This document shows, one piece after another, positions 1 to 64,000 of a stretch of DNA of 64,000 bases; position 1 is the first letter of the stretch; every line of letters starts with the position of its first letter. The stretch is taken from NCBI RefSeq assembly GCF_016744155.1, contig NZ_JADGEW010000001.1:124001-188000 (forward strand). The letters are read 5' to 3'. Source of the DNA: Amphritea sp. (lineage in GTDB: Bacteria; Pseudomonadota; Gammaproteobacteria; Pseudomonadales; Balneatricaceae). Position numbers and translations under genes: made by a program. The notes under the pieces were generated by a model. That model had not been told where the DNA came from. It did not search any database and saw nothing but the letters and a program-made list of their open reading frames with translations.

Positions 1-630
1 ACCGGTGCAATTTTCCAGGTTGTAGTCAGTTGCCGGACGATTGCCAGCTCCAGGGGAAGTGCCATTCAGATCCTGACCCCAAAGAAGGAACTCGATGGCG
101 TGATAACCGGTGGCGACGTTGGCTTCGATTCCATCGATTTCATGCAGGGTGTCTGATAGTAATTCTGGTGTAATGTTGCTCGCATCAACCTGGGCGCCGC
201 CGATTCGCAGGGTGGCGTTGGCAATGACATTGGCGCGGTACTGGGTGTTTTCATCTGACTCTGAGCCGTAGAGGCTACTGTCGACATAATCGATCAGACC
301 TTCATCCAGCGGCCATGAATTTACCCGACCCTCCCAATCATCGACGATGGTGTTACCAAAGCGGTATGCTTCGGATTGTTGATAAGGGACGCGGGCGGCG
401 ATCCATGCTGAGCGTGCTTTATCCAGTGAGCTTTGATTTGGGTTGCTTAGCAGGTTGTTCGTGCTTAGCTGCAGCTCCTTTGCGCTCTTGAGCGAGTCTT
501 CATAGGTTGCATGGGCAATATCAGCGTAGGTGCTAATAATTTCAGCAGGTGTCGGTGCAGCAATCAAGGCTACGGGATAGTGGAGTGTTCCGGCGAGGGC
601 GACGGAGGTGAGTAAGGTTTTGAATTGCAT
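1..630 (-). CDS. Imelysin-family (IrpA-like) periplasmic protein, 3' part outside window
   Basis: The minus-strand frame stays open from an ATG at 630 to the window edge, giving about 210 residues. It begins with a probable signal peptide (hydrophobic stretch, then an AAP junction near residue 25). The imelysin hallmark GxHxxE is visible as GYHAIEF, followed by LLWGQD. Imelysins are periplasmic or outer-membrane-associated proteins linked to iron acquisition; their exact role is not settled. An AGGAG ribosome binding site lies about 9 bases before the ATG. It follows the di-haem oxidoreductase gene on the same strand, a pairing known from imelysin/DHOR iron loci in other gammaproteobacteria. 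A Fur-box-like site lies just upstream. The family call is firm; the end is missing. Confidence 0.88.
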   Translation of the reverse strand, partial: MQFKTLLTSVALAGTLHYPVALIAAPTPAEIISTYADIAHATYEDSLKSAKELQLSTNNLLSNPNQSSLDKARSAWIAARVPYQQSEAYRFGNTIVDDWEGRVNSWPLDEGLIDYVDSSLYGSESDENTQYRANVIANATLRIGGAQVDASNITPELLSDTLHEIDGIEANVATGYHAIEFLLWGQDLNGTSPGAGNRPATDYNLENCTG

Positions 631-666
631 TGCTGGTCTCCTGTAAATTCAGGAGTAAATGCTAAT

Positions 667-688
667 GCAAACAAGAATGATTCGCAAT
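667..688 (-). promoter_or_regulatory. Fur-box-like site upstream of the imelysin gene
   Basis: Read on the minus strand, the core at 672-686 is TGCGAATCATTCTTG, close to the 7-1-7 Fur motif TGATAATnATTATCA with the GAATCATTCT core typical of gammaproteobacterial sites. It lies 37-58 bases before the imelysin start and after the oxidoreductase stop, so it would control the imelysin gene separately under iron limitation. The assignment rests on motif similarity only. Confidence 0.6.
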
Positions 689-762
689 AGCGTTAATGGG
701 TTTTCAGTATCAGTAACAAAAACCGAAACCAGCGTGTCAGTCACATAGGTGAAATGTCGCTT

Positions 763-2235
763 TCACAGAGACTCTAGGAAAGTGATCAATGCATTTCGTT
801 CTACTCTTGTTAAGTTGATAACCTGCTGTCGAGCTGTTTCAGCTTCTCCACCATGCCAGAGAATTGCCTCAAGCAGGTTTCGTGCCCGGCCATCATGGAG
901 AAAGTAGGTATGGCCGCTGACTGTTTTAGTCAGGCCAATTCCCCAAAGAGGTGGCGTTTTCCATTCACGGCCACTGGCTAAGAATTCTGGACGATGGTCT
1001 GCTAAGCCTTCTCCCATATCGTGGAGTAAAAGGTCGCTATAGGGCCAGATGAGTTGTTTGGATTGCTCTGAAAGATGGATGCTGCGCGCCGTTTTGAAGC
1101 TGGGTTGATGGCATTCATGGCAGCCTGCGCGCTGGAAAATTCTCTTCCCCCGGAGTACTTCCGGCTTTTGTGCATCGGGCCGGGCTGGAGGCGCTAGATT
1201 ACCGGTATAGAGCACCAGTTGCTGGACCGTCACTGAGGACGCTTCAGTGTTTTCTTGCAAAGGTGTATTACCATTTGGCTGGTTTAAACAGGACGCTTGG
1301 GTAGAGGTGCAATCCCCCGTTGGTGAAGGCAGGTAAGGCGTAGCAATACCAATATCGCCGCTGAGCGCATTAACGATCTGCTGGATCAGCGTTGGATTAC
1401 CCGCTTTCCAGCCAAATCGTCCCAACGCTTGCTGTTCGCTAAGCCTGTCCCATACCCAGTTTGGTCGGCCTGAGATGCCATTGCCATCACTATCATCCGG
1501 GTCACTCAATCTCAGAATATCGCTTTCCGGAATAGTTTCCAGTAGCAGCAGTCCCAGAACGGCTGGAGCGACTCTGGGTGACAGCATTACATCCGGATGG
1601 AGTGGTCCGAAATTTAACTCACTGATCTTGTATTCAGGCTTGCGTAGGCGGACCACAGCACCATCCGCCATTTTAACCGTCGTCTCAGTATAGTTGATAT
1701 GCATATGACCCTCTTCCGTGAGGCCGTTTATGGCAAAGTTTTGCAGTTGTCCTCCATAGACAGGTTCAGGAATTACGCCAACTTTGCCGCTCTGTAACAG
1801 CTGATGCTGTTCAATGGTCTGCGGTGGAATACTCAGGCGGAGAAACATCGATACGGCCTGGTCATTTGGCCAGTTTGCTGCGGGTGGGTGACCCCGGCCA
1901 TCTCTCAGATGGCACTCCTCGCAGGAATGAGCGTTATATAGCGGTCCGAGTCCGTCACTTGCCGGGGCAGATGAGGGGGATGGCTCCTCCCAAATTTTTG
2001 CAAAAATACTGTCACCCAGTTCAAAGCGTAACCGGTCAGGAAAGCTCATGTTAGCTGATGGGTGAGTGAATGCGTTACGGTCTCGGGGATTGTGATGGCT
2101 GGTGTCGCCTCCTGGCAACTCTTCACCAGGGTTGTATATTGCCATTCCCTCAGTCACCAAATTTGCTGAATCGGTCACTGGAACGCTCAGGATTACAAGC
2201 AAGATAAATAGCTTATAGGGGAGAGTTAGCTGCAC
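763..2235 (-). CDS. Di-haem oxidoreductase (DHOR/thiol oxidoreductase family), c-type cytochrome
   Basis: This 490-residue protein has an N-terminal signal peptide (hydrophobic residues 8-20) and two CxxCH haem-c attachment motifs, CEECH at 105-109 and CHECH at 372-376. That is the arrangement of the di-haem oxidoreductase family (COG3488), distantly related to MauG and di-haem peroxidases. It should be exported and matured in the periplasm. It sits directly upstream of an imelysin gene on the same strand, matching known imelysin/DHOR iron-uptake clusters, so a role in periplasmic iron redox chemistry is likely but inferred. The C-terminal HDGRARNLLEAILWHGGEAE segment is characteristic of the family. 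Confidence 0.9.
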   Translation of the reverse strand: MQLTLPYKLFILLVILSVPVTDSANLVTEGMAIYNPGEELPGGDTSHHNPRDRNAFTHPSANMSFPDRLRFELGDSIFAKIWEEPSPSSAPASDGLGPLYNAHSCEECHLRDGRGHPPAANWPNDQAVSMFLRLSIPPQTIEQHQLLQSGKVGVIPEPVYGGQLQNFAINGLTEEGHMHINYTETTVKMADGAVVRLRKPEYKISELNFGPLHPDVMLSPRVAPAVLGLLLLETIPESDILRLSDPDDSDGNGISGRPNWVWDRLSEQQALGRFGWKAGNPTLIQQIVNALSGDIGIATPYLPSPTGDCTSTQASCLNQPNGNTPLQENTEASSVTVQQLVLYTGNLAPPARPDAQKPEVLRGKRIFQRAGCHECHQPSFKTARSIHLSEQSKQLIWPYSDLLLHDMGEGLADHRPEFLASGREWKTPPLWGIGLTKTVSGHTYFLHDGRARNLLEAILWHGGEAETARQQVINLTRVERNALITFLESL

Positions 2236-2467
2236 TGTGTTATTCCATTAATTTTGCAGGGTCACTATTGAATAGTTACTTTGAGTATACTTCCTCTGCC
2301 ATACATTACGATCTCCATTGGTATCATATGAAGTTGACTAGGTGGGTAATGCCAGAGAAATAGTTATATCTCTCTTCAGGATAGTACAGCATTAGCGCTA
2401 TTTACATTTGTTCACCGGCCAGCGCATCGTATCCAGGTGTTTAATACCTATCAGGATGAAACGCCAA

Positions 2468-2502
2468 CCAAAAAAAGAGGCCAGCAATAATTGCTGGCCT
2501 CT
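2468..2502 (-). terminator. Rho-independent terminator of the peroxiredoxin-glutaredoxin gene
   Basis: A 12-bp perfect stem (2476-2487 paired with 2491-2502) with a TAA loop lies 9 bases beyond the stop of the Prx-Grx gene. On the minus strand it is followed by a run of seven T residues. Confidence 0.9.
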
Positions 2503-2510
2503 GGTGGTCT

Positions 2511-3242
2511 TTATGAGAAGTGCGCCTCCAGTTCGTCTGCTCCACCGATTCGCTGACCATCGATAAAGACCTGCGGGGTGGTGCCCTGGCCACTAATAGC
2601 GGCTAATGAGCTGTAACTCAGACCGTGGCTGCCCAACTCTACCTCTTCATAGCTTAAGCCTTTTTCTTGCAACAGCTTCTTGGCGCGTATGCAGTGCGGG
2701 CATCCAGGTTTGGTAAGGATGCTTACCCGTTTTGGTTGCTCAGCCGTTGGGTTGATGTAAGCGAGCATAGTATCGGCATCGGATACTTTGAACGGGTCGC
2801 CTGGCAGATCGGGTTCGATAAACTGTTTTTCGATGACGCCATCGACGACCAGCATAGAGTAGCGCCAGCTGCGTTTGCCAAAGCCCAGTTCTTCCTTATC
2901 CACCAGCATTTCCATTCCGGCAGCAAATTCGCCGTTGCCATCAGGAACAAAAGTGATGTTTTCCGCGCCCTGGTCTCCCTGCCAAGCGTTCATTACAAAG
3001 GTATCGTTTACTGATAGGCAGATAATGCTGTCAACACCTTCGCTTGCAAATACCGGCGCTAGTTCGTTATATCGAGGTAAGTGAGTAGTCGAGCAGGTTG
3101 GGGTGAACGCGCCAGGTAACGCAAATACAACCACTTTTTTGCCGGCAAACAGATCATCTGTAGTGATATCAACCCATTGATTGTTTTGCTGGGTATGAAA
3201 GGTTACTTGTGGAATGGTTTGGCCTTCTCTGTTGGTGGGCAT
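2511..3242 (-). CDS. Peroxiredoxin-glutaredoxin hybrid protein (Prx5-Grx fusion)
   Basis: At 243 residues this fuses an atypical two-Cys peroxiredoxin of the Prx5 type (1-165, peroxidatic Cys50 in PGAFTPTC) to a C-terminal glutaredoxin (172-243, active site CPHC at 181-184, with TTPQVFIDG near the end). In characterised homologues such as the Haemophilus hybrid peroxiredoxin, the glutaredoxin domain recycles the peroxidase with glutathione, giving a one-protein glutathione-dependent hydroperoxide reductase. No signal peptide is present, so it is cytosolic. It is monocistronic, ending at a strong terminator. The leader of about 245 bases is AT-rich; I could not establish an OxyR site there. 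Confidence 0.95.
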   Translation of the reverse strand: MPTNREGQTIPQVTFHTQQNNQWVDITTDDLFAGKKVVVFALPGAFTPTCSTTHLPRYNELAPVFASEGVDSIICLSVNDTFVMNAWQGDQGAENITFVPDGNGEFAAGMEMLVDKEELGFGKRSWRYSMLVVDGVIEKQFIEPDLPGDPFKVSDADTMLAYINPTAEQPKRVSILTKPGCPHCIRAKKLLQEKGLSYEEVELGSHGLSYSSLAAISGQGTTPQVFIDGQRIGGADELEAHFS

Positions 3243-3505
3243 CTTTTCTTTCCTTCAAATGTGATTGGTTTCGATGGATCAATAATGACAAAGACTCTTG
3301 GTTTAATGAAATCAATTAAATAAACAGAGTTGATAGCTAAAAACTAACAGTGGTGTTTTTATTGTTCTTATGGATTCTTGTGAGGGGACTCATATTGTTA
3401 ATCTTTAGCCGACTTATGGGCTCTTCTGCTGGCCTAAGTGGGTTAAATCCCTTAAAGTGAGCGCGCATTTAGAGAAATTGATTTTTATTGTTCTGGTATC
3501 CGTTT

Positions 3506-5005
3506 ATGCGTCCCCTCCTCCAAGCTTACTATAGTAATTTTCTGGGTAATTCGCCCAGTTGGTATAAGCAGGCTATTCTCTGCTTTCTACTCGTAAATCC
3601 CATTGCCCTCATGATATTTGGACCTGTTACCGCGGGCTGGCTGCTGATTTTTGAGTTTATATTTACTCTGTCTATGGCACTTAAATGCTATCCGCTGTTG
3701 CCTGGTGGCTTATTGGCGATCGAATCAGTGCTGATGCACCTGACAGAGCCCTCAAGTCTTTACCATGAAGTGTCGTCTAACCTGCCGGTGATTCTGTTGC
3801 TGATGTTTATGGTTGCGGGTATCTACTTTATGAAAGGGATGTTGCTCTACGTCTTTACCAAACTGTTACTAAATGTGCGTAATAAAACGGCGCTTTCGTT
3901 GCTGTTTGCCCTGATGGGGGCTGTTCTTTCAGCGTTTCTGGACGCTTTGACGGTGACTGCCGTACTTATCAGTGCTGCTGTTGGTTTTTATTCTATTTAT
4001 CATCGGGTGGTTTCTGGAAGTCATAAAGATGCGGATCATGATCACTCCGTAGATGATCATCTGCATGAAAATCATCGGATAGAACTGGATAAGTTCCGCG
4101 CATTTTTGCGAAATCTACTGATGCATGGTGCAGTAGGAACGGCGTTAGGAGGTGTGTGTACTTTGGTGGGAGAACCACAAAACCTTCTGATTGGTGAAAA
4201 AATGGGTTGGCACTTTGTCGAGTTTTTTGTCCATATGGCACCTGTTTCAATGCCGGTGCTGGCTTGTGGTTTGCTCACAACTATCCTGTTGGAGCGAACC
4301 GGTTGGTTTGGCTATGGTGCTCATATTCCAGAGCCGGTGTTTAATATTCTCAAAGACTTTGATCGTGAAGCACAATCCCAATGGGGGTCGAAGGAGCGGG
4401 CGGAGCTGTATACGCAGTTCGCAGTGGCTATTTTTCTGATTTTGGCGTTAGCATTGCATCTGGCCGAAGTGGGTATTATTGGTCTGACGGTCATCGTTTT
4501 ACTGACCAGTATGAACGGTATTACTGAAGAGCATCGGATAGGTCGGGCGTTTGAAGAAGCGTTGCCCTTTACCGCTTTGCTGGTGGTATTTTTCACCATT
4601 GTCTCAGTGATTCACGATCAGCATCTGTTCACCCCGGTGATTGAATGGGTACTGCATATGGATCTGCGTAATCAGCCAGCGATGTTCTTTGTCGCTAACG
4701 GTTTGCTTTCAGCGATCAGTGACAATGTATTTGTTGCTACCGTTTATATTAATGAAGTGACTGATGCGTTCCGCAGCGGCAGAATCAGCCGCGAACACTT
4801 TGAGAGCTTAGCGATAGCGATTAATACAGGAACGAACCTGCCCAGTGTTGCTACGCCGAATGGTCAGGCTGCGTTTCTGTTTCTATTGACCTCGGCAGCT
4901 GCGCCGCTTGTCAGACTCTCTTATATGCGGATGGTGTATATGGCACTGCCCTACACTATTGTGCTGAGTGTGAGCGGATTGCTGGCTGTTTTGTTCCTAG
5001 TCTGA
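3506..5005 (+). CDS. nhaB: Na+/H+ antiporter NhaB
   Basis: This integral inner-membrane antiporter exchanges cytoplasmic Na+ for external H+. The family signature stretches are clear: [11 protein letters not shown] at the N terminus, [41 protein letters not shown] and [19 protein letters not shown]. The length of 499 residues is normal for NhaB. I place the start at the ATG at 3506, because this aligns with E. coli NhaB; a TTG six codons upstream (3488) is possible and neither has a clear ribosome binding site. A cytosolic loop near residues 172-195 is unusually rich in His and Asp ([18 protein letters not shown]). NhaB suits a marine lifestyle. Confidence 0.95.
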
Positions 5006-5219
5006 CCAGTCGCTGCCAGAATTTCTCTAGTACGCCGGGCTCCTCTGGAGCTGTAATCTTAGTGGCCTGGCGTTGCAGACGTCGAAGCTCTCGTCTCTCC
5101 CATGCAGCATTGGCTTTATCAGCGTAGCGGGTTTGTTGAGCTGCGCTCAGTTGTGTTGAACCGGGTGCTATAACTGTTTTACTTCGGCTGGTGACACAGG
5201 CTTTGGGTGAGCTGCACAT
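4956..5219 (-). CDS. Small hypothetical protein, 87 aa
   Basis: I do not recognise a family. The start at 5219 has a strong ribosome binding site (GGAG with good spacing), which favours a real gene. The product is basic, with a helical, Arg/Gln-rich middle ([11 protein letters not shown]), and has no signal peptide or membrane segment. Its last 50 bases overlap the end of nhaB tail to tail. It lies upstream of and co-oriented with nothing obvious; copA on the same strand is transcribed towards it. Confidence 0.5.
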
Positions 5220-5281
5220 AGGAACTTCTCCATCTTTATCGCCCTATTATGCTGTTGTTGGCTGAAATAAAACTGAAAGCC

Positions 5282-7495
5282 TTATCGGCTTGAGCTGGGT
5301 TTGAATAAGCGTAGGCGATTGGCATTACTGACCACGGTCACGGATGAAAACGCCATTGCAGCCCCCGCAATAACCGGACTCAGCAGCATGCCCGTGAGGG
5401 GGAACAGAATCCCTGCTGCCACCGGTATACCCAGAGTGTTGTAGATAAAAGCGCCAAACAAGTTTTGACGGATATTGCCTAGGGTGGCCCGGGATAGCTC
5501 AATCGCATCGGCTACTGAGTGTAAGCTATTGCGAATCAGTACCATATCGGCGCTTTCAATCGCCACATCGGTACCGTTGCCGATGGCAAAACCCACATCC
5601 GCCCGCGCGAGAGCCGGCGCATCATTGATGCCATCACCGCACATGCCTACTTTGTAACCAGCCAGCTGCAGTTTTTCAATCTCATTGGCTTTCTCTTCAG
5701 GTAATACACCCGCAATAAAGTTATCCACACCCACTTGTTTGGCAACCGCCGCAGCGGTCTGTGGATTATCGCCAGTGAGCATAATGACGTTTAGTCCGGC
5801 TTTTTTCAGCCGGGCAATCGCGGTGACAGAGTCCTGCCTTATCGGGTCTGCTATGGCTAACAATCCAGCTAATTGCCCATCGAGAGTGATATACACCGGG
5901 GTTTTTGCCTGTTCTGCCAGTGTTAGCGCCTGAGCATCAAATTTGGCGCAGTCGATCTTCTGTTCAGTCATCCAGGTTTTGTTGCCCAATGCGACCTCAG
6001 TGCCGTCAATATAACCCTTAGCGCCGCGTCCGCTAACCGCCTGAAAGTTTTCCACCGGTAACAGTATCTCTTGCTTTGATTGGGCATAGCGAACAATTGC
6101 CTCTGCCAGCGGGTGTTCAGACGCGGCTTCAAGTGAGGCTGCCAGCTGCAGCATATTGGGTTGATCGGCCAGCATGTCAGTTACCTGAGGCGAGCCTTCG
6201 GTTATTGTGCCGGTTTTGTCTAATACCAGCGTATTCAGTTGTGATGCGCTTTGTAGCGCCTGACCATTGCGGATAAGAATGCCATACTCTGCGGCTTTGC
6301 CTACCCCAACCATCACTGACATCGGTGTTGCCAGCCCCAGAGCACAGGGGCAGGCGATAATAAGCACAGTGGTCGCTGTGATGAGCATATACGCCAGATG
6401 AGGCTCAGGGCCAAGCAGATACCAGAGTAGCGCGGTGAGCAGGCTACAAAGTATCACCACCGGGACAAAGATAGCGGCAACGTTGTCTGCCATTCGGGAT
6501 ATCTCAGGCTTGCTGGCCTGCGCCTGCTTAACCATCTCAATGATCCGGCTCAGGGCCGTTTCACGACCAACCTTCTCTGCTTTAACGATCAATGAGCCGG
6601 ACTTATTCAGCGTGCCAGCGCTGACGTTATCGCCCGTTTTTTTAGTGACGGGCAGAGGTTCTCCGCTCAGCATCGACTCATCGATCAGGCTGCTGCCCTC
6701 CTCTACCAAGGCATCTACTGGAATCTGTTCACCGGGACGAATACGCAATTTATCGCCTACTTCAACCAGATCCAGTGGCAGGTCCAGCTCTTTATCATTG
6801 CGGATTACCCGTGCTGTTTTGGGCTGCAGGTTGAGCAGTCGTTCGACCGCTTCTGAGGTCTTGCCTCGGGCGCGAATCTCCATCGCCAGGCCAAAGTTAA
6901 CCAGACCGATGATCATTGCACTGGCTTCGTAGTAAAGGTGGCGAGAACTTTCCGGCAGCATCTCCGGAAACAATACGACTGCAGTGGAATAAAGCCAGGC
7001 CGCGCCGGTCCCCAGAGCTATCAGACTGTCCATAGTTGCGGAGCCGTTTTTCAACGAGGACCAGGCGCCGTTAAAAAAGTGGCGCCCTGGAAACAACAAA
7101 ATACCTAGTGTGAGTAAGCCTACCAGGCCCCATATCATCTGATCCTGAGAGGAGCGAATGCTCATCTCATCCATCACCATTCCTGCAACCATCAGTGGAA
7201 TACCCACACCGAGGGCTAATAGAGTATTGCGGATGTGGGCCTTGTACTGAGCGGCCTGCTGGGCTTTTTGTCGAGCCCGGTCTTCTGCGTCATTACTGGC
7301 AAGCCGGCCACGGTAGCCGATCTCTGTCAGAGCGCTAATCAGAGTGTCTCCGCCGATAGAACCTTCCACATTCAGACGTCTCTGGGGGAAATCGACTAAA
7401 GCCTGTTCAACATCAGGCAAGGCGTTAATTTTCTTTTCAATTTTTTTAACGCAGCCAGCGCAACTGACATTTTCAAGCAGCAAGGTAATAGTCAT
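5282..7495 (-). CDS. copA: Copper-exporting P1B-type ATPase CopA
   Basis: This 737-residue P-type ATPase pumps Cu+ out of the cytoplasm. It has one N-terminal heavy-metal-associated domain (GMxCxxC-like motif as CAGC at 12-15), the CPC transmembrane metal site (CPCALGLATP, 382-384), the phosphorylation site DKTGTIT near 426, the HP motif in SEHPLAEA and the hinge GDGINDAP. The CPC with a single HMA domain and the neighbouring CueR mark it as a Cu+/Ag+ exporter of the CopA class. It is transcribed from a MerR-type promoter with a 19-bp spacer at 7530-7560. A short hairpin with a T-rich tail overlaps its stop codon. Confidence 0.96.
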   Translation of the reverse strand: MTITLLLENVSCAGCVKKIEKKINALPDVEQALVDFPQRRLNVEGSIGGDTLISALTEIGYRGRLASNDAEDRARQKAQQAAQYKAHIRNTLLALGVGIPLMVAGMVMDEMSIRSSQDQMIWGLVGLLTLGILLFPGRHFFNGAWSSLKNGSATMDSLIALGTGAAWLYSTAVVLFPEMLPESSRHLYYEASAMIIGLVNFGLAMEIRARGKTSEAVERLLNLQPKTARVIRNDKELDLPLDLVEVGDKLRIRPGEQIPVDALVEEGSSLIDESMLSGEPLPVTKKTGDNVSAGTLNKSGSLIVKAEKVGRETALSRIIEMVKQAQASKPEISRMADNVAAIFVPVVILCSLLTALLWYLLGPEPHLAYMLITATTVLIIACPCALGLATPMSVMVGVGKAAEYGILIRNGQALQSASQLNTLVLDKTGTITEGSPQVTDMLADQPNMLQLAASLEAASEHPLAEAIVRYAQSKQEILLPVENFQAVSGRGAKGYIDGTEVALGNKTWMTEQKIDCAKFDAQALTLAEQAKTPVYITLDGQLAGLLAIADPIRQDSVTAIARLKKAGLNVIMLTGDNPQTAAAVAKQVGVDNFIAGVLPEEKANEIEKLQLAGYKVGMCGDGINDAPALARADVGFAIGNGTDVAIESADMVLIRNSLHSVADAIELSRATLGNIRQNLFGAFIYNTLGIPVAAGILFPLTGMLLSPVIAGAAMAFSSVTVVSNANRLRLFKPSSSR

Positions 7496-7529
7496 ACTGT
7501 TTTCTCAGAAACGGTTTTCTCTTAGATAA

Positions 7530-7560
7530 AGCATAGAGCTTCCAGTGACTGTAAGGTCAA
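7530..7560 (-). promoter_or_regulatory. CueR-type copA promoter and operator
   Basis: On the minus strand there is a -35 TTGACC (7555-7560), a 19-bp spacer containing the dyad ACCTTACAGTCACTGGAAGCT, and a -10 TATGCT (7530-7535), 35 bases before copA. The overlong 19-bp spacer with a CTTCCAGT/ACTGGAAG-like dyad is the known architecture of CueR-activated promoters, in which the metal-bound regulator twists the DNA. The cueR gene lies 460 bases away on the other strand. Confidence 0.88.
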
Positions 7561-7637
7561 TCGACAGTTGCATTTTTTCTGAGAACGGGCGAATCTGTAT
7601 AGGAATATGAGAAAACCATAAGAGAATCTGACCTGTT

Positions 7638-7970
7638 TTGATCTGTTATCGTGCCCTTCTAATCCTATTGCTTAGCGTACTGGCTCTTAGCCCTGCGGTT
7701 GCATCCATTTCGTCTGATGTGACTTCTATGGCATCTCATCAAACGATGAATTGTGATGGTGATAGTTGCGATATGGTTGATGCGGATTGTTGTGAAACGG
7801 AGCTGCCGGGGTGTTGCCTGCAGCTATCAGTGGCACTTTTTCTCTGGCCAGCCGGTTTTCATGGGTTTTCATCAGCTCAGAGTCCCCCAGCCTGGACTCT
7901 GTCAGCCTACCATTCGGCAATATCTCCACCGGTATACCACCCTCCTCGCACCGCTATGTTATCTGTTTAA
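7638..7970 (+). CDS. Small Cys-rich secreted protein of the copper module
   Basis: About 110 residues with an N-terminal signal peptide (hydrophobic 5-23, VASISS junction). The mature part has a dense metal-ligand patch (CDGDSCDMVDADCC, then CCLQ) with Met and His nearby, and a Pro-rich end (PPVYHPPR). This resembles small CopL/DUF2946-like proteins encoded beside copper-resistance genes, but I cannot assign the family firmly. The only plausible start is a TTG with a weak ribosome binding site, so the start is uncertain. It lies between the divergent copA promoter and cueR. A periplasmic copper-binding or buffering role is inferred. Confidence 0.55.
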   Translation: MICYRALLILLLSVLALSPAVASISSDVTSMASHQTMNCDGDSCDMVDADCCETELPGCCLQLSVALFLWPAGFHGFSSAQSPPAWTLSAYHSAISPPVYHPPRTAMLSV

Positions 7971-8019
7971 CACGCTGATGAATTAATCACTGTCTGAATA
8001 AAAATAGACGGAGTTCAGT

Positions 8020-8433
8020 ATGAACATTTCTCAGGCTGCAACGGCAGCTGGACTGACCAGTAAGACCATTCGTTTTTATGAGCAGCAAGGGGTTATCCCT
8101 CCCGCTGCCCGGTCGGCTAATGGTTACCGGATTTATACTGAGCAGCAACTGGATAGCTTGCGTTTTATCAAACGGTCCCGGGATATGGGCTTTTCACTGG
8201 ATGAAAGTCGGGAGCTGTTACAGTTATCCCTCGATCCCTCCCGAACCAGTGCAAGTGTTAAGCAAAAAGCAGAGCAGCAGATAACCAGGATAGACCAGCA
8301 GATTGAAGCGCTGCAGCAGATGCGCTCATTGCTGGAAGCCGCCGCAAACCGCTGTCGCGGTGATGAAAGCGCGGAATGTCCAATTTTAGACCAGTTAAAT
8401 GGCGTGGCTGTCGATAACGATAGCCCGGAGTGA
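8020..8433 (+). CDS. cueR: CueR, MerR-family Cu(I)-responsive regulator
   Basis: This 137-residue protein has the MerR winged helix at the N terminus (residues 1-70, KTIRFYEQQGVIP), a dimerisation coiled coil (75-108) and the metal loop with Cys112 and Cys120 in CRGDESAECPI. Those are the exact positions and context of the two Cu(I) ligands in E. coli CueR. It activates copper-efflux promoters by unwinding a 19-bp spacer; such a promoter stands before copA. A GGAG ribosome binding site precedes the ATG. The stop is 3 bases before the next gene, so it is co-transcribed with the DUF411 and cytochrome genes. Confidence 0.95.
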   Translation: MNISQAATAAGLTSKTIRFYEQQGVIPPAARSANGYRIYTEQQLDSLRFIKRSRDMGFSLDESRELLQLSLDPSRTSASVKQKAEQQITRIDQQIEALQQMRSLLEAAANRCRGDESAECPILDQLNGVAVDNDSPE

Positions 8434-8436
8434 AAA

Positions 8437-8916
8437 ATGAAAAAGATCGTCTTAATCTTAGTTGGCCTGCTGGGCCTGACACTCAATAGTTATGCTGCAG
8501 ACCCTGTGTGGCTGGAAGGCAAAACAGATAAGCAGTATGAGATTACGGTTTACCGTAGTGCCAGCTGTGGCTGCTGTAAAGGCTGGATTAGCCACCTGAA
8601 AGACCACAACTTCAGTGTCAAAGATGTGGTTGTAAATGATGTCAATCCTCATAAACAGCGCCTAGGGGTGCCTTCGAAAGCGGCGTCCTGCCATACCGCA
8701 GAAGTGAATGGCAAAGTGATAGAAGGTCACGTTCCTGCGCAGGATATTAAACGCCTTCTTGCCGCTGACAGCGATATTCAGCTACTAGCTGTGCCGGGGA
8801 TGCCTTCCGGCGGGCCGGGTATGGATACAGCGGGTGCTCGTAAGGATTCTTTTACCGTCTATTCGATGGATAGTGATAATCGGGTGGAAAGTTTCAATCA
8901 ATATTCGGATTACTAA
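8437..8916 (+). CDS. DUF411 family periplasmic protein
   Basis: A 159-residue protein with a clear signal peptide (residues 1-21, cleavage after SYAA) and the DUF411 signature: YRSASCGCCKGWISHL with Cys44, Cys46 and Cys47, a further Cys in ASCHTAEVNGKVIEGHVPA, and VPGMPSGGPGMD. DUF411 proteins occur in metal-resistance loci and are thought to bind metal in the periplasm; no reaction is established. It lies 3 bases after cueR and 1 base before the cytochrome gene, so the three form an operon. Confidence 0.93.
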   Translation: MKKIVLILVGLLGLTLNSYAADPVWLEGKTDKQYEITVYRSASCGCCKGWISHLKDHNFSVKDVVVNDVNPHKQRLGVPSKAASCHTAEVNGKVIEGHVPAQDIKRLLAADSDIQLLAVPGMPSGGPGMDTAGARKDSFTVYSMDSDNRVESFNQYSDY

Positions 8917-8917
8917 G

Positions 8918-9337
8918 ATGAAGACTCTAGTGATATTGATAGGGGTTATTTTATTGAGTGGCTGTAGTGACTCAGAACCCAGGGTTGAAGGGCGCTGGTA
9001 TAGCCAGTCGCAGGTAGATATGGGAAAGCGGTTATTTATTGATAACTGTGCCGAGTGCCATGGTGTCGCAGCGCAGGGAACCAGAGATTGGAATAAGCCC
9101 GAAGCGAATGGTAAATACCCGCCGCCACCTTTGAATGGTAAAGCGCATGCCTGGCATCATCCATTAAAAGGTCTGAAGCAATCCATTACTAATGGCGGGA
9201 TTGCCATTGGTGGCAGTATGCCCGGGTTTGGCGATAAGCTTTCCGACGCTGAGACTGACGCTGTGATCAGTTTCTTTCAAAGTAAGTGGCCGCAACCAAC
9301 CTATCAGGCATGGATTGATCGAGGTGGATTAAACTAA
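8918..9337 (+). CDS. Lipoprotein class I cytochrome c
   Basis: I start this at the ATG at 8918, one base after the DUF411 stop, which gives 139 residues and a textbook lipobox (LLSGC, Cys16). A longer frame from 8834 overlaps the preceding gene and would lose the lipobox. The mature protein has one haem site, CAECH at 44-48, and a likely distal Met in GSMPGFGDKLSD. It should be a membrane-anchored periplasmic electron carrier. Its position after cueR and a DUF411 gene suggests a link to copper stress or periplasmic Cu/thiol oxidation; this is inference. Confidence 0.9.
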   Translation: MKTLVILIGVILLSGCSDSEPRVEGRWYSQSQVDMGKRLFIDNCAECHGVAAQGTRDWNKPEANGKYPPPPLNGKAHAWHHPLKGLKQSITNGGIAIGGSMPGFGDKLSDAETDAVISFFQSKWPQPTYQAWIDRGGLN

Positions 9338-9453
9338 CGCCGTTAAGGATAAAAAAATCCCTCCTAAAGTTGCGTGGGCTGTTCAATATCCGTACAGTAG
9401 CGACCTTGCCAGAAATCCGATCTCAGTGAGAGGTCGGGGAGTGGGAAAGAGAG

Positions 9454-10017
9454 ATGGTTGAAAAAGTATATCTGAGCGCACAGGAATTGCTTGAAGATTC
9501 CTACCGGTTGGCGCTGGAAGTCTATAATAGTGGCTTCCGTCCTGATTTTATTGTGGGTGTCTGGCGGGGTGGTACTCCGGTTGGCATCGCAGTTCAGGAG
9601 CTGTTGGATAACCTGGATGTAAACACCGACCACATTGCGATTCGGACCTCTTCTTATACGGGTATAGGTACTCGTAATAAAGAGGTGCGCGTGCATGGTC
9701 TGGATTATCTGGTCCGTAACATCAATCAGTCAGACTCTCTGCTGATTGTCGATGATGTATTTGATACAGGCCTGAGTATAAAGGCGGTGATCGATACATT
9801 GAGAGAGAAGGCGCGTCTGAATGCGCCCCATGATATTCGGATCGCAACACCCTGGTTTAAACCGGTCAACAATAAGACCGATCTGGAACCTGACTATTAC
9901 CTGCATAAATCGGAAGACTGGTTGGTTTTTCCGCACGAACTGCAGGGGTTGAGTCGGGACGAGATGATGGCGAATAAGCCCGGTTTGAAAGCAATTTTTG
10001 AGGAATACGGCGTCTGA
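9454..10017 (+). CDS. Purine (hypoxanthine/xanthine-type) phosphoribosyltransferase
   Basis: This 187-residue type I phosphoribosyltransferase carries the PRPP-binding motif LLIVDDVFDTGLSIKAV near residues 95-111 and the early flexible loop region WRGGTPVG near residue 38. Such enzymes transfer ribose-5-phosphate from PRPP to a free purine base in salvage. The C-terminal part (WLVFPHEL) matches xanthine/hypoxanthine-type members, but the exact base cannot be read from the sequence. It is followed by fusA2 after 156 bases carrying that gene's own promoter. Confidence 0.85.
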   Translation: MVEKVYLSAQELLEDSYRLALEVYNSGFRPDFIVGVWRGGTPVGIAVQELLDNLDVNTDHIAIRTSSYTGIGTRNKEVRVHGLDYLVRNINQSDSLLIVDDVFDTGLSIKAVIDTLREKARLNAPHDIRIATPWFKPVNNKTDLEPDYYLHKSEDWLVFPHELQGLSRDEMMANKPGLKAIFEEYGV

Positions 10018-10124
10018 CACACTGATGTGAAATCAGCGTAACCGTAAGTCCAGAAAGTGAACCCTGAGCGTTGATATGAAAGCGAAGATTTTTCTTTGCT
10101 TAAAATATCTACAAATGCCAATGA

Positions 10125-10140
10125 ATGCGGTATAATGCCG
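10125..10140 (+). promoter_or_regulatory. Probable fusA2 promoter (-10 TATAAT)
   Basis: A perfect TATAAT hexamer at 10131-10136 lies in a GCGG-TATAAT-GCCGCGC context, 37 bases before the EF-G2 start. No good -35 is visible at 16-18 bases, so the element probably works through a strong -10 and its flanks. Confidence 0.5.
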
Positions 10141-10173
10141 CGCATTTTACGCCCCTAACATTCGAGTGAAGAA

Positions 10174-12258
10174 ATGGCTGACTTATCACACTACCGTAAC
10201 ATCGGTATTTTCGCCCACGTAGACGCGGGAAAAACGACCACTACCGAACGAATCCTGAAGCTGACAGGTAAAATCCATAAAACGGGTGAGGTTCACGATG
10301 GTGAATCTACTACCGATTTCATGGAACAGGAAGCTGAGCGGGGAATTACTATCCAGTCTGCGGCGATCACCACTTTCTGGAAAGATCACCGCATGAACAT
10401 CATCGATACTCCAGGGCACGTTGACTTCACTGTTGAAGTATATCGTTCTCTGAAAGTTCTGGATGGCGGCATCGGTGTATTTTGTGGTTCTGGTGGTGTT
10501 GAGCCTCAGTCAGAAACTAACTGGCGTTATGCAGATGAGTCGGGCGTTTCCCGTATCATCTTCGTAAACAAGCTAGACCGTATGGGCGCTGACTTCCATC
10601 GCGTTGTAGAGCAAGTTGAGAACGTGTTGGCTGCTAAGCCACTCATCATGGTTCTTCCTATTGGTCGTGAAGAAGACTTCGTAGGTGTTGTTGACCTGCT
10701 AACTCGCCAAGCTTTCGTTTGGGATGACACGGGTCTTCCTGAAAACTTCGAGATCAAAGATATCCCTGCTGACATGGTAGACGATGTTGAAATGTATCGT
10801 GAGCAGTTGATCGAAACAGCGGTAGAGTTAGATGACGATCTAATGATGGCTTACATGGACGGTGAAGAGCCTTCTATGGAAGGTATCAAGCGTTGTATCC
10901 GTGAGGGTACTCGTGATCTTAAATTCTTCCCAACGTACTGTGGTTCAGCATTCAAAAACAAAGGCATCCAGCTTATTCTTGATGCGGTTGTAGATTACCT
11001 GCCAAGCCCAACAGATGTTATCCCACAAGACCTGACAGATGAATTCGGCGAAGCGACTGGCGAAGTGGCGACTGTTTCCACTGATGAGCCTTTCCGCGCA
11101 CTGGCATTCAAAATCATGGACGACCGTTTCGGCGCTCTGACCTTTGTTCGTGTTTACTCTGGTAAGTTGAAGAAAGGCGATACCATCCTGAACTCGTTCA
11201 CAGGTAAAACTGAACGTGTTGGCCGTATGTGTGAAATGGAAGCCGATGAGCGTAAAGAACTAGATTCTGCTCAAGCCGGTGACATTCTTGCAATCGTAGG
11301 TATGAAAAACGTTCAGACAGGTCACACGCTGTGTGATCCTAAGCACGAATGTACGCTTGAAGCCATGGTATTCCCTGAGCCTGTAATCTCCATTGCAGTT
11401 ACGCCTAAAGATAAGGGTGGAGCTGAGAAGATGGGTGTTGCTATCGGTAAGATGGTTGCAGAAGATCCTACCTTCATCGTTGAAACTGATGAAGACTCTG
11501 GCGAAACTATCCTGAAAGGAATGGGCGAGCTTCACCTGGATATCAAAGTAGATATCCTGAAGCGTACTTACGGTGTTGAACTGATTGTGGGTCAGCCACA
11601 GGTTGCTTACCGTGAGACTATCACTACACCTCTGGATGATTCTTACACCCATAAGAAGCAGTCTGGTGGTTCTGGTCAGTTCGGTAAGATCGACTACCGC
11701 ATCAAGCCGGGCGAGCAGAACACTGGCTTTACGTTCACCTCTACCGTTGTTGGTGGTAACGTACCTAAGGAATTCTTCCCGGCTATCGAGAAGGGCTTCA
11801 AGAGCATGATGGATACTGGTCCGCTGGCTGGCTTCCCTGTGCTTGACGTTGAAGTTGAGCTTTACGATGGTGGTTACCACGCGGTTGACTCCTCTGCGGT
11901 TGCGTTTGAAATCGCTGCGAAAGGTGCTTTCCGTCAGTCCATGCCTAAAGCGGGTCCACAACTACTAGAGCCGATCATGAAGGTTGACGTGTTTACTCCT
12001 GATGATCACGTTGGTGATGTTATCGGTGACCTTAACCGTCGTCGTGGCATGATCTTAGGTCAGGAAGCTGCAGGTTCAGGCGTTCGTATTAAAGCTGACG
12101 TTCCTCTGTCTGAGATGTTCGGTTATATCGGATCTCTGCGTACTATGACATCTGGTCGTGGTCAGTTCTCTATGGAATTTGCACATTACTCTGCTTGTCC
12201 TAACTCTGTAGCAGAGAAAGTTATTGCTGAAGAGAAAGAGCGTAAAGCTAACAAGTAA
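10174..12258 (+). CDS. fusA2: Elongation factor G, second copy (FusA2 type)
   Basis: This 694-residue translational GTPase has the G motifs AHVDAGKTT (G1), RGITIQSAA (G2), DTPGH (G3) and NKLDR (G4), followed by domains II-V of EF-G. EF-G drives ribosome translocation and, in some paralogues, recycling. It is not in a str operon (no rpsL, rpsG or tuf nearby), so I call it a second EF-G copy like the stand-alone fusA2 genes of Vibrio and Shewanella relatives. The codon choice looks more restricted than in neighbouring genes, as expected for high expression. It has its own promoter and a strong terminator. Confidence 0.9.
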
Positions 12259-12276
12259 TTGTTGCTGAAGCTCTGC

Positions 12277-12307
12277 TAAAAAAGCCCGCTATTAGCGGGC
12301 TTTTTTG
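12277..12307 (+). terminator. Rho-independent terminator of fusA2 (copy A)
   Basis: The stem AGCCCGCT/AGCGGGCT around an ATT loop region at 12283-12301 is followed by six T residues. It begins about 20 bases after the fusA2 stop. Confidence 0.92.
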
Positions 12308-12531
12308 TGTCTGTGAGGTAAGGTTCTATCGATATAGGCATACTCTGCATGTCGCTTATCTCTATAAGTGCAGTGGCTAGATCGCGGCTTCGCCACTAGT
12401 TAGTGGCTCGAACGTCGCTACACGACTCGCTAGAAAAAGCATAAAAAAAGAAGATTTATTTCAAATTAAGTCGTTGGTGTGGTTGCAAAAATCAAGACCT
12501 GACTCCGTTAATATGACCCTAAAGTTCTGCT
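12308..12531. other. Non-coding insert between two related terminators
   Basis: No gene is visible here. The segment is flanked by two terminators that share their surroundings (TTCTGCTAAAAA before and TTTTTTGTGTCTG after) but differ in stem sequence with compensating changes. It contains the hairpin GCCACTAGTTAGTGGC near 12391 and the phrase ATCAAGACCTGACTCCG near 12491, a type of sequence I associate with dispersed small intergenic elements in gammaproteobacteria. This could be a remnant of a small mobile element or of a tandem duplication. Confidence 0.35.
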
Positions 12532-12559
12532 AAAAAGCCTGCCTGGTGCAGGCTTTTTT
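12532..12559 (+). terminator. Second terminator resembling the fusA2 one (copy B)
   Basis: The stem AAGCCTGC/GCAGGCTT (12535-12542 and 12548-12555) is followed by six T residues. Flanking bases on both sides match copy A at 12277-12307. The nearest upstream gene on this strand is fusA2. Confidence 0.85.
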
Positions 12560-12699
12560 GTGTCTGCTTTTTACAGTAGGAGAAGGTAGTGGTTTGATCG
12601 GGCGCATGAATCACTTTAATAACCATTGGGTTAGCTAGTATTGTTGGTCGCGGCTTGTCATTATTGCCACATTCTTGCCATAACTGACGGAACAGGGCT

Positions 12700-14016
12700 A
12701 TGACGACAGCAAGTTGGTTGAAAACGATGCGCAATGTACTGGATAGCTATAGCTATCCAGCGGTTTTGATTGATGTGGATTATAACGTCGTCGCTACCAA
12801 TAAAAGTTATGACTTTCGCTTCGGTGGACTCAGTGGTCACAGTTCTGCCAAATGCTTCTTTATTTCACACGGCTATCAACGGCCCTGCGATCTAGAAGGC
12901 GAGACCTGTCCAATGCAGGAAGCCCGTGACAGTGGTCATCGGGCCAGTGTGCTACATATCCATAATACTCCGCAGGGTAAAGAGCATGTGGGAATCGAAA
13001 CTATTCCCATCACCGATGATCGAGAGCAGGTCTATTTTATTGAAGTGATGAAGCCGATTCGGGAGGTCAGTGCTGAGCCGATTGCTAATAAGATGATTGG
13101 CCGAAGCCGGGCTTTTAATGTGTTGGTGGATCTGATTCAGCGGGTGGGTAAAACGGATACTAATGTATTGCTTATGGGGGCTTCCGGTGCAGGTAAAGAA
13201 CTGGCTGCTCAGGCGATACACTCTGCCAGCTCCCGAGCTGGTATGCCCTTTGTAACGGTAGAGTGCTCAGGGTTAACGGATAATCTGTTTGAAAGTGAGC
13301 TGTTTGGCCATGTAAGAGGTGCCTTTACCGGTGCGACTCACTCCCGAACCGGCCTGGTTCAGTCTGCCCAGGGTGGAACACTATTTCTCGATGAGGTGGG
13401 AGATATTCCACTGCATCTCCAGGTAAAACTTCTGCGTCTGATCGAGACTAAAACGTTCCGCTCAGTCGGTGATACTAAGCCCGCGGCGGCCGACTTCAGG
13501 CTGATATGCGCAACCCATAAAAATTTATCTGATATGGTAGAGCGAGGCGAGTTTCGGGAAGATCTGTACCACCGAATTAGTACCTTTCCGATTCGTCTGC
13601 CATCGCTGTCTGAGCGAATTGAAGACCTGTCTCTGCTGGTAGAGAGTATCTTGCTAAGAGTTAATGATAAGACCCCTTTGAGGCTTTCTGAAGAGGCGCT
13701 GAAGCTGCTTGCTCTGCAGCCCTTCAAAGGTAATGTACGGGAGTTGAAAAATATTCTCGAAAGAGCGGTGGTGTTACGAGATAAAGATTTAATCGGACAG
13801 GATGTTATCCAGCGCAGTCTTGATCTGCTGCCCGTTTCATTAGCTAAAGAAAGCAATGGTGGCAGTCTGCGTGGATTGGCAGAGCAGGGGATAAGCCTGG
13901 AGACACTAGAGCGCCGCTATCTTACAGAGCTCCTGGGAATCTGGTCTGATAAAGCACAAGTGGCGGACATAGCTGGTTGCAGTTTAAGAACCCTCTACAG
14001 GAAACTGGAGTCTTAG
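12700..14016 (+). CDS. Orphan sigma-54 activator with PAS-like, Cys/His-containing sensor domain
   Basis: This 438-residue enhancer-binding protein has three parts. The N-terminal PAS-like domain (10-120) contains a C-X4-H-X5-C-X6-C cluster (Cys52, His57, Cys63, Cys70) that could bind metal, haem or act as a redox switch. The AAA+ domain (about 130-365) has Walker A GASGAGKE, the sigma-54 contact loop GAFTGA, and Walker B FLDEVGD. A Fis-type helix-turn-helix closes it ([16 protein letters not shown]). There is no receiver domain and no kinase beside it. No adjacent target operon is obvious, so its regulon lies elsewhere. Confidence 0.9.
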
Positions 14017-14035
14017 GTGCTGTTCTTAAGCTATA

Positions 14036-16099
14036 TTATAGTTGTTTGCTCACCAGGTTAGTTAACTCTCCGATAGGCAACGGTGGGCTGAATAAGTATC
14101 CCTGGACCTGATCGCAGCCGTATTGTTTGACAAATTCGAGCTGTGCCTCGGTTTCGATACCTTCGGCGACCACTTTCAGATTCAGATTGTGTGCCATATC
14201 GATAATAGTTTTTACGATCACTTCATCATCACGGTCTTTGCCAATATCGCTAATAAATGAACGATCGATTTTAAGGGTATTTAGTGGCAGGCGCTTAAGG
14301 CGGCTTAGGGAGGAGTAGGCGATGCCGAAGTCATCAATTGAGATCTCGACTCCCAGGCTGCGGATCTGATTCAGCTGTTCGAGTAGCGCTTCATTTTCTG
14401 TCGCCATGAAGGTTTCTGTTACTTCCAGTTCAAGGGCTGAGCCAGGGTAGCCTGTGGAGGATAGTGTATCGGCTATACGTTTATAGAGATCCCTACGAAT
14501 AAAGTGTGCCGGCGAGAAGTTGACAGAAAGATCAAGCTGCTGGCCGAACTGTTGACGTAATCTTAGAATATCCTGGCAGGCAGTCTTCATTACCCATTGA
14601 TCAACTTCGCCGATCAATCCCTGGTCCTCAGCAAGCGGGATAAACTCTTCCGGAGAGATATCTCCTTCATCTGCATCAAACCAGCGAATAAGTGCTTCGA
14701 CACCAAGAATCCTCAGCGTTCGAGTACACCATTTTGGCTGATAATAAACTTCGAATAGCTGCATCTTTATTGCTTTACGGAGCTTTTGAGCCAGTTGAAT
14801 ACGCCGCTCTGAGCGAATGTTCATCTGCCGGGCAAAGAAACTGAACTGGTTTCTGCCGGCGGCTTTTGAGCTGTACATAGCGGTATCCGCATGTTTCACA
14901 ACAGTTGTCGCATCGGCACCATCAGATGGATAGATACTGATACCAATACTGGTGGTGACTTGTAGGTTAAAGCCCTGAATGACAATCGGATCTTTTATGG
15001 CATTTATTAGTTTAGTGGCGATATCAGCGGCTCTGTCCTGAGTGGTATTCACCGCCAGAAGAGCAAACTCGTCGCCACCAAGCCGGGCCAGTGTGTCGCT
15101 ACTTCTCAGGCTGGCTTGCAGGCGGGAGGATAGTTCTATTAGTAGCTGATCGCCCATATCATGGCCGAGGGTATCGTTAACATCTTTAAATCGATCGAGA
15201 TCGAGAAACATGACTGCTAATTGTTCATTGCGTCGGTCCGCATAGTTGATCGCGGCATTCAGGTTATTGTCGAAAGTGGCTCGGTTAGGTAAGCCTGTCA
15301 GAGCATCATGAAATGCCTGATGTTCCAGCTGCTTTGTTAGAAGTAGCAGTTCAGCTGTACGGTCTTTAACTTTCTTTTCAAGCAGCAGCTGGGCATCTTC
15401 AAGCTCATTATCCCGCACCTGAATCTGCTCGATCATCTGGTTGAAGTCGGAAGCCAGACTGCCGATCTCATCTTTAGATTGATTGCGTACTCTGAGTTTA
15501 TAATTTCGGGTGCGGGTGATTTTTCTGGCGGTGCTTGCCAGCTCTGCAATGGGGCGCGTGACGATTCTCTGAGCCACGCTGGAGAGCAGCAGGGCGACGA
15601 CCAGTGACAGCAGAAATACCACGAAGGCTATGCCCATCTGGTCTGTCTGCCGTTCTTTTAGGCTGGCTAGGTCTGAAAGTAGCAGTGTATGGCCTATAAC
15701 TTCGTGATCAATGATCACCGGCCGAAGAACAAAGAGTGCGTCACCGAGTTCTCCTTGATCGCTACTCGGTATGGGGGGTATCGAATAGTTATTAGGGGAA
15801 TATTTGGCGAATACATTGTTTTCAGCGTCGTAAAGTATGGCCAGCACAACATCCTGAACGTTTTCCAGAGATTCCAGGGTTATTCGAGCTGATTCTGCAT
15901 CGCCAAAGGTGAGGGCCGCAACCGAGTTATTGCTGATTATGTCGGCCTGAGATCTCAGGTTCTTGGCCACTTGTGCTCTGGAGTCATACCAGTCATGAAC
16001 AGCAAAGCCTGCGGTTGCCAGAGCAAGCACAGCACTACTTATTAAAAGTAGCAGTGACATCAATTTTCGGCGCAGAGGGAGGCGTTTAAAGATTGGCAT
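14036..16099 (-). CDS. Membrane GGDEF-EAL cyclic-di-GMP protein (YfiN-like partner of YfiR)
   Basis: At 687 residues it has an N-terminal membrane helix (12-33), a periplasmic CHASE8-like domain (about 35-150), a second helix (about 160-180), HAMP, GGDEF and EAL domains. The GGDEF motif is intact (RLGGDEFALL) with an upstream RxxD inhibitory site (RSSD). The EAL side also looks catalytic (VEALIRW, LEVTETF, DDFGIAYSS, KIDRSF), so it may both make and break c-di-GMP. The AGGAGG ribosome binding site lies in the gap after yfiR, 3 bases away. In the Yfi/Tpb system the periplasmic YfiR represses such a cyclase; here the same logic is likely. Confidence 0.93.
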   Translation of the reverse strand: MPIFKRLPLRRKLMSLLLLISSAVLALATAGFAVHDWYDSRAQVAKNLRSQADIISNNSVAALTFGDAESARITLESLENVQDVVLAILYDAENNVFAKYSPNNYSIPPIPSSDQGELGDALFVLRPVIIDHEVIGHTLLLSDLASLKERQTDQMGIAFVVFLLSLVVALLLSSVAQRIVTRPIAELASTARKITRTRNYKLRVRNQSKDEIGSLASDFNQMIEQIQVRDNELEDAQLLLEKKVKDRTAELLLLTKQLEHQAFHDALTGLPNRATFDNNLNAAINYADRRNEQLAVMFLDLDRFKDVNDTLGHDMGDQLLIELSSRLQASLRSSDTLARLGGDEFALLAVNTTQDRAADIATKLINAIKDPIVIQGFNLQVTTSIGISIYPSDGADATTVVKHADTAMYSSKAAGRNQFSFFARQMNIRSERRIQLAQKLRKAIKMQLFEVYYQPKWCTRTLRILGVEALIRWFDADEGDISPEEFIPLAEDQGLIGEVDQWVMKTACQDILRLRQQFGQQLDLSVNFSPAHFIRRDLYKRIADTLSSTGYPGSALELEVTETFMATENEALLEQLNQIRSLGVEISIDDFGIAYSSLSRLKRLPLNTLKIDRSFISDIGKDRDDEVIVKTIIDMAHNLNLKVVAEGIETEAQLEFVKQYGCDQVQGYLFSPPLPIGELTNLVSKQL

Positions 16100-16102
16100 C
16101 TG

Positions 16103-16684
16103 CTACCTCCTGATCCGGGCTAGTTTGAGTAGTTCGGAGCTTATGGTCAGTCCGTTTCTGGTTACCTCAGGAAGGAATATATCAAGACCAATGCGTTTAC
16201 CTTTGCGGATAAGATTTACAGCTGCTTTTGAATTTTCTACCTGACTGGGGTTGGTTTCTGTCAGGTCTGCGACCGTTAAAATAGGTAATGGGCCATGGTC
16301 TGCCTGATCGTCGGCGAACCACTGGAGCTGATTAAAAGGGATGAGCAGCATCGCGCAGTGTTTCGCATCATCTAAGGTATCAATAAGCTTTTCATTGACG
16401 CGCCTGCGTTGCACCTTTTTTCCGGAGATAGTGAGAAATGCCAGATTTAAATTATTTTCACGGTAGTGGCAGATAGTCAGGGTGTCAGGTGTTTCTGCTA
16501 TGGCGTGTTCAGGCCAGCGGACAAATTTGGCAATGTTATATAAGATGGCCGCTTTTACCTGCTGTAGTTTGTACTCTTGGGTATTTGCCTGAAGGTTGAG
16601 TGGGTATATGCAGATAAGTAGTATCAGCAGCGTTAACTTACGCCGGTAGTAAATAGGTAATAAAAAGTTAAGAGCTTTGTTCAT
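16103..16684 (-). CDS. YfiR-family (DUF4154) periplasmic regulator
   Basis: I start this at the ATG at 16684, which overlaps the TGA of the upstream TonB receptor gene (ATGA); a start 18 bases earlier is possible. The product of 193 residues has a signal peptide (hydrophobic 19-31, LQANTQ) and the YfiR/DUF4154 pattern: LKAAILYNIAKFVRWP, LTICHYRENN, a GKKVQRRRV segment, HCAMLLIP, and RLIRKGKRIGLDI-like ending. Two cysteines (in TICHY and KHCAM) match positions used for redox control in some homologues. In known systems it holds a membrane diguanylate cyclase inactive in response to periplasmic redox or envelope stress. Confidence 0.88.
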   Translation of the reverse strand: MNKALNFLLPIYYRRKLTLLILLICIYPLNLQANTQEYKLQQVKAAILYNIAKFVRWPEHAIAETPDTLTICHYRENNLNLAFLTISGKKVQRRRVNEKLIDTLDDAKHCAMLLIPFNQLQWFADDQADHGPLPILTVADLTETNPSQVENSKAAVNLIRKGKRIGLDIFLPEVTRNGLTISSELLKLARIRR

Positions 16685-18648
16685 AGAAGGTCTTGATTCC
16701 ATTGCAGCCGGAACCAGATCTCTCTTTCGCTTCGCTCATTGTTGTGTTGAGTCCCGAAGTCCGCCGCAGGGTCCATTACTTTCTTATCGAACAGGTTATC
16801 AATTCCAAACGAGTAGTCTAGCTCCCGCGTCAGGCGTCCGGAACCAAACAGGTTCAGGGTCGCAAAGGACGTCGCATTATCATCAAAGCTGTTGCGGTCT
16901 TCTCTGTTGCTGTTGTAAATCATGCTAGCACCGAGCATATGGTCTGGTGTTAGCTGGTAATCAGTCTGGAGGCTTCCGGTCCAGGATGCCAGATAAGGCA
17001 GAGAGTCATCATCTGTTTGGGTTTCCAGATAGCTGATGCCAATGTGAGTATTTAGCTTGGCAGTTGGGTAGAGGTTTAACAGTAACTCAACGCCCTGCAT
17101 TCTGTAGACTGAGCTGCTGTTGGTAAAGTACTCATCAGCATCGTCCGGCGTAGGGACCTCCTGAATGAAATCATCAATCCGGCTTTTGAAGAGGTTGATA
17201 TTCAGGTTGGCTGTATCCCATTGGTAGAGGTAGCCCAGTTCCGTTAGTGTAATCCGCTCAGCATCAACCATTGGTGGCTTGAAAGGGGTGCCCTCAAGGA
17301 CTTTTAGGTACTCTCTGAAGCCGGGTGTGCGAATGGCGGTGCCATGCTGGGCTTTCCAGGTTTGCTGGCTGTCCGGGGTGTAGACCAGGGCCGTACGATG
17401 ATTGAAGTAGCCGCCAAACTTTTCAAAGTGGTCATATCGCCCTCCTGCTGTCAGGCTGATCTGCGGATTGATCTCCCATATATCCTGAAGAAAGGCGGCG
17501 TAATCATTATTGACTATACCGGGCTCAGAGAGCAGGTTGCCCGTGTCAGGAGTGATCAGGAAACCACTGGCATAGTGATAGTTACGGGTATAAGTAGTTC
17601 GCTCTGCTTTTTCATATTGCCAGCTAAGTCCTCCTGCCAGAGTATGCGGACTAAATTGTTTCAGCAGGGTAAGCGATGCGCCAGCCATTGTGCCGTTCTG
17701 GAATTCCTCATAGCCCCGGGCCTGAGTGACCTTTTCCAACTCGTATTCACGGGTATTATCCTTCTGATAGTAGAAGGTGGTTTCCAGCTGGCCTTCATCA
17801 ATTGAACCTGCTTCATAATGTGCAGATAGGCTTAGATTATCACTATCTATATAGGCATCCTGCGTGGAAGGAATGTAAAGGAAGGGCGTTTCGCTACGGT
17901 TGTAATCAAGCTGTAATGTTAATCTGGGATAAGGCTGCGCTTTAATATGAATATTACCGAAGCTTTCATCCAGAGGCTGAAGTGAGTCTCCTCCGATAAA
18001 GCTCTTACGGTCAGTACTAAAGGGCGCTTCCTGATCAAGATAGCTGGCAAATAGTTGCAGATTGCTGCTGTTATAGAGAGCAGTGGATTTTGCTCGTTGA
18101 TTATTGCCTGTTTCCAGACTCACTTCCACTTGATCAGTTTCACTGAAGCGGCGGGTTGTAACTGAGATTATGCCGCTAAAAGCATTGGCGCCGTATAAGC
18201 TGGATGCCGGGCCAAGAATTACTTCAACAGAATCAATGTACTCCAGGGGCAGGTTATCCCCAAGGCTGAAGTGGTTGTAATAGAGTTGGCGCACCCTGAC
18301 CCCGTCAACCATCAGTACCATTTTATCGTTATAACGATTCAGCACTCCGCGAGCCCATACTGAGCGGTGTCGTTTTCGATACTGGTTAATCTGTAATCCG
18401 GGAACAAACTGTAAAAGATCGTCTAGTCGACGTACGCCAAAGCGTTGGAAATCATCACGCTGAAAAGTATAAACGGTGCCAGGCGCTTTGTTTAGCTGGG
18501 TGGGTATTAGCGATGCTGAGGTGAAAACATCGATGGCAACCAGTTCTTCTAGGGCCAGATCACTAATATCTGTTTGTTGCGCATTAGCTAATGCGGGAGC
18601 AAAAAGTACAGAACTTATCACCAATGGGATGGCGCTGTTTCTCGACAT
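16681..18648 (-). CDS. TonB-dependent outer-membrane receptor of the YfiR/c-di-GMP operon
   Basis: This 655-residue protein has a signal peptide (1-23), a short linker with DLALEELVAIDVFTSAS, a plug domain (about 55-165, YGANAFSGIISVTTR) and a beta-barrel ending in an aromatic-containing strand (EIWFRLQWNQDLL). It should transport a ligand, or sense one, at the outer membrane. The linker type (LxLEELLxxxV) is common in receptors encoded with DUF4154/GGDEF genes. It is the first gene of a three-gene operon with translational coupling to yfiR, suggesting that ligand occupancy feeds c-di-GMP signalling. The ligand is not evident. Confidence 0.88.
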   Translation of the reverse strand: MSRNSAIPLVISSVLFAPALANAQQTDISDLALEELVAIDVFTSASLIPTQLNKAPGTVYTFQRDDFQRFGVRRLDDLLQFVPGLQINQYRKRHRSVWARGVLNRYNDKMVLMVDGVRVRQLYYNHFSLGDNLPLEYIDSVEVILGPASSLYGANAFSGIISVTTRRFSETDQVEVSLETGNNQRAKSTALYNSSNLQLFASYLDQEAPFSTDRKSFIGGDSLQPLDESFGNIHIKAQPYPRLTLQLDYNRSETPFLYIPSTQDAYIDSDNLSLSAHYEAGSIDEGQLETTFYYQKDNTREYELEKVTQARGYEEFQNGTMAGASLTLLKQFSPHTLAGGLSWQYEKAERTTYTRNYHYASGFLITPDTGNLLSEPGIVNNDYAAFLQDIWEINPQISLTAGGRYDHFEKFGGYFNHRTALVYTPDSQQTWKAQHGTAIRTPGFREYLKVLEGTPFKPPMVDAERITLTELGYLYQWDTANLNINLFKSRIDDFIQEVPTPDDADEYFTNSSSVYRMQGVELLLNLYPTAKLNTHIGISYLETQTDDDSLPYLASWTGSLQTDYQLTPDHMLGASMIYNSNREDRNSFDDNATSFATLNLFGSGRLTRELDYSFGIDNLFDKKVMDPAADFGTQHNNERSEREIWFRLQWNQDLL

Positions 18649-19133
18649 AAGCTAATCCGAATCGGGCGACCTACAATTTGTAAGCGGCAGCATTATCAAA
18701 AGTAGCCGGCTGTCGTGAAAGCTCCCTTCTTTGTATAAACAGCCAAGCCCGGAGAGGTGTGGAATACCGGGATAAGAGAGAGTACCGCTACGAGCCCATA
18801 CAGTCTTATTTTTTCGTTCAGATTACAACCGCTAATTAGGAGTATCTGAAGATTCTCATATTGACTGGAAATTGGATGCAGGAGAGGTCAAAACATTGAT
18901 ATGAGTCAATAAATGTAATTAATATTTAATATGTGTATCATTTTTTAAGTAAGCAAAATGGAAGTTTTGTTGTGTTTTTTCTGATTTATATCAAATATTT
19001 AAGATAATAAGGATGTCTTGAGGTATGGATTAAAGCGATACACAATATTATTTAGTCTATTGATTTATGTGTCATAAATGGTAGATTTGCCCTGTGTTTA
19101 AAAACAAAAATAACCAAATCTGAGGTTTTTACT
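18649..19133. promoter_or_regulatory. Divergent 485-bp control region with two FNR-like boxes
   Basis: No gene is visible; the right half is very AT-rich. Two sequences match TTGAT-N4-ATCAA with one mismatch each: TTGATATGAGTCAA at 18896-18909 and CTGATTTATATCAA at 18981-18994, 85 bases apart. They lie between the divergent TonB receptor and diiron oxygenase genes and would make either or both subject to oxygen control by an FNR/Anr-type regulator. I could not place convincing -10/-35 elements. Confidence 0.45.
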
Positions 19134-20159
19134 ATGCATGACAAACTTGCTAATACAATGGAATTTCCACCAGAAACACCTCAACCAAATATTTACCCTC
19201 TGAGCTGGGAAAACAAAACCTCAAAGGCTGAGGAAATCTGGGATGCTTCCCTCCGTGAAGCATGGAATCCAAAGGATCTGCCATGGGATACCTTTGATGT
19301 TTCAAGTTATTCATGGGAAGAGCGCGAAGCGATGGCGTATTGGTGGACTCTGCTGTCGGTATTCGATGCGTCAGCGCCTCCAGTCTTTGCTGAAGCTTTC
19401 ATCAAAACCTATGAAGACCATGAAGAAGATGCGATCCGTCGTTGCTTCTTCTCTGTAACCCGCGATGAGCAAAACCACGAGCAGATGTGTGGTATGGCAA
19501 TCACTAAACTGTTGGAATGCAGTACTCCACTGGAATATGAGCCTAAAACCGAGCTTGGCAAGCGTCTGAAGCGCAATACCGCTTGGTTGTACTACAACGG
19601 TGGTCGTTATTGGGGCGGTTATAAAAAAGCAGTACCAAAATACAGCCTGGCTGTTTTGTTCAGTTCCTTCCTGATGGGTGAGATTGCTGCGGCAACCATC
19701 TTTAAGCAGATGTCCATAAGCTGTGAAGAGCTGGTATTCCAGGAAGCGTTCAAAAACATCGGTCGTGATGAAGGTCGTCACATGGCGATCTGTCTGTCTC
19801 TGATGGAGCGTGATTATCCGAGCCTGTCTAAGGAAGATAAGAGCGTTATTACCAAGCAGATTCGTGCGGGTTACCTGTTTCTATCAGCGGTTCTGTATGA
19901 GCCACCAGCAGAGTTTTGGGATCTTCCAGAAGACTTTATAGCTACACAGCGTGAAGCTGAAGAGATTGCTCGTGGAGCGGGCTTCGGTATCCCTTCACAC
20001 GAAGCGAAGAAAGAAAACTGGCGCGAAGCGATGCTCAACCTGAAAGCGGTTTTGGATAAGTACGATACTCCATTCCCAGCGATTCCAGAAGTGGGTATCA
20101 CTGGTGAAGAAGTAACTCAGGCGGATCTGGATTCTGCGGATATCATTCCTATCTTCTGA
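19134..20159 (+). CDS. R2/BMM-like ferritin-fold diiron protein, probable oxygenase
   Basis: This 341-residue soluble protein shows the carboxylate diiron pattern in a four-helix bundle. There is a Glu-rich helix (FAEAFIKTYEDHEED), a first ExxH (RDEQNHEQ), a third-helix Glu (LMGEIAAATIF) and a second ExxH (RDEGRHMAI). That order is shared by ribonucleotide reductase R2, bacterial multicomponent monooxygenase and AurF-like enzymes. No large R1 subunit gene is nearby, and a 2Fe-2S/FAD reductase follows, so a two-component oxygenase is more likely than a ribonucleotide reductase. The substrate is unknown. It is separated from the reductase by an attenuator-like hairpin and stands behind FNR-like boxes. 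Confidence 0.75.
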   Translation: MHDKLANTMEFPPETPQPNIYPLSWENKTSKAEEIWDASLREAWNPKDLPWDTFDVSSYSWEEREAMAYWWTLLSVFDASAPPVFAEAFIKTYEDHEEDAIRRCFFSVTRDEQNHEQMCGMAITKLLECSTPLEYEPKTELGKRLKRNTAWLYYNGGRYWGGYKKAVPKYSLAVLFSSFLMGEIAAATIFKQMSISCEELVFQEAFKNIGRDEGRHMAICLSLMERDYPSLSKEDKSVITKQIRAGYLFLSAVLYEPPAEFWDLPEDFIATQREAEEIARGAGFGIPSHEAKKENWREAMLNLKAVLDKYDTPFPAIPEVGITGEEVTQADLDSADIIPIF

Positions 20160-20178
20160 TCACCGTCCGAGAGTTAAC

Positions 20179-20220
20179 AAGCAGCCGTCGGACATAATCC
20201 GCTCGGCTGCTTTATTTTAT
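20179..20220 (+). terminator. Hairpin between diiron protein and reductase genes
   Basis: The stem AGCAGCCG/CGGCTGCT (20180-20187 and 20204-20211) with a 16-base loop is followed by a T-rich tract. It probably gives partial termination, so the diiron protein is made in excess over its reductase. Confidence 0.7.
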
Positions 20221-20279
20221 CTAAGAATAAATATGCTGTTACAGGGCTAGCTGATGAAGATCAGAGCCCGGAGGTAAGT

Positions 20280-21323
20280 ATGACTACGATCCGTTTATCC
20301 CCGTCAGGTAAAGAAGTTGAAGCTAAATCCGGTGAAACTGTACTGGAAACCCTTGAAAATGCCGGTTATGCCCTGCCGAATAATTGCCGGGCTGGCGCTT
20401 GTGGTGAATGTAAAGTAAAGGTCTTGGATGGCGAGTTCGACCAAGGCCTTGTGATGGATATGGCGTTGTCTCAGGAAGAGCGGGCAGAAGGTTTTGGCCT
20501 GATGTGTATGTGTAAACCACTCAGCTCGACTCTTGAGATTGACTGGGGCACCGATGACGCGATGCCGAAACTGTTTCCGCCTAAGGAAAATGTCCGCTGC
20601 ATGATTGTCGATCGGATCGAACGTACCCCTCGTATCGCTGAGATCCGCTTACGCCCAGTTGGCGAAGCTATTCGTTTTTGGCCGGGGCAGTATGTGAGTC
20701 TGACGGATACTACCCGCTCTGTAACACCACGATCCTACTCAATTGCCAACGCTCCTCGTCCAGACGGTGAGATTATACTGCAGATCACACGGGTGCCTGA
20801 AGGTGAAACCAGTAACTGGGTGCATGATGAAGTACACCCGGGCACGATGATTAATCTGTCGGGCCCATACGGTACGTTTATCGGCGACCCAAGTACCGAT
20901 GCTCCGGTACTTTGTCTAGCCGCGGGCACTGGTCTGGCACCGATTATGGGCTTGGCGGATGCGGCATTGCGTCGGGGATACAATAAGCCGGTGCACTTGA
21001 TGTTCTCTGCCCGAAAAGAGGAAGATCTGTACTGCAAGGGGCAGTTAGAATTGTGGAATGTACGCCATCGTCGTTTCAAGTTTATTCCGACTTTAACCCA
21101 GGAAGATAAAGACGGTATTCTCCGTGGTCGTATTCCTAATATTCTAAAAGATCACTATCCAGACCTGTCAAAACATGCGATCTATATTGCGGGTAGTCCT
21201 GAATTTGTTGATGCCTGTATTGATGCTGCGAAAAAGCTAGGTGCTGAGGATGATATGATCCATACCGAAGGTTTCTTTGATCAGGCTTTGCCGGAAACGC
21301 CTGCGACAGACCGATTAGTCTGA
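20280..21323 (+). CDS. 2Fe-2S/FAD/NAD(P)H oxidoreductase, reductase component of the diiron protein
   Basis: This 347-residue protein has a plant-type ferredoxin domain (1-95, Cys pattern in NNCRAGACGECK and a last Cys in LMCMCKP), an FAD-binding domain (about 105-205, RSYSIAN) and an NAD-binding domain (LCLAAGTGLAPIMG; end motif IYIAGSPEFVDAC). It is the layout of phenol hydroxylase reductase and methane monooxygenase component C, which pass electrons from NAD(P)H to a diiron oxygenase. It follows the diiron gene after 120 bases with a good ribosome binding site (GGAGGTAAGT). No coupling (MmoB-like) protein is encoded here. Confidence 0.88.
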   Translation: MTTIRLSPSGKEVEAKSGETVLETLENAGYALPNNCRAGACGECKVKVLDGEFDQGLVMDMALSQEERAEGFGLMCMCKPLSSTLEIDWGTDDAMPKLFPPKENVRCMIVDRIERTPRIAEIRLRPVGEAIRFWPGQYVSLTDTTRSVTPRSYSIANAPRPDGEIILQITRVPEGETSNWVHDEVHPGTMINLSGPYGTFIGDPSTDAPVLCLAAGTGLAPIMGLADAALRRGYNKPVHLMFSARKEEDLYCKGQLELWNVRHRRFKFIPTLTQEDKDGILRGRIPNILKDHYPDLSKHAIYIAGSPEFVDACIDAAKKLGAEDDMIHTEGFFDQALPETPATDRLV

Positions 21324-21340
21324 CTGTCAGATAATGACAA

Positions 21341-21378
21341 ACGCCGGCCCTGATTTAGATCAGGGTCGGCGTTTTTGT
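21341..21378 (+). terminator. Rho-independent terminator after the reductase gene
   Basis: A 13-bp stem (21341-21353 with 21360-21373, one mismatch) is followed by TTTTTG. It closes the diiron/reductase unit. Confidence 0.9.
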
Positions 21379-21524
21379 ATGGGGCACAACTTTATCGGAG
21401 AGCATGATTTTTCGTGCGTCGGACCAATTCCCTTTGTATTCTTGTAGTTAATCATTCTTTCTTAGATGTTGAAGAGGGCTGAAAGGTCACTCCATTCCAA
21501 TCGGGCTGACCGGGTGTTACAGGT

Positions 21525-22244
21525 ATGGAAACAGATAAAACTGAAATTGCATTTACCACCGCAGGTCTGACCAAAGTTTATGGTGAAGGCAGTGCGACGG
21601 TGCATGCTCTTCGAGGTGTTGATCTGCAAATTCCTCAGGGAGAGTTGGTGGTTTTACTCGGGGCCTCGGGCAGCGGAAAATCGACCCTGCTGAATATTCT
21701 AGGCGGGTTGGATCAGCCATCCTCGGGACAAGTGAGTTTTTTTGAACAGAACCTGAGTCGCATGAATGATGCTGATCTGACCCTCTATCGCCGCGACCAT
21801 ATCGGCTTTGTCTTCCAGTTTTATAATCTGATGCCAAGCCTTACTGCGCGCGAAAATGTCGAGCTGGTGACCGAAATTGCAGAAAATTCACTTAGCCCGG
21901 AAGAAGCTCTGGCGCTGGTGGGGTTGAGTGAACGGATGGATCACTTCCCGGCGCAATTGTCAGGAGGTGAGCAGCAACGGGTGGCAATTGCCCGGGCGGT
22001 GGCAAAGCAGCCCAGAGTATTGTTCTGTGATGAGCCCACCGGGGCGCTAGACAGTACCAGTGGCCGACAGGTGATGGAGGTACTGCAGCAGGTGAACCGG
22101 GAACTGGCGACTACGGTGGTTATTATTACTCATGCCGCAACGATTGCGGGCATGGCCGATCGGGTGATTCATTTTGCTGACGGGCAGATCAGAAAGATTG
22201 ATCTGAACGATCAAAAAACCTTAGCGCAAAACCTTGTCTGGTGA
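21525..22244 (+). CDS. ABC transporter ATPase (LolD/MacB-like)
   Basis: A 239-residue ATPase with Walker A GASGSGKS, a Q-loop in [10 protein letters not shown], the signature LSGGEQQR, Walker B VLFCDEP and the H-switch in VVIITHAA. This is the MacB/LolD/FtsE group, which pairs with FtsX-like permeases and works by mechanotransmission rather than classic import. It overlaps the leader of the permease gene. With the following permease and membrane-fusion protein it forms a complete export-type system. Confidence 0.93.
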
Positions 22245-22254
22245 GCATTTTTTT

Positions 22255-24636
22255 ATGCGCATGCTAACTGGTCTCTCACCTCTTGATCGTAAACTATTGC
22301 GGGACTTGTGGCGTATGAAGGGCCAGGCGTTGGCGATTGCGCTGGTGATCGCTCTGGGTGTGCTGATGCTGGTGATGATGAATGGTCTGGTTCGGTCGCT
22401 TGAAGATACCCGAACGGCCTATTATGAACGCCATCGACTTGCGCAGGTCTTTGCTCCTTTGCAACGGGCTCCCCAGTCACTCCTGGCACGGGTAGCCGTA
22501 CTAGAAGGGGTGACGGCAGTTGCAGGTAGGGTGACGGGTAGTGCTTTGATAAATATTCATGGCCAACCACTACCGCTGAGTGCTCAGGCCGTATCGCTGC
22601 CTGATCGGGGCGAGGCCAGACTTAATGATATCTACCTTACCTCCGGAAGGCGTCCCGATCCCTCCCATGAGGATGAGATCATTCTGTTGCAGGATTTCGC
22701 CAAAGCCCATGGATTGAAGTCCGGTGATCCTCTGTCAGCAACGATGCACGGTGCCCGTAGAACCTTCAGGATTGTCGGTTTGGCCCAGGCCCCTGAATTT
22801 CTATATTCAGCGGCTCCTGGGGAGTTTGTTCCCGATGATGCCCGGTTTGCGGTGATCTGGATGAGCCAATCAGCGCTGGCGGCGGTCTACGATATGAACG
22901 GTGCTTTCAATCAACTGCTGTTGGGAACCTCTGCGGGCAGTTCCCTGCCAGCGATTCTTGATCGGGTCGATACTCTGCTGGAGCCCTATGGTGGTTTGGG
23001 GGCTTATGGGTTGGCGGATCACGTTTCTAATCGTTTTATCGAAGAGGAGATCAGCGGTCTGAGGGTCTCCAGTCGTACGGTGCCGCCGGTGTTTTTGGCG
23101 GTGGCGGCCTTTCTCCTCAATATCGTCATTTCCAGAATGATTCAGTCGGAGCGGGAGCAGATTGGTCTGCTGAAAGCTTTTGGTTACAGAGATATTGAAA
23201 TTACTCTGCATTATTTGAAGTTTATTTTTGTCATCGCTGTTGGCGGGGCGCTGATCGGGTGTTTGCTGGGGGTTATCTCCGGTAGAAGTTTGGCGCAGGT
23301 CTATCAAAGTTATTACAAATTCCCTTTTCTGTTGTTCCAGGTCGACCCGATGACCTTTCTGATCGGTGTTCTGGTGAGCATTCTGGCTGCGGCTGCGGGG
23401 GGGATGGTGGTGTTGCAGTCCGTTTTCCGTCTCACGCCCGCGGTGGCGATGCAGCCACCGGCGCCCGCAGATTATAGTCGCTCTGCTGCGCTGGCTTCAT
23501 TTCTGAAACGCTTTCTGGACCAGCCGGGGCGGATGGTTGCCCGTCGACTGCTGCGCCAGCCCGGCAGAGCCGCTGGCGGAGTGATCGGTATCGCGGCAGG
23601 GATGTCATTGGCGGTGGCGATGCTCAATGTAATGAGCGCTTTTGATCGGACTCTGGAATTGAGTTTTAGTCTGATCGACCGGAGTGATCTGTCGGTGAGC
23701 TTCGTTGAATCGTTATCTGACAAGGTATTGTATGAGTTACAGAGTATTGATGGTGTTATAGAGGTGGAGCCCGTACGCACCGTTGCTGTTCTGTTCAGCA
23801 ATGGCCAGCACAGTTACCGGGGGGCTATAACCGGGCTGCCTCCGGCTGTCAGACTTAACCGGGCGCTGGATGTTCGACAGCAAACCATTCCGATGCGCTC
23901 AGAGGGGGTTGTGTTGGGAACCGCACTGGCCGATATTCTCCAGGTGAAGCCGGGAGATATGCTAAGCCTGGATGTCAGAGAGGGGCGCCAACCGCAGTTA
24001 CAGGTTCCGGTGACCGGGGTGGCAGACACATTAATCGGTTCCCCCGCTTATATGGCATTGGGTAGCCTGAATCGTGTCCTGCGAGAGCCGAATCGGGTAT
24101 CAGGGGCTTATCTGCGCATTGATAGTGCAAAGCAAGATACAATTTATAGGCAGATTAAAGCGTTGCCAGCGATTGCCGGGGTGAGTCTTAAACAGGAAGC
24201 CCGCGAGGCGTTTCAGACGCTGATTGATACCAGTGCCGGCGCAGTGCGTTATCTGATGGCGGCCATAGCCGGGGTGATTACTTTTGGTATTGTCTATAAC
24301 AGTGCGCGTATCGCCTTTGCTGAGCGAGCCCGGGATCTTGCCAGCCTCAGAGTCATAGGCTTTACCCGTGGGGAAACTGCGTTTGTGCTGTTGGCTGAGC
24401 TGGGTATCATTACATTGCTGGCGTTACCGCTGGGTGGGCTGTTCGGATATTTCCTGGTATTTGCTATATCTGAAGGCTTTAGTACCGATCTTTATAGGGT
24501 GTCGGCGGTGTTTGTGCCGCAAAGCTATGGGATAGCGGCGCTAGCCGTCATTATCGCGGCATTATTGTCAGGCTGGTTGGTAAAGCGAGATATCGACCGG
24601 ATAGATCTGGTTTCAGCTTTGAAAGTAAGGGAGTAG
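22255..24636 (+). CDS. FtsX-type ABC permease with duplicated FtsX domains
   Basis: I start this at the ATG at 22255, preceded by GGTGAG at proper spacing, giving 793 residues. A first TM helix (near 22-42) precedes a large periplasmic domain, then three TM helices with an FtsX domain (about 275-400). A second TM/periplasmic/FtsX unit fills the rest (TM near 435-455, last helices about 660-780). Ten-helix LolCE/YbjS-like permeases of this size move lipids, peptides or other hydrophobic substrates across or out of the inner membrane. The ATPase gene ends 11 bases upstream and the adaptor starts 8 bases downstream. The substrate is not evident. Confidence 0.9.
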   Translation: MRMLTGLSPLDRKLLRDLWRMKGQALAIALVIALGVLMLVMMNGLVRSLEDTRTAYYERHRLAQVFAPLQRAPQSLLARVAVLEGVTAVAGRVTGSALINIHGQPLPLSAQAVSLPDRGEARLNDIYLTSGRRPDPSHEDEIILLQDFAKAHGLKSGDPLSATMHGARRTFRIVGLAQAPEFLYSAAPGEFVPDDARFAVIWMSQSALAAVYDMNGAFNQLLLGTSAGSSLPAILDRVDTLLEPYGGLGAYGLADHVSNRFIEEEISGLRVSSRTVPPVFLAVAAFLLNIVISRMIQSEREQIGLLKAFGYRDIEITLHYLKFIFVIAVGGALIGCLLGVISGRSLAQVYQSYYKFPFLLFQVDPMTFLIGVLVSILAAAAGGMVVLQSVFRLTPAVAMQPPAPADYSRSAALASFLKRFLDQPGRMVARRLLRQPGRAAGGVIGIAAGMSLAVAMLNVMSAFDRTLELSFSLIDRSDLSVSFVESLSDKVLYELQSIDGVIEVEPVRTVAVLFSNGQHSYRGAITGLPPAVRLNRALDVRQQTIPMRSEGVVLGTALADILQVKPGDMLSLDVREGRQPQLQVPVTGVADTLIGSPAYMALGSLNRVLREPNRVSGAYLRIDSAKQDTIYRQIKALPAIAGVSLKQEAREAFQTLIDTSAGAVRYLMAAIAGVITFGIVYNSARIAFAERARDLASLRVIGFTRGETAFVLLAELGIITLLALPLGGLFGYFLVFAISEGFSTDLYRVSAVFVPQSYGIAALAVIIAALLSGWLVKRDIDRIDLVSALKVRE

Positions 24637-24643
24637 TGAAGTT

Positions 24644-25870
24644 ATGGCATCAAAACGGTCGGGGCACTGGTTATTGCTGGGTTGTGTTGCTGTTGTCGTG
24701 TTGCTGTTGGTCTGGGCGTTTATGCCACGGGCACTGCTGGTGGATATTGGTGTTGTCCAGCGGGGCGCTATGCATGAAACCATCGATGATGAGGGTAAAA
24801 CACAGGTACGGGATGCCTATGTTGTCTCAACGCCGGTCACCGGAAGGCTATTACGCATCGATGTTGAGCCGGGTGACCGGGTAGTTCAAGACAAAACGGT
24901 AGTGGCCCGTATGCTGCCATCCAACCCTGTCGCACTGGATAGTCGCAGTCGTGAACAGGCCCGCGCTGCTGTTTCATCAGCGGAGGCGGCCGTGCGGCTG
25001 GCCCGGGCAGAGCTCAATAAAGCGATGGCTGATACCGAGTTGAGTAGTGCCGAATTGGGCCGCATCAGTGATTTGCAAAAACGCGGAGCGATCAGTGTAT
25101 CTGCTTTAGATAAAGCCAAACAGACTTCGCGTGCCTCCAGCGCCCAGCTGGATATGGCGAAAGCCGCTATTTCAATGCGCCAGGCTGATCTGGCAACCGC
25201 CCGGTCACAGTTGATTACCTTTGTGCCGGGGCAGGCTGATAACAGTGCTGCAGGCTCCGATGTGATCAATATACTGGCACCGCACTCCGGTAGCATTTTG
25301 CGGGTGCTGCAGGAAAGTGAAACGACGCTGCCAGCAGGGCAGGCGATCTTGGAAATCGGCGACATCAACGAAGCGCTGGAGGTGGTTGTTGAACTGCTAT
25401 CCACCGATGCGGTAAAGGTGACGGCGGGTAATCGGGTGATTATCGAAAACTGGGGTGGAGCGAATGTTCTTGAGGGCGTTGTCGAGAAAGTTGAACCTTG
25501 GGGTTTTACCAAGTTCTCAGCCCTGGGTGTAGAGGAGCAACGGGTAAAAACCACCATTCAGTTTGCCAGCGATAACGAGCAGCGTGCCAGCCTTGGGCAT
25601 GGCTTCAGAGTAGAGGCCCGGATCGTTATCTGGGAGCAATCTGACGCACTCACTGTTCCCTCCAGCGCTTTGTTCCGGGATGGCAGTCGTTGGGCGGTCT
25701 ATGTGATTGAATCGGGTGTGGCAAGACTGAGGGCCGTTGAGGTGGATCATAACAACGGCATCAGTGCTGAAGTGTTGGGCGGTCTCGAAGAAGGCGAACA
25801 GATCGTGCTCTATCCGCCCGCAGAACTGAGTGATGGGAGCAAGGTGAAACCCCGCAGTATCCAAGATTAG
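24644..25870 (+). CDS. HlyD/MacA-type periplasmic adaptor (membrane fusion protein)
   Basis: A 408-residue adaptor with an N-terminal membrane anchor (9-30) and a split lipoyl domain (VSTPVTGRLLRIDVEPGDRV at about 65-84, and NILAPHSGSILRVLQESE further on). A helical hairpin (about 100-200) and a beta-barrel/MP region make up the rest. Such adaptors bridge an ABC permease to an outer-membrane channel. It is the third gene of the ABC unit, with 8 bases from the permease stop. No outer-membrane TolC-type gene lies in this cluster, so a shared TolC is likely. Confidence 0.9.
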   Translation: MASKRSGHWLLLGCVAVVVLLLVWAFMPRALLVDIGVVQRGAMHETIDDEGKTQVRDAYVVSTPVTGRLLRIDVEPGDRVVQDKTVVARMLPSNPVALDSRSREQARAAVSSAEAAVRLARAELNKAMADTELSSAELGRISDLQKRGAISVSALDKAKQTSRASSAQLDMAKAAISMRQADLATARSQLITFVPGQADNSAAGSDVINILAPHSGSILRVLQESETTLPAGQAILEIGDINEALEVVVELLSTDAVKVTAGNRVIIENWGGANVLEGVVEKVEPWGFTKFSALGVEEQRVKTTIQFASDNEQRASLGHGFRVEARIVIWEQSDALTVPSSALFRDGSRWAVYVIESGVARLRAVEVDHNNGISAEVLGGLEEGEQIVLYPPAELSDGSKVKPRSIQD

Positions 25871-26020
25871 TAGGGTTTCGATGTCTCCGCTTTGGTGGAG
25901 TGAGTTCTATTTTGAATAATTCTTAGGTTAAGCCGTCGGTCAGTTAGCCTGATGTGGTGTTTGGTATTAGGGGTTGTCGCCAATAATGAAGGTTAGATCT
26001 GATTACCTTTGGCTGACTTT

Positions 26021-26037
26021 TGATCGGTATCCGATCA
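26021..26037. promoter_or_regulatory. Dyad TGATCGG-TAT-CCGATCA, proposed regulator-binding site
   Basis: This is a perfect inverted repeat with 7-bp arms and a 3-base centre. The same core, GATCG-N5-CGATC, recurs at 30706-30720 upstream of the ABC transporter operon. Its centre is about 94 bases before the GG of the sigma-54-like element, a normal enhancer distance. I propose it as the binding site of the response regulator encoded at 27928. Confidence 0.6.
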
Positions 26038-26121
26038 TTCAAAACCAACCGAGCGAGCGATTTCCGCTCCTAATTGGCTGGCTGAGCGCTATTTAGGTTA
26101 TGCTTTATGGACTGATGTGCA

Positions 26122-26137
26122 TGGTTCTATTCTTGCA
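26122..26137 (+). promoter_or_regulatory. Sigma-54-like promoter of the sensor operon
   Basis: TGG at 26122-26124 and TTGC at 26133-26136 give the invariant GG and GC of the -24/-12 elements with exactly 10 bases between them. The -24 element is otherwise imperfect (TTC for CAC). If used, transcription would start near 26148, which rules out the GTG start at 26117. Confidence 0.45.
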
Positions 26138-26185
26138 TATGCTTTATTCACAAAAATAATAGTGTTCAGATCGCAGGCCTCACTT

Positions 26186-27931
26186 TTGAATGATGAACAT
26201 TCTGTAATTCGACATATTCGGTCACAAGAAACAGGAATCTCTTCCGATGAAGAGTTGCTGCAAACAAGTACGTCAAAAAATCGATTAGCTACTAAATATT
26301 TATGGCTGTCATTATTGGTGGCGCTTGTCCCCTTGGTAGGCTTCGCGAGCTTATACGACACTTATTTTTCTCAACTTGTCTCTCGTTTAACCGAGCAGCA
26401 GCTTTCAACGCCTATGGCGGCTAAACAAAATGAATTTCGGGTATTTCTTCGAGAGCGTAAATATGAACTGCAAGCGTTAGCCGATCAGTTTGATAATCCT
26501 GATTTCTATACACCTAATGGGCGGTACGCTATCTCCTCTGAATTAGAGGGATTATTGCGCTTACAGGTGGATACGAGAAGTGTGTATGGTGTTGTGTTCT
26601 TCGATCAAAAAGGACAAGTCGTCTGGACATTTCCTGAGGAGCAGACGGTTAAGCCCGCTTCGCTAATTCATATGCATGATTTTGAAGACGCAGAATTGAT
26701 TGGGCCGTCTGCTTATTCAATTGAGAGACCTTCATCCGTTATTCTTCGACAGTCAGGCAGACATGAATCAAGCGAAAATCGAGGGAGTATTGGCCTGATT
26801 CTTCGCTTTAACTCGCTAACTGAGGTCTTTCGAGGGCTTGGTCATGGGGGTTCAGTACGGGTTTTGCTGCAGGCGGGGGATGATAATATGTATGACGTTG
26901 TCGGTCAGCCTTCTCCGATAATCAGTACTTCAACACAGCAACGCACGCTCCTCCCCGGTTGGATTCTGCATGTGATACAAGACCCTGAACTAGTTATGAT
27001 GCCGGTTGAAGCAATGCGCTATTGGTTGCTTTTACTGATGGCCTGCACTGTTGCCGGGCTGCTGTGGTTGCATATGAGTATCTCTCGACGATTAAATCGG
27101 CAGGTTGAAAGTTTGATTGATAGTGTGGAAAAAGTCGCTCTGGGTAATCTGGAAACTCCCGTGGCTATTGTACAAGGGGTGGAAATGCACCGCCTTACTC
27201 AAGCCATAGAGCGTATGAGACTTCAACTGAAGGCGTTTATTCGGTCAACCCTGGCAATAGAACGACAGGCAACCCTAGGACAGTTAGCGGCAGGTCTTGC
27301 ACATGATATCAGGAACCCCCTGACGACCATTCGTACGACGGTAGCGGCGCTTTCTCGTAGAGAGAGAAACCCCGAAAGCCGAGAGATGATGGCGTTGGTA
27401 GAGGAGGAGATTGACAGAGTAAATGATGTATTGGAGAACTTACTAAACTTTGCCCGCCCCCGAGATCCTTATGCCACCCGGCTAGATACCGCTGAATTGC
27501 TGAATAGTATTGTGACTCTGGTAGGTGCGTCAGCACGTAATCAGGGAATAAAATTAAGCGTTGATAGTGTGGACTCGTTAGTCATTTGGGCCGATGAAGG
27601 TCATATCAGACAGATTTTGATGAATCTTATATTGAATGCGTTGGAAGCGATGTCAGTTAAGGGCAGTACGATATTGCTTCGGGCAGTTAAATCAGCAAAT
27701 GAGATTAAAGTGTCAGTCAGTGATGATGGTCAGGGCATGCCAGATGATATTCAAGCTCATATTATGGAGCCTTTTTATACAACCAAGCCTGCAGGAACAG
27801 GCTTGGGATTGGCAATCTGTGCAACCCTGGCTAAAAGTAATGGTGGGCGGCTGATGATAGAAAGTATTGATAGTAGCGGCACAAAGGTGACGGTGTTTCT
27901 TCCTGCCGCCTCTGAGGAGGAGTACGAATGA
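26186..27931 (+). CDS. Membrane sensor histidine kinase of the ABC-uptake system
   Basis: The frame extends to a GTG at 26117, but a sigma-54-like promoter lies inside that stretch, so I prefer the TTG at 26186 (581 residues); the start is uncertain. A first TM helix (about 38-60) is followed by a periplasmic sensor domain of about 220 residues, a second TM helix (about 282-300), HAMP, the HisKA box (GLAHDIRNPLTTI, phospho-His) and the ATPase domain (N box MNLILNALEAM, G1 DDGQGMP, G2 GTGLGLAI). It overlaps the response regulator gene by ATGA. A periplasmic binding protein is encoded in the same operon and may present the ligand. Confidence 0.88.
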   Translation: MNDEHSVIRHIRSQETGISSDEELLQTSTSKNRLATKYLWLSLLVALVPLVGFASLYDTYFSQLVSRLTEQQLSTPMAAKQNEFRVFLRERKYELQALADQFDNPDFYTPNGRYAISSELEGLLRLQVDTRSVYGVVFFDQKGQVVWTFPEEQTVKPASLIHMHDFEDAELIGPSAYSIERPSSVILRQSGRHESSENRGSIGLILRFNSLTEVFRGLGHGGSVRVLLQAGDDNMYDVVGQPSPIISTSTQQRTLLPGWILHVIQDPELVMMPVEAMRYWLLLLMACTVAGLLWLHMSISRRLNRQVESLIDSVEKVALGNLETPVAIVQGVEMHRLTQAIERMRLQLKAFIRSTLAIERQATLGQLAAGLAHDIRNPLTTIRTTVAALSRRERNPESREMMALVEEEIDRVNDVLENLLNFARPRDPYATRLDTAELLNSIVTLVGASARNQGIKLSVDSVDSLVIWADEGHIRQILMNLILNALEAMSVKGSTILLRAVKSANEIKVSVSDDGQGMPDDIQAHIMEPFYTTKPAGTGLGLAICATLAKSNGGRLMIESIDSSGTKVTVFLPAASEEEYE

Positions 27932-29283
27932 ATAATGCGATTTCGGTTCTGGTAATAGATGATGAGCGAAACCTGGTGCGTAGTATCGGTTTCTCCCTTA
28001 AGGATGAAGGGATGCAAGTGACAGGAGCCTATACCGGGAGCGAAGGTATAGAGTCTGCAAAAGTTTTAAGCCCTGATGTCGTGTTACTAGACCTTGGACT
28101 GCCAGATATATCCGGGATCAAAGTATTAGTTCAATTGAAAGCACAGTATCCAGACCTACCAGTGATAATGATATCTGCCCATGGAGACACTCGATCAGCA
28201 GTTAAAGCCGTTAAAGAAGGAGCTATCGACTACATCACCAAGCCGTTTGATGTTGAGGAGCTGGTGTTGTTGATACGGCGTAGCACTGAACGTATCAGAA
28301 TGCTTCGTGAAATCCGTTTTCTTCGAGAACGTAATACAGAGACAGGTCCATTAGTTGGCAGTAGTAAAGAGATGTCAATGCTACGCACAGCGATCGAATT
28401 AGTTGGGCAGAGCTCGGGTAAAACCGTATTGATTACTGGGCCTTCAGGGACAGGTAAAGCGTTGGTCGCCCGTGCTCTCCATGACTTTCGTTTTACTAAT
28501 GCACCCTTTATTGAAGTCAATTGTGCGGCCTTGCCAGAACAGTTGATTGAGGCTGAATTGTTTGGCGCGGAGCGGGGGGCTTATACGGGGGCTAATCAGC
28601 GTAGAGCAGGTTTGATTGATCTAGCTGATGGAGGGACACTTTTTTTAGATGAGATTGGTGAGATCCCTTTGCATCTTCAAGCTAAGCTACTTAGCTTTCT
28701 TGAAAATCGCAACTATCGCCCGGTGGGAGCAGGCAGGGAGCGTCAGGCGAATGTGTTTGTGGTAGCTGCTACAAACCGTAATTTGAAAGAGGATGTCGAC
28801 TCAGGAGTTTTTAGAGCGGATTTGTTTTATCGGTTGAATGTGCTGCCAGTGGATATTCCCGGACTATCGCAACGAGATAGGGATGTGATCCTTCTGTTAA
28901 CCCATTTCAGTGAGTTATTTGCCAAACAGGAAGGATGTGAGCCGATACAGCTGGAAGATTCAGTTCTAAGTCTGTTGGAACAATATGATTGGCCAGGAAA
29001 TATCCGGGAATTGAAAAACTTGATGGAGCGATTGACTATTCTCTATCCGGGTAAACAGATTACGGTTGATATGTTGCCTGTCGAGTTTCATAGCGGTAAG
29101 CGTGGGGTTCCAGAAGTTAAAGATGATTATCGTGAAGCGGTTGAAGATCATGAACGTCAGTTGATTTTGGACGCACTTAAAGAGTCCGATTGGCGAAAAG
29201 GTTTGGCTGCCGAAAAACTGGGAATATCCCGACATGCCTTAAAGCGCAGGATACAACGGCTTAATTTGGAGAATGAAGGATGA
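27928..29283 (+). CDS. NtrC-family sigma-54 response regulator
   Basis: This 451-residue regulator has a receiver domain (1-120, phospho-Asp in VVLLDLGLPD, Lys in DYITKPF), an AAA+ domain (Walker A GPSGTGKA, Walker B FLDEIGE) and a Fis-type helix-turn-helix (KGLAAEKLGISRHALKRRIQ). The sigma-54 contact loop reads GAYTGA rather than GAFTGA, a conservative change found in functional family members. It overlaps both neighbours by four bases. The likely target is the sigma-54 promoter at 30795 before the ABC transporter operon. Confidence 0.93.
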   Translation: MNNAISVLVIDDERNLVRSIGFSLKDEGMQVTGAYTGSEGIESAKVLSPDVVLLDLGLPDISGIKVLVQLKAQYPDLPVIMISAHGDTRSAVKAVKEGAIDYITKPFDVEELVLLIRRSTERIRMLREIRFLRERNTETGPLVGSSKEMSMLRTAIELVGQSSGKTVLITGPSGTGKALVARALHDFRFTNAPFIEVNCAALPEQLIEAELFGAERGAYTGANQRRAGLIDLADGGTLFLDEIGEIPLHLQAKLLSFLENRNYRPVGAGRERQANVFVVAATNRNLKEDVDSGVFRADLFYRLNVLPVDIPGLSQRDRDVILLLTHFSELFAKQEGCEPIQLEDSVLSLLEQYDWPGNIRELKNLMERLTILYPGKQITVDMLPVEFHSGKRGVPEVKDDYREAVEDHERQLILDALKESDWRKGLAAEKLGISRHALKRRIQRLNLENEG

Positions 29284-30512
29284 TTTCCAGAATGTTCGGG
29301 ATCATTCTGTTGTTGGCTACTATTACTGTCGAGGGGGCGGAGTTGTCCGTTGGTGCTTCTGAGGCAGAGGCTCAAGAAACAGTTGGTTGCTTATTTCCAA
29401 TGAGTGGTAGAGGTGGATTATATGGCCGTGACAGTGTTGCTGGTATTCAGTTGGCTTTTGAACATATAAAAGCGCAACCTTATCAAAGTCCTCCTATACG
29501 CGTTCTATTTTCGGACACTAGTTCTAAGGCTTCTAAAGCGGCAAGGCAGGTAAGAAACTTTGTCCGTCAGAATAAAGTACGTTTCATCTGTGGAGTGGTC
29601 AACTCTTCGATTGCGTTGCAGGTCGCTCAGGTAGCTCAGGAGGAGAAAGTTTTCTTTATTGGTACTGACCATGCTTCATCGCGGCTCACAGGTGGCGAGC
29701 CGAACCGGTTTTACTTTCGGGTGAATAATAATTCTGAACAATCGATGCGGGCCGCTGCAAGTTATATTCGTAAAACCTTTATTAAGGGGAGTGCTAAGAA
29801 TCCTTTACGCTTGGCATATATAGGCCCTGATTATGATTATGGTTATCAGGCATGGAAAGACTTACGGTTATGGTTGAATAAGGAAAAGGTGCATTATCAG
29901 GTTGAAACTGTACTCTGGCCGGAGCTTTATGAGTCGGATTACTCTCATTATCTGGAAGCCTTACTCGATAAAGATGTTGATTTAGTTGTAAATTCTCTCT
30001 GGGGTGGTGATCTGGTTGCTTTCATTCAACAAGCGAATCAGACCTCTCTGTTTGAGCACGCGCGCTTTGCTAACTTTGATACAGGTGGTAACTACGAAGT
30101 GTTATCTGCTCTGGGGGAGAATATGCCAGCGGGGCTTATTTTATCGTCAAGGCACCATAATAATTGGCCTGAGACGGAACATAATCGTTGGTTCGTAGAA
30201 CGTTTCTATGAATTGACCGGGCGATATCCATCCTATGCTGCTGAGGGCGCTTATTCCGGTATTCTAGCGATATCTGAGGCGCTTCGACTAGCAGGTCCTG
30301 ATGCCGATAATGATCTAATACGAGAAAAATTAGCTAGTCTTACCCTGACTCTTCCTGAAGACCCTGATCAGTTTAGCTCCTACATGAACCCGCGTAATCA
30401 TCAGTTACAGCAAGCCATTGCTATCGGTGAAACCGTACCTGATGATCGCTATCCTCCGGCACGTATGATGTTAGGTAATTGGGTAATATATCGGCCGGCT
30501 GGCCCCGATTAA
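29280..30512 (+). CDS. Periplasmic type 1 binding protein co-transcribed with the sensor kinase
   Basis: A 410-residue protein of the Leu/Ile/Val-AmiC-urea binding protein group: signal-like N terminus (5-20), CLFPMSGRGGLYGRDSVAGIQLAFEHI, VRFICGVVNSS, RFYFRVNNNSEQS and IGPDYDYGYQAW. It overlaps the regulator gene by ATGA, so it is made with the kinase and regulator rather than with the transporter. The transporter operon has its own, only distantly similar, binding protein. I infer that it delivers the ligand signal to the kinase, or that it is a specificity variant. The motif DYDYGYQAW is paralleled by YSFGHESW in the transporter protein. Confidence 0.85.
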   Translation: MISRMFGIILLLATITVEGAELSVGASEAEAQETVGCLFPMSGRGGLYGRDSVAGIQLAFEHIKAQPYQSPPIRVLFSDTSSKASKAARQVRNFVRQNKVRFICGVVNSSIALQVAQVAQEEKVFFIGTDHASSRLTGGEPNRFYFRVNNNSEQSMRAAASYIRKTFIKGSAKNPLRLAYIGPDYDYGYQAWKDLRLWLNKEKVHYQVETVLWPELYESDYSHYLEALLDKDVDLVVNSLWGGDLVAFIQQANQTSLFEHARFANFDTGGNYEVLSALGENMPAGLILSSRHHNNWPETEHNRWFVERFYELTGRYPSYAAEGAYSGILAISEALRLAGPDADNDLIREKLASLTLTLPEDPDQFSSYMNPRNHQLQQAIAIGETVPDDRYPPARMMLGNWVIYRPAGPD

Positions 30513-30670
30513 AGCTAGTGATCTAGCCAATTTCTTTTATCTATCCTCTTATTTCCCCTTGAATTTTCGTACACCTCCTCTAGAGCATTAGGCTCAGCTC
30601 GGCGTATTACTTTACGTTGAGTAATCTTTAATAACAGGCTTACAACGTTGTAATTCTTCGTATCTATTTC

Positions 30671-30721
30671 TGATCGGAAGCAGCGCATCCGCGGCGCTCA
30701 CAGTTGATCGGAATTCGATCT
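30671..30721. promoter_or_regulatory. Upstream activator sites for the ABC operon
   Basis: TGATCGG occurs at 30671-30677 as a half-site and again, 34 bases on, as the dyad TGATCGG-AAT-TCGATCT at 30705-30721. The core GATCG-N5-CGATC equals that of the perfect dyad before the sensor operon. The centre lies about 85 bases before the -24 element, one helical turn different from the spacing at the sensor operon. Confidence 0.6.
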
Positions 30722-30794
30722 TTTTTATATGTTTCTCGACGCCGAAATAATAATAAATTCTTTTTAAACAAATGGTTACGTCTATTCCTCTCTC

Positions 30795-30811
30795 TTGGTA
30801 TGTAGGTTGCA
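30795..30811 (+). promoter_or_regulatory. Sigma-54 (-24/-12) promoter of the ABC operon
   Basis: The sequence TTGGTATGTAGGTTGCA matches TTGGCACG-N4-TTGCA closely, with GG and GC 10 bases apart. Transcription would start near 30822, 105 bases before the first gene. An NtrC-type regulator is encoded 1.5 kb upstream. Confidence 0.82.
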
Positions 30812-30927
30812 ATATATGCTTCAGGGCAATGCAAAGAGCGATAGAGAAGTCGTTCCCCATTCTTCATTTGAAGGCCAGTGTATCGCCCCTAACTAACAAC
30901 GACAAAAAAATGAGAAGGCGAAAATTA

Positions 30928-32217
30928 ATGATCACATCCTTTGTTAAAAAGTCCACTTTAGCTGGGTTGCTTGTCGCTTCGGCGGTTGCTCAACCGGTAC
31001 TAGCCGCCGATGAGTATAAATTAGGTCTGGTTACTTTTCTTTCAGGTGGTGCGGCAGGTCCTTTTGGCGTTCCTGCTAAGAATGCTGCTGATTTAGTGTT
31101 GGAGACCCTGAATGCAGGAGGCCTTCCTGCACCCTATAACATGAAAGGCATAAACGGCCGTACCATTAAACCGGTATATGTAGATGAAGCCGGTGGAGCC
31201 ACCAAGCAGGCTTCTGAGTTACGTAATCTTGTTGAGCGTCAAGGAGTTGACTCGGTAGTCGGTTATATCTCATCTGGGGATTGTTTAGCGGTGCCAGCCG
31301 TAGCTGAAGAGCTAAAGACATTGACTGTGCTATTTGATTGCGGAACACCTCGAGTATTTGAAGATAGTAGTTATCAGTATGTGTTTCGCACCGGTCCTAC
31401 CGCAACGATGGATAATGTAGCCGCCTCTCACTATATCAAGGAGATGTTTCCAAAGTTGGATTCCGTTTCAGGTATAAACCAGAACTACTCTTTTGGTCAT
31501 GAATCATGGGCTGACTTCAATGGGTCGCTAAACAAACTGATCCCAAATGTTGAAGTTACCACTAAGCAATTCCCGAAAATTTATGCGGGACAGTATGGGG
31601 CTGAGATTTCAGCGCTTATGGTTAATTCGGCTAACGTTATTCACTCCTCGTTCTGGGGTGGCGATATGGAAGCCTTCCTGCTACAGGGCTCTGCACGAGG
31701 ATTGTTTGAAGATCAGACCGCAGTGCTGACCACCGGTGAAAGTGCTATGTATCGTCTGGAAGGCCAGATTCCTGAAGGAACTATTCTAGGAGGGCGTGGG
31801 CCATTCGGTATTTATGCGCCGGATAATGCGCTTAATCGTTGGTTCCGTGAAGCTTATATCGCTCGTTTTGAAACAGCACCAACCTACCCCGCTTATAAAA
31901 TGGTTCAGGGTATTTTTGGTCTGAAACTGGCAACAGAAAAAGCGGCTGAAAAGGTAAAAGGTCAGCCTACCACCGAGGATGTCGTTTCAGCATTCGAGAA
32001 CCTTGTGTATGAAGGTCCTGGTGGCACAGTCTCAATGAATATGGGGAATGGTCATCAGGCTTCTATGGAGATGGTATACGGACGTTATTCTCATAAAAGC
32101 GGAGAGCCATCAGTGACTGATGTTCGCCGTTATCCGGCTGCATGTGTAAACCCACCTGAAGGTATGTCTTCGATTGAATGGATTGAAAAAGGGATGCCTG
32201 GCGCTAAATGTAATTAA
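30928..32217 (+). CDS. ABC transporter periplasmic substrate-binding protein (LivJ-like)
   Basis: I start this at the ATG at 30928, which gives a clean signal peptide (FVKKSTLAGLLVASAVAQPVLAAD) and 429 residues; an ATG six codons earlier (30910) lacks a ribosome binding site. The mature protein is a type 1 binding protein: LGLVTFLSGGAAGPFG, VDSVVGYISSGDCLAV, YVFRTGPTATMDNVAA. Cys residues in SGDCLAV and FDCGTPR could form a disulphide. It opens the transporter operon and is followed by a hairpin that should raise its share of the transcript over the permeases. The ligand is unknown; family members bind amino acids, amides, urea or aromatic acids. Confidence 0.92.
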   Translation: MITSFVKKSTLAGLLVASAVAQPVLAADEYKLGLVTFLSGGAAGPFGVPAKNAADLVLETLNAGGLPAPYNMKGINGRTIKPVYVDEAGGATKQASELRNLVERQGVDSVVGYISSGDCLAVPAVAEELKTLTVLFDCGTPRVFEDSSYQYVFRTGPTATMDNVAASHYIKEMFPKLDSVSGINQNYSFGHESWADFNGSLNKLIPNVEVTTKQFPKIYAGQYGAEISALMVNSANVIHSSFWGGDMEAFLLQGSARGLFEDQTAVLTTGESAMYRLEGQIPEGTILGGRGPFGIYAPDNALNRWFREAYIARFETAPTYPAYKMVQGIFGLKLATEKAAEKVKGQPTTEDVVSAFENLVYEGPGGTVSMNMGNGHQASMEMVYGRYSHKSGEPSVTDVRRYPAACVNPPEGMSSIEWIEKGMPGAKCN

Positions 32218-32229
32218 GTATCTCATGTT

Positions 32230-32260
32230 GGCCTGGTAGCTCATTGCTACCGGGCCTCTT
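32230..32260 (+). terminator. Hairpin between binding protein and permease genes
   Basis: The stem GGCCTGGTAGC/GCTACCGGGCC (32230-32240 and 32246-32256, one mismatch) with a 5-base loop is followed by a pyrimidine-rich, weak T tract. It looks like a 3'-stabilising or partly terminating hairpin, as often seen after binding-protein genes. Confidence 0.7.
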
Positions 32261-32295
32261 CTCTTTCTCTGTCAGTTAAATCAGGAGCTATATCG

Positions 32296-33192
32296 ATGAA
32301 ACTGGTAATTGCGATGTTGATGGATGGCGTTATATACGCATCCTGGCTGTTTATAATCGCTGCAGGTCTAACGCTCATCTATGGTGTGATGAGAATTCTT
32401 AATATGGCTCATGGTAGTTTCTACGCCATAGGCGCTTATTCAGGAGCCTCGTTAGTAGGTTTTTATCTTGCCGGTGGTTATCCACCCTGGGGTGCTTATT
32501 TGATGTTGCTGGGTGCCGCAATTGTTAGCGGTGCTCTGGTCGGGATCCTGATCGAACGTGGTTTACTAAGAATCATGTATGGGCGTGATGAAGTGGTCAT
32601 GATTCTGGTGACCTATGCCATTTTATTAATCCTGGAAGATGTGATTAAGCTGATCTGGGGCGTTGATGCTTATTTTGCGTATCAGCCTTATACACTTCTC
32701 GGCCGCACAAAAATGGCGGGCATCTCATTTGCCAATTATGACATTGCGCTGATTTTCGTCGCCGCAAGCATATGCTTCTTGTTGTGGTGGGGACTTAATC
32801 GGACGCGTCAAGGCAAGCTTCTACAAGCGGTTATTCATGATCGTGATACCGCTGCTTTTCTGGGAATCAATGTCACAAAAATGTTTTCAATAACCTTTGT
32901 TATTGGTGCCGTACTGGGTGCGCTTGCAGGTTCTCTGACAGCCCCCGGTATCTCCGTGATGCCGGGTATTGGTGTTGAAGTCATTATTCTGGCTTTTGCT
33001 GTGGTTGTTATTGGCGGTTTAGGCAGTGTTGGTGGTGCGCTTATGGGGGCTCTTATTGTCGGTCTGGCCCGTTCTGCGGCCGTTCATCTTTACCCAGAGG
33101 CAGAGCTATTCGTTATTTATGGCGTTATGGGCTTAGTACTTGCCTTTAGACCTCAGGGTTTGTTTGCCATTGCTACTGCAAGGAAAATTTAA
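32296..33192 (+). CDS. Branched-chain-type ABC permease (LivH-like)
   Basis: A 298-residue integral membrane protein of the LivH group, with about eight TM helices and the family motifs GLTLIYGVMRILNMAHGSFYAIGAY near the start and AFAVVVIGGLGSVGGALMGALIVGLARS near the end. It pairs with the LivM-type permease that starts 2 bases downstream of its stop. A GGAG ribosome binding site precedes the ATG. Confidence 0.94.
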   Translation: MKLVIAMLMDGVIYASWLFIIAAGLTLIYGVMRILNMAHGSFYAIGAYSGASLVGFYLAGGYPPWGAYLMLLGAAIVSGALVGILIERGLLRIMYGRDEVVMILVTYAILLILEDVIKLIWGVDAYFAYQPYTLLGRTKMAGISFANYDIALIFVAASICFLLWWGLNRTRQGKLLQAVIHDRDTAAFLGINVTKMFSITFVIGAVLGALAGSLTAPGISVMPGIGVEVIILAFAVVVIGGLGSVGGALMGALIVGLARSAAVHLYPEAELFVIYGVMGLVLAFRPQGLFAIATARKI

Positions 33193-33193
33193 T

Positions 33194-34132
33194 ATGAGAA
33201 ATTCAACGCTGCTTGTGCTTGGCGCAGGTGTTGCAGTTATGGCTGCAGGCATGGTGATGCCCGGTTGGTTGACCTTTCTTTTGACGCTGGCACTGGCTAA
33301 AGGGCTGGTTGTCATGGGGTTGTTACTGTTGATGAAGGCGGGCCTAGTGTCATTTGGTCAGGGGCTTTATTACTGTCTCGGGGCCTATTGTGTAGGTGTC
33401 GCAGGGGACTATCTGGAAACCCAGAATGCGCTGTTTCTGATGCTTATAGCGGTTGTTGTGTGTGTCGCATTAGCCGCGGTTATAGGCCTTCTGTTATGCC
33501 GCTATCGGGACATATTTTTTGCTATGTTTTCTATGGCATTTTCAATGATTCTTTACGGCGTTCTGGTTAAGAGTTCAGCGTTCGGTTCCTCTGATGGTTT
33601 TAATGTTAAGCCACCATTGCTATTTGGCTGGACTCCGACTGGCGAGCCAGGGCCATTGATGGCATACGGGTTAGCAGTAACGGCGGTGACTGTCGTCGGT
33701 ATTTTTGTATGGAACTACCTCCGTTCCCCTATGGGCTACGCAGGCGAGGCGGTGCGTGAGAATGAAATAAGAGTTGAATATCTAGGCTCTTCTGTACGCC
33801 GAATTATCTACATTAAATATCTTTTAGCAGCGGCGATGGCCGGACTGGGAGGAGGGATAACCGCTCTGGCTGCAGGCCACATTGACCCGGAAATGGCCTA
33901 TTGGACCACATCCGGAGAGTTTGTATTCATTGCGCTCATGGGGGGAACGGGCCATGTTGCCGGGCCTGTGATTGGGGCCGTTTTGTTCGAATTGATCAGA
34001 ACCTATGCGTTTCAGATATCGCCTTATACCTGGCAGATGATTTTGGGTATTGCACTGCTGGCTATCATTCTTTACCTGCCAAAAGGTGTTTGGTCTCTGG
34101 TCGAGCGTTTCACTAAGGAGAAGACGTCATGA
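33194..34132 (+). CDS. Branched-chain-type ABC permease (LivM-like)
   Basis: The 312-residue product starting at the ATG at 33194 is a LivM-type permease (GLLLLMKAGLVSFGQGLYYCLGAYC; ALMGGTGHVAGPVIGAVLFELIRTY). It forms the heterodimeric channel with the LivH-like protein. A longer frame from 33140 overlaps the previous gene and adds no recognisable sequence. Its stop overlaps the ATPase start by four bases. Confidence 0.94.
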   Translation: MRNSTLLVLGAGVAVMAAGMVMPGWLTFLLTLALAKGLVVMGLLLLMKAGLVSFGQGLYYCLGAYCVGVAGDYLETQNALFLMLIAVVVCVALAAVIGLLLCRYRDIFFAMFSMAFSMILYGVLVKSSAFGSSDGFNVKPPLLFGWTPTGEPGPLMAYGLAVTAVTVVGIFVWNYLRSPMGYAGEAVRENEIRVEYLGSSVRRIIYIKYLLAAAMAGLGGGITALAAGHIDPEMAYWTTSGEFVFIALMGGTGHVAGPVIGAVLFELIRTYAFQISPYTWQMILGIALLAIILYLPKGVWSLVERFTKEKTS

Positions 34133-34911
34133 GTGCTTTATTAGAAACACGCTCATTAGCTCGAAACTTCGGAGCAGTGACAGCCGCCGCAGATATTGAT
34201 GTCAGCATCAATGCGGGAGAGATCGTCGGTGTAATAGGTTCAAACGGTGCGGGTAAAACCACGTTTATCAATATGGTGACTGGATATCTGCAGCCTAGCA
34301 GTGGCGACATATTGTTCAAGGGTAAAAGTATTGTAGGGAAGAATCCACGTCAGGTTATGCGGGCAGGGATATGCCGTTCTTTTCAGGTGGCGCAGTTGTT
34401 TCCTGAATTGACGGTACTGGATAACGTTTTAATCGCTTACGGGCTAATGCAGCATCGAGTACTGCCAATGTTTCGTCCTTTGGCGACAGGAAACAGTATT
34501 AAACAGGCTGAAAACTTGCTTCAAGAGTATGGCATTGAGAGCTACCTGCCCGAAAAGGTGATGACGTTGCCGCAAGGGGTAAGGAAGTTGCTGGATATAG
34601 CGCTGGCAATGCTCCGTGAGCCGGAAGTCCTTCTGTTAGATGAGCCCACCTCAGGTGTTGCTATCGACGATAAATTCGACCTGATGGATACCGTTATGCA
34701 GGCGGTACGTAAATCGGGAGCAGGGGTGTTGTTTGTTGAACATGATATGGAGGTTATCGCTCGTTATTCAACTCGCTTAATCGCTTTCTATGACGGACGA
34801 GTGTTGGCAGATGGTCCGGTTGCAGAGGTTATGGACAATGAAAAAGTGAAAGAGTTGGTTACCGGACATCACCTTGAAATCGATTATAAGCGGGAGGTGG
34901 CCCATGCTTAA
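34129..34911 (+). CDS. Branched-chain-type ABC ATPase (LivG-like)
   Basis: A 260-residue ATPase with Walker A GSNGAGKTT, Walker B VLLLDEPTSG and the H-switch EHDM. The signature loop reads LPQGVRKLLDIA instead of the usual LSGGQQ, a pattern found in LivG-like proteins. It is fused to the operon by overlaps with the permease (ATGA) and the LivF-like gene (8 bases). Confidence 0.93.
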   Translation: MSALLETRSLARNFGAVTAAADIDVSINAGEIVGVIGSNGAGKTTFINMVTGYLQPSSGDILFKGKSIVGKNPRQVMRAGICRSFQVAQLFPELTVLDNVLIAYGLMQHRVLPMFRPLATGNSIKQAENLLQEYGIESYLPEKVMTLPQGVRKLLDIALAMLREPEVLLLDEPTSGVAIDDKFDLMDTVMQAVRKSGAGVLFVEHDMEVIARYSTRLIAFYDGRVLADGPVAEVMDNEKVKELVTGHHLEIDYKREVAHA

Positions 34912-35572
34912 ACTTTCATCTATCAACACCTATATTGCGGGAACACCTATTTTACGCGATGTAAATATGCACATTGAATCTGGTGTGCTGGTGGGTCTTA
35001 TCGGGCGAAATGGCGCAGGCAAGACCACTCTGATGCGCACAGTGATGGGGCTACTTACTCCATCATCCGGCAGCATCATCATTGAAGGTCAGGATATGAC
35101 CGCTTTAGCTCCACACTTTCGTTCTCAGTCAAAAGTTGGCTATATGCCAGAAGATCGTCAGTTAGTCCCAACATTGACGGTCGAAGAAAATATTCTAATT
35201 CCTGCATGGGCAAACAAACTACCTGAAGCAGAGGCCAGGCTTGCCTGGGTATATGAACTTATGCCTGAAGTTGAGGCGTTCGCCGATCGTAAAGCACTTC
35301 AGCTTTCTGGCGGACAGCAGAAGCTGGTTTCTCTGGCCCGGGCGATGATGAGTGGTAGCCATCTGCTGTTACTTGATGAGCCTTTCGAAGGCGTTGCTCC
35401 GGCGCTATCGCGCCGCTTAGCCAGTGTATTGCACACCCTGAAAGATGAGGGACTGACAGTGCTGATTTCAGAGTCTGATTATAGTCATTCAGCTGATCTG
35501 GTTGACCAGGTTTACACCATCGAACGAGGTGCCGTCTCAGCACCAAAGCAGATTAATGGAGAAGTAGCATGA
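34904..35572 (+). CDS. Branched-chain-type ABC ATPase (LivF-like)
   Basis: A 222-residue ATPase from the ATG at 34904, preceded by GGGAGGTGG. It has Walker A GRNGAGKTT, GYMPEDRQLVPTLTVEENI typical of LivF, signature LSGGQQK and Walker B LLLLDEPFEGVAP. It completes a full five-protein importer. It overlaps the dehydrogenase gene by ATGA, tying transport to catabolism. Confidence 0.93.
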   Translation: MLKLSSINTYIAGTPILRDVNMHIESGVLVGLIGRNGAGKTTLMRTVMGLLTPSSGSIIIEGQDMTALAPHFRSQSKVGYMPEDRQLVPTLTVEENILIPAWANKLPEAEARLAWVYELMPEVEAFADRKALQLSGGQQKLVSLARAMMSGSHLLLLDEPFEGVAPALSRRLASVLHTLKDEGLTVLISESDYSHSADLVDQVYTIERGAVSAPKQINGEVA

Positions 35573-36729
35573 ACAGTTTCGTTTTTAATTTCCCTAAGCA
35601 GTTTATTTGTAAGCCCGGTGCGGTCAAAGAGTTAGGTGACATCTGCCTGCGAGTTGTAGGTAAGCGAGTTTTGATTGTGACTGATCAGGGTATTGTTAAT
35701 GCTGGGTTGCTCCAGCCTGTCATAGATGTGCTTAAAGCTGCCGCTATAGAGCCGATTATTTTCGACAAGGTAGAAGCTGATCCAGCTGAATCTATTGTAT
35801 TAGCCGCTACCGGACAGGCGATCGCTGAAGGGGTTGACGGTGTAATCGGTTTGGGTGGCGGCTCCTCTATGGACGTGGCTAAACTGGTCGCACTGTTGGC
35901 CAAAGGGGAGGAAGTTCTAGAGGATATTTATGGGGTAAACCTTGTTAAGGGGCGTAGATTACCACTGATTCAGATTCCTACGACCGCAGGTACTGGCTCT
36001 GAAGTTACCGCTGTGGCTATTATCACCGTCGGTGAGGGAGAGAAGAAGGGAGTTGTTTCGGATCAACTACTACCGGATCTTGCTTTACTAGATGCAGAAC
36101 TGACCTTAGGGCTGCCGCCCATAGTAACTGCGACAACGGGAGTTGATGCCATGGTACATGCTATTGAGGCATACACTTCGCATAACCCAAACCATAACCT
36201 GATTTCCGATGCTGTCGCTAAAGAAGCACTGGTTTTACTAGGAGGAAATATTCAGGCTGCGATCACTGATGGTCGCAACCTTGAGGTCCGCTCTAACATG
36301 CTGCTGGGCTCAATGCTGGCAGGCCAGGCGTTTGCAAATTCACCGGTTGCGGCTGTTCATGCGTTGGCTTATCCCCTTGGTGGGATCTATCACTTGTCCC
36401 ACGGACTGACAAATGCCTTGGTTCTGCCTCATGTGATGCGTTTTAACCAAGTTGTTTGTGCCGATCTTTATGCTGCTTTGGCGCCGCTGGTCTTTCCTGA
36501 ATTAAGGGCTATAGAAAATAGCGAAGACCGAAGTAATGCATTTATTGATGCCTTGGCTGAGCTTAACGTTTCTCTAGGCATTAAAGACCGGTTACGGGAT
36601 TACGATATTCCGGAGTCTGCAATACCAAAGTTAGCGGAAGACGCAATGAAGCAGACGCGTTTGTTGGTCAATAATCCACGAGAAGTCAGCATCGATGATG
36701 CACTGGCAATCTATCAAGCGGCTTGGTGA
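35569..36729 (+). CDS. Iron-containing (group III) alcohol dehydrogenase
   Basis: This 386-residue NAD(P)-dependent enzyme has the nucleotide-binding [12 protein letters not shown], the family stretch [17 protein letters not shown] and metal ligands in [13 protein letters not shown] and [16 protein letters not shown] (Asp and three His). Group III dehydrogenases oxidise or reduce alcohols, including 4-hydroxybutyrate, lactaldehyde and butanol. Being translationally coupled to the transporter and followed by a semialdehyde dehydrogenase, it probably oxidises the imported alcohol or hydroxyacid to an aldehyde. The substrate is inferred. Confidence 0.93.
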
Positions 36730-36737
36730 GGAATAAT

Positions 36738-37175
36738 ATGTCTGATTTAACAAAGTTGGAAACCCGTGCGGACTACCCGTATTTTATTACTATCCCAACC
36801 CGGTGGATGGATAACGATGTATACGGGCATGTTAATAACGTGCAGTACTACAGTTATTTTGATACGGCAGTGAACAAGTATCTGATCGATCAGGGTGTGT
36901 TGGATATTTATAACAGTGAGGTTATAGGACTGGTTGTCGAGACTCAGTGTAAGTACTACAGCAGCATTGCTTTCCCCGATGACATCATCGCTGGTGTAGC
37001 GGTAACCCGCTTGGGCAATAGTTCCGTTCGCTACGAGATTGGCCTGTTTCTCGAGGGGCAGGATAAACCGTCAGCGCAGGGGTATTTTATTCATGTGTAT
37101 GTTGACCGTGCGACTCAGCGGCCGGTATCTCTACCTGCTGATCTACGTGAAACCTTAGAACAACTCTCAGTCTGA
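36738..37175 (+). CDS. 4-hydroxybenzoyl-CoA-thioesterase-like (hot-dog fold) protein
   Basis: I start at the ATG at 36738 with GAGGAATA before it, giving 145 residues. The 4HBT signature [24 protein letters not shown] carries the catalytic Asp region. Such enzymes hydrolyse acyl-CoA thioesters. It sits between the alcohol and aldehyde dehydrogenases of the operon with gaps of 8 and 10 bases. It may release CoA from an intermediate or act as a housekeeping relief enzyme; its substrate is not clear from sequence. Confidence 0.9.
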
Positions 37176-37185
37176 GGAGGCTTTC

Positions 37186-38640
37186 ATGGAACTAAATAAT
37201 GTTGACTTGCTGCAGTCTCAATCATTCATCAACGGGCAGTGGTGTGGTGCTGAGAATGGCAAACTGTTTCTTGTTAAGAACCCTGCAACCGGGGACACTA
37301 TCGCGGAAGTAGCCGATCTTGATGCTGAGGATGTGACCAAGGCTATTAGCGCTGCAAACGATGCATGGGCCGGATGGCGAGCCCGAACGGGTAAGGAGCG
37401 CAGTGCTGTATTACGTTGCTGGTTTGATCTGATTATTGAAGCGCAGGATGATCTCGCGAAAATTATGACGACGGAACAAGGTAAACCCGTCAATGAGGCA
37501 CGCGGTGAAGTGCTTTACGGAGCCTCTTTTGTTGAGTGGTTTGCCGAAGAAGCTAAGCGACTTTATGGCGATATTATTCCTGCCCATGGCCGTGATAAGC
37601 GTTTGTTGGTGGTAAAACAATCAATTGGCGTTGCGGCAGCGATTACTCCCTGGAACTTCCCTATCGCTATGATTACCCGCAAAGTAGCGCCTGCGCTTGC
37701 GGCGGGCTGCCCGGTGGTTATTAAACCTTCTGAGCTTACGCCCTTGTCGGCGCTCGCTTTAGCTAAATTGGCACAAGAGGCTGGCTTTCCTGACGGAGTG
37801 TTTAATGTCATAACGTCAACCAATGCGCCAGAAGTGGGCCGTGTGCTCTGTTCAGATTCTCGCGTACGTAAACTTTCGTTTACTGGCTCTACACCTGTTG
37901 GCAAGCTATTAGCAGAACAGTGTGCCAGCAATGTTAAAAAGGTTTCCCTTGAGCTGGGAGGCAATGCACCCTTTATCGTGTTTGATGATGCCGATCTCGA
38001 TGCCGCGGTAGTTGGCGCCATCATTTCAAAGTTTCGCAATGCAGGGCAAACCTGTGTTTGCACTAATAGAATATTTGTACAGTCGGGTGTTTACGATGCC
38101 TTTACTGAGAAATTCTCTGTTGCTGTAGAAGCGCTGACGGTCGGTAATGGTTTTGAACAAGATGTCACCATTGGCCCATTAATCGACGAGCGGGCACTTA
38201 ATAAAGTACAGGCTCTGGTTGCGGATGCGCTAATTAATGGTGCAAAGATACTCACCGGTGGAGAGCAGTTCGAAGGCGTTACTAACGGTTATCGTCCGAC
38301 CATACTAAGCAATGTTGATAACACTATGCGGATTGCTCAGGAGGAAATTTTTGGTCCGGTTGCTACGTTGATTAGTTTTGAGTCAGAAAATGAAGTTATT
38401 GGAATGGCAAATGACACGCCGTTTGGACTGGCTGCATATTTCTATGCCCGGGATATTGGCCGCATATGGCGAGTATCAGAAGCGCTTGAGTACGGTATGG
38501 TAGGCATAAATGAAGGCCTTATCTCCACCGAGGTGGCACCTTTCGGAGGTATCAAAGAGTCTGGCCTAGGTCGGGAAGGTTCGAAGTACGGTATCGATGA
38601 CTATGTAGAGCTTAAATATCTTTGTATGGGTGTGAGTTGA
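37186..38640 (+). CDS. Aldehyde dehydrogenase, succinate-semialdehyde dehydrogenase type
   Basis: A 484-residue NAD(P)-dependent enzyme with TPWNFPIAMITRKVAPALAAGCPVVIKPSELTP, the catalytic Glu in LELGGNAPFIV and the catalytic Cys in GQTCVCTNR. The whole pattern, including GNGFEQDVTIGPLI and EVAPFGGIKESGLGREGSKYGIDDY, is that of GabD-type succinate-semialdehyde dehydrogenases. As last gene of the transporter operon it should oxidise the aldehyde made by the iron alcohol dehydrogenase. Together these suit 4-hydroxybutyrate or a related omega-hydroxyacid feeding into succinate. Confidence 0.92.
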   Translation: MELNNVDLLQSQSFINGQWCGAENGKLFLVKNPATGDTIAEVADLDAEDVTKAISAANDAWAGWRARTGKERSAVLRCWFDLIIEAQDDLAKIMTTEQGKPVNEARGEVLYGASFVEWFAEEAKRLYGDIIPAHGRDKRLLVVKQSIGVAAAITPWNFPIAMITRKVAPALAAGCPVVIKPSELTPLSALALAKLAQEAGFPDGVFNVITSTNAPEVGRVLCSDSRVRKLSFTGSTPVGKLLAEQCASNVKKVSLELGGNAPFIVFDDADLDAAVVGAIISKFRNAGQTCVCTNRIFVQSGVYDAFTEKFSVAVEALTVGNGFEQDVTIGPLIDERALNKVQALVADALINGAKILTGGEQFEGVTNGYRPTILSNVDNTMRIAQEEIFGPVATLISFESENEVIGMANDTPFGLAAYFYARDIGRIWRVSEALEYGMVGINEGLISTEVAPFGGIKESGLGREGSKYGIDDYVELKYLCMGVS

Positions 38641-38683
38641 TTGGGTTTTGATAAGTACTTGCTAGTTTTTCTTTGTTGAGACT

Positions 38684-38709
38684 TGCCCCTTTTACAGGGG
38701 CCTTTTTTT
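38684..38709 (+). terminator. Terminator of the ABC/dehydrogenase operon
   Basis: The stem GCCCC/GGGGC (38685-38689 and 38697-38701) with a 7-base loop is followed by seven T residues, about 45 bases after the aldehyde dehydrogenase stop. Confidence 0.85.
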
Positions 38710-38753
38710 GCCTATAGACATAGTTACTATACGGCACTACAGCGTTTTTTGAA

Positions 38754-40361
38754 TTACCCCTGCTGCTCATTAATGCTCAGTGCGATCGCTTCGGCTATTT
38801 TAATACCGTCGATCGCTGCGGACATAATACCACCGGCGTAACCGGCCCCTTCTCCCGCAGGGTATAAACCACGGGTGTTAATACTTTGCATATCATCGCC
38901 GCGCTTGATCGAGACCGGTGAAGATGTACGTGTTTCAACGCCGGTTAGTAGTGCATCACTCTTGGCAAAGCCTTTGATCTTCTTGTTAAATTCAGGGATC
39001 GCTTCACGGATCGCCTCAATACAGAAATCGGGTAGCGCCTTGGAGAGATCGGTCAGCTTAATGCCTGGCTTGAATGAAGGTTTAACCGTACCGATCTCTT
39101 CAGATGAAGCGCCTTTAAGAAAATCTCCCACTTTCTGGGCTGGAGCATCGTAATTCTCGCCGCCCATGAGGTAAGCGTTACTCTCTAACTGACGCTGAAG
39201 GTCTATCCCGGCTAATGGGTTGCCGGGATAATCGGAAGGATCGATCCCCACCACAATTGCGCTGTTGGCATTGCGTTCCTGACGGGAGTACTGGCTCATA
39301 CCGTTGGTAACCACCCGGCCTTCCTCTGACGTTGCAGCAACGACAGTACCGCCCGGGCACATACAGAAACTGTAAACTGAACGGCCACTTTTACAGTGAT
39401 GTACCAGCTTATAATCGGCTGCGCCAAGAATAGGGTGGCCAGCATTTTTACCGAAACGGGCCTGATCAATCAGTGATTGCTCGTGCTCGATTCGGAAACC
39501 GATAGAGAATGGTTTGGCTTCCATATAAACATTTTTGTCGAACAGCATTTGGAAGGTATCACGTGCGCTATGACCTATGGCCAGGGCGACATGATTAGAT
39601 TTGATAATTTCGCCATCCGCCAGGGTAATGCCGGTTACCTGGCCCTCTTCGATATGTAGATCATCTACCCGGGCGCTAAAACGGATCTCTCCGCCCATCT
39701 CGATAATTTTAGCGCGCATCTTTTCTACCATCGATACCAGTCTGAAAGTACCGATATGGGGCTTGCTAACATACATAATCTCTTCCGGCGCGCCGGCTTC
39801 GACAAACTCGGTCAGGACTTTACGGCCGTACTGTTTTGGATCTTTAATCTGTGTCCAGAGTTTACCATCGGAGAAAGTACCTGCGCCGCCCTCACCAAAC
39901 TGAACGTTGGATTCGGTATTCAGCTTTTTCTGTCGCCAGAAGCCAAAAGTGTCTTTAGTCCGTTCGCGTACCTCTTTACCCCGTTCAATGATCAAGGGTT
40001 TATAACCCATCTGTGCCAGTACAAGACCTGTCAGCAGACCGCAGGGACCAAAACCGATCACTAATGGGCGTTCTTGCAGATCGGTCGGTGCCTGAGCAAC
40101 GAACTTGTACTCCATATCCGGAGTGAGGCGAATCGATTGATTCCCCGCGTGCTTTTCCAGTAACTCATCGTTAATAGTGGTGTCGACATCGAGAGTATAG
40201 ATCAGGAATATGCTGTTCTTTTTACGGGCATCGTAGCCGCGACGACGAATCTCTACAGTGGTTAACTGCTCTGCTGTTATGTCGAGAGTCGTTAAAATGG
40301 TATCAGTAAAAGCCTGCTCATCATGATCCAGCGGCAGTTTAATATTTGAAAGACGTATCAT
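38754..40361 (-). CDS. FAD-dependent dehydrogenase of the COG2509 group
   Basis: This 535-residue flavoprotein has an N-terminal extension with a FDX-ACB/DUF-like fold (1-95), the dinucleotide-binding motif VIGFGPCGLLTGLVLAQMG and a GEGAGYAGGIMSAAIDGIKIAEA end segment that closes the FAD site. COG2509 proteins are widespread but have no established reaction. It stands alone, with the terminator of the metallo-hydrolase gene just upstream. No partner gene hints at a pathway. Confidence 0.88.
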   Translation of the reverse strand: MIRLSNIKLPLDHDEQAFTDTILTTLDITAEQLTTVEIRRRGYDARKKNSIFLIYTLDVDTTINDELLEKHAGNQSIRLTPDMEYKFVAQAPTDLQERPLVIGFGPCGLLTGLVLAQMGYKPLIIERGKEVRERTKDTFGFWRQKKLNTESNVQFGEGGAGTFSDGKLWTQIKDPKQYGRKVLTEFVEAGAPEEIMYVSKPHIGTFRLVSMVEKMRAKIIEMGGEIRFSARVDDLHIEEGQVTGITLADGEIIKSNHVALAIGHSARDTFQMLFDKNVYMEAKPFSIGFRIEHEQSLIDQARFGKNAGHPILGAADYKLVHHCKSGRSVYSFCMCPGGTVVAATSEEGRVVTNGMSQYSRQERNANSAIVVGIDPSDYPGNPLAGIDLQRQLESNAYLMGGENYDAPAQKVGDFLKGASSEEIGTVKPSFKPGIKLTDLSKALPDFCIEAIREAIPEFNKKIKGFAKSDALLTGVETRTSSPVSIKRGDDMQSINTRGLYPAGEGAGYAGGIMSAAIDGIKIAEAIALSINEQQG

Positions 40362-40374
40362 CTGATAAAAGCCC

Positions 40375-40399
40375 GAAAAAAGAGCGGCGAAAACCGCTC
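40375..40399 (-). terminator. Terminator of the metallo-beta-lactamase-fold gene
   Basis: On the minus strand the stem GAGCGG/CCGCTC with a 6-base loop (40382-40399) is followed by six T residues. It ends the transcript of the upstream hydrolase gene. Confidence 0.85.
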
Positions 40400-40481
40400 A
40401 TAAGTTACTTAGCTATAGTAAAGGGGGCATTTTACTGTATTTCTGCGGTGGATGCCGAAGAGTTTGATGAGGCTTTGTACC

Positions 40482-41411
40482 CTATTTTTTTGTATTGCTT
40501 GCTGCTGCAGGCTTGCGCATATATTTCCACTTTAGGCTGGAGTTTATGGCGCTCTCACCATGGGCCCGATGGGGCAATACCTTTAGAAGTTTTAGTTGTA
40601 CTTCTTTCCGGTCATCGGACACTTCAGCAAACTGCTTTGCCTTTTCATCGAAAAATAGGAGATAGCTGCGCAATTCAACCAGGTCTTGATTTGCCGAGAG
40701 CTCTCCATGGCCAGGCACAATTGTTTTAGCGTTCAGCGAGCTTATCAGATCAAGCGTTTTAACCCAGCCGGCCACGTCGGAGGCACCCATATTTGGATGG
40801 TAGTCATTGAATAAAACATCACCGGCAAAGACGATTTCCTGTTCCGGCAAATGGACAAATGCACTCCCTTGAGTATGTGAGTGGGTGTGGAAAACAATTT
40901 CGGGTTTAATACCGCCTAAATCGATAACCAACTTGTCTTGAAATGTCATATCTGGATAGGTAATACGGGTTCCTTGTGCCTGATCGGCGGTCAGTCCTGA
41001 CCAGCCATTGTCTAAAATCTTCTGTGACCACTTCTTCATATAAATATCAGCCATCTGATGAGAAATGATGGTTGCGCCTAATGCTGAAAAGTCAGCGTTG
41101 CCAAAGGTATGGTCCGAATGAAAATGGGTATTTAAAACATAGTGAATGGGTTTGTCAGTAATTTCACGAATCGCCTGAATAAACTCCTGAGCCCGCAGCG
41201 AAGATATCTGTGTATCGATGACCAAAACCGATTTGTCGCCAATAATAACACCTGCATTTGCGCCATAACTGTTATTGGGTGAGTAATCGGCTGTGCCTAA
41301 AAAGACATAGGCATTTTCTGATAGTTGGGTGAGTTTATTGACGGCCTGCGCCGTTTGAATCCAGAGCAGTGTTGCTGCTATTACGCATAGTTGTTTTATG
41401 AATGTTTTCAT
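40482..41411 (-). CDS. Exported metallo-beta-lactamase-fold hydrolase
   Basis: This 309-residue protein has a signal peptide (1-23, TAQA junction) and the metal motif HFHSDHTFGN, with further ligands in HTHSHTQGSA and FAGDVLFNDY. It is therefore a periplasmic Zn-dependent hydrolase of the beta-lactamase superfamily. It is closer to the SoxH/PQQ-relay type than to true class B beta-lactamases, but the substrate cannot be read. A GGAAG ribosome binding site precedes the ATG. The C-terminal tail after residue 280 is basic. Confidence 0.88.
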   Translation of the reverse strand: MKTFIKQLCVIAATLLWIQTAQAVNKLTQLSENAYVFLGTADYSPNNSYGANAGVIIGDKSVLVIDTQISSLRAQEFIQAIREITDKPIHYVLNTHFHSDHTFGNADFSALGATIISHQMADIYMKKWSQKILDNGWSGLTADQAQGTRITYPDMTFQDKLVIDLGGIKPEIVFHTHSHTQGSAFVHLPEQEIVFAGDVLFNDYHPNMGASDVAGWVKTLDLISSLNAKTIVPGHGELSANQDLVELRSYLLFFDEKAKQFAEVSDDRKEVQLKLLKVLPHRAHGESAINSSLKWKYMRKPAAASNTKK

Positions 41412-41536
41412 TTCAGCACTTCCTCAATAAAGCAAAACGATGACTTTATTTTTCAGCAGTACTTTATTTCAAACAATAAATTTCGCAGGTGTTTTTAGGT
41501 GGAACCCATTATTCAGTGTGACCGGCAGCAACAGAA

Positions 41537-41734
41537 TTAGCTGGCAGATGTCATACAGAGAGAAGGCTGTACGTGGATCTGAGGGCTTTTGTTTGTATCC
41601 TGAATAAACTGTTCGCCTACCTGAATCAGTTTTTCGCCGAGCTGAATAAAAGCTGGTGTGACTATCCAGACAGCTAATACACAGCACAGAGCTGGCATTA
41701 ATAATTTGTTTGTACAGCGTGCAGAGGTGATCAT
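41537..41734 (-). CDS. Small membrane or secreted protein, 65 aa
   Basis: I do not recognise a family. It has a hydrophobic N-terminal segment (about 10-31) followed by a short imperfect repeat (QLGEKLIQVGEQFIQ) that could form an amphipathic helix. The ATG has an AGGAG ribosome binding site about 10 bases upstream, overlapping the end of the XRE-regulator gene, 12 bases away. It is likely co-transcribed with that regulator. Confidence 0.5.
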   Translation of the reverse strand: MITSARCTNKLLMPALCCVLAVWIVTPAFIQLGEKLIQVGEQFIQDTNKSPQIHVQPSLCMTSAS

Positions 41735-41746
41735 GGAATTAAGCTC

Positions 41747-42355
41747 CTAATCAATCAATTCATCAAAACGGTATATCCGAACAGGGGGGCGACTTTGGAA
41801 TATTTGTTCACTTATAAACTGGCTTTGTGACACTGTATAGACCGCACCAGAGCTAAAAACCGGAACCACGGACGATTGGCTATAACCGGAAGATCCATCA
41901 TCGAAGGTTACGGGAGCTACATAATCGACACGGGCAATTTCCCCACTGTAGATCCCTATATCCCCCACTGGCACCATGTACCTTTCGTAAAAATCGTCCC
42001 CGACAAAGTGCCGTATAAGGGCACCTTTCATATCGTTACGACTGGCTTGAAAGCGCTCGGCGTAGCTGTCTGAAAGCTCGATTATTTTGGTGCCGGGTAT
42101 CGTGATGGTTGCTCGACCAAACGCAGATCGAACCATCCGAGTTGCCGCAACCAAGGCGCTGTCCTCTTTGGTCAGAAATAGGTCGCGCAAGCGCTTTTGA
42201 ATAGCCAGTGATGGAGTATCTTTACCCCGCTCCCAGCGTGAGATGGTTGTTTGGTCGACACTAAGAAGATAGGCCAGAGCATCTTGCTTTAGTCCATTCT
42301 CTTTACGGTATGTCTGTATTAAAAAAGGCCAGTCACTCATCAGAAACTTACCCAT
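41747..42355 (-). CDS. XRE-family transcriptional regulator with C-terminal sensor-like domain
   Basis: A 202-residue protein with an N-terminal Cro/C1 helix-turn-helix (10-65, LKQDALAYLLSVDQTTISRWERGKD) and a 130-residue C-terminal part with a PAS-like look. That part (GDIGIYSGEIARVDYVAPVTFDDGSS) has no protease motif that I can see. GAAG precedes the ATG at 42355; a second ATG five codons on is possible. It is followed by a small membrane protein gene. The YeeE-like transporter is divergent 180 bases away and may be its target. Confidence 0.82.
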   Translation of the reverse strand: MGKFLMSDWPFLIQTYRKENGLKQDALAYLLSVDQTTISRWERGKDTPSLAIQKRLRDLFLTKEDSALVAATRMVRSAFGRATITIPGTKIIELSDSYAERFQASRNDMKGALIRHFVGDDFYERYMVPVGDIGIYSGEIARVDYVAPVTFDDGSSGYSQSSVVPVFSSGAVYTVSQSQFISEQIFQSRPPVRIYRFDELID

Positions 42356-42534
42356 TGTACTTCTTGTGAACTTTAGACATTACAGGATTCAATCAGGGGA
42401 TAAAGTATCCTTTAGACGCAGGATTAGTGTGGTTATTTGACTCGCCTGTATGACTATACTGACTTCAATGTTCACTTTTCAGCTAGAAATCAGTCTAGGC
42501 TATTATGGTTAAAAGCCTATAAAGGTGAAATATA

Positions 42535-43461
42535 ATGGTTCTTTTCCTTGGCGCGTTGATGTTGGCTGTTCTGCTTGGCTATCTGGCTCAAAGCACTGGT
42601 CTGTGCATGGTACGGGGTATAAAAGAGTGGCTAGGGGGCAATCCGATGTTCATGCTGGCGATTCTTTTGTCAGGAGTGTGGGCTTGGGTGGCAGCATCTA
42701 CTGCTATCTTTATGGGTAACGCACCACCGTTTAAAGTATATGAGGCCAACGTTTGGTTTGCTCTGGGTGGCTTGTTGTTTGGTTTGGGTACCGCCTTTAA
42801 TCAGGGCTGTGGGGTATCGACGCTGAGCAAACTATCACGTGGCAATTTGCAGATGCTGGCTACTCTGACGGGTTGGATTATTGGTTGGTGTGCGTTGGCG
42901 AATTTAGAGATAGATACCGCCGTCACTGAGCTACCTGCGCCATCAATACCGGCCTATGCTGCCCTCTCTATTCTGTCTGTCGCTATCACTGTCTGGGCTC
43001 TGCTGGGGGACAAATTACGTAAAAAGCTCTGGCTTGGCATGATGGGAATAGGCCTGCTAGCTAGTTTTCTTTTCTTATATGAGCCCGGCTGGACGCCTAG
43101 TGGTCTGCTTCATGATCTGAGCGCTGCGGTTTTACATGGTGAGAGTACACGATGGCCGCTATCGCCAAGATACTATCTGTTACTCGCTTTGCTCGGCGGT
43201 ATGATTCTCGCGGCATGGCGGATTAAACAGTTTGATCTCCGCTCCCCACGGTGGAACGTCTGGTTGATACATTTGCTGGCGGGCGTTTTGATGGGGCTGG
43301 GTGCTGCCCTGGCAATGGGAGGCAATGATTCGCAGCTACTGCTTGCCCTGCCCGCATTCTCTCCGTCTGGTTTTGTGACTGTAGTATCTATGTTGATAGG
43401 CATCTTTCTGGGATTGAAGATCGATGCGAAATATATTTCTGTAGAAGATAGAAGCTGCTAA
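42535..43461 (+). CDS. YeeE/YedE-family (TsuA-like) sulfur-compound transporter
   Basis: This 308-residue membrane protein has about nine helices and the family motifs QSTGLCMVRGIKEWLGG and FNQGCGVSTLSKLSRGNLQMLATLTGWIIG. Those carry the conserved Cys residues that relay thiosulfate in the structurally known TsuA. The conserved Cys in GLCM and QGCG are present. No TusA/TsuB gene follows, and it stands alone. An AGGTGAAA ribosome binding site precedes the ATG. A sulfur-compound importer is the best guess. Confidence 0.85.
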   Translation: MVLFLGALMLAVLLGYLAQSTGLCMVRGIKEWLGGNPMFMLAILLSGVWAWVAASTAIFMGNAPPFKVYEANVWFALGGLLFGLGTAFNQGCGVSTLSKLSRGNLQMLATLTGWIIGWCALANLEIDTAVTELPAPSIPAYAALSILSVAITVWALLGDKLRKKLWLGMMGIGLLASFLFLYEPGWTPSGLLHDLSAAVLHGESTRWPLSPRYYLLLALLGGMILAAWRIKQFDLRSPRWNVWLIHLLAGVLMGLGAALAMGGNDSQLLLALPAFSPSGFVTVVSMLIGIFLGLKIDAKYISVEDRSC

Positions 43462-43520
43462 CTATCACTATCTTTTTTAAAAGCATAGATAAAGACTGGA
43501 AAAGTGAAGGAGATGGGGCC

Positions 43521-45185
43521 CTATTCCAGCCCCTCAATCACACCGCTTTGCAAAAGCTGGATACTGTTGGCTGCCGGTTCCTTTGGAAGTCCGGGCATAC
43601 GCATGATCTTGCCGGTCAGAATCACCAGAAAGCCTGCTCCGGCATTAATCTGAATCGCCCGAACGGTCACTTCAAAGTCCCGTGGTCTGCCATGAAGCTC
43701 CGGGTCATCTGACAGTGAACTTGGGGCTTTGGCGATACACACAGGCAGATGGGTCAGACCCAGTTGTTGAACTAGCTTGAGATCTTTCTCTGCATCTTTT
43801 GTAAAGGCGACATCATCTGCACCATACATCGTTTTACATACAGCTCGTACCTTCTCTAATACGGTTAAATCCAGGCTATATAGAGGTTTAAAGGGTTTGT
43901 TCTGTGTTACTGAATTGATAACTGCTTTGGCCAGTTCAATGGCCCCTTTACCGCCATCGGCATGGTGGGTTGTTTCCGCAAAGGCGACGCCATGTTCGAG
44001 ACAGCGATTACGAATAATCGCTACTTCTGCATCGGTGTCGGTGGCAAATCGGTTAAGCGCCACCACGGGTTGCTTATTGAATATCGCGACACTTTCAATG
44101 TGCTTATCCAGATTCCCCAACCCTTGTGTCACCGCTGTAAGATCTTCGGCTTCCAAGGTGTTTTTCAGCTTACCACCGTGCATTTTTAATGCCCGAACGG
44201 TGGTTACCAGCACCACTGCATCCGGATCTAAATTCGCTACTCGGCATTTGATATCGAAGAACTTTTCGGCGCCCAGATCGAAGCCGAAACCCGCTTCAGT
44301 GATTGCCCAGTCTGCATACTGCATCGCCATCCGGGTAGCGATAACGCTGTTGCACCCGTGAGCGATGTTGGCAAAAGGGCCTCCATGAACAAAGGCTGGA
44401 GTGCCCTCAAAGCTTTGTACCAGATTGGGTTGTAGCGCATCCCGTAACAGCGCCATCATCGCCCCGGTAATCTGTAACTGTGCGGCATAAACCGGCTCGC
44501 TCGCATAGGTATAGCCGATCAAAGTGCGATCAAGACGCTGTTTCAGATCCTCAGCGTTTTCGGCCAGGCAGAGCATCGCCATCACTTCTGAGGCGGCGGT
44601 AATATCGAAGCCGCCTTCCCGCGGAATTCCCTGCATCTTTCCGCCGAGGCCGAGGACGATGTTGCGCAGACTGCGGTCGTTCATATCCATAACCCGGCGC
44701 CAGACAATCTGCCGGGGGTCGATGCCTAACAAGTTGCCCTGGTAGATGTGGTTATCGAGGGCTGCCGACACTAGGTTATTAGCGCTGGTGATGGCATGAA
44801 AATCACCGGTAAAGTGCAGATTGATGCGGTCGGCAGGCATTATCTGACTATAGCCCCCGCCAGTCGCTCCCCCTTTCATTCCGAGGCAAGGCCCTAGCGA
44901 GGGTTCACGTAGCGCCATGCATACCGACTCGTTCAGCTGTGAAAACGCCTGAGCCAGACCAATCGTTGTGGTGGTTTTACCTTCCCCGGAGGGGGTGGGT
45001 GTCGTAGCAGAAACAAGAATTAGCTTGCCTGGTTTCCTATTGTTCTGGGTTAGCGCCTTTAGATCTACCTTGGCGATATCCCGACCATAAGGGTGGAGGT
45101 AGTCACTATCAATTCCCAGTTTCTCACTGATTTCAGCAATAGGCAGGGGGCTGAACTGTAGAGCGATCTCGACATCTGTGGCCAT
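43521..45185 (-). CDS. fhs: Formate-tetrahydrofolate ligase
   Basis: A 554-residue enzyme that makes 10-formyl-THF from formate, ATP and THF. The P-loop-like TPTPSGEGKTTTTIGL, REPSLGPCLGMKGGATGGGYSQ and PAFVHGGPFANIAHGCNS are diagnostic, and the length is normal. It feeds one-carbon metabolism in the cytosol. A GGAG ribosome binding site precedes the ATG at 45185. No folD or glyA gene is beside it. Confidence 0.97.
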   Translation of the reverse strand: MATDVEIALQFSPLPIAEISEKLGIDSDYLHPYGRDIAKVDLKALTQNNRKPGKLILVSATTPTPSGEGKTTTTIGLAQAFSQLNESVCMALREPSLGPCLGMKGGATGGGYSQIMPADRINLHFTGDFHAITSANNLVSAALDNHIYQGNLLGIDPRQIVWRRVMDMNDRSLRNIVLGLGGKMQGIPREGGFDITAASEVMAMLCLAENAEDLKQRLDRTLIGYTYASEPVYAAQLQITGAMMALLRDALQPNLVQSFEGTPAFVHGGPFANIAHGCNSVIATRMAMQYADWAITEAGFGFDLGAEKFFDIKCRVANLDPDAVVLVTTVRALKMHGGKLKNTLEAEDLTAVTQGLGNLDKHIESVAIFNKQPVVALNRFATDTDAEVAIIRNRCLEHGVAFAETTHHADGGKGAIELAKAVINSVTQNKPFKPLYSLDLTVLEKVRAVCKTMYGADDVAFTKDAEKDLKLVQQLGLTHLPVCIAKAPSSLSDDPELHGRPRDFEVTVRAIQINAGAGFLVILTGKIMRMPGLPKEPAANSIQLLQSGVIEGLE

Positions 45186-45299
45186 AACAGGCTCCTTAGT
45201 GATCAGTTATTTCGCTACTGTTCATTAAACATGGGAATAAATAGGGGCAGAGTCAATCTATACAGTGATTTTATTTTCTGATGTTGAGTGTTGAAGTCA

Positions 45300-46496
45300 T
45301 TAAGCTTGATTGCTTAACGATGCAGTGGGTAGTGCTGCTTGGTGTTCAATTCGTTGGGCGACAATTAAGGCAATGCTGCCGGCCAGCATGATAACCAGCG
45401 TCAAAATCAGACCGTTGTTAAAGTTACCGTAATACTCTGCCATATAGCCCACGATAGCGGGAGCGATGACCTGAGCGATACCATAACTGAAGGTTAGTCG
45501 ACTCATCGGTTTTGATGGGTTGTCAGGGAATAGGCGTCCAACCATCGACAGCATCATGCTGACGATGCCGATAAAACTGGCACCATAGATCAATGCGCTG
45601 AGAATGACGGCGGCTAAATCCTGGCTGAGCAGCAGAATCAGTATACTCAGGGCGTTAAGGAAGTAGGCAATAAACAGCGCTTGCCACTGGCCGGTGGTGT
45701 TGATGATTTTATCCCATAGGGCGCTCGCTGGAGCACAACTGATTCCGGCAACCAGCCAGATCATCCAGCCTTGTCCTGCTAATGCTTCGATGCTCTCGGC
45801 AATCGTAATCAGGAAGGTAGCCGAGATAACATAACCGGCCCCGGCGCAGAAATAGGCCAGCTGTAGCACCGGCATAAAGCTTGAAGGCAGAGAACTGTGT
45901 TTTGTGCAGTGTTTAGCCAGAGGCTGTTCAACACTGAAATCGGGTAGCCAGAACCATACAGGTATGATTAATACTAAGGTAACTGCGCTATACACCAGCC
46001 ACTGTTGGTCCCAGCTGAAGTTATCTTTGATGATAACGGCAAGAATAGCCGTGATAACGATGCCGATGCCTAAGCCTGAAAAAAAGATGCCGAGTTCAGC
46101 TTTATGGTTACGTTTCATTAGCCAGTGCATCAGTAAACCACCGCCAAGTAGCATGCCGGCGGCACTGCTCAAGCCCGACAGATAACGCAGCAGATACCAA
46201 ATTGGCTCTAGCGTGGTCAGTGCCATCGCCATGCTGGTCAATACAGCGGTTAGCAGTCCAACTTTATACAGGCGGGCTTTTAGCGCCAGACTGTGGATAA
46301 AAGAGATCAGCAATGCGCCACTGAGATACCCTGCATAGTTAGCGGCAGCCAGATAGCCGGCGACCGATTCACTCATCCCTGTTCCCCGGGCCATTTCAGG
46401 AATCATCGGAGTGTAGGCAAAACGGGCGATGCCGATGGTCGCGACTACCCCTAAAACACAGGTCAGTAGCATTCGGAATTTACTGATTTCGGGCAT
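45300..46496 (-). CDS. MFS transporter, YbfB/YjiJ family
   Basis: A 398-residue, 12-helix transporter. The N-terminal RFAYTPMIPEMARGTGMSESVAGYLAAANYAGYLSGAL is characteristic of YbfB/YjiJ (DUF1228) members, which are probable drug or metabolite exporters with unknown substrates. It is divergent, across 100 bases, from an AraC-type regulator that probably controls it. Confidence 0.9.
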   Translation of the reverse strand: MPEISKFRMLLTCVLGVVATIGIARFAYTPMIPEMARGTGMSESVAGYLAAANYAGYLSGALLISFIHSLALKARLYKVGLLTAVLTSMAMALTTLEPIWYLLRYLSGLSSAAGMLLGGGLLMHWLMKRNHKAELGIFFSGLGIGIVITAILAVIIKDNFSWDQQWLVYSAVTLVLIIPVWFWLPDFSVEQPLAKHCTKHSSLPSSFMPVLQLAYFCAGAGYVISATFLITIAESIEALAGQGWMIWLVAGISCAPASALWDKIINTTGQWQALFIAYFLNALSILILLLSQDLAAVILSALIYGASFIGIVSMMLSMVGRLFPDNPSKPMSRLTFSYGIAQVIAPAIVGYMAEYYGNFNNGLILTLVIMLAGSIALIVAQRIEHQAALPTASLSNQA

Positions 46497-46596
46497 GCTA
46501 AATTCTCAAATTTGTAGAGATCTATAGATTAACGGGTGTAGTTTTTGTTGTCTTTCTATAAAATGACAGAATGTATATAAAACCAGACAGTAAGTT

Positions 46597-47385
46597 ATGA
46601 CATCCGATTCTGCCCACGAACTCAGTCTGTTGACGATGGAGTCCTTGCCTCGAGAACTCTATGTCCGGCAGGAGGTGATGCCCGCGGGTCACCATTTTCC
46701 ACCTCACCGACATGATTGGCATCAGTTGTTGTATGCCGTTTCCGGTGTGCTGGTGGTGGACCTGATCGGCGAGCGCTACTTTATCCCACCGGAACAGGCG
46801 ATCTGGTTGCCCAGTGGCTGTCAGCACAGCGTGTACACAGGGTATGGTGCTGATCTGAAAAGTCTTTATATTGAATCGAGCTATCAGGGGCTCGCCTCAG
46901 ACAGAGCTTCAGTGCTACAGATTACGCCATTAATGCGGGAGCTTATATTGGCGGCTGCCGGTATTGAGGCTGAGTATCCATTCCAAGGCTATGAGAATGA
47001 TCTGGTGCAGTTGCTGCTCCAATCACTGAGCCGTCTGGAAAGGGATGACCAGCATCTTCCCTGGCCGATAAGTGGCGATCTTATTAACCTTTGTAATCAG
47101 CTTTATGAACAATCAGACAGCAGCGAAACGTCAGAACAGTTGGCAGGTTCGCTGGCGGTGTCACTAAGGACACTAGACCGCCGTTTTCGTCGGGAAACCG
47201 GCATGTCGCTGAAACAGTGGCGCCAACAGTTACGGCTGATGCAGGCAATCGAACTACTGAATACGGGTCAGAATATTACCGCGATCGCTTTAGAACTTGG
47301 CTACAGCTCTGCTTCCCCTTTTATCTATATGTTCAGGGAGAAGTTTGGTCTCAGTCCCGCACAGTATAGAAAGCAAAACAGATAG
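46597..47385 (+). CDS. AraC-family regulator with N-terminal cupin
   Basis: A 262-residue regulator with a cupin-like ligand domain (about 15-110, PPHRHDWHQLLYAVSGVLVVD) and a C-terminal AraC helix-turn-helix pair (about 165-258, LAVSLRTLDRRFRRETGMSLKQWRQ and IALELGYSSASPFIYMFREKFGLSPAQYR). The divergent MFS exporter gene is its likely target. Confidence 0.92.
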   Translation: MTSDSAHELSLLTMESLPRELYVRQEVMPAGHHFPPHRHDWHQLLYAVSGVLVVDLIGERYFIPPEQAIWLPSGCQHSVYTGYGADLKSLYIESSYQGLASDRASVLQITPLMRELILAAAGIEAEYPFQGYENDLVQLLLQSLSRLERDDQHLPWPISGDLINLCNQLYEQSDSSETSEQLAGSLAVSLRTLDRRFRRETGMSLKQWRQQLRLMQAIELLNTGQNITAIALELGYSSASPFIYMFREKFGLSPAQYRKQNR

Positions 47386-47469
47386 GGATTGAGTTCATAT
47401 CTTCAACAATCATGCTTGTGTTACTGTTTTGGCAGAAATTTATAGAGTTAGCTTTTGAGGGATGCTGAG

Positions 47470-47676
47470 TTGAAAAAGTTTGAGCTGAATTTAGATGCGG
47501 TTATTGTTCTCGCACTGCTGTTTGTTTTATCGCTGGGTGTGAATTATGTCCTCTATAGCCTTTATTCAGCAGAGGCAAAAGCAAACGTAAAAATGCAGAT
47601 ACAGAATCAGGTAGACCAGTTAAACCTAGCTTCACAGAAGGCTTATATCAAAAAGCTACAAGCGTTAGAAAAGTGA
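47470..47676 (+). CDS. Small single-helix membrane protein, 68 aa
   Basis: I do not recognise a family. It has one TM helix (about 11-31) followed by a coiled-coil-prone tail rich in Gln and Lys (residues 38-68), like small divisome or periplasmic-facing anchor proteins. I take the TTG at 47470 because GAGGGATG precedes it; a TTG five codons earlier would lack a ribosome binding site. It stands alone between the AraC gene and the AhpD-like gene. Confidence 0.5.
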   Translation: MKKFELNLDAVIVLALLFVLSLGVNYVLYSLYSAEAKANVKMQIQNQVDQLNLASQKAYIKKLQALEK

Positions 47677-47758
47677 ACGAGACAGAATTTAAAACATGAT
47701 CTCTTGGTGTTTTTCAAAGGCTCATGAACACGTCCATGTGTTTTGTTAGTACCGCAGA

Positions 47759-48343
47759 TTAAGACCTCGGCTCGCGCGCCATCGTATAGAATTCACTGTT
47801 GGCTTGCATGTTAGTAACGATGGCCATTCTATTTGATAACCCGAAGAATGCCGTAACGCCTGCGATGTCTAAAATATCCTCATCGTCAAAGCCATGGGTC
47901 TTGAGCTGGTCATAATCTGACTGTGCGACTAATTCCGGAGTCCGTGACAGCTTAAGAGCAAATGCTAGCATCGCTTTTTGCTTCTCGTTTATGGGTGCAT
48001 GGAGATAGTTTATCGCTATCTGATCTGCTAATTGTGGCGCTTTAGAATAGGCACGCAGCAGAGCTCCATGAGCTACAACGCAGTATTGGCAGCCATTTGC
48101 AGCGCTGGTGGCAACGACAATCATCTCTTTTTCAGTCGGGCTAAGGGTGCTTCCTTCGCGATCCATAATGGCATCGTGATAGGCAAAGAACGCTCTAAAT
48201 TCTTCAGGACGATGTGCGAGTGTCAAAAATACATTGGGGATAAAACGTGCCTTCTCCTGCACCGCTAAGATACGAGAAAGAATATCTTCGGGTAAAGAAT
48301 CCAGGTCGGGGACAGGATAGCGGCTTATTGGTAATTGGCTCAT
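47759..48343 (-). CDS. AhpD-like peroxidase-related protein (carboxymuconolactone decarboxylase fold)
   Basis: A 194-residue all-alpha protein with the AhpD-type redox motif in AANGCQYCVVAHGALLR, where CxxC is followed by H. The family includes alkylhydroperoxidases and uncharacterised peroxidase-related enzymes. An AGGTGATC ribosome binding site precedes the ATG. It is divergent from the GlxA-like regulator with 108 bases between. Confidence 0.9.
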   Translation of the reverse strand: MSQLPISRYPVPDLDSLPEDILSRILAVQEKARFIPNVFLTLAHRPEEFRAFFAYHDAIMDREGSTLSPTEKEMIVVATSAANGCQYCVVAHGALLRAYSKAPQLADQIAINYLHAPINEKQKAMLAFALKLSRTPELVAQSDYDQLKTHGFDDEDILDIAGVTAFFGLSNRMAIVTNMQANSEFYTMAREPRS

Positions 48344-48451
48344 TTGTGATCACCTTTGGCTTCATTTTTAATAACTCGTGGGTTAGTCTACCTATCACTA
48401 TCGACAAAAATGAGACATAAAGCTGCCAATTAGCGCGCGAATTAGGACAAT

Positions 48452-49444
48452 ATGTACCAAATACTCGGATTAGCATTTGATGGATGCCAAGCCTCTGGCC
48501 TGAGCTCACCCTTTGATGTGTTTAATGTTACCAATACGATATGGAAGCAGCAGCGCGGAGAAGACACCGATCTGTACAATTGTCGGTTGGTATCGCTCAC
48601 AGGAGAGCCTGTAACCTGTTCAAATGGCATGCGCTTAATGGTGGACTCTTCTCTGGAAGATGCTCCTCAGGCGGACCTGATTGTGGTGCCAGGTATTCAT
48701 CACATGGATGCTAAATCACTCCTTAAAAATCTCAAAAGCCTCGACAATGAGAGACATTGGTTGCAACGCAGGGTGCAGCAAAAAACAGTGATCGCTGCTA
48801 ATTGTAGCGGGGTGTTTTTATTGGCTGAAACCGGGGGGCTGGAAGGGAAAGATGCAACAACAGCCTGGTGGCTTGGCGGACTCTTTTGTAATCGCTATCC
48901 AGGGGTTAAACATCGAGCTGATCAGTTACTGGTTAAAAATGAAGGTACGTACTGTACCGGCTCGATGACCGCAAACCTGAGCGTTATGCTGACGATTGTT
49001 GAGCAGCAGGTAGGAAGACAGCTAGCCCAGAATGCCGCGCGGACTATGTTAATCGACGCTTCGAAAAGTTTCGCGTCACCGTACCTGTTCATGCAGGAGC
49101 AAACGGACCATCAGGATAGTCTGGTTCTGGCGGTTGAGAGTCAATTACAAAGAGATATATCTCAGAAATTGAATATGGAAGAGCTGGCAAAGAGACACTC
49201 GGTCAGTTTGAGAACGCTGTCGCGTCGGTTTAAAAAAGCGAACGGTATTAACCTATCCGACTACCACCAGCGAATTAGGCTGGAGCAAACTAAGTTGCTA
49301 CTGGAAACAACCAGTCTCAGCATCGAGCAGATCGTGGAGAGGGTCGGTTATAGCAGCCAGAGTTCATTGCGCCGGTTATTTAATAAGGAATTAGGACTCT
49401 CTCCCAGTAGCTACCGCCAGAAACATCAACAAGAAGCAGGATAA
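48452..49444 (+). CDS. GlxA-like AraC-family regulator with DJ-1/PfpI domain
   Basis: This 330-residue regulator has an N-terminal DJ-1/PfpI-like domain (about 1-190, nucleophile-elbow-like ANCSGVFLLAETG, then YCTGSMTANLSVML) and a C-terminal AraC DNA-binding domain (about 230-325, LSRRFKKANGINLSDYHQRIRLEQ and VGYSSQSSLRRLFNKELGLSPSSYR). The architecture matches GlxA/ArgR/GbdR-type activators of amine and amino-acid use. The divergent AhpD-like gene may be its target. Confidence 0.9.
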   Translation: MYQILGLAFDGCQASGLSSPFDVFNVTNTIWKQQRGEDTDLYNCRLVSLTGEPVTCSNGMRLMVDSSLEDAPQADLIVVPGIHHMDAKSLLKNLKSLDNERHWLQRRVQQKTVIAANCSGVFLLAETGGLEGKDATTAWWLGGLFCNRYPGVKHRADQLLVKNEGTYCTGSMTANLSVMLTIVEQQVGRQLAQNAARTMLIDASKSFASPYLFMQEQTDHQDSLVLAVESQLQRDISQKLNMEELAKRHSVSLRTLSRRFKKANGINLSDYHQRIRLEQTKLLLETTSLSIEQIVERVGYSSQSSLRRLFNKELGLSPSSYRQKHQQEAG

Positions 49445-49530
49445 GCCCCTCTTAGTTTTATTAAGCCGAGTACCCTTTTAAGCATGCGCTTATCTGGGGT
49501 TTAATACTGAGAGGTTAATTCAGACGCTCT

Positions 49531-50457
49531 TTATCGTGAAAGTGCTGATTCTGGGCAATCCAGTTCGCTACAGACCTCGATTATCTGCTCACGTAACCAT
49601 TGATGGGCCTTCGAGTGGTGGGTCATTTTGTTCCAGTAAAGGCACAACTCAAAGCGACTGATAAAAGGAGGGTCTTTAATCTGCATAGGCCCGCCAATCA
49701 GCTTTGCTAAGCGTTCTGGCAACGTCATAACCAGATTGGTGCTGGCGATGGTCGGAATGAAGTTAGATACACTCGGCAGGCGTAAAGCGACATTTAAACT
49801 TACCCCTTGAAGCTCCGGGGTGTTCAAATAAGTGGGTTTCCAACCCCCCTCATAATGAATTTCTAAATGCTTGGCCTCTATATACTCATCGCGCCCGATC
49901 TCTTGCTTGGCCAATGGATGCTCTGCGGACATTAAACAAACATAGCGGTCCTGAAACAGTGCACGTTGATAGAGGGCTTCGTAATCATGCACGACTGGCG
50001 AAAGTAGCAGATCGCACTGACCGCGCTGCAGTTGTTGATGCCCGCTGACATGGGATTGAATGAATGTCATGCGGATATTAGGTGCTAGCCTGTTTAACCG
50101 TTGCACTAAACTTGGAACGATCACCTGTAATTCATATTGATTACAGGAGAGGGTCACATCCAACGTGGCATTCGAAGGCACAAAGTTCTCTGGCTGGAGT
50201 AGTTCAGACATCCCCCTAAGCAGGCTATCAATCTCAGGCATTATCTGGTGACAGCGGCGAGTAGGAGCTACTCCCCGGCCAGAGCGGACAAAGAGAGGAT
50301 CCTGCAGTGCTTCACGCATTTGGTCCAGCGTATAGCTTACGGTTGGTTGATTCTGTCCAAGCTCAATCGCCGCCGCCGTCAGGGAGCCTAGCTCATAGAT
50401 AAGCTTTAGGGTCTTGAGACTTTTGAAGCTCAGCGCACTGTAATCAAATTTTTCCAT
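49531..50457 (-). CDS. LysR-family regulator
   Basis: I start this at the ATG at 50457, which gives 308 residues and the normal LysR N terminus (FKSLKTLKLIYELGSLTAAAIELGQNQPTVSYTLDQMREALQDPLF). A longer frame to 50541 would overlap the start of the divergent gene. The substrate domain follows from about residue 90. It faces the phytanoyl-CoA-dioxygenase-like gene across an 82-base region with a CTAT-N10-ATAG dyad, and should regulate it. Confidence 0.92.
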   Translation of the reverse strand: MEKFDYSALSFKSLKTLKLIYELGSLTAAAIELGQNQPTVSYTLDQMREALQDPLFVRSGRGVAPTRRCHQIMPEIDSLLRGMSELLQPENFVPSNATLDVTLSCNQYELQVIVPSLVQRLNRLAPNIRMTFIQSHVSGHQQLQRGQCDLLLSPVVHDYEALYQRALFQDRYVCLMSAEHPLAKQEIGRDEYIEAKHLEIHYEGGWKPTYLNTPELQGVSLNVALRLPSVSNFIPTIASTNLVMTLPERLAKLIGGPMQIKDPPFISRFELCLYWNKMTHHSKAHQWLREQIIEVCSELDCPESALSR

Positions 50458-50539
50458 AATAGGTATCAGTATTATCGACTTAATCAATACTATTGTTAGC
50501 GCTATAGTCGGGTCAACAATAAATAAAAAGGAAGTTGAC

Positions 50540-51370
50540 ATGAGCCAAAGAGATTTAACTGAAGACGAGATCCGCGAGTATCAGCAAGATGGAGTCGTCT
50601 GTGTACGCAACGCTGTCGACCCTGAGTGGGTGGAGAAATTGATTGCCTTCGGTAAACATCAGCTAGATAACCCTGGAGAACTATGCAATGACGCTAATCC
50701 AGGGGCTGAAAAGGGACGTATGTTTACCGACCGCTACCTTTGGCGCTCTAATGATCTGGTTTATCAATACGCCAAGAATTCTGGCTGTGCCCGCTTAGTT
50801 GCTCAAGCGATGCAGAGCCAAACCTCCCGTTTCTATTTTGACCATTTACTGATCAAGAAAGCAGAAACGGCTACCCCCACGCCCTGGCATCAGGATGTAC
50901 CCTACTGGCCATTCAAGGGTAAACAGATTGCATCGATCTGGTTGGCTCTGACGCCCGTAACGGTTGCCGGCAGCGGTCTGGAGTTCGTTAAAGGCTCGCA
51001 TAAGGATGATGTGTTTTATCTGCCTGAAGCCTTTGGTGCATCAGGGGTAAAAAAGAATACCTGGACTGGCACAGGTGAAGGTATTCCCTGCCCCGATATC
51101 GAAGCGGCTCGTGAAGACTACGATATTGTCGGTTTCGATCTTCAGCCGGGAGATGCTCTGCTATTCTCGGCCTGGACCCTGCACGGTTCAGCAGGCAACC
51201 AGTCAACCACTCAGGATCGTATAGCGTTCTCAACTCGTTGGTTGGGTGACGATTCAATCTGGGATCCCAGACCCGGTACTGATCCAAGCGTAAACCCGGA
51301 AGAGGTTCGTGTTAAGCCAGGCAGTCATCCAGCGGATAATGCCATATTCCCTGAGTTCTATACTGCTTAA
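50540..51370 (+). CDS. Phytanoyl-CoA-dioxygenase-like Fe(II)/2-oxoglutarate oxygenase
   Basis: A 276-residue protein with the PhyH facial triad: HxD in PWHQDVPYW, and a distal His in TLHGSAGN, with the 2-oxoglutarate-binding Arg in DRIAFSTRWLGD. The family hydroxylates diverse small molecules, such as acyl-CoAs, halogenated or ectoine-like compounds. The substrate is not clear. A ribosome binding site GGAAG precedes the ATG. Expression is probably set by the divergent LysR gene. Confidence 0.88.
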   Translation: MSQRDLTEDEIREYQQDGVVCVRNAVDPEWVEKLIAFGKHQLDNPGELCNDANPGAEKGRMFTDRYLWRSNDLVYQYAKNSGCARLVAQAMQSQTSRFYFDHLLIKKAETATPTPWHQDVPYWPFKGKQIASIWLALTPVTVAGSGLEFVKGSHKDDVFYLPEAFGASGVKKNTWTGTGEGIPCPDIEAAREDYDIVGFDLQPGDALLFSAWTLHGSAGNQSTTQDRIAFSTRWLGDDSIWDPRPGTDPSVNPEEVRVKPGSHPADNAIFPEFYTA

Positions 51371-51520
51371 AGCGTTTAAATGAGGACAATTGGGGGGTGA
51401 AGTTATTTTCTTAGTAAGGCGAACCAATGCTTTGCGGTTAAGACAACGATAGAAAAATAATCGAACCACCAGCCCAATCCTTACCAAAAGGGTGCGGATG
51501 GGCTTGCAACTTTGTCTCCC

Positions 51521-52198
51521 TTACCAGGGGATGTTGCTGCCGTCGTAATCAAAGATGCCTCTACTCATCTCCGTGCGAGAGGTCGGGTTAATCTGGTCAA
51601 CTAGCTTTCGCATGCCTGTAACGCTGGTGTCTATGTCGATAGCCCCTTCAGGTCCTCCCATATCTGTTCTGACATGACCTGGGTGGAGAAGCAGGCAACT
51701 GATTCCCTGAGCTTTATGGTCTTGCTCAAAGCAGCGCACGGCCATATTGAGTGCCGTCTTTGATGAGCGGTAGGCATACGCTCCTACCCCATTACCGGCG
51801 AGTGAAGACATCTTGCTGGTAGTGAAAGCAATCACCTTTCGTTCCGATAAAATAACGTTCTCCACCAAGGCTTCTGCGATGCGGATAGGGGCGATGCAGT
51901 TAACTTCGAATGAGCGAAGCCAGTCATGGTTGTCGACCTGTTCGAGGGCCTGATTTTTATCCAGATAGACCCCCGCGTTGTTCCAGAGAATGTCGATTGG
52001 AATATCGGCCAACTTTAACTTGAGCACCTTGATTGATGCCGGACAGGTTAAGTCCAGGGCCAGGGTTTCAATACCCTCAATTGGAGACTTATCGGGCTTA
52101 CGGCTGGTCGCAAAAACACGCCATCCATCGCGTACATATGATCGCGCCAGAGCCAGGCCAATACCTCGATTCGCGCCGGTAATTAATATTGTAGGCAT
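51521..52198 (-). CDS. Short-chain dehydrogenase/reductase (carbonyl-reductase-like)
   Basis: A 225-residue Rossmann enzyme with TGANRGIGLALA (cofactor), NNAGVY and the catalytic YRSSK (YxxxK). The short form and HPGHVRTDMGG motif fit the CsgA/sepiapterin/carbonyl-reductase-like SDRs. It stands alone, and the substrate is unknown. An AAGGA ribosome binding site precedes the ATG. Confidence 0.9.
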   Translation of the reverse strand: MPTILITGANRGIGLALARSYVRDGWRVFATSRKPDKSPIEGIETLALDLTCPASIKVLKLKLADIPIDILWNNAGVYLDKNQALEQVDNHDWLRSFEVNCIAPIRIAEALVENVILSERKVIAFTTSKMSSLAGNGVGAYAYRSSKTALNMAVRCFEQDHKAQGISCLLLHPGHVRTDMGGPEGAIDIDTSVTGMRKLVDQINPTSRTEMSRGIFDYDGSNIPW

Positions 52199-52296
52199 CT
52201 GCTCTGATTCCTTATTCTGTGAATATTGGGGGCGTCATAGTGAAACGCTGCGAAAAACCAGCCATCGGCCCCTTAATGCTGCATACTTTAAGCTTA

Positions 52297-52854
52297 TCAA
52301 ATACTGTCGTTGGTCTGATAAAGAGGCCGCAGAGTATCGTTTAAAAGTTTGATGTCTGGCATCGTTGCCCGTAGCTCTGAAGAGAGCACCCATGGGTATG
52401 GTTGATCATCAAACCAGGACAATACGTCAGGCTGCAACTCATCGGGTAAAATAACCATATTATCAATCGTTATCGTTAATAGCTGGGCAAAGCCTGAAGT
52501 GCCTTCCTCGAAGTCCCACTGATAGTCCCCGTAGCCTAGCCGCAATGATCCCGATGATTTTTCCGTCATGCAAACCAGCCAACGGCAATTGAGGTGGTTT
52601 CGGTTCGGATGCTGATCAACCGTATCGGTGAGGCAAAGGGTATAGATATTCTCGTAGCTGTTGTTGAAATCTAGAACAAGCGTCTGGGTTATCTTATCCA
52701 CACCACTGACCTCAGCCGGAAATGAAATATTATCTGTCTGCACAACCATTTTCAGTGATGCCTGCTCAGAAAATACCTTATCCATTAAGTGAGGCTTGCT
52801 GTTATCTTTGGCTTTTATGTATTGGTTAATTAGGCTCTGATATTGTTTATTCAT
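52297..52854 (-). CDS. Hypothetical protein, 185 aa, NTF2/SnoaL-like
   Basis: I cannot name it firmly. The first 130 residues (INQYIKAKDNSKPHLMDKVFSEQASLKMVV, then NRNHLNCRWLVCMTEKSSGSLRLGYGDYQWDF) look like a SnoaL/NTF2-type alpha+beta cone fold. No signal peptide or catalytic motif is visible. It lies between an SDR gene and uspA on the same strand without close coupling. Confidence 0.65.
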   Translation of the reverse strand: MNKQYQSLINQYIKAKDNSKPHLMDKVFSEQASLKMVVQTDNISFPAEVSGVDKITQTLVLDFNNSYENIYTLCLTDTVDQHPNRNHLNCRWLVCMTEKSSGSLRLGYGDYQWDFEEGTSGFAQLLTITIDNMVILPDELQPDVLSWFDDQPYPWVLSSELRATMPDIKLLNDTLRPLYQTNDSI

Positions 52855-52943
52855 TTTGACGGCTTCAGTTGTATTCGGTGTTTAAACTTTACGGGCTGAT
52901 CGACTCTCAAGCATGATTTCCTTTAGATCCTGCCAGGAATCTG

Positions 52944-53423
52944 TTAATTCCGAGTCGGAACCACCAACACGGGTTGTTCTGCATATTTAATCACTTGTCG
53001 GGTGGTGCGGCTGCTACGACCAAAGCTGTTATGTGAACCAATCAGAATCAGATCAGCATCAACCTGATTGGCCAGTTCAACTATAACGTCGGAGCGATTG
53101 CCTTCGCCGACAAACTGCTCAATATCTATCTCCGGTATCTCTTCAAGTTGGTCAATTTCATCCTGATAGAATTGTTTAACCCGCTCTTTCATATTCATTT
53201 TAACTGTTTTTAATCCCTCTTCATGGATAGTTTTTATGAGGTTTTTCGGTAGGTATTGCTGGATTAACACCTGGCCGGTTTCACCAACGGGCTCTACCAC
53301 GTGCAACATGATGATTTTAGCTTTATAAAGGCTGGCCATCTTCACTGCTTGGCGAAACACCGGACGGGTATGCTTTCCCAGCGAGGTGGTATAGAGGATG
53401 GTTTTGATCTCGGGTAGTGACAT
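52944..53423 (-). CDS. Universal stress protein (UspA family)
   Basis: I take the ATG at 53423, with GGAG six bases upstream, giving 159 residues; an ATG four codons earlier is possible. The UspA fold is clear from the N-terminal IKTILYTTSLGKHTRPVFRQAVKMA and the C-terminal ADLILIGSHNSFGRSSRTTRQVIKYAEQPVLVVP. That resembles the ATP-binding motif G-2X-G-9X-G(S/T), although the second glycine is replaced here by Asn/Ser-containing sequence. It is upstream of, and codirectional with, the unknown NTF2-like gene. Confidence 0.9.
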   Translation of the reverse strand: MSLPEIKTILYTTSLGKHTRPVFRQAVKMASLYKAKIIMLHVVEPVGETGQVLIQQYLPKNLIKTIHEEGLKTVKMNMKERVKQFYQDEIDQLEEIPEIDIEQFVGEGNRSDVIVELANQVDADLILIGSHNSFGRSSRTTRQVIKYAEQPVLVVPTRN

Positions 53424-53499
53424 AGTGTGCTCCATAAATCCTGTTGTAGCGTTAACTGTTAGTTAATTTTGTTACTATTTTTGAGCAATAAGTGATCAG

Positions 53500-56400
53500 T
53501 TAATATTCGCTAATCTTATTAACCACAACCGTGATCATGGCTATATTTCTGCGGGGCTCAGATTTAATATCGCCCATCAGCTCTTTCAATTGTCCGGTGA
53601 TGACTGATTCTGAGATGTGTGCTGAAAAATCGGCAAGGTTATCTAAGCCTGGATTTGCTTTTATCGCCTGGATAACTTTGTCTTGTACCTCGGCATCAAG
53701 GTTCTGCACCAGCGCTTGTCTGGCTTTACGGTGCCACTTATCCACAGCCGGTAACTGGTTGATCTCGCGTCGTAACCAGAAGAGGTCCAGTTGCGTGTTC
53801 AGATGAAAGAAAGCAGCGGCAACGAAATTGAGACCGCAATCGGTTATGGCCGCAATCCTGGCTATATCAAACCCGTAGTAAAGAAACTCAAGTGCTTCGA
53901 CTTTGGTTTGCATTACACTCTGAGGTGTGTGGACTGTATCGCTTTCGGCCGCCGTTTTCTGATTAAACGAGGTCTTGTTTAGTTGTTCGTAGGTATGGCC
54001 AACCGCTTGTTTAAAGTGAGCGATAATTGCCGGTGTTTCCATCGACCAGTCGGCATTTTTAAGTAACCAGTGGGTGGCTTTCTCCAACGGATGGTGGATC
54101 TGTAACTGTAGCGCCATCTGCTGTTCGTTGGTGATAGTGAAGCCCATCCGGTCGATCTCTTTGACTATATCCGAAACGCCTAACGCCTCTCGTGCCACAG
54201 TATAAGATCGAATCCATTGCCCACAATTAGTCTGGACCTCCTCAAGGAGCAAGATACTAAAGGTCGAGCCCATGCGGTTCATTACCTGATTGGTAAGTTG
54301 CGCGGCGAGTATTTCCTTACGAAGCGGGTGTGTAGCTATCTCGTTGCGGTACTGCTGCTGTAGCAAGGTCGGAAAATAACCAAACAGCTCTGCAGCGATT
54401 TGACTGTCGTCGATCACATCTGTCGCAATCAATTGCTCAAATAACCGACTCTTGCTATAGGCTAGTAGTACCGCAATTTCAGGACGGGTCAGCCCTTCCT
54501 TCTTGGCGATTCGTTGTTCAATTTCTGCATCGTCGGGCAGTTGTTCCATTTGCCGATCAAGCCGCCCTTCACGCTCCAATAACTGGATCAACTGCGCATG
54601 TTTAGCGATAAACAGAGGCCCTGTTTGGTTCGATTGACTGAGCATCTTGCTCTGTTGGTAGTTGTTACGCAGTACCAGTGCAGAGACCTCGTCGGTCATC
54701 TCATCGAGTAGACGGTCGCGTTCGGTTATATCTATGCGCCCGGCATCGACTAGTGGATTAAGCAGAATCTTGATATTGACCTCGTGGTCGGAGCAATCGA
54801 CGCCGGCAGAGTTGTCTACCGCATCGGTGTTTATCAGACCGCCGCAACGGGCGAATTCAATACGAGCCTGCTGGGTGAGCCCCAAGTTACCGCCTTCTAC
54901 CACCACTTTGGCGCGCAGCTCCAATGCACTTACCCGAACGGTATCGGTGGCTCGATCCCCTACGTCCTGATCTCTTTCATGGCTGGCGCGGACGTAAGTA
55001 CCGATCCCGCCGTTCCATAGCAGGTCAATATCTGCTTGCAGGATCGCGCGAATTAACTCATCAGGGGAGAGCTGTTGGGTCTTGTCGGTCAGTCCCAGTC
55101 GTTGGCGAATCGGTGCCGATAGCGGGATTTTTTTTGCAGCGCGTGAAAATACTCCGCCCCCTTCAGATATCAGCGCCGGGTTGTAATCACTCCAGGACGA
55201 GCGGGGCAGCTTAAACAGCCGCTGCCGTTCATTGAATGAGATGCCGGGAGTCGGGTTGGGGTCGATAAAGATGTGTCGGTGATTGAAGGCTGCGATCAGT
55301 TGGATCTGATCAGATAACAGCATACCGTTACCAAATACATCCCCGGACATGTCACCGATTCCAGCTACGGTAAACGGGCTGGTCTGAGTATCCTGTCCCA
55401 GCTCTTTGAACAGTCGTTTGGTTGACTCCCAGGCGCCCCGCGCGGTGATCCCCATTTTTTTATGGTCGTAGCCTTGAGAACCTCCCGAGGCGAAGGCATC
55501 TCCCAGCCAGAAACCTTGCTGGCAAGCGATCGCGTTGGCGGTGTCAGAAAAGGTAGCGGTACCTTTGTCCGCAGCCACGACCAGATAGGCATCGTCATCA
55601 TCGTAACGGATGACGTCTTTTGGTGGGACAGTACAACCATCCACACGGTTGTCGGTCAGATCAAGCAGGGCGCGAATATACGTCGAGTATGCCTGACGAA
55701 CCTGTTGCACCTTTTCTTCAGGCTCGGTGCTGATTTCCAGGGTTTTGCAGATGAAACCACCTTTGGCGCCGGTTGGTGCTATTACCGCGTTCTTGACCAT
55801 TTGAGCTTTGACCAGTCCCAGTACTTCGGTTCTGTAATCCTCCATACGCTCAGACCAGCGCAGGCCTCCTCTGGCGACCTTGCCGCCCCGCAGATGCACC
55901 CCTTCAACCGTCGGACCGAAGACAAAAATCTCATAAGCAGGGACCGGTTTTGGCATCATGCCGATCTTTGCGGGTAATAATTTAAACGCCAGACAGCGTG
56001 CGTTATCACTCCAGATCTCTTCGCAGAAAAAGTTACACCTCACCATCGCCTCGATCACTTCGATAAAGCTGTTGAGGATACGGTCATCATCGATCGACTC
56101 GACAGCTTCTATAAGGCCATTCAGATTTGTCCGCACTTCGTCCAGGCGTTGCTGTGAGGCCGGGTTATTTGGATCGAATTTGAGGATGAAGAGTTCGGCA
56201 ATCATGGTGGCAATATCTGGATATCGACACAGAGTGGCTTCCATATAGGTCAGACTGAAGGGGAGATTGATCTGTAGCAGATAGCGGGCAATCGATCGGA
56301 ACAGCACGCAAGTACGCAGTTCAAAGTCACAAAGTGTAATCAGTTTATTAAAACCATCGTTATCGACCGCCCTTTTGGAGATGGCCAGCAAGGTCTCGGA

Positions 56401-56688
56401 AAACTGAGTCTGCATCTTTTTTGATGAGAGCAATTGCTGTTCTTGAGGGCGCAGTTTCAGCTTTACCTGCCAGGCTAATTCGTCGGTCTGGCTGGTGGAC
56501 GTCAGCACAACGACGCCGAGGTTTTCGACCATAGGCAGCAGGTCTGACAAGACCACAAGAGCACCATTACCCATAACCGAAAGCTCTATACTTTGCTCCG
56601 AGGGGAAGACTTGACCAAATCGACAGCTGTGAATCAGTGACTTATCAACCTCGATCTTATTATTGTTCTTATCAAGTTGCGCTTTCAT
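53500..56688 (-). CDS. NAD-specific glutamate dehydrogenase, short (1062-residue) form
   Basis: This is a member of the large NAD-GDH family, which oxidatively deaminates glutamate to 2-oxoglutarate. The catalytic region is intact ([73 protein letters not shown]). The usual bacterial GDH-180 enzymes have about 1600 residues with N-terminal ACT-like regulatory domains. Here about 500 of those residues are absent, while the remaining 170-residue leader and the C-terminal helical region are present. No remnant coding sequence is visible beyond the start, so the gene is naturally short or was shortened long ago. Confidence 0.9.
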   Translation of the reverse strand: [1062 protein letters not shown]

Positions 56689-56842
56689 GACCTGTTTAAA
56701 CCTCTTTACGGGTACTTAAACCCAGATATATCTTTGAAATAAATACGTTAATTTTTTTGTCTTGATGCATGTCGGCGTCAGATTCAAACACTCAGTGTTC
56801 CTGAGCCGGGCTCTTCATTTTTTTAGGTAGCAAGTTCCCTTG

Positions 56843-56860
56843 CCCGTTTAAATAAACGGG
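56843..56860. repeat. Perfect palindrome CCCGTTTA-AA-TAAACGGG
   Basis: Two 8-bp arms around AA lie between the glutamate dehydrogenase gene and the end of the dctM gene. It could be an operator for the dehydrogenase promoter or part of a terminator; no T tract follows on either strand. Confidence 0.45.
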
Positions 56861-56907
56861 GTATATGGCTGGTTGCTGAGAAGATTTAGTCTGGTATAGG
56901 GTTAACC

Positions 56908-56931
56908 AGAGGGCCGGGACAGCGGCCCTCT
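56908..56931 (-). terminator. Hairpin after the dctPQM operon
   Basis: A 9-bp stem (56908-56916 with 56923-56931) and a 6-base loop lie just after the dctM stop. On the minus strand the following sequence is only weakly T-rich; the other strand has TTTTAAT. It is probably the operon's terminator or a transcript-end hairpin. Confidence 0.55.
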
Positions 56932-56936
56932 TTTAA

Positions 56937-58244
56937 TCATCGTTGGCTCATGGACATCGGCAGGTAGGTCACAATTTCAGGAAACAGATAGATCAATATC
57001 ACGGCGAACAAGATCAGCAGGAAGAACGGTAACGCAGCGCGGGCTACGTAGAGAATGTTTTTCCCGGTTAACGACTGAATCACAAATAGATTGAAGCCGA
57101 CAGGAGGGGTGATCTGGGACATCTCGACTACCAGAACGATATAGATACCAAACCAGAGCAGATCGATACCAGCCTGTTGCACCATCGGCAGCACCACAGC
57201 AACGGTAAGAACCACCACCGAAATACCATCCAGAAAGCAGCCCAGCGCGACAAACAGCACGGTTAGATAAATCAGCAAGACGCCAGGGGAGAGAGATAAT
57301 TGCCCAATCCCTTCTGCCAACGCTCTGGGAATGCCCAAAAAGCCCATTGCTAAGGTGAGAAAGTGTGCGCCGGCCAGAATCATCCCTATCATGCAGGAAC
57401 TTTTTACAGCGCCGGTAAGGCTTTCACCGAAGCTGCTTGTATCCAGTGAGCCGGTGACAGCAGCCAGAAACAGTGCACCAACAACACCCAAAGCCGCAGC
57501 CTCGGTCGGGGTGGTTAAGCCTCCGTAGATGGAGCCTAGTACAAAACCGATCAGGCCCATGATGGGCAATAACAGTCTAAGAGCTTTGAGCTTGGCTGCA
57601 AAAGACACATGTTCTTTATCGTGCTTGGGTAATTCGTCTTTGTTCAGTAGTGCCCAGATGATGGTGTAGCCCATGAATAGAGTCACCAGCAATAATCCGG
57701 GCAGGGCGCCGGCGATAAACAGACGACCAATCGAAACCTCAGCGGCAACACCATAAACAATTAGAATAATCGACGGTGGAATCAGCAACCCAAGCGTACC
57801 TGAGCCGGCGAGTGTTCCCACCGCCATACGATCGCTGTATCCCTGCGCTTTGAGCTCTGGCAGTGTCATTCGACCGATAGTTGCGGCTGTGGCGGCAGAA
57901 GAGCCTGAAACCGCAGCAAAAATCCCGCAGCTGAGTACGTTTACATGAAGTAGTTTGCCGGGTAATCCACTTAGCCAGGGTGACAGCCCTTTAAAAAGGT
58001 CCTCGGAAAGGCGAGTCCGAAACAGTATCTCTCCCATCCATATAAAGAGCGGTAATGCGGTCAGTGACCATGAGGTGCTGGCACCCCAGGTTGAGGTAGC
58101 AAAGAGCAAACCGATCTGATCATTCCCCGACAGAAGCAAGCCCAATACACCAACGCCAAACAGCGCTAATGAAACCCAGACACCCAGTGCCAGCATTAGC
58201 AGCATGAATACCGCCAGGGAGACTCCAATAATTGTAATATCCAT
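56937..58244 (-). CDS. dctM: TRAP transporter large permease (DctM)
   Basis: A 435-residue, roughly 12-helix permease of the tripartite ATP-independent family. Family motifs include SGSSAATAATIGRMTLPELKAQGY, GTLGLLIPPSIILIVYG and MSQITPPVGFNLFVIQSLTG. It moves the solute across the inner membrane using a Na+ gradient. Its start overlaps the dctQ stop by one base. The solute depends on the binding protein encoded upstream. Confidence 0.95.
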   Translation of the reverse strand: MDITIIGVSLAVFMLLMLALGVWVSLALFGVGVLGLLLSGNDQIGLLFATSTWGASTSWSLTALPLFIWMGEILFRTRLSEDLFKGLSPWLSGLPGKLLHVNVLSCGIFAAVSGSSAATAATIGRMTLPELKAQGYSDRMAVGTLAGSGTLGLLIPPSIILIVYGVAAEVSIGRLFIAGALPGLLLVTLFMGYTIIWALLNKDELPKHDKEHVSFAAKLKALRLLLPIMGLIGFVLGSIYGGLTTPTEAAALGVVGALFLAAVTGSLDTSSFGESLTGAVKSSCMIGMILAGAHFLTLAMGFLGIPRALAEGIGQLSLSPGVLLIYLTVLFVALGCFLDGISVVVLTVAVVLPMVQQAGIDLLWFGIYIVLVVEMSQITPPVGFNLFVIQSLTGKNILYVARAALPFFLLILFAVILIYLFPEIVTYLPMSMSQR

Positions 58245-58762
58245 TAGATTTCCTCCAGATGAAGCTCGGCTTCGTGGACTCTATAGGAGGGGGATTGGCG
58301 TTTTAGCAGCGCAACGACATCGTCCAGAATTGCAATATTTAACATGAGAATGCCCAGTGCGACAGGTACCTGAGGCATCCAGATTGGAATAGATACATAC
58401 CCTGAAGAGACCTCCTCAAAAATGTAAGATTCCCAAACCATATGAACCGAGTAGAAAGACATGAAACTGACCAGAAATAGTGCAAAAAGCAGTACGATTA
58501 ATTCTTGAATGTAGCGAGAGCCCCGGGTCCAGTGTTGAATAACCAGAGTGACCCGAATATGCCCGCCTTGACGAAAGGTATAAGCAAGCCCGAAAAAGGT
58601 GGCAGCGGCCAGTGCGTAACCGGAAAAATCTTCTGCAGAAGGCACAATAAAACCAAATAACCTACCGACAATCTGTGCAGTAATAATCGATGTAATCAGG
58701 ACAATACAGAACCCCGACAAGTACCCGGATACTAAATAAAGCTTATCGAGTAGAGAGCGCAT
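58244..58762 (-). CDS. dctQ: TRAP transporter small permease (DctQ)
   Basis: A 172-residue, four-helix protein (helices near 11-33, 47-65, 84-106 and 128-148) of the DctQ family (AEDFSGYALAAATFFGLAYTFRQGGHIRV). It is the accessory membrane subunit. It lies between dctP and dctM, joined to the latter by a one-base overlap. Confidence 0.93.
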   Translation of the reverse strand: MRSLLDKLYLVSGYLSGFCIVLITSIITAQIVGRLFGFIVPSAEDFSGYALAAATFFGLAYTFRQGGHIRVTLVIQHWTRGSRYIQELIVLLFALFLVSFMSFYSVHMVWESYIFEEVSSGYVSIPIWMPQVPVALGILMLNIAILDDVVALLKRQSPSYRVHEAELHLEEI

Positions 58763-58781
58763 AGTAATAACCTCTGTAATG

Positions 58782-58804
58782 GGCCCTGCTAATTCAGCAG
58801 GGCC
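58782..58804 (-). terminator. Hairpin between dctP and dctQ
   Basis: A perfect 9-bp stem GGCCCTGCT/AGCAGGGCC with a 5-base loop lies 15 bases after the dctP stop. It lacks a long T tract on the minus strand, so it probably stabilises the dctP part of the transcript. A similar hairpin follows the binding-protein gene of the ABC operon at 32230. Confidence 0.65.
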
Positions 58805-58819
58805 TGTTGGCGACGAAAA

Positions 58820-59800
58820 TTACTGATTGAAGCTGGACAGTATTGCCTCAACTTCAGGTGCTTCTGCTTTCCATTCCTCGATCATAGTAGCGCCGATCTT
58901 ATTCAGTTCAGCCATCAGCTCTGCCGACGGCTCGGAGACAACAATCCCTTTCTCAGCCAGAGTTTTTGTATCTTCCAGAGCCTTACCCCGAACGCCCGCC
59001 CAGCCTTTAGCTTCAGCATTAGCTGCGGCAGCAAGAATGACCTGTTGAGTGTTCTTATCAAGGCGCATGAAAGAGCGCTTATTTGCCACTACGACGTTCT
59101 TAGGTATCCAGGCGCGTACATCGGTGTAGTGGCTTAGATAATCCCAGGCTTGTCCGTTAACTCCGGTAGAAGGTGAAGTGATCATCGCATCGATGATACC
59201 GGTGCTGAATGCCTGAGGAATTTCAGGTACCTGAACCGTGGTTGGTGAGGTGTTCATCAGGTCAGCCAGACGTGAGGTAGAAGGGCTGTAGGCGCGCATC
59301 TTCGATCCTTTCAGATCGGCTAAAGAGTTAACCGGAGCTTTGGTATAGAGGCTCTGAGCAGGCCATGCCACGGTATATAGCAACATCATGCCTTCTTTGT
59401 TAAGTTGCTTCTCTACCTCAGGTTTGGCCGCGTCCCAGAGTTTTTCAGCGCTATCATAAGTGGTTGCTAAGAAAGGAATATTATCGTGCTTAAAGACCGG
59501 GTGGGTGTTACCCATGATACCGATAAACACTTCGCCCAGCTGAACCTGACCGGTTTTCACCGCACGGGGAATTTCAGGATGTTTGATCAGTGAAGCACCG
59601 GAGTGAACCACGATATCCAGCTCTCCGGAGGTGTTGCTTTTGATCTCTTCGGCAAACTGGTGGGCGATCTGGGTTGGCAGGTTAGCATCACCATACGGGG
59701 TTGGCATATGCCACTGAGTTTCTGCTGAAACGCTACCCACTGCTCCTAGTGTGAGTAAGGATGCGAGCAGGACAGTGGTTTTCTTAGGTACAAATTTCAT
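58820..59800 (-). CDS. dctP: TRAP transporter solute-binding protein (DctP)
   Basis: I start this at the ATG at 59800, with a GGAGAATAAT ribosome binding site, giving 326 residues and a signal peptide (LLASLLTLGAVGSVSAE). A longer frame to 59911 would cross the sigma-54 promoter. The family features ETQWHMPTPYGDANLPTQIAHQFAEEI, GVNGQAWDYLSHYTDVRAW and NPTTVQVPEIPQAF-like segments are typical of DctP-type proteins that bind carboxylates, often alpha-keto or hydroxy acids. The solute is unassigned. Confidence 0.93.
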   Translation of the reverse strand: MKFVPKKTTVLLASLLTLGAVGSVSAETQWHMPTPYGDANLPTQIAHQFAEEIKSNTSGELDIVVHSGASLIKHPEIPRAVKTGQVQLGEVFIGIMGNTHPVFKHDNIPFLATTYDSAEKLWDAAKPEVEKQLNKEGMMLLYTVAWPAQSLYTKAPVNSLADLKGSKMRAYSPSTSRLADLMNTSPTTVQVPEIPQAFSTGIIDAMITSPSTGVNGQAWDYLSHYTDVRAWIPKNVVVANKRSFMRLDKNTQQVILAAAANAEAKGWAGVRGKALEDTKTLAEKGIVVSEPSAELMAELNKIGATMIEEWKAEAPEVEAILSSFNQ

Positions 59801-59860
59801 TATTATTCTCCAGGTCAACGGTTGGTTAGCGATACCAAGGGCATTTGCTACCTTAGTAAT

Positions 59861-59877
59861 TGCAATCCTTGTACCAG
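59861..59877 (-). promoter_or_regulatory. Sigma-54 promoter of dctPQM
   Basis: On the minus strand CTGGTACAAGGATTGCA matches the consensus TGGCAC-N5-TTGCW in all but one base. GG and GC are 10 bases apart. It lies about 60 bases before dctP and downstream of the two activator dyads. Confidence 0.9.
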
Positions 59878-59949
59878 ACCTAAAAAATAAAATAATATAC
59901 TTATAAAACAATTAGTTGTGTTTTAAATCGTATGAGGGTAAACCTTGCG

Positions 59950-60001
59950 TGAGTCAATTTTGACTCAGTTCACGTGCTTTTCATGAGTCAGTTTTAACTC
60001 A
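59950..60001 (-). promoter_or_regulatory. Two TGAGTCA dyads, proposed DctD-binding sites
   Basis: TGAGTCAATTTTGACTCA (59950-59967) is perfect, with 8-bp arms and a 2-base centre. A second, imperfect copy, TGAGTCAGTTTTAACTCA (59984-60001), starts 34 bases away and overlaps the dctD stop codon (59999-60001). They sit 73-124 bases before the sigma-54 promoter, as expected for tandem enhancer sites of the regulator encoded just upstream. Confidence 0.75.
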
Positions 60002-61354
60002 TTCGCCGACAAAGTTACTCCGTTCCAGTCCATGCTTTTTCATTCGCAAATAGAGCTTTTTCCGCGGGATGCCCAGGGCTTCGGCGGTCAGTTCGGCATG
60101 GCCGTTATTCGCTGCCAGGGCCGCAGCAATAACTTCCCGCTCATAGTTATCTATAAGCTCATCCAGATTACCCGACTTGATTGTCTGGGTATTGTCCGCA
60201 TCGGTTTCGATCGAAAGCCCCAGCGTCCAGCGTTCCGCAGCATTACGTAACTCACGTACATTGCCCGGCCAGTTCTGCGTGCGAAGTTTCTGTAATAAAA
60301 GTTCAGGAATCGGTCTGTTTTCACGTCCGAAACGCTGATTAGCCTGCTCGACGAAATGGCAAAACAGGACGGGTATATCTTCCTTACGCTGATCCAGGTT
60401 AGGGATCTCAATACTGGCTACATTCAGGCGATAATAGAGGTCTTCCCGAAATATTCCCTGATCAGAGGCATCGCGCAGATTAACCTTCGATGCCGCAACA
60501 ACCCGAATATCGATCTCAATTTCGGCATTTCCACCGAGGCGTTGCAGAGTTCGTTCCTGTAACACTCGTAACAACCTCACCTGGAGTGAAGCGGGCATGC
60601 TTTCGATCTCATCCAAAAACAGGGTGCCGCCGCTGGCATACTCTATTTTACCGATGCGTTTTTTGTTTGCCCCGGTGAAAGCACCGGCCTCATGGCCAAA
60701 CAGCTCACTTTCTATGACTGATTCCGTTACCGCACCGCAGTTAAGCGCAACAAAAGGTTTATCGGCCCGCGGGCTGAAATCATGCAGACACTTCGCAACA
60801 ACTTCCTTGCCGGTACCTGTGGCACCGTTGATGATCAGGTCCACATCGACCTGAGCCAGTTGTAACACGGTATCACGCAGGCGCATTATGGTTGCGCTTT
60901 GCCCTACCAGGCGGTTATCAATTTCGTGTTGACCTTGTATCGCTTGCCGTAAGCGTCTGTTCTCCAGTACCAGCTGACGTTTTTTCCAGGCCCGCTGTAC
61001 CGTATTGAGATGGTGCTGAGGGTCATCGGTTTTTTCCAGAAAGTCGTATGCGCCCAGACGTATTGCCTGAACCGCGATAGCGATATCCGAATGGCCGCTA
61101 AACATGATCACGGGTATTTCCGGGTCAATTTCGAGGATCAGCTGCAATACATCGAGCCCGCCCATGATATCCATACGGACGTCACAGATAATGACCCCTT
61201 GCCAGCTTGTTGAGCATTGGGCAATTGCGCTCTGGGGGTTTTCAAACCCGGTGGCGTTATAGTCTTCAAGCTGAAGTGTCTGAATCATTGATTCACGGAC
61301 AATCTCTTCATCATCAATGACTATTACCTGGCCATCAGATATGGCTGAACTCAT
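59999..61354 (-). CDS. dctD: Sigma-54 response regulator (DctD-like)
   Basis: This 451-residue regulator has a receiver domain (8-125, phospho-Asp in VIICDVRMDIMGG), an AAA+ domain (Walker A GATGTGKE, GAFTGA loop, FLDEIES) and a Fis-type helix-turn-helix (HAELTAEALGIPRKKLYLRM). It is the classic regulator type of TRAP dicarboxylate genes. Its gene overlaps the kinase gene by four bases and ends in a binding site for its own product. Confidence 0.94.
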   Translation of the reverse strand: MSSAISDGQVIVIDDEEIVRESMIQTLQLEDYNATGFENPQSAIAQCSTSWQGVIICDVRMDIMGGLDVLQLILEIDPEIPVIMFSGHSDIAIAVQAIRLGAYDFLEKTDDPQHHLNTVQRAWKKRQLVLENRRLRQAIQGQHEIDNRLVGQSATIMRLRDTVLQLAQVDVDLIINGATGTGKEVVAKCLHDFSPRADKPFVALNCGAVTESVIESELFGHEAGAFTGANKKRIGKIEYASGGTLFLDEIESMPASLQVRLLRVLQERTLQRLGGNAEIEIDIRVVAASKVNLRDASDQGIFREDLYYRLNVASIEIPNLDQRKEDIPVLFCHFVEQANQRFGRENRPIPELLLQKLRTQNWPGNVRELRNAAERWTLGLSIETDADNTQTIKSGNLDELIDNYEREVIAAALAANNGHAELTAEALGIPRKKLYLRMKKHGLERSNFVGE

Positions 61355-63294
61355 GACTTACTTCTCCGGAATTCTGGTAACTGAATACAAAATGACGCGC
61401 CGCTTCCCGATCCATCATCTACGGTTAGCTTGCCGCCAAAACTTTTTATTATGTTGTAGGAAATAGATAAACCCAGTCCCAGACTTTGCCCACGGCGCTT
61501 AGTCGTGAAAAATGGTTCAAAGATCTGTTCGCGTAATTCTTTGCTAATTCCGGGGCCGTTGTCACGGACATGGACCTCAAACCAGTCCTGCTGATGCAGG
61601 CAGTCAATCGTTATCAGCTTTTCTGGCTGATCATTAATGGCATCCAGAGCATTGGTGATCAGGTTAAGGACAACCTGTTCAAGTTGCACGGCATCGGCAT
61701 TAACCAGATTACGGTCATGATCAAAACTAACGTTTATCGATGTGAGTTTTCTTACCTCATCACCTTCAAGCATTGATAAGACGTTATCCACCACCAGTCG
61801 CAGATCGACCATCACCAGATTGTCCTGTTGCTTGCGGGCTAATGACTTAAGGCGCGTAATTATGGTGGTTGCGCGTTTAGTTAGGTTGGAAATCTGATTA
61901 AGATTTTTCTCAGTCTCTTCCAATCGGCCAGACTTTATCAGCCGCAAACCGTTATGCGAGTAATGGCCAATTGCAGACAATGGCTGATTAATTTCGTGGG
62001 CTATACCTGCCGATAGCTGGCCCAGTGCCGCGAGCTTACCGGCCTGTACCAGATCTTCCTGTAGAGTGGTTAGCTGATCGCGGAAACTGACTAATGAGCG
62101 CGCCATAGTACCAATCTCATCGCTACCCTTAACCTGAACTTGTTCATCCAGATTGCCATTGGCAATCGAGCGCATACTGGCGTCCAGACTAGTAATTCTT
62201 CCGACCATATTTCGGCCTACATACAGCCACACAATCAGGATAGAGAATAATAAACTAGCGGCGACCATTAACAGCATCCAAATACGGCCTTTCTTGATTG
62301 TTTCCCGGGCACTTTGTGCTGAGACTTGAGCGGCGGCTTCTGTTTTATCTGTCTGCACAGCAACTTGTTGATTTAAATTGCCCAGCTCTTCTCTGATACG
62401 ACTAAGCAGCAACTCACCGGATTGTAGAATGGCCCGTTCTTTACTACGGATGGTAAACATATTGTCTTCCCCCCGGGTAAGAAAAACGATATTTACGATG
62501 GTTTGCTTCAATGCCTGAATGCCCTGTAGATTTCCTACGGCATCAATATCTTGTTTAATCCGTAAGATAATCTCATCGGAGTGCGCCTGGGTTGCGATCA
62601 GAGAGTTTAGATCAGGCAGGTGCTGGGCCCGATCTACTAAGTTAATCAACAGATTTGCATCAGCTTTGATACGGAACAATCCCTGTAAATCAGCATTGAT
62701 CTTGCTGACGGCATCTCTACCGAAGTTGTTCATAGAGATCCAAGAATCAGGAGAGTCCTGATTGAAGAGGCTAAACAGATACTGCTGCTCGTTTTCTATG
62801 AGCCTGTTGATATCACTTAAAAAACTTGAGGCGACCCAGCGGAGACGTTGGTTTTCAGAGCTCTTTTTCTGCTGTATTTCGAGTTTTTGGAATACGTTTC
62901 TATCAAGTTCGGATAGCGTGCTATTTAATGTTTCAATCTGTTCAGACAGGTTTTTTTGCGCCTGATTGTCCTGTGTGACAGCAGAAATTTGCGGCAGTAA
63001 ATCAGCCATGCCGGTTATATTGAGATTTAAATCCTCACGGATTTTCTGACGACCCTGTTCATCTTTCACCGCGAGTAAAGTGGGGGCCATCAGGGTTATT
63101 TTGGTACCACGCTCTTTCAGATCAGCCATCAGGCTAAGGGTATGTATACTCCCCTCAACCACTTGATTTAACTCATCCCCGAGGCGGTTATACGACATCC
63201 AGCTAATAATGCTTGTGAGTATAGTTAACGCACTTAATGCGGCAAATGCTAAGAAAAAGCGGCCGCGAATTCCTAACCGATACTTACTTTTCAT
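61351..63294 (-). CDS. Sensor histidine kinase of the TRAP operon (DctB-position, HBM-like sensor)
   Basis: A 647-residue membrane kinase with TM helices near 10-30 and 343-365, an intervening all-helical periplasmic domain of about 310 residues, HAMP, HisKA (GQLSAGIAHEINQPLSAIGHYS, phospho-His) and ATPase domain (GPGISKELR, GLGLSISYNIIKSFGG). The periplasmic part looks like a helical bimodular (HBM) or long 4HB sensor rather than the PDC fold of DctB, so its ligand range may differ. It is co-transcribed with dctD and probably controls dctPQM. Confidence 0.9.
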   Translation of the reverse strand: MKSKYRLGIRGRFFLAFAALSALTILTSIISWMSYNRLGDELNQVVEGSIHTLSLMADLKERGTKITLMAPTLLAVKDEQGRQKIREDLNLNITGMADLLPQISAVTQDNQAQKNLSEQIETLNSTLSELDRNVFQKLEIQQKKSSENQRLRWVASSFLSDINRLIENEQQYLFSLFNQDSPDSWISMNNFGRDAVSKINADLQGLFRIKADANLLINLVDRAQHLPDLNSLIATQAHSDEIILRIKQDIDAVGNLQGIQALKQTIVNIVFLTRGEDNMFTIRSKERAILQSGELLLSRIREELGNLNQQVAVQTDKTEAAAQVSAQSARETIKKGRIWMLLMVAASLLFSILIVWLYVGRNMVGRITSLDASMRSIANGNLDEQVQVKGSDEIGTMARSLVSFRDQLTTLQEDLVQAGKLAALGQLSAGIAHEINQPLSAIGHYSHNGLRLIKSGRLEETEKNLNQISNLTKRATTIITRLKSLARKQQDNLVMVDLRLVVDNVLSMLEGDEVRKLTSINVSFDHDRNLVNADAVQLEQVVLNLITNALDAINDQPEKLITIDCLHQQDWFEVHVRDNGPGISKELREQIFEPFFTTKRRGQSLGLGLSISYNIIKSFGGKLTVDDGSGSGASFCIQLPEFRRSKS

Positions 63295-63471
63295 ATGAAG
63301 GATGCCTTGATTAATCTATGTTGCATCATAGCCATAACAGAGATTAATTAGAAATTATGCTTCTGCTAAGCAGACATTATCATCCGCTGTGAACGGGTTG
63401 TAGGCAATCGCTATAATTAAGGCTACCCTTAAAATCCTATTAAGACATTATCCTGGCAGTGGAATAAGCTG

Positions 63472-64000
63472 ATGCTTATGAAAACAATAAAAAACTACTC
63501 AGTCTCACTCCTTTTTTGTCTGGCGGTAGCAGGCTTTAGCGGTGTTTTAGCGGCGAGCGATACTATCATCATCAAGGCTGTAGGTACCTGGGGGTATTTC
63601 ACCAATTACCAAAAACACGAGGGGCCCTTCTGGAATCAGCGTATTGCTGATGTAACCGAGGGACAGATTATCGGTGAAATTAAGCCGCACACTGAACTTG
63701 GCTTACAGGGTTATGAAATCATGCGCCTGGTAAAAAATGGTGTGTTTGATTTTGCCTTTGGTCTGCCGGGGTATGTAGTACCAGAAAGTGAAATATTTGA
63801 AGGGGCAGATCTGTCTTCACTGGTACAAAACATTGATGTGCAGAAACAGGTGGCGAATGCTTATTTTCCGACACTCGAACGCGCCTTTGCGGAAAAATAT
63901 AATGCAAAACTAATGATGCTATATCCCTTCCCAAGTCAGATGCTTTGGTGTGACCAGAAGATAAGTAATATTGAAGACCTGAAAGGGAAGCGGATAAGAG
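63472..64000 (+). CDS. TRAP-type solute-binding protein, 3' part outside window
   Basis: The frame is open from 63472 (ATG, with another ATG two codons later) to the window edge, giving about 176 residues. It has a signal peptide (hydrophobic 10-26, LAASDT junction) and the pattern of a DctP-type solute-binding protein (IRLVKNGVFDFAFGLPGYVVPESEIFEGADL-like stretch, LMMLYPFPSQMLWCDQKISNIEDLKGKRIR). It is divergent from the dctB-position kinase gene. A kinase-adjacent binding protein could feed that kinase a signal or belong to a second transporter; the missing part decides. Confidence 0.8.
   Translation, partial: MLMKTIKNYSVSLLFCLAVAGFSGVLAASDTIIIKAVGTWGYFTNYQKHEGPFWNQRIADVTEGQIIGEIKPHTELGLQGYEIMRLVKNGVFDFAFGLPGYVVPESEIFEGADLSSLVQNIDVQKQVANAYFPTLERAFAEKYNAKLMMLYPFPSQMLWCDQKISNIEDLKGKRIR

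Follow-up and report, generated by a model that had tools for sequence, protein, structure and literature searches.

The locus described here raises the question of how a sensor operon and a neighbouring transporter and catabolic operon might come under common control. It lies within a 64,000-nucleotide stretch of Amphritea sp. DNA, referred to as the window. A sequence-only reading had proposed that a dyad, GATCG-N5-CGATC, stands before each operon and upstream of a −24/−12 (σ54) element, and that both copies serve the NtrC-type regulator encoded between them. The present analysis supports the predicted interpretation of a shared site before the sensor and transporter operons of an autoregulated NtrC-type module. 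The motif as first described, however, is only half of the operator.

Gene content of the two operons

All of the genes concerned are on the + strand. The first operon begins with a sensor histidine kinase (HK, 26186–27931) containing HAMP, HisKA and HATPase_c domains. Its start is inferred to be TTG 26186, in alignment with L022-L024; the mechanically assigned GTG at 26117 would extend the gene over the promoter element. The kinase is followed by an NtrC-type response regulator (27928–29283), comprising a receiver, an AAA+ domain with a GAYTGA loop and a Fis-type HTH (LGISRHALKRRIQRL), and by SBP1, a solute-binding protein of the Peripla_BP_6 type (29280–30512). Co-encoding of a solute-binding protein with kinase and regulator is a feature expected of a three-component system, in which the binding protein acts as co-sensor. 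The second operon starts with SBP2, an ABC-transporter solute-binding protein (30928–32217, start inferred), and continues with two permease genes of the LIV/urea type (32296–34132). The first of these (32296–33192) is the one assigned by Pfam and NCBIfam, and the second lies in an ORF listed from 33140 and running to 34132. Two ABC ATPase genes (34129–35572), assigned from synteny and translation only, are followed by an iron-containing alcohol dehydrogenase (35569–36729), a 4HBT-type thioesterase (36723–37175) and an aldehyde dehydrogenase of the succinate-semialdehyde dehydrogenase subfamily (37186–38640; TIGR01780, 697 bits, above the cut-off).

The earlier classification of the regulator as NtrC-type is borne out by its domains (PF00072, PF00158 and PF02954), which are those of the NtrC family (group I), and by its GAYTGA loop, a form of the GAFTGA motif that is kept in 69 of the 79 rows of the regulator tree. 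It scores below the cut-offs for NtrC proper (NR(I), TIGR01818; 383.8 versus 558.6 bits) and for AtoC (NF008469; 383.9 versus 714 bits). The order HK–regulator–SBP1 is found in most related loci, the exceptions being L057, which has no kinase or regulator within 8 kb upstream, the rearranged L077, L079 and L093, and the short pieces L055, L095 and G004b.

Tandem dyads precede both σ54-type promoters

The perfect dyad reported before the kinase operon was found at 26022–26036 (GATCGGTATCCGATC), and the pair to which it belongs matches the tandem-pair profile with E 1.7e-6. This dyad is the distal half of the HK-operon operator: a second perfect dyad, GAGCGATTTCCGCTC at 26055–26069, is located 33 bp from it on the promoter side. 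The dyad before the ABC operon, GATCGGAATTCGATC at 30706–30720, had been called near-perfect; it is present, and its 5-bp arms are in fact perfect. It forms the promoter-proximal site of the transporter operator, with a degenerate distal dyad (2 mismatches) 34 bp away, GATCGGAAGCAGCGC at 30672–30686, and with this degenerate site the pair is only a weak profile match (E 0.017). No strand is assigned to any of the four dyads. The 17-bp palindrome in the window is partly TGATCG/CGATCA instead of TGAGCG/CGCTCA.

Each pair is placed 5′ of a −24/−12 element, and the elements proposed for both operons were confirmed on the + strand at 26122–26137 (TGGTTCTATTCTTGCA) and 30796–30811 (TGGTATGTAGGTTGCA). 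Both have the GG-N10-GC form in a TGGC/TTGC context, and that of the HK operon is weaker than consensus. Each carries 2 mismatches to TGGCAC-N5-TTGCW, a pattern that on its own occurs at chance frequency (43 matches with up to 2 mismatches in the window versus 36.7 expected). The rpoN gene is present in the window's own genome. Centre-to-promoter distances given earlier as about 94 and 85 bases were roughly right, since 93 bp separate the distal HK dyad centre, and 83 bp the proximal transporter dyad centre, from the start of the respective box. The comparison drawn from them, that the distances differ by one helical turn, matched sites that do not correspond, since the promoter-proximal HK dyad at 26055–26069, the centre of which is 60 bp from the −24 box, had been overlooked. 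The pairs show the arrangement of an NtrC-type tandem enhancer, with two two-fold sites an approximately integral number of turns apart, 5′ of a promoter.

The tandem pair is the specific unit

By itself, the single-dyad count is no higher than chance: with up to one mismatch, the window has 4 matches where 1.72 would be expected, and a count of 4 was reached by 9 of 100 shuffles. The own genome contains 7 perfect copies of GATCG-N5-CGATC and 14 copies of GAKCG-N5-CGMTC (backward control, 6). The 11 of these 14 that lie outside the locus were dropped as candidate targets, all being inside stop-to-stop frames, 8 of them of at least 212 codons; the remaining three frames have only 96–97 codons, and those three dyads may therefore be intergenic. 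A tandem-pair profile, built from 29 pairs including the window's two, gave only two matches with E ≤ 10 in the 4.15-Mb genome, the HK and transporter promoters; scoring covered 150 of the 1130 candidates from a first look. It is the tandem pair, not the single dyad, that exceeds chance.

The pair is conserved with, and travels with, the module

An unbiased enumeration of 5-letter inverted repeats ranked GAGCG-N5-CGCTC first in three separate gap sets, namely those upstream of HK (14/77) and between SBP1 and SBP2 (20/68), with mirror controls of at most 6, and those between the regulator gene and SBP1 (33/39; mirror controls at most 8). When a tandem pair was defined as dyads 28–44 bp apart with no more than 2 mismatches in 20 letters, 78 of the 83 related kinase/NtrC-regulator/binding-protein sequences proved to have one 5′ of a module gene. 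Altogether, 1.66 Mb yielded 95 pairs, 90 of them 5′ of module genes, and in 81 of these 90 the spacing is 31–34 bp. The central A/T and flanking T/A of the dyads are conserved as well. These data point to TGAGCG-N5-CGCTCA in tandem as the general predicted site and to GATCG-N5-CGATC as a local variant. Put to the refutation tests that came with the earlier reading, the latter had to be rejected as a literal site: in addition to its 7 genome copies it occurs, among the 83 sequences, only in the window (twice) and in L024 (once), whereas the tandem form GAKCG-N5-CGMTC is conserved. Motif, pairing and spacing of the predicted site are therefore corrected, and the interpretation stands.

The five sequences in which no module pair was counted comprise L055, which begins 82 bp before SBP1; G004a and G004b, the halves of a split locus, the latter with a pair preceding a paralogue missed by the filter; L066, with one perfect dyad; and L084, in which the pair is elsewhere. 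Loci outside the defining set have the pair in 7 of 7 cases, and a Sinorhizobium plasmid copy of the module has it too. The profile matches 27 of 27 module genomes, many of which supplied training pairs. Among 54 relatives it matches all four that possess the module, and in the 50 without it there is a single weak match (E 0.004), inside an ORF. Moreover, the pair accompanies an inverted alcohol dehydrogenase gene (L038, L046, L049) and inverted transporter genes (L058, L089), and is retained where the transporter lies ~28 kb from SBP1 (G054). The predicted autoregulation is not universal, as 14 of the 90 module pairs are 5′ of HK; in L077 and L093, which account for two of the 14, the pair separates divergently oriented HK and SBP1 genes.

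A clade with a loop-less regulator has lost the σ54 box

In one clade of alphaproteobacterial type (10 loci) the regulator is without the GAYTGA loop, the tandem pair is kept and the σ54 box is gone. Scored with a self-devised −24/−12 measure, the thresholds of which (13 and 12, or 12.5) were chosen post hoc, the box is present at 64 of 65 loop-keeping operators versus 0 of 10 loop-less ones; the best loop-less score, 12.3 (L050), equals that of the sole loop-keeping exception (L036). Loop loss is confined to a single clade, and the 64/65 versus 0/10 contrast therefore represents one event, whose p-value cannot be read as if the cases were independent. In 6 of the 10 genomes of this clade the rpoN gene was not found; Ruegeria halocynthiae and Pelagimonas phthalicica are loop-less carriers of this kind. 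The Sinorhizobium plasmid copy, which is not part of the tree, is also loop-less.

In 8 of 11 loop-less loci a TTG begins exactly 28 bp past the proximal dyad centre; some have −10-like hexamers, as judged by eye, 17 bp after it, and 10 of 11 have a GGGAGGA block at +83 to +88. The positions of the TTG and the hexamers would put the activator near −62. It is reasonably likely that in this clade the enhancer was naturally converted to an ordinary σ70-type operator with a proximal activator site. With its operator kept, the clade would be a natural experiment in the passage from an ATP-driven enhancer system to a σ70-type activator. Together, the pair before module genes, its movement with them and the tracking of box with loop support the earlier proposal that an autoregulated module is likely.

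Proposed mechanism and alternatives

Very probably the locus is an NtrC-type enhancer module under positive autoregulation that serves to take up and oxidise a small organic compound. Each window dyad would be one half of a tandem enhancer serving the regulator whose gene lies between the two enhancers. A phosphorylated regulator dimer would occupy each 17-bp palindrome, and a pair of dimers, separated by some three turns of the helix, would seed an AAA+ oligomer that loops to σ54 RNA polymerase at the −24/−12 element, where the GAYTGA loop would open the promoter. The enhancer at the HK promoter would drive the kinase–regulator–SBP1 operon, giving positive autoregulation, and the second would drive the operon for the ABC transporter, alcohol dehydrogenase, thioesterase and aldehyde dehydrogenase. 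Dyad-to-promoter distances cluster near 60, 72, 81, 93, 106 and 130; helical phasing is suggestive only, with a best period of 11.65 (R 0.55), a weaker fit at 10.5 (0.44) and relatives that are non-independent.

The operator could be correctly identified and yet act at the HK operon in negative or weak autoregulation rather than σ54 activation. The HK elements of the window, L022 and L023 are weaker (12.3–12.8, with the close relatives L022 and L023 at only 12.3; L051 scores 11.0 and L074 11.3), many relatives have no pair at this position, and in the loop-less clade the dyads nearest HK extend over its inferred start. The proximal dyad is, however, 59–61 bp from the −24 box in eight loop-keeping HK promoters (the window, L022, L023, L024, L038, L046, L049 and L051), a geometry that suits activation, and this alternative is considered improbable.

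Ownership of the dyads by another, global or unlinked transcription factor, with the NtrC-type regulator using other sites, would fit their persistence alongside loop-less regulators, and binding of the regulator to the dyads is so far predicted only. Such a factor is very improbable given that the pair tracks the module among the 54 relatives (bar the one ORF match) and travels with its genes, that σ54 box presence tracks the loop of this very regulator, and that the HTH end of the regulator differs only slightly across the set.

Hardly any credence attaches to the dyads being intrinsic terminators of upstream genes: GATCGGAATTCGATC at 30706–30720 is followed by TTTTTT and was flagged as terminator-like, as was 26069–26051 on the minus strand, and many pairs lie shortly 3′ of a gene end, but both flagged stems have just 6 pairs, a T4 run lies within 10 bp of the outer edge in only 14 of 90 pairs, and neither the 31–34 bp spacing, the conserved central and flanking letters nor the pairs 5′ of inverted genes fit terminators. 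That a short palindrome recurs between genes by chance, as the near-chance number of single dyads in window and genome might suggest, is already refuted for the tandem unit by its occurrence in 24/68 SBP1–SBP2 and 12/77 HK-upstream gaps (letter-shuffle mean 0.01 each) and in the seven further loci.

Relation to known systems, signal and substrate

A positively autoregulated NtrC-type module would provide a specific operator for an uncharacterised regulator in dozens of bacteria, with a predicted regulon of essentially a single uptake and oxidation module. Literature searches found no description of the module or motif; TGAGCG matches in excerpts of PMC4482717 are primers, not sites. PMC7408454 and PMC4740811 describe DNA looping at glnA and the tandem sites of NtrC there. 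As at glnAp2, a group I regulator and paired two-fold sites tens of bp 5′ of a −24/−12 element are present here. The enteric NtrC site is a 17-bp sequence with an N5 centre (TGCACC-N5-GGTGCA) and 32-bp spacing; its half-site TGCACC differs from TGAGCG, and the present regulator, below the NtrC equivalog cut-off, would be a local one serving one uptake and oxidation module. AtoS and AtoC are the best NCBIfam matches of the window kinase and regulator, although the scores are far under the equivalog cut-offs (209 versus 646 and 384 versus 714 bits), and the kinase core resembles ZraS; unlike AtoSC and ZraSR, the module further includes SBP1 and a transporter of the LIV type. NtrC without GAFTGA is described for Rhodobacterales and Caulobacter in excerpts of PMC10274813. 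The Rhodobacter capsulatus and Caulobacter proteins resemble the loop-less clade in this respect, but regulator and operator are different, and in the present system the operator can be followed from loop-keeping to loop-less loci, the latter having lost the −24/−12 box.

A fold search with the whole kinase gave mainly kinase cores among the matches listed, and the periplasmic sensor domain was therefore modelled by itself; the model resembles dCache domains. Sequence searches of the PDB named no ligand. The compound transported is probably the signal, sensed via this dCache-like domain, perhaps with SBP1 as its route to the kinase. From the enzymes, the substrate may be guessed to be 4-hydroxybutyrate or a similar hydroxy acid. 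The blcABC operon is the gamma-butyrolactone/4-hydroxybutyrate operon, with which the module shares an iron alcohol dehydrogenase and a succinate-semialdehyde dehydrogenase; the Sinorhizobium plasmid copy also has a gene for an MBL-fold hydrolase between these two. Unlike in blcABC, the genes here adjoin those for an ABC transporter and for a regulator of the enhancer-binding type, and in the window a thioesterase replaces the hydrolase. Module neighbours vary among the related loci, and include a TRAP transporter (L028), PF04199 proteins (L074, L088) and a zinc alcohol dehydrogenase (L086).

Tandem dyads and sigma-54 elements in the two promoter regions

As the sequence-only reading had proposed, a GATCG-N5-CGATC dyad precedes both operons (26022-26036 before the kinase operon and 30706-30720 before the transporter operon), and each is followed by a -24/-12 element of the form GG-N10-GC (26122-26137 and 30796-30811). 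That reading overlooked another perfect dyad at the kinase promoter (GAGCGATTTCCGCTC, 26055-26069), which forms a tandem pair with the first at a spacing of 33 bp. In the transporter promoter the dyad has a degenerate partner at 30672-30686. The centre of the proximal dyad lies 60 bp from the -24 box at the kinase promoter and 83 bp from it at the transporter promoter.

Neither pattern is remarkable by count alone, with four dyads of at most one mismatch in the window versus 1.72 expected (9 of 100 shuffles reach four) and 43 matches to the -24/-12 pattern, two mismatches being allowed, versus 36.7 expected. The genome-wide frequency of the motif, proposed as a check on the dyad, came to seven perfect copies in 4,151,203 bases (48 contigs). 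The wider form GAKCG-N5-CGMTC gave 14 copies (six for the backward control), 11 of which lie outside the locus, all within stop-to-stop frames, eight of at least 212 codons and three of only 96-97.

Downstream of 26122 are encoded the kinase (HAMP, HisKA and HATPase_c), the response regulator (receiver, sigma-54 AAA+ with GAYTGA, and Fis-type HTH) and SBP1 (Peripla_BP_6). The genes downstream of 30796 encode SBP2, a pair of permeases and a pair of ATPases, together with three enzymes: an iron alcohol dehydrogenase, a thioesterase of the 4HBT type and an aldehyde dehydrogenase belonging to the succinate-semialdehyde dehydrogenase subfamily. The best-scoring families for kinase and regulator were AtoS and AtoC, both far below the equivalog cut-offs. 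When modelled in isolation with AlphaFold (mean pLDDT 88), the kinase periplasmic domain resembled dCache-type sensor domains, the top match being that of sporulation kinase D (E 4e-6, TM about 0.6). For the kinase ORF, the GTG start called mechanically (26117) overlaps the -24/-12 element, and TTG 26186 is likelier. Further upstream, a weak AurF-like gene (PF11583, below cut-off) lies beside a BenC/MmoC-like ferredoxin reductase gene (19134-21323), followed by a MacB-like exporter set (21525-25870). The former two genes were not found in the other loci, of which about 7 kb upstream of the kinase gene was covered, and a set similar to the latter occurs only in L061.

The paired operator is conserved and travels with its target genes

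A single scan of GTDB genomes with an SBP1 alignment confirmed 141 loci, of which the best 80 were retained; adding the window and the contig pieces G004a and G004b, both from one congener, brought the set to 83 sequences. Kinase, regulator and SBP1 follow in that order in most, while L057 has neither kinase nor regulator within 8 kb upstream and the module is rearranged in L077, L079 and L093. SBP1 is rare. At E<=1e-30 it was found in 4 of 57 relatives, and at E<=1e-80 in 12 of 390 genomes from the order and, in a phylum sample, in 8 of 398; the source genome is counted each time.

Enumeration of every 5-letter inverted repeat with gaps of 0-14 ranked GAGCG-N5-CGCTC first both upstream of the kinase (14/77; mirror control 4) and between SBP1 and SBP2 (20/68; mirror control 6). 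It also ranked first between regulator and SBP1 (33 of the 39 loci where this gap exceeds 120 bp, repeat gaps 0-17; mirror 8). A matrix of 70 sites reads TGAGCG-N5-CGCTCA and is A/T at its centre; neither this centre nor the outermost T and A had been selected for, and a larger site set agrees.

A pair was taken to be two sites separated by 28-44 bp, with no more than two mismatches over 20 letters. Of the 83 sequences, 78 carry a pair that precedes a module gene by up to 750 bp. The 1.66 Mb contain 95 pairs, and 90 of them are so placed: 37 before SBP1, 25 before SBP2, 14 before the kinase, 11 before aldehyde dehydrogenase and three before iron alcohol dehydrogenase. Fifty-eight of the 90 are perfect, 24 have one mismatch and eight have two; the spacing is 31-34 bp in 81, 41 in five and 28-30 in four. 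The uncounted sequences are L055, which begins 82 bp upstream of SBP1; G004a, half of a split locus; G004b, its other half, where a pair upstream of a paralogue was missed by the filter; L066, with a single perfect dyad; and L084, whose pair precedes the transporter genes, some 28 kb away from SBP1. A second pair in L079 (3513-3568), directly behind the regulator gene and distant from SBP1 at 10001, possibly marks an additional target operon.

The pair also accompanies rearranged genes. Where the oxidation genes are inverted (L038, L046 and L049), a third pair stands at the new start, accompanied by a -24/-12 box, and where the transporter block is inverted (L058 and L089), a pair stands at its start. 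In the Pseudomonas-, Magnetospirillum- and Thalassospira-like layout, SBP1 adjoins the transporter genes with the pair upstream of SBP1, and in the Marinomonas-like layout the pair is upstream of aldehyde dehydrogenase in 11 of 11.

A sequence-only profile was built from 29 of 36 listed pairs, those of the window included. In the source genome it matched only the two window places at E<=10 (150 of 1130 candidates scored). All 27 module genomes had at least one match (E<=0.1), a non-independent result as many supplied training pairs; strong matches fell in the module region, judged by contig and coordinate, and three weak matches (E 0.011, 0.068 and 0.073) came from different contigs. Among 54 relatives (110 candidates per genome, stricter filters), the profile matched the four that have SBP1; its single further match, a weak one, lay inside a 565-codon ORF of G033 (E 0.004).

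Later protein searches returned 16 loci, nine of them duplicates, leaving seven further loci, some close kin of earlier ones. All seven carry a pair, five perfect; that of L146 has two mismatches, and L154 has two perfect dyads just 23 bp apart and a two-mismatch pair under the 28-44 rule. All seven retain GA[FY]TGA or GSYTGA, and six have a box scoring at least 13.3 within the scanned stretch; in L154, TGGCATTGCGGTTGCT was read by eye as a box far downstream.

The sigma-54 element follows the contact loop of the regulator

Among pairs upstream of SBP1, SBP2 and catabolic genes, the -24/-12 score reached 12.5 or more in 64 of 65 cases with the GAYTGA sigma-54 contact loop versus 0 of 10 without it, by a narrow margin, since the exception (L036) and the top loop-less case (L050) both score 12.3 and a threshold of 12 gives 65/65 versus 1/10. 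SBP1-SBP2 gaps alone gave 16/16 versus 0/9 at a threshold of 13 (L039 and G004b left out), and kinase promoters 7/11 versus 0/9 at 12; score and thresholds are our own and were fixed after inspecting the data. Loop-less regulators form a single clade with full support, in a tree whose alignment includes the loop's own columns, and the contrast therefore counts as one evolutionary event rather than independent cases.

Eleven genomes from the 69 loop-keeping rows were tested for sigma-54 (PF04552), and all 11 had it; among the ten loop-less genomes it was not found in six. The other four retain it, so loop loss does not require rpoN loss; the six include three named isolates (Litorivita, Ruegeria and Pelagimonas), and missing MAG sequence thus does not explain all.

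The loop-less clade and a loop-less Sinorhizobium plasmid copy (L138) together give 11 sequences. Eight of them have a TTG that starts 28 bp past the proximal dyad centre, and ten have GGGAGGA upstream of SBP2, at +83 to +88 counted from that centre (L041, L042, L045, L050, L058, L060, L063, L071, L075 and L138; L059 differs). Both positions were spotted after alignment rather than predicted beforehand. The TTG may represent a -35 element; -10-like hexamers were seen by eye 17 bp beyond it, clear only in some (L041, L042 and L060). The conserved GGGAGGA block occupies the place of the sigma-54 box in loop-keeping relatives, although 6 of 59 gaps from loop-keeping loci contain this heptamer too. 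Rhodobacterales NtrC provides a precedent for the loop-less case (PMC10274813).

Proposed mechanism and substrate

From these sequence features we infer that the module would be a positively autoregulated system with an NtrC-type tandem enhancer, in which binding and phosphorylation of the regulator, the direction of its autoregulation and the part played by SBP1 are putative. In relatives, the proximal dyad lies 59-61 bp from the -24 box at seven other kinase promoters, and 79-83 bp from it at promoters of SBP2 (11 of 15) and aldehyde dehydrogenase (11 of 11); for SBP1 the distance ranges from 49 to 131 bp. For loop-keeping pairs (39 genus-and-target medians, box at least 12.5) the distances cluster near 60, 70-75, 79-84, 91-95, 104-108 and 130, a pattern suggestive of helical phasing; the best period is 11.65, with a weaker fit at 10.5.

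Tandem enhancers and loop-less sigma-70 activators are already known; the present regulator, with its operator and regulon, appears to be a new example, and the literature searched, with many subscription papers outside it, held no recognised description of the module or operator.

The Sinorhizobium meliloti plasmid pC (L138), typed as conjugative, carries the entire module (1442-20113) flanked by integrase and transposase genes, with a loop-less regulator and a perfect pair, spaced by 31 bp, between SBP1 and SBP2. In this copy an MBL-fold hydrolase gene sits between the alcohol and semialdehyde dehydrogenase genes. Our guess at the substrate would be a hydroxy acid such as 4-hydroxybutyrate, from the likeness of the dehydrogenase pair and this hydrolase to blcABC. 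According to PMC7090098, P. putida KT2440 uses 4-hydroxybutyrate via other genes. Varying accessory genes near the module provide a handle for identifying the substrate: PF04199 cyclase-type hydrolases in L074 (16343-17311) and L088 (17256-18293), a TRAP transporter in L028 (15903-17825) and a zinc alcohol dehydrogenase in L086 (16027-17157).
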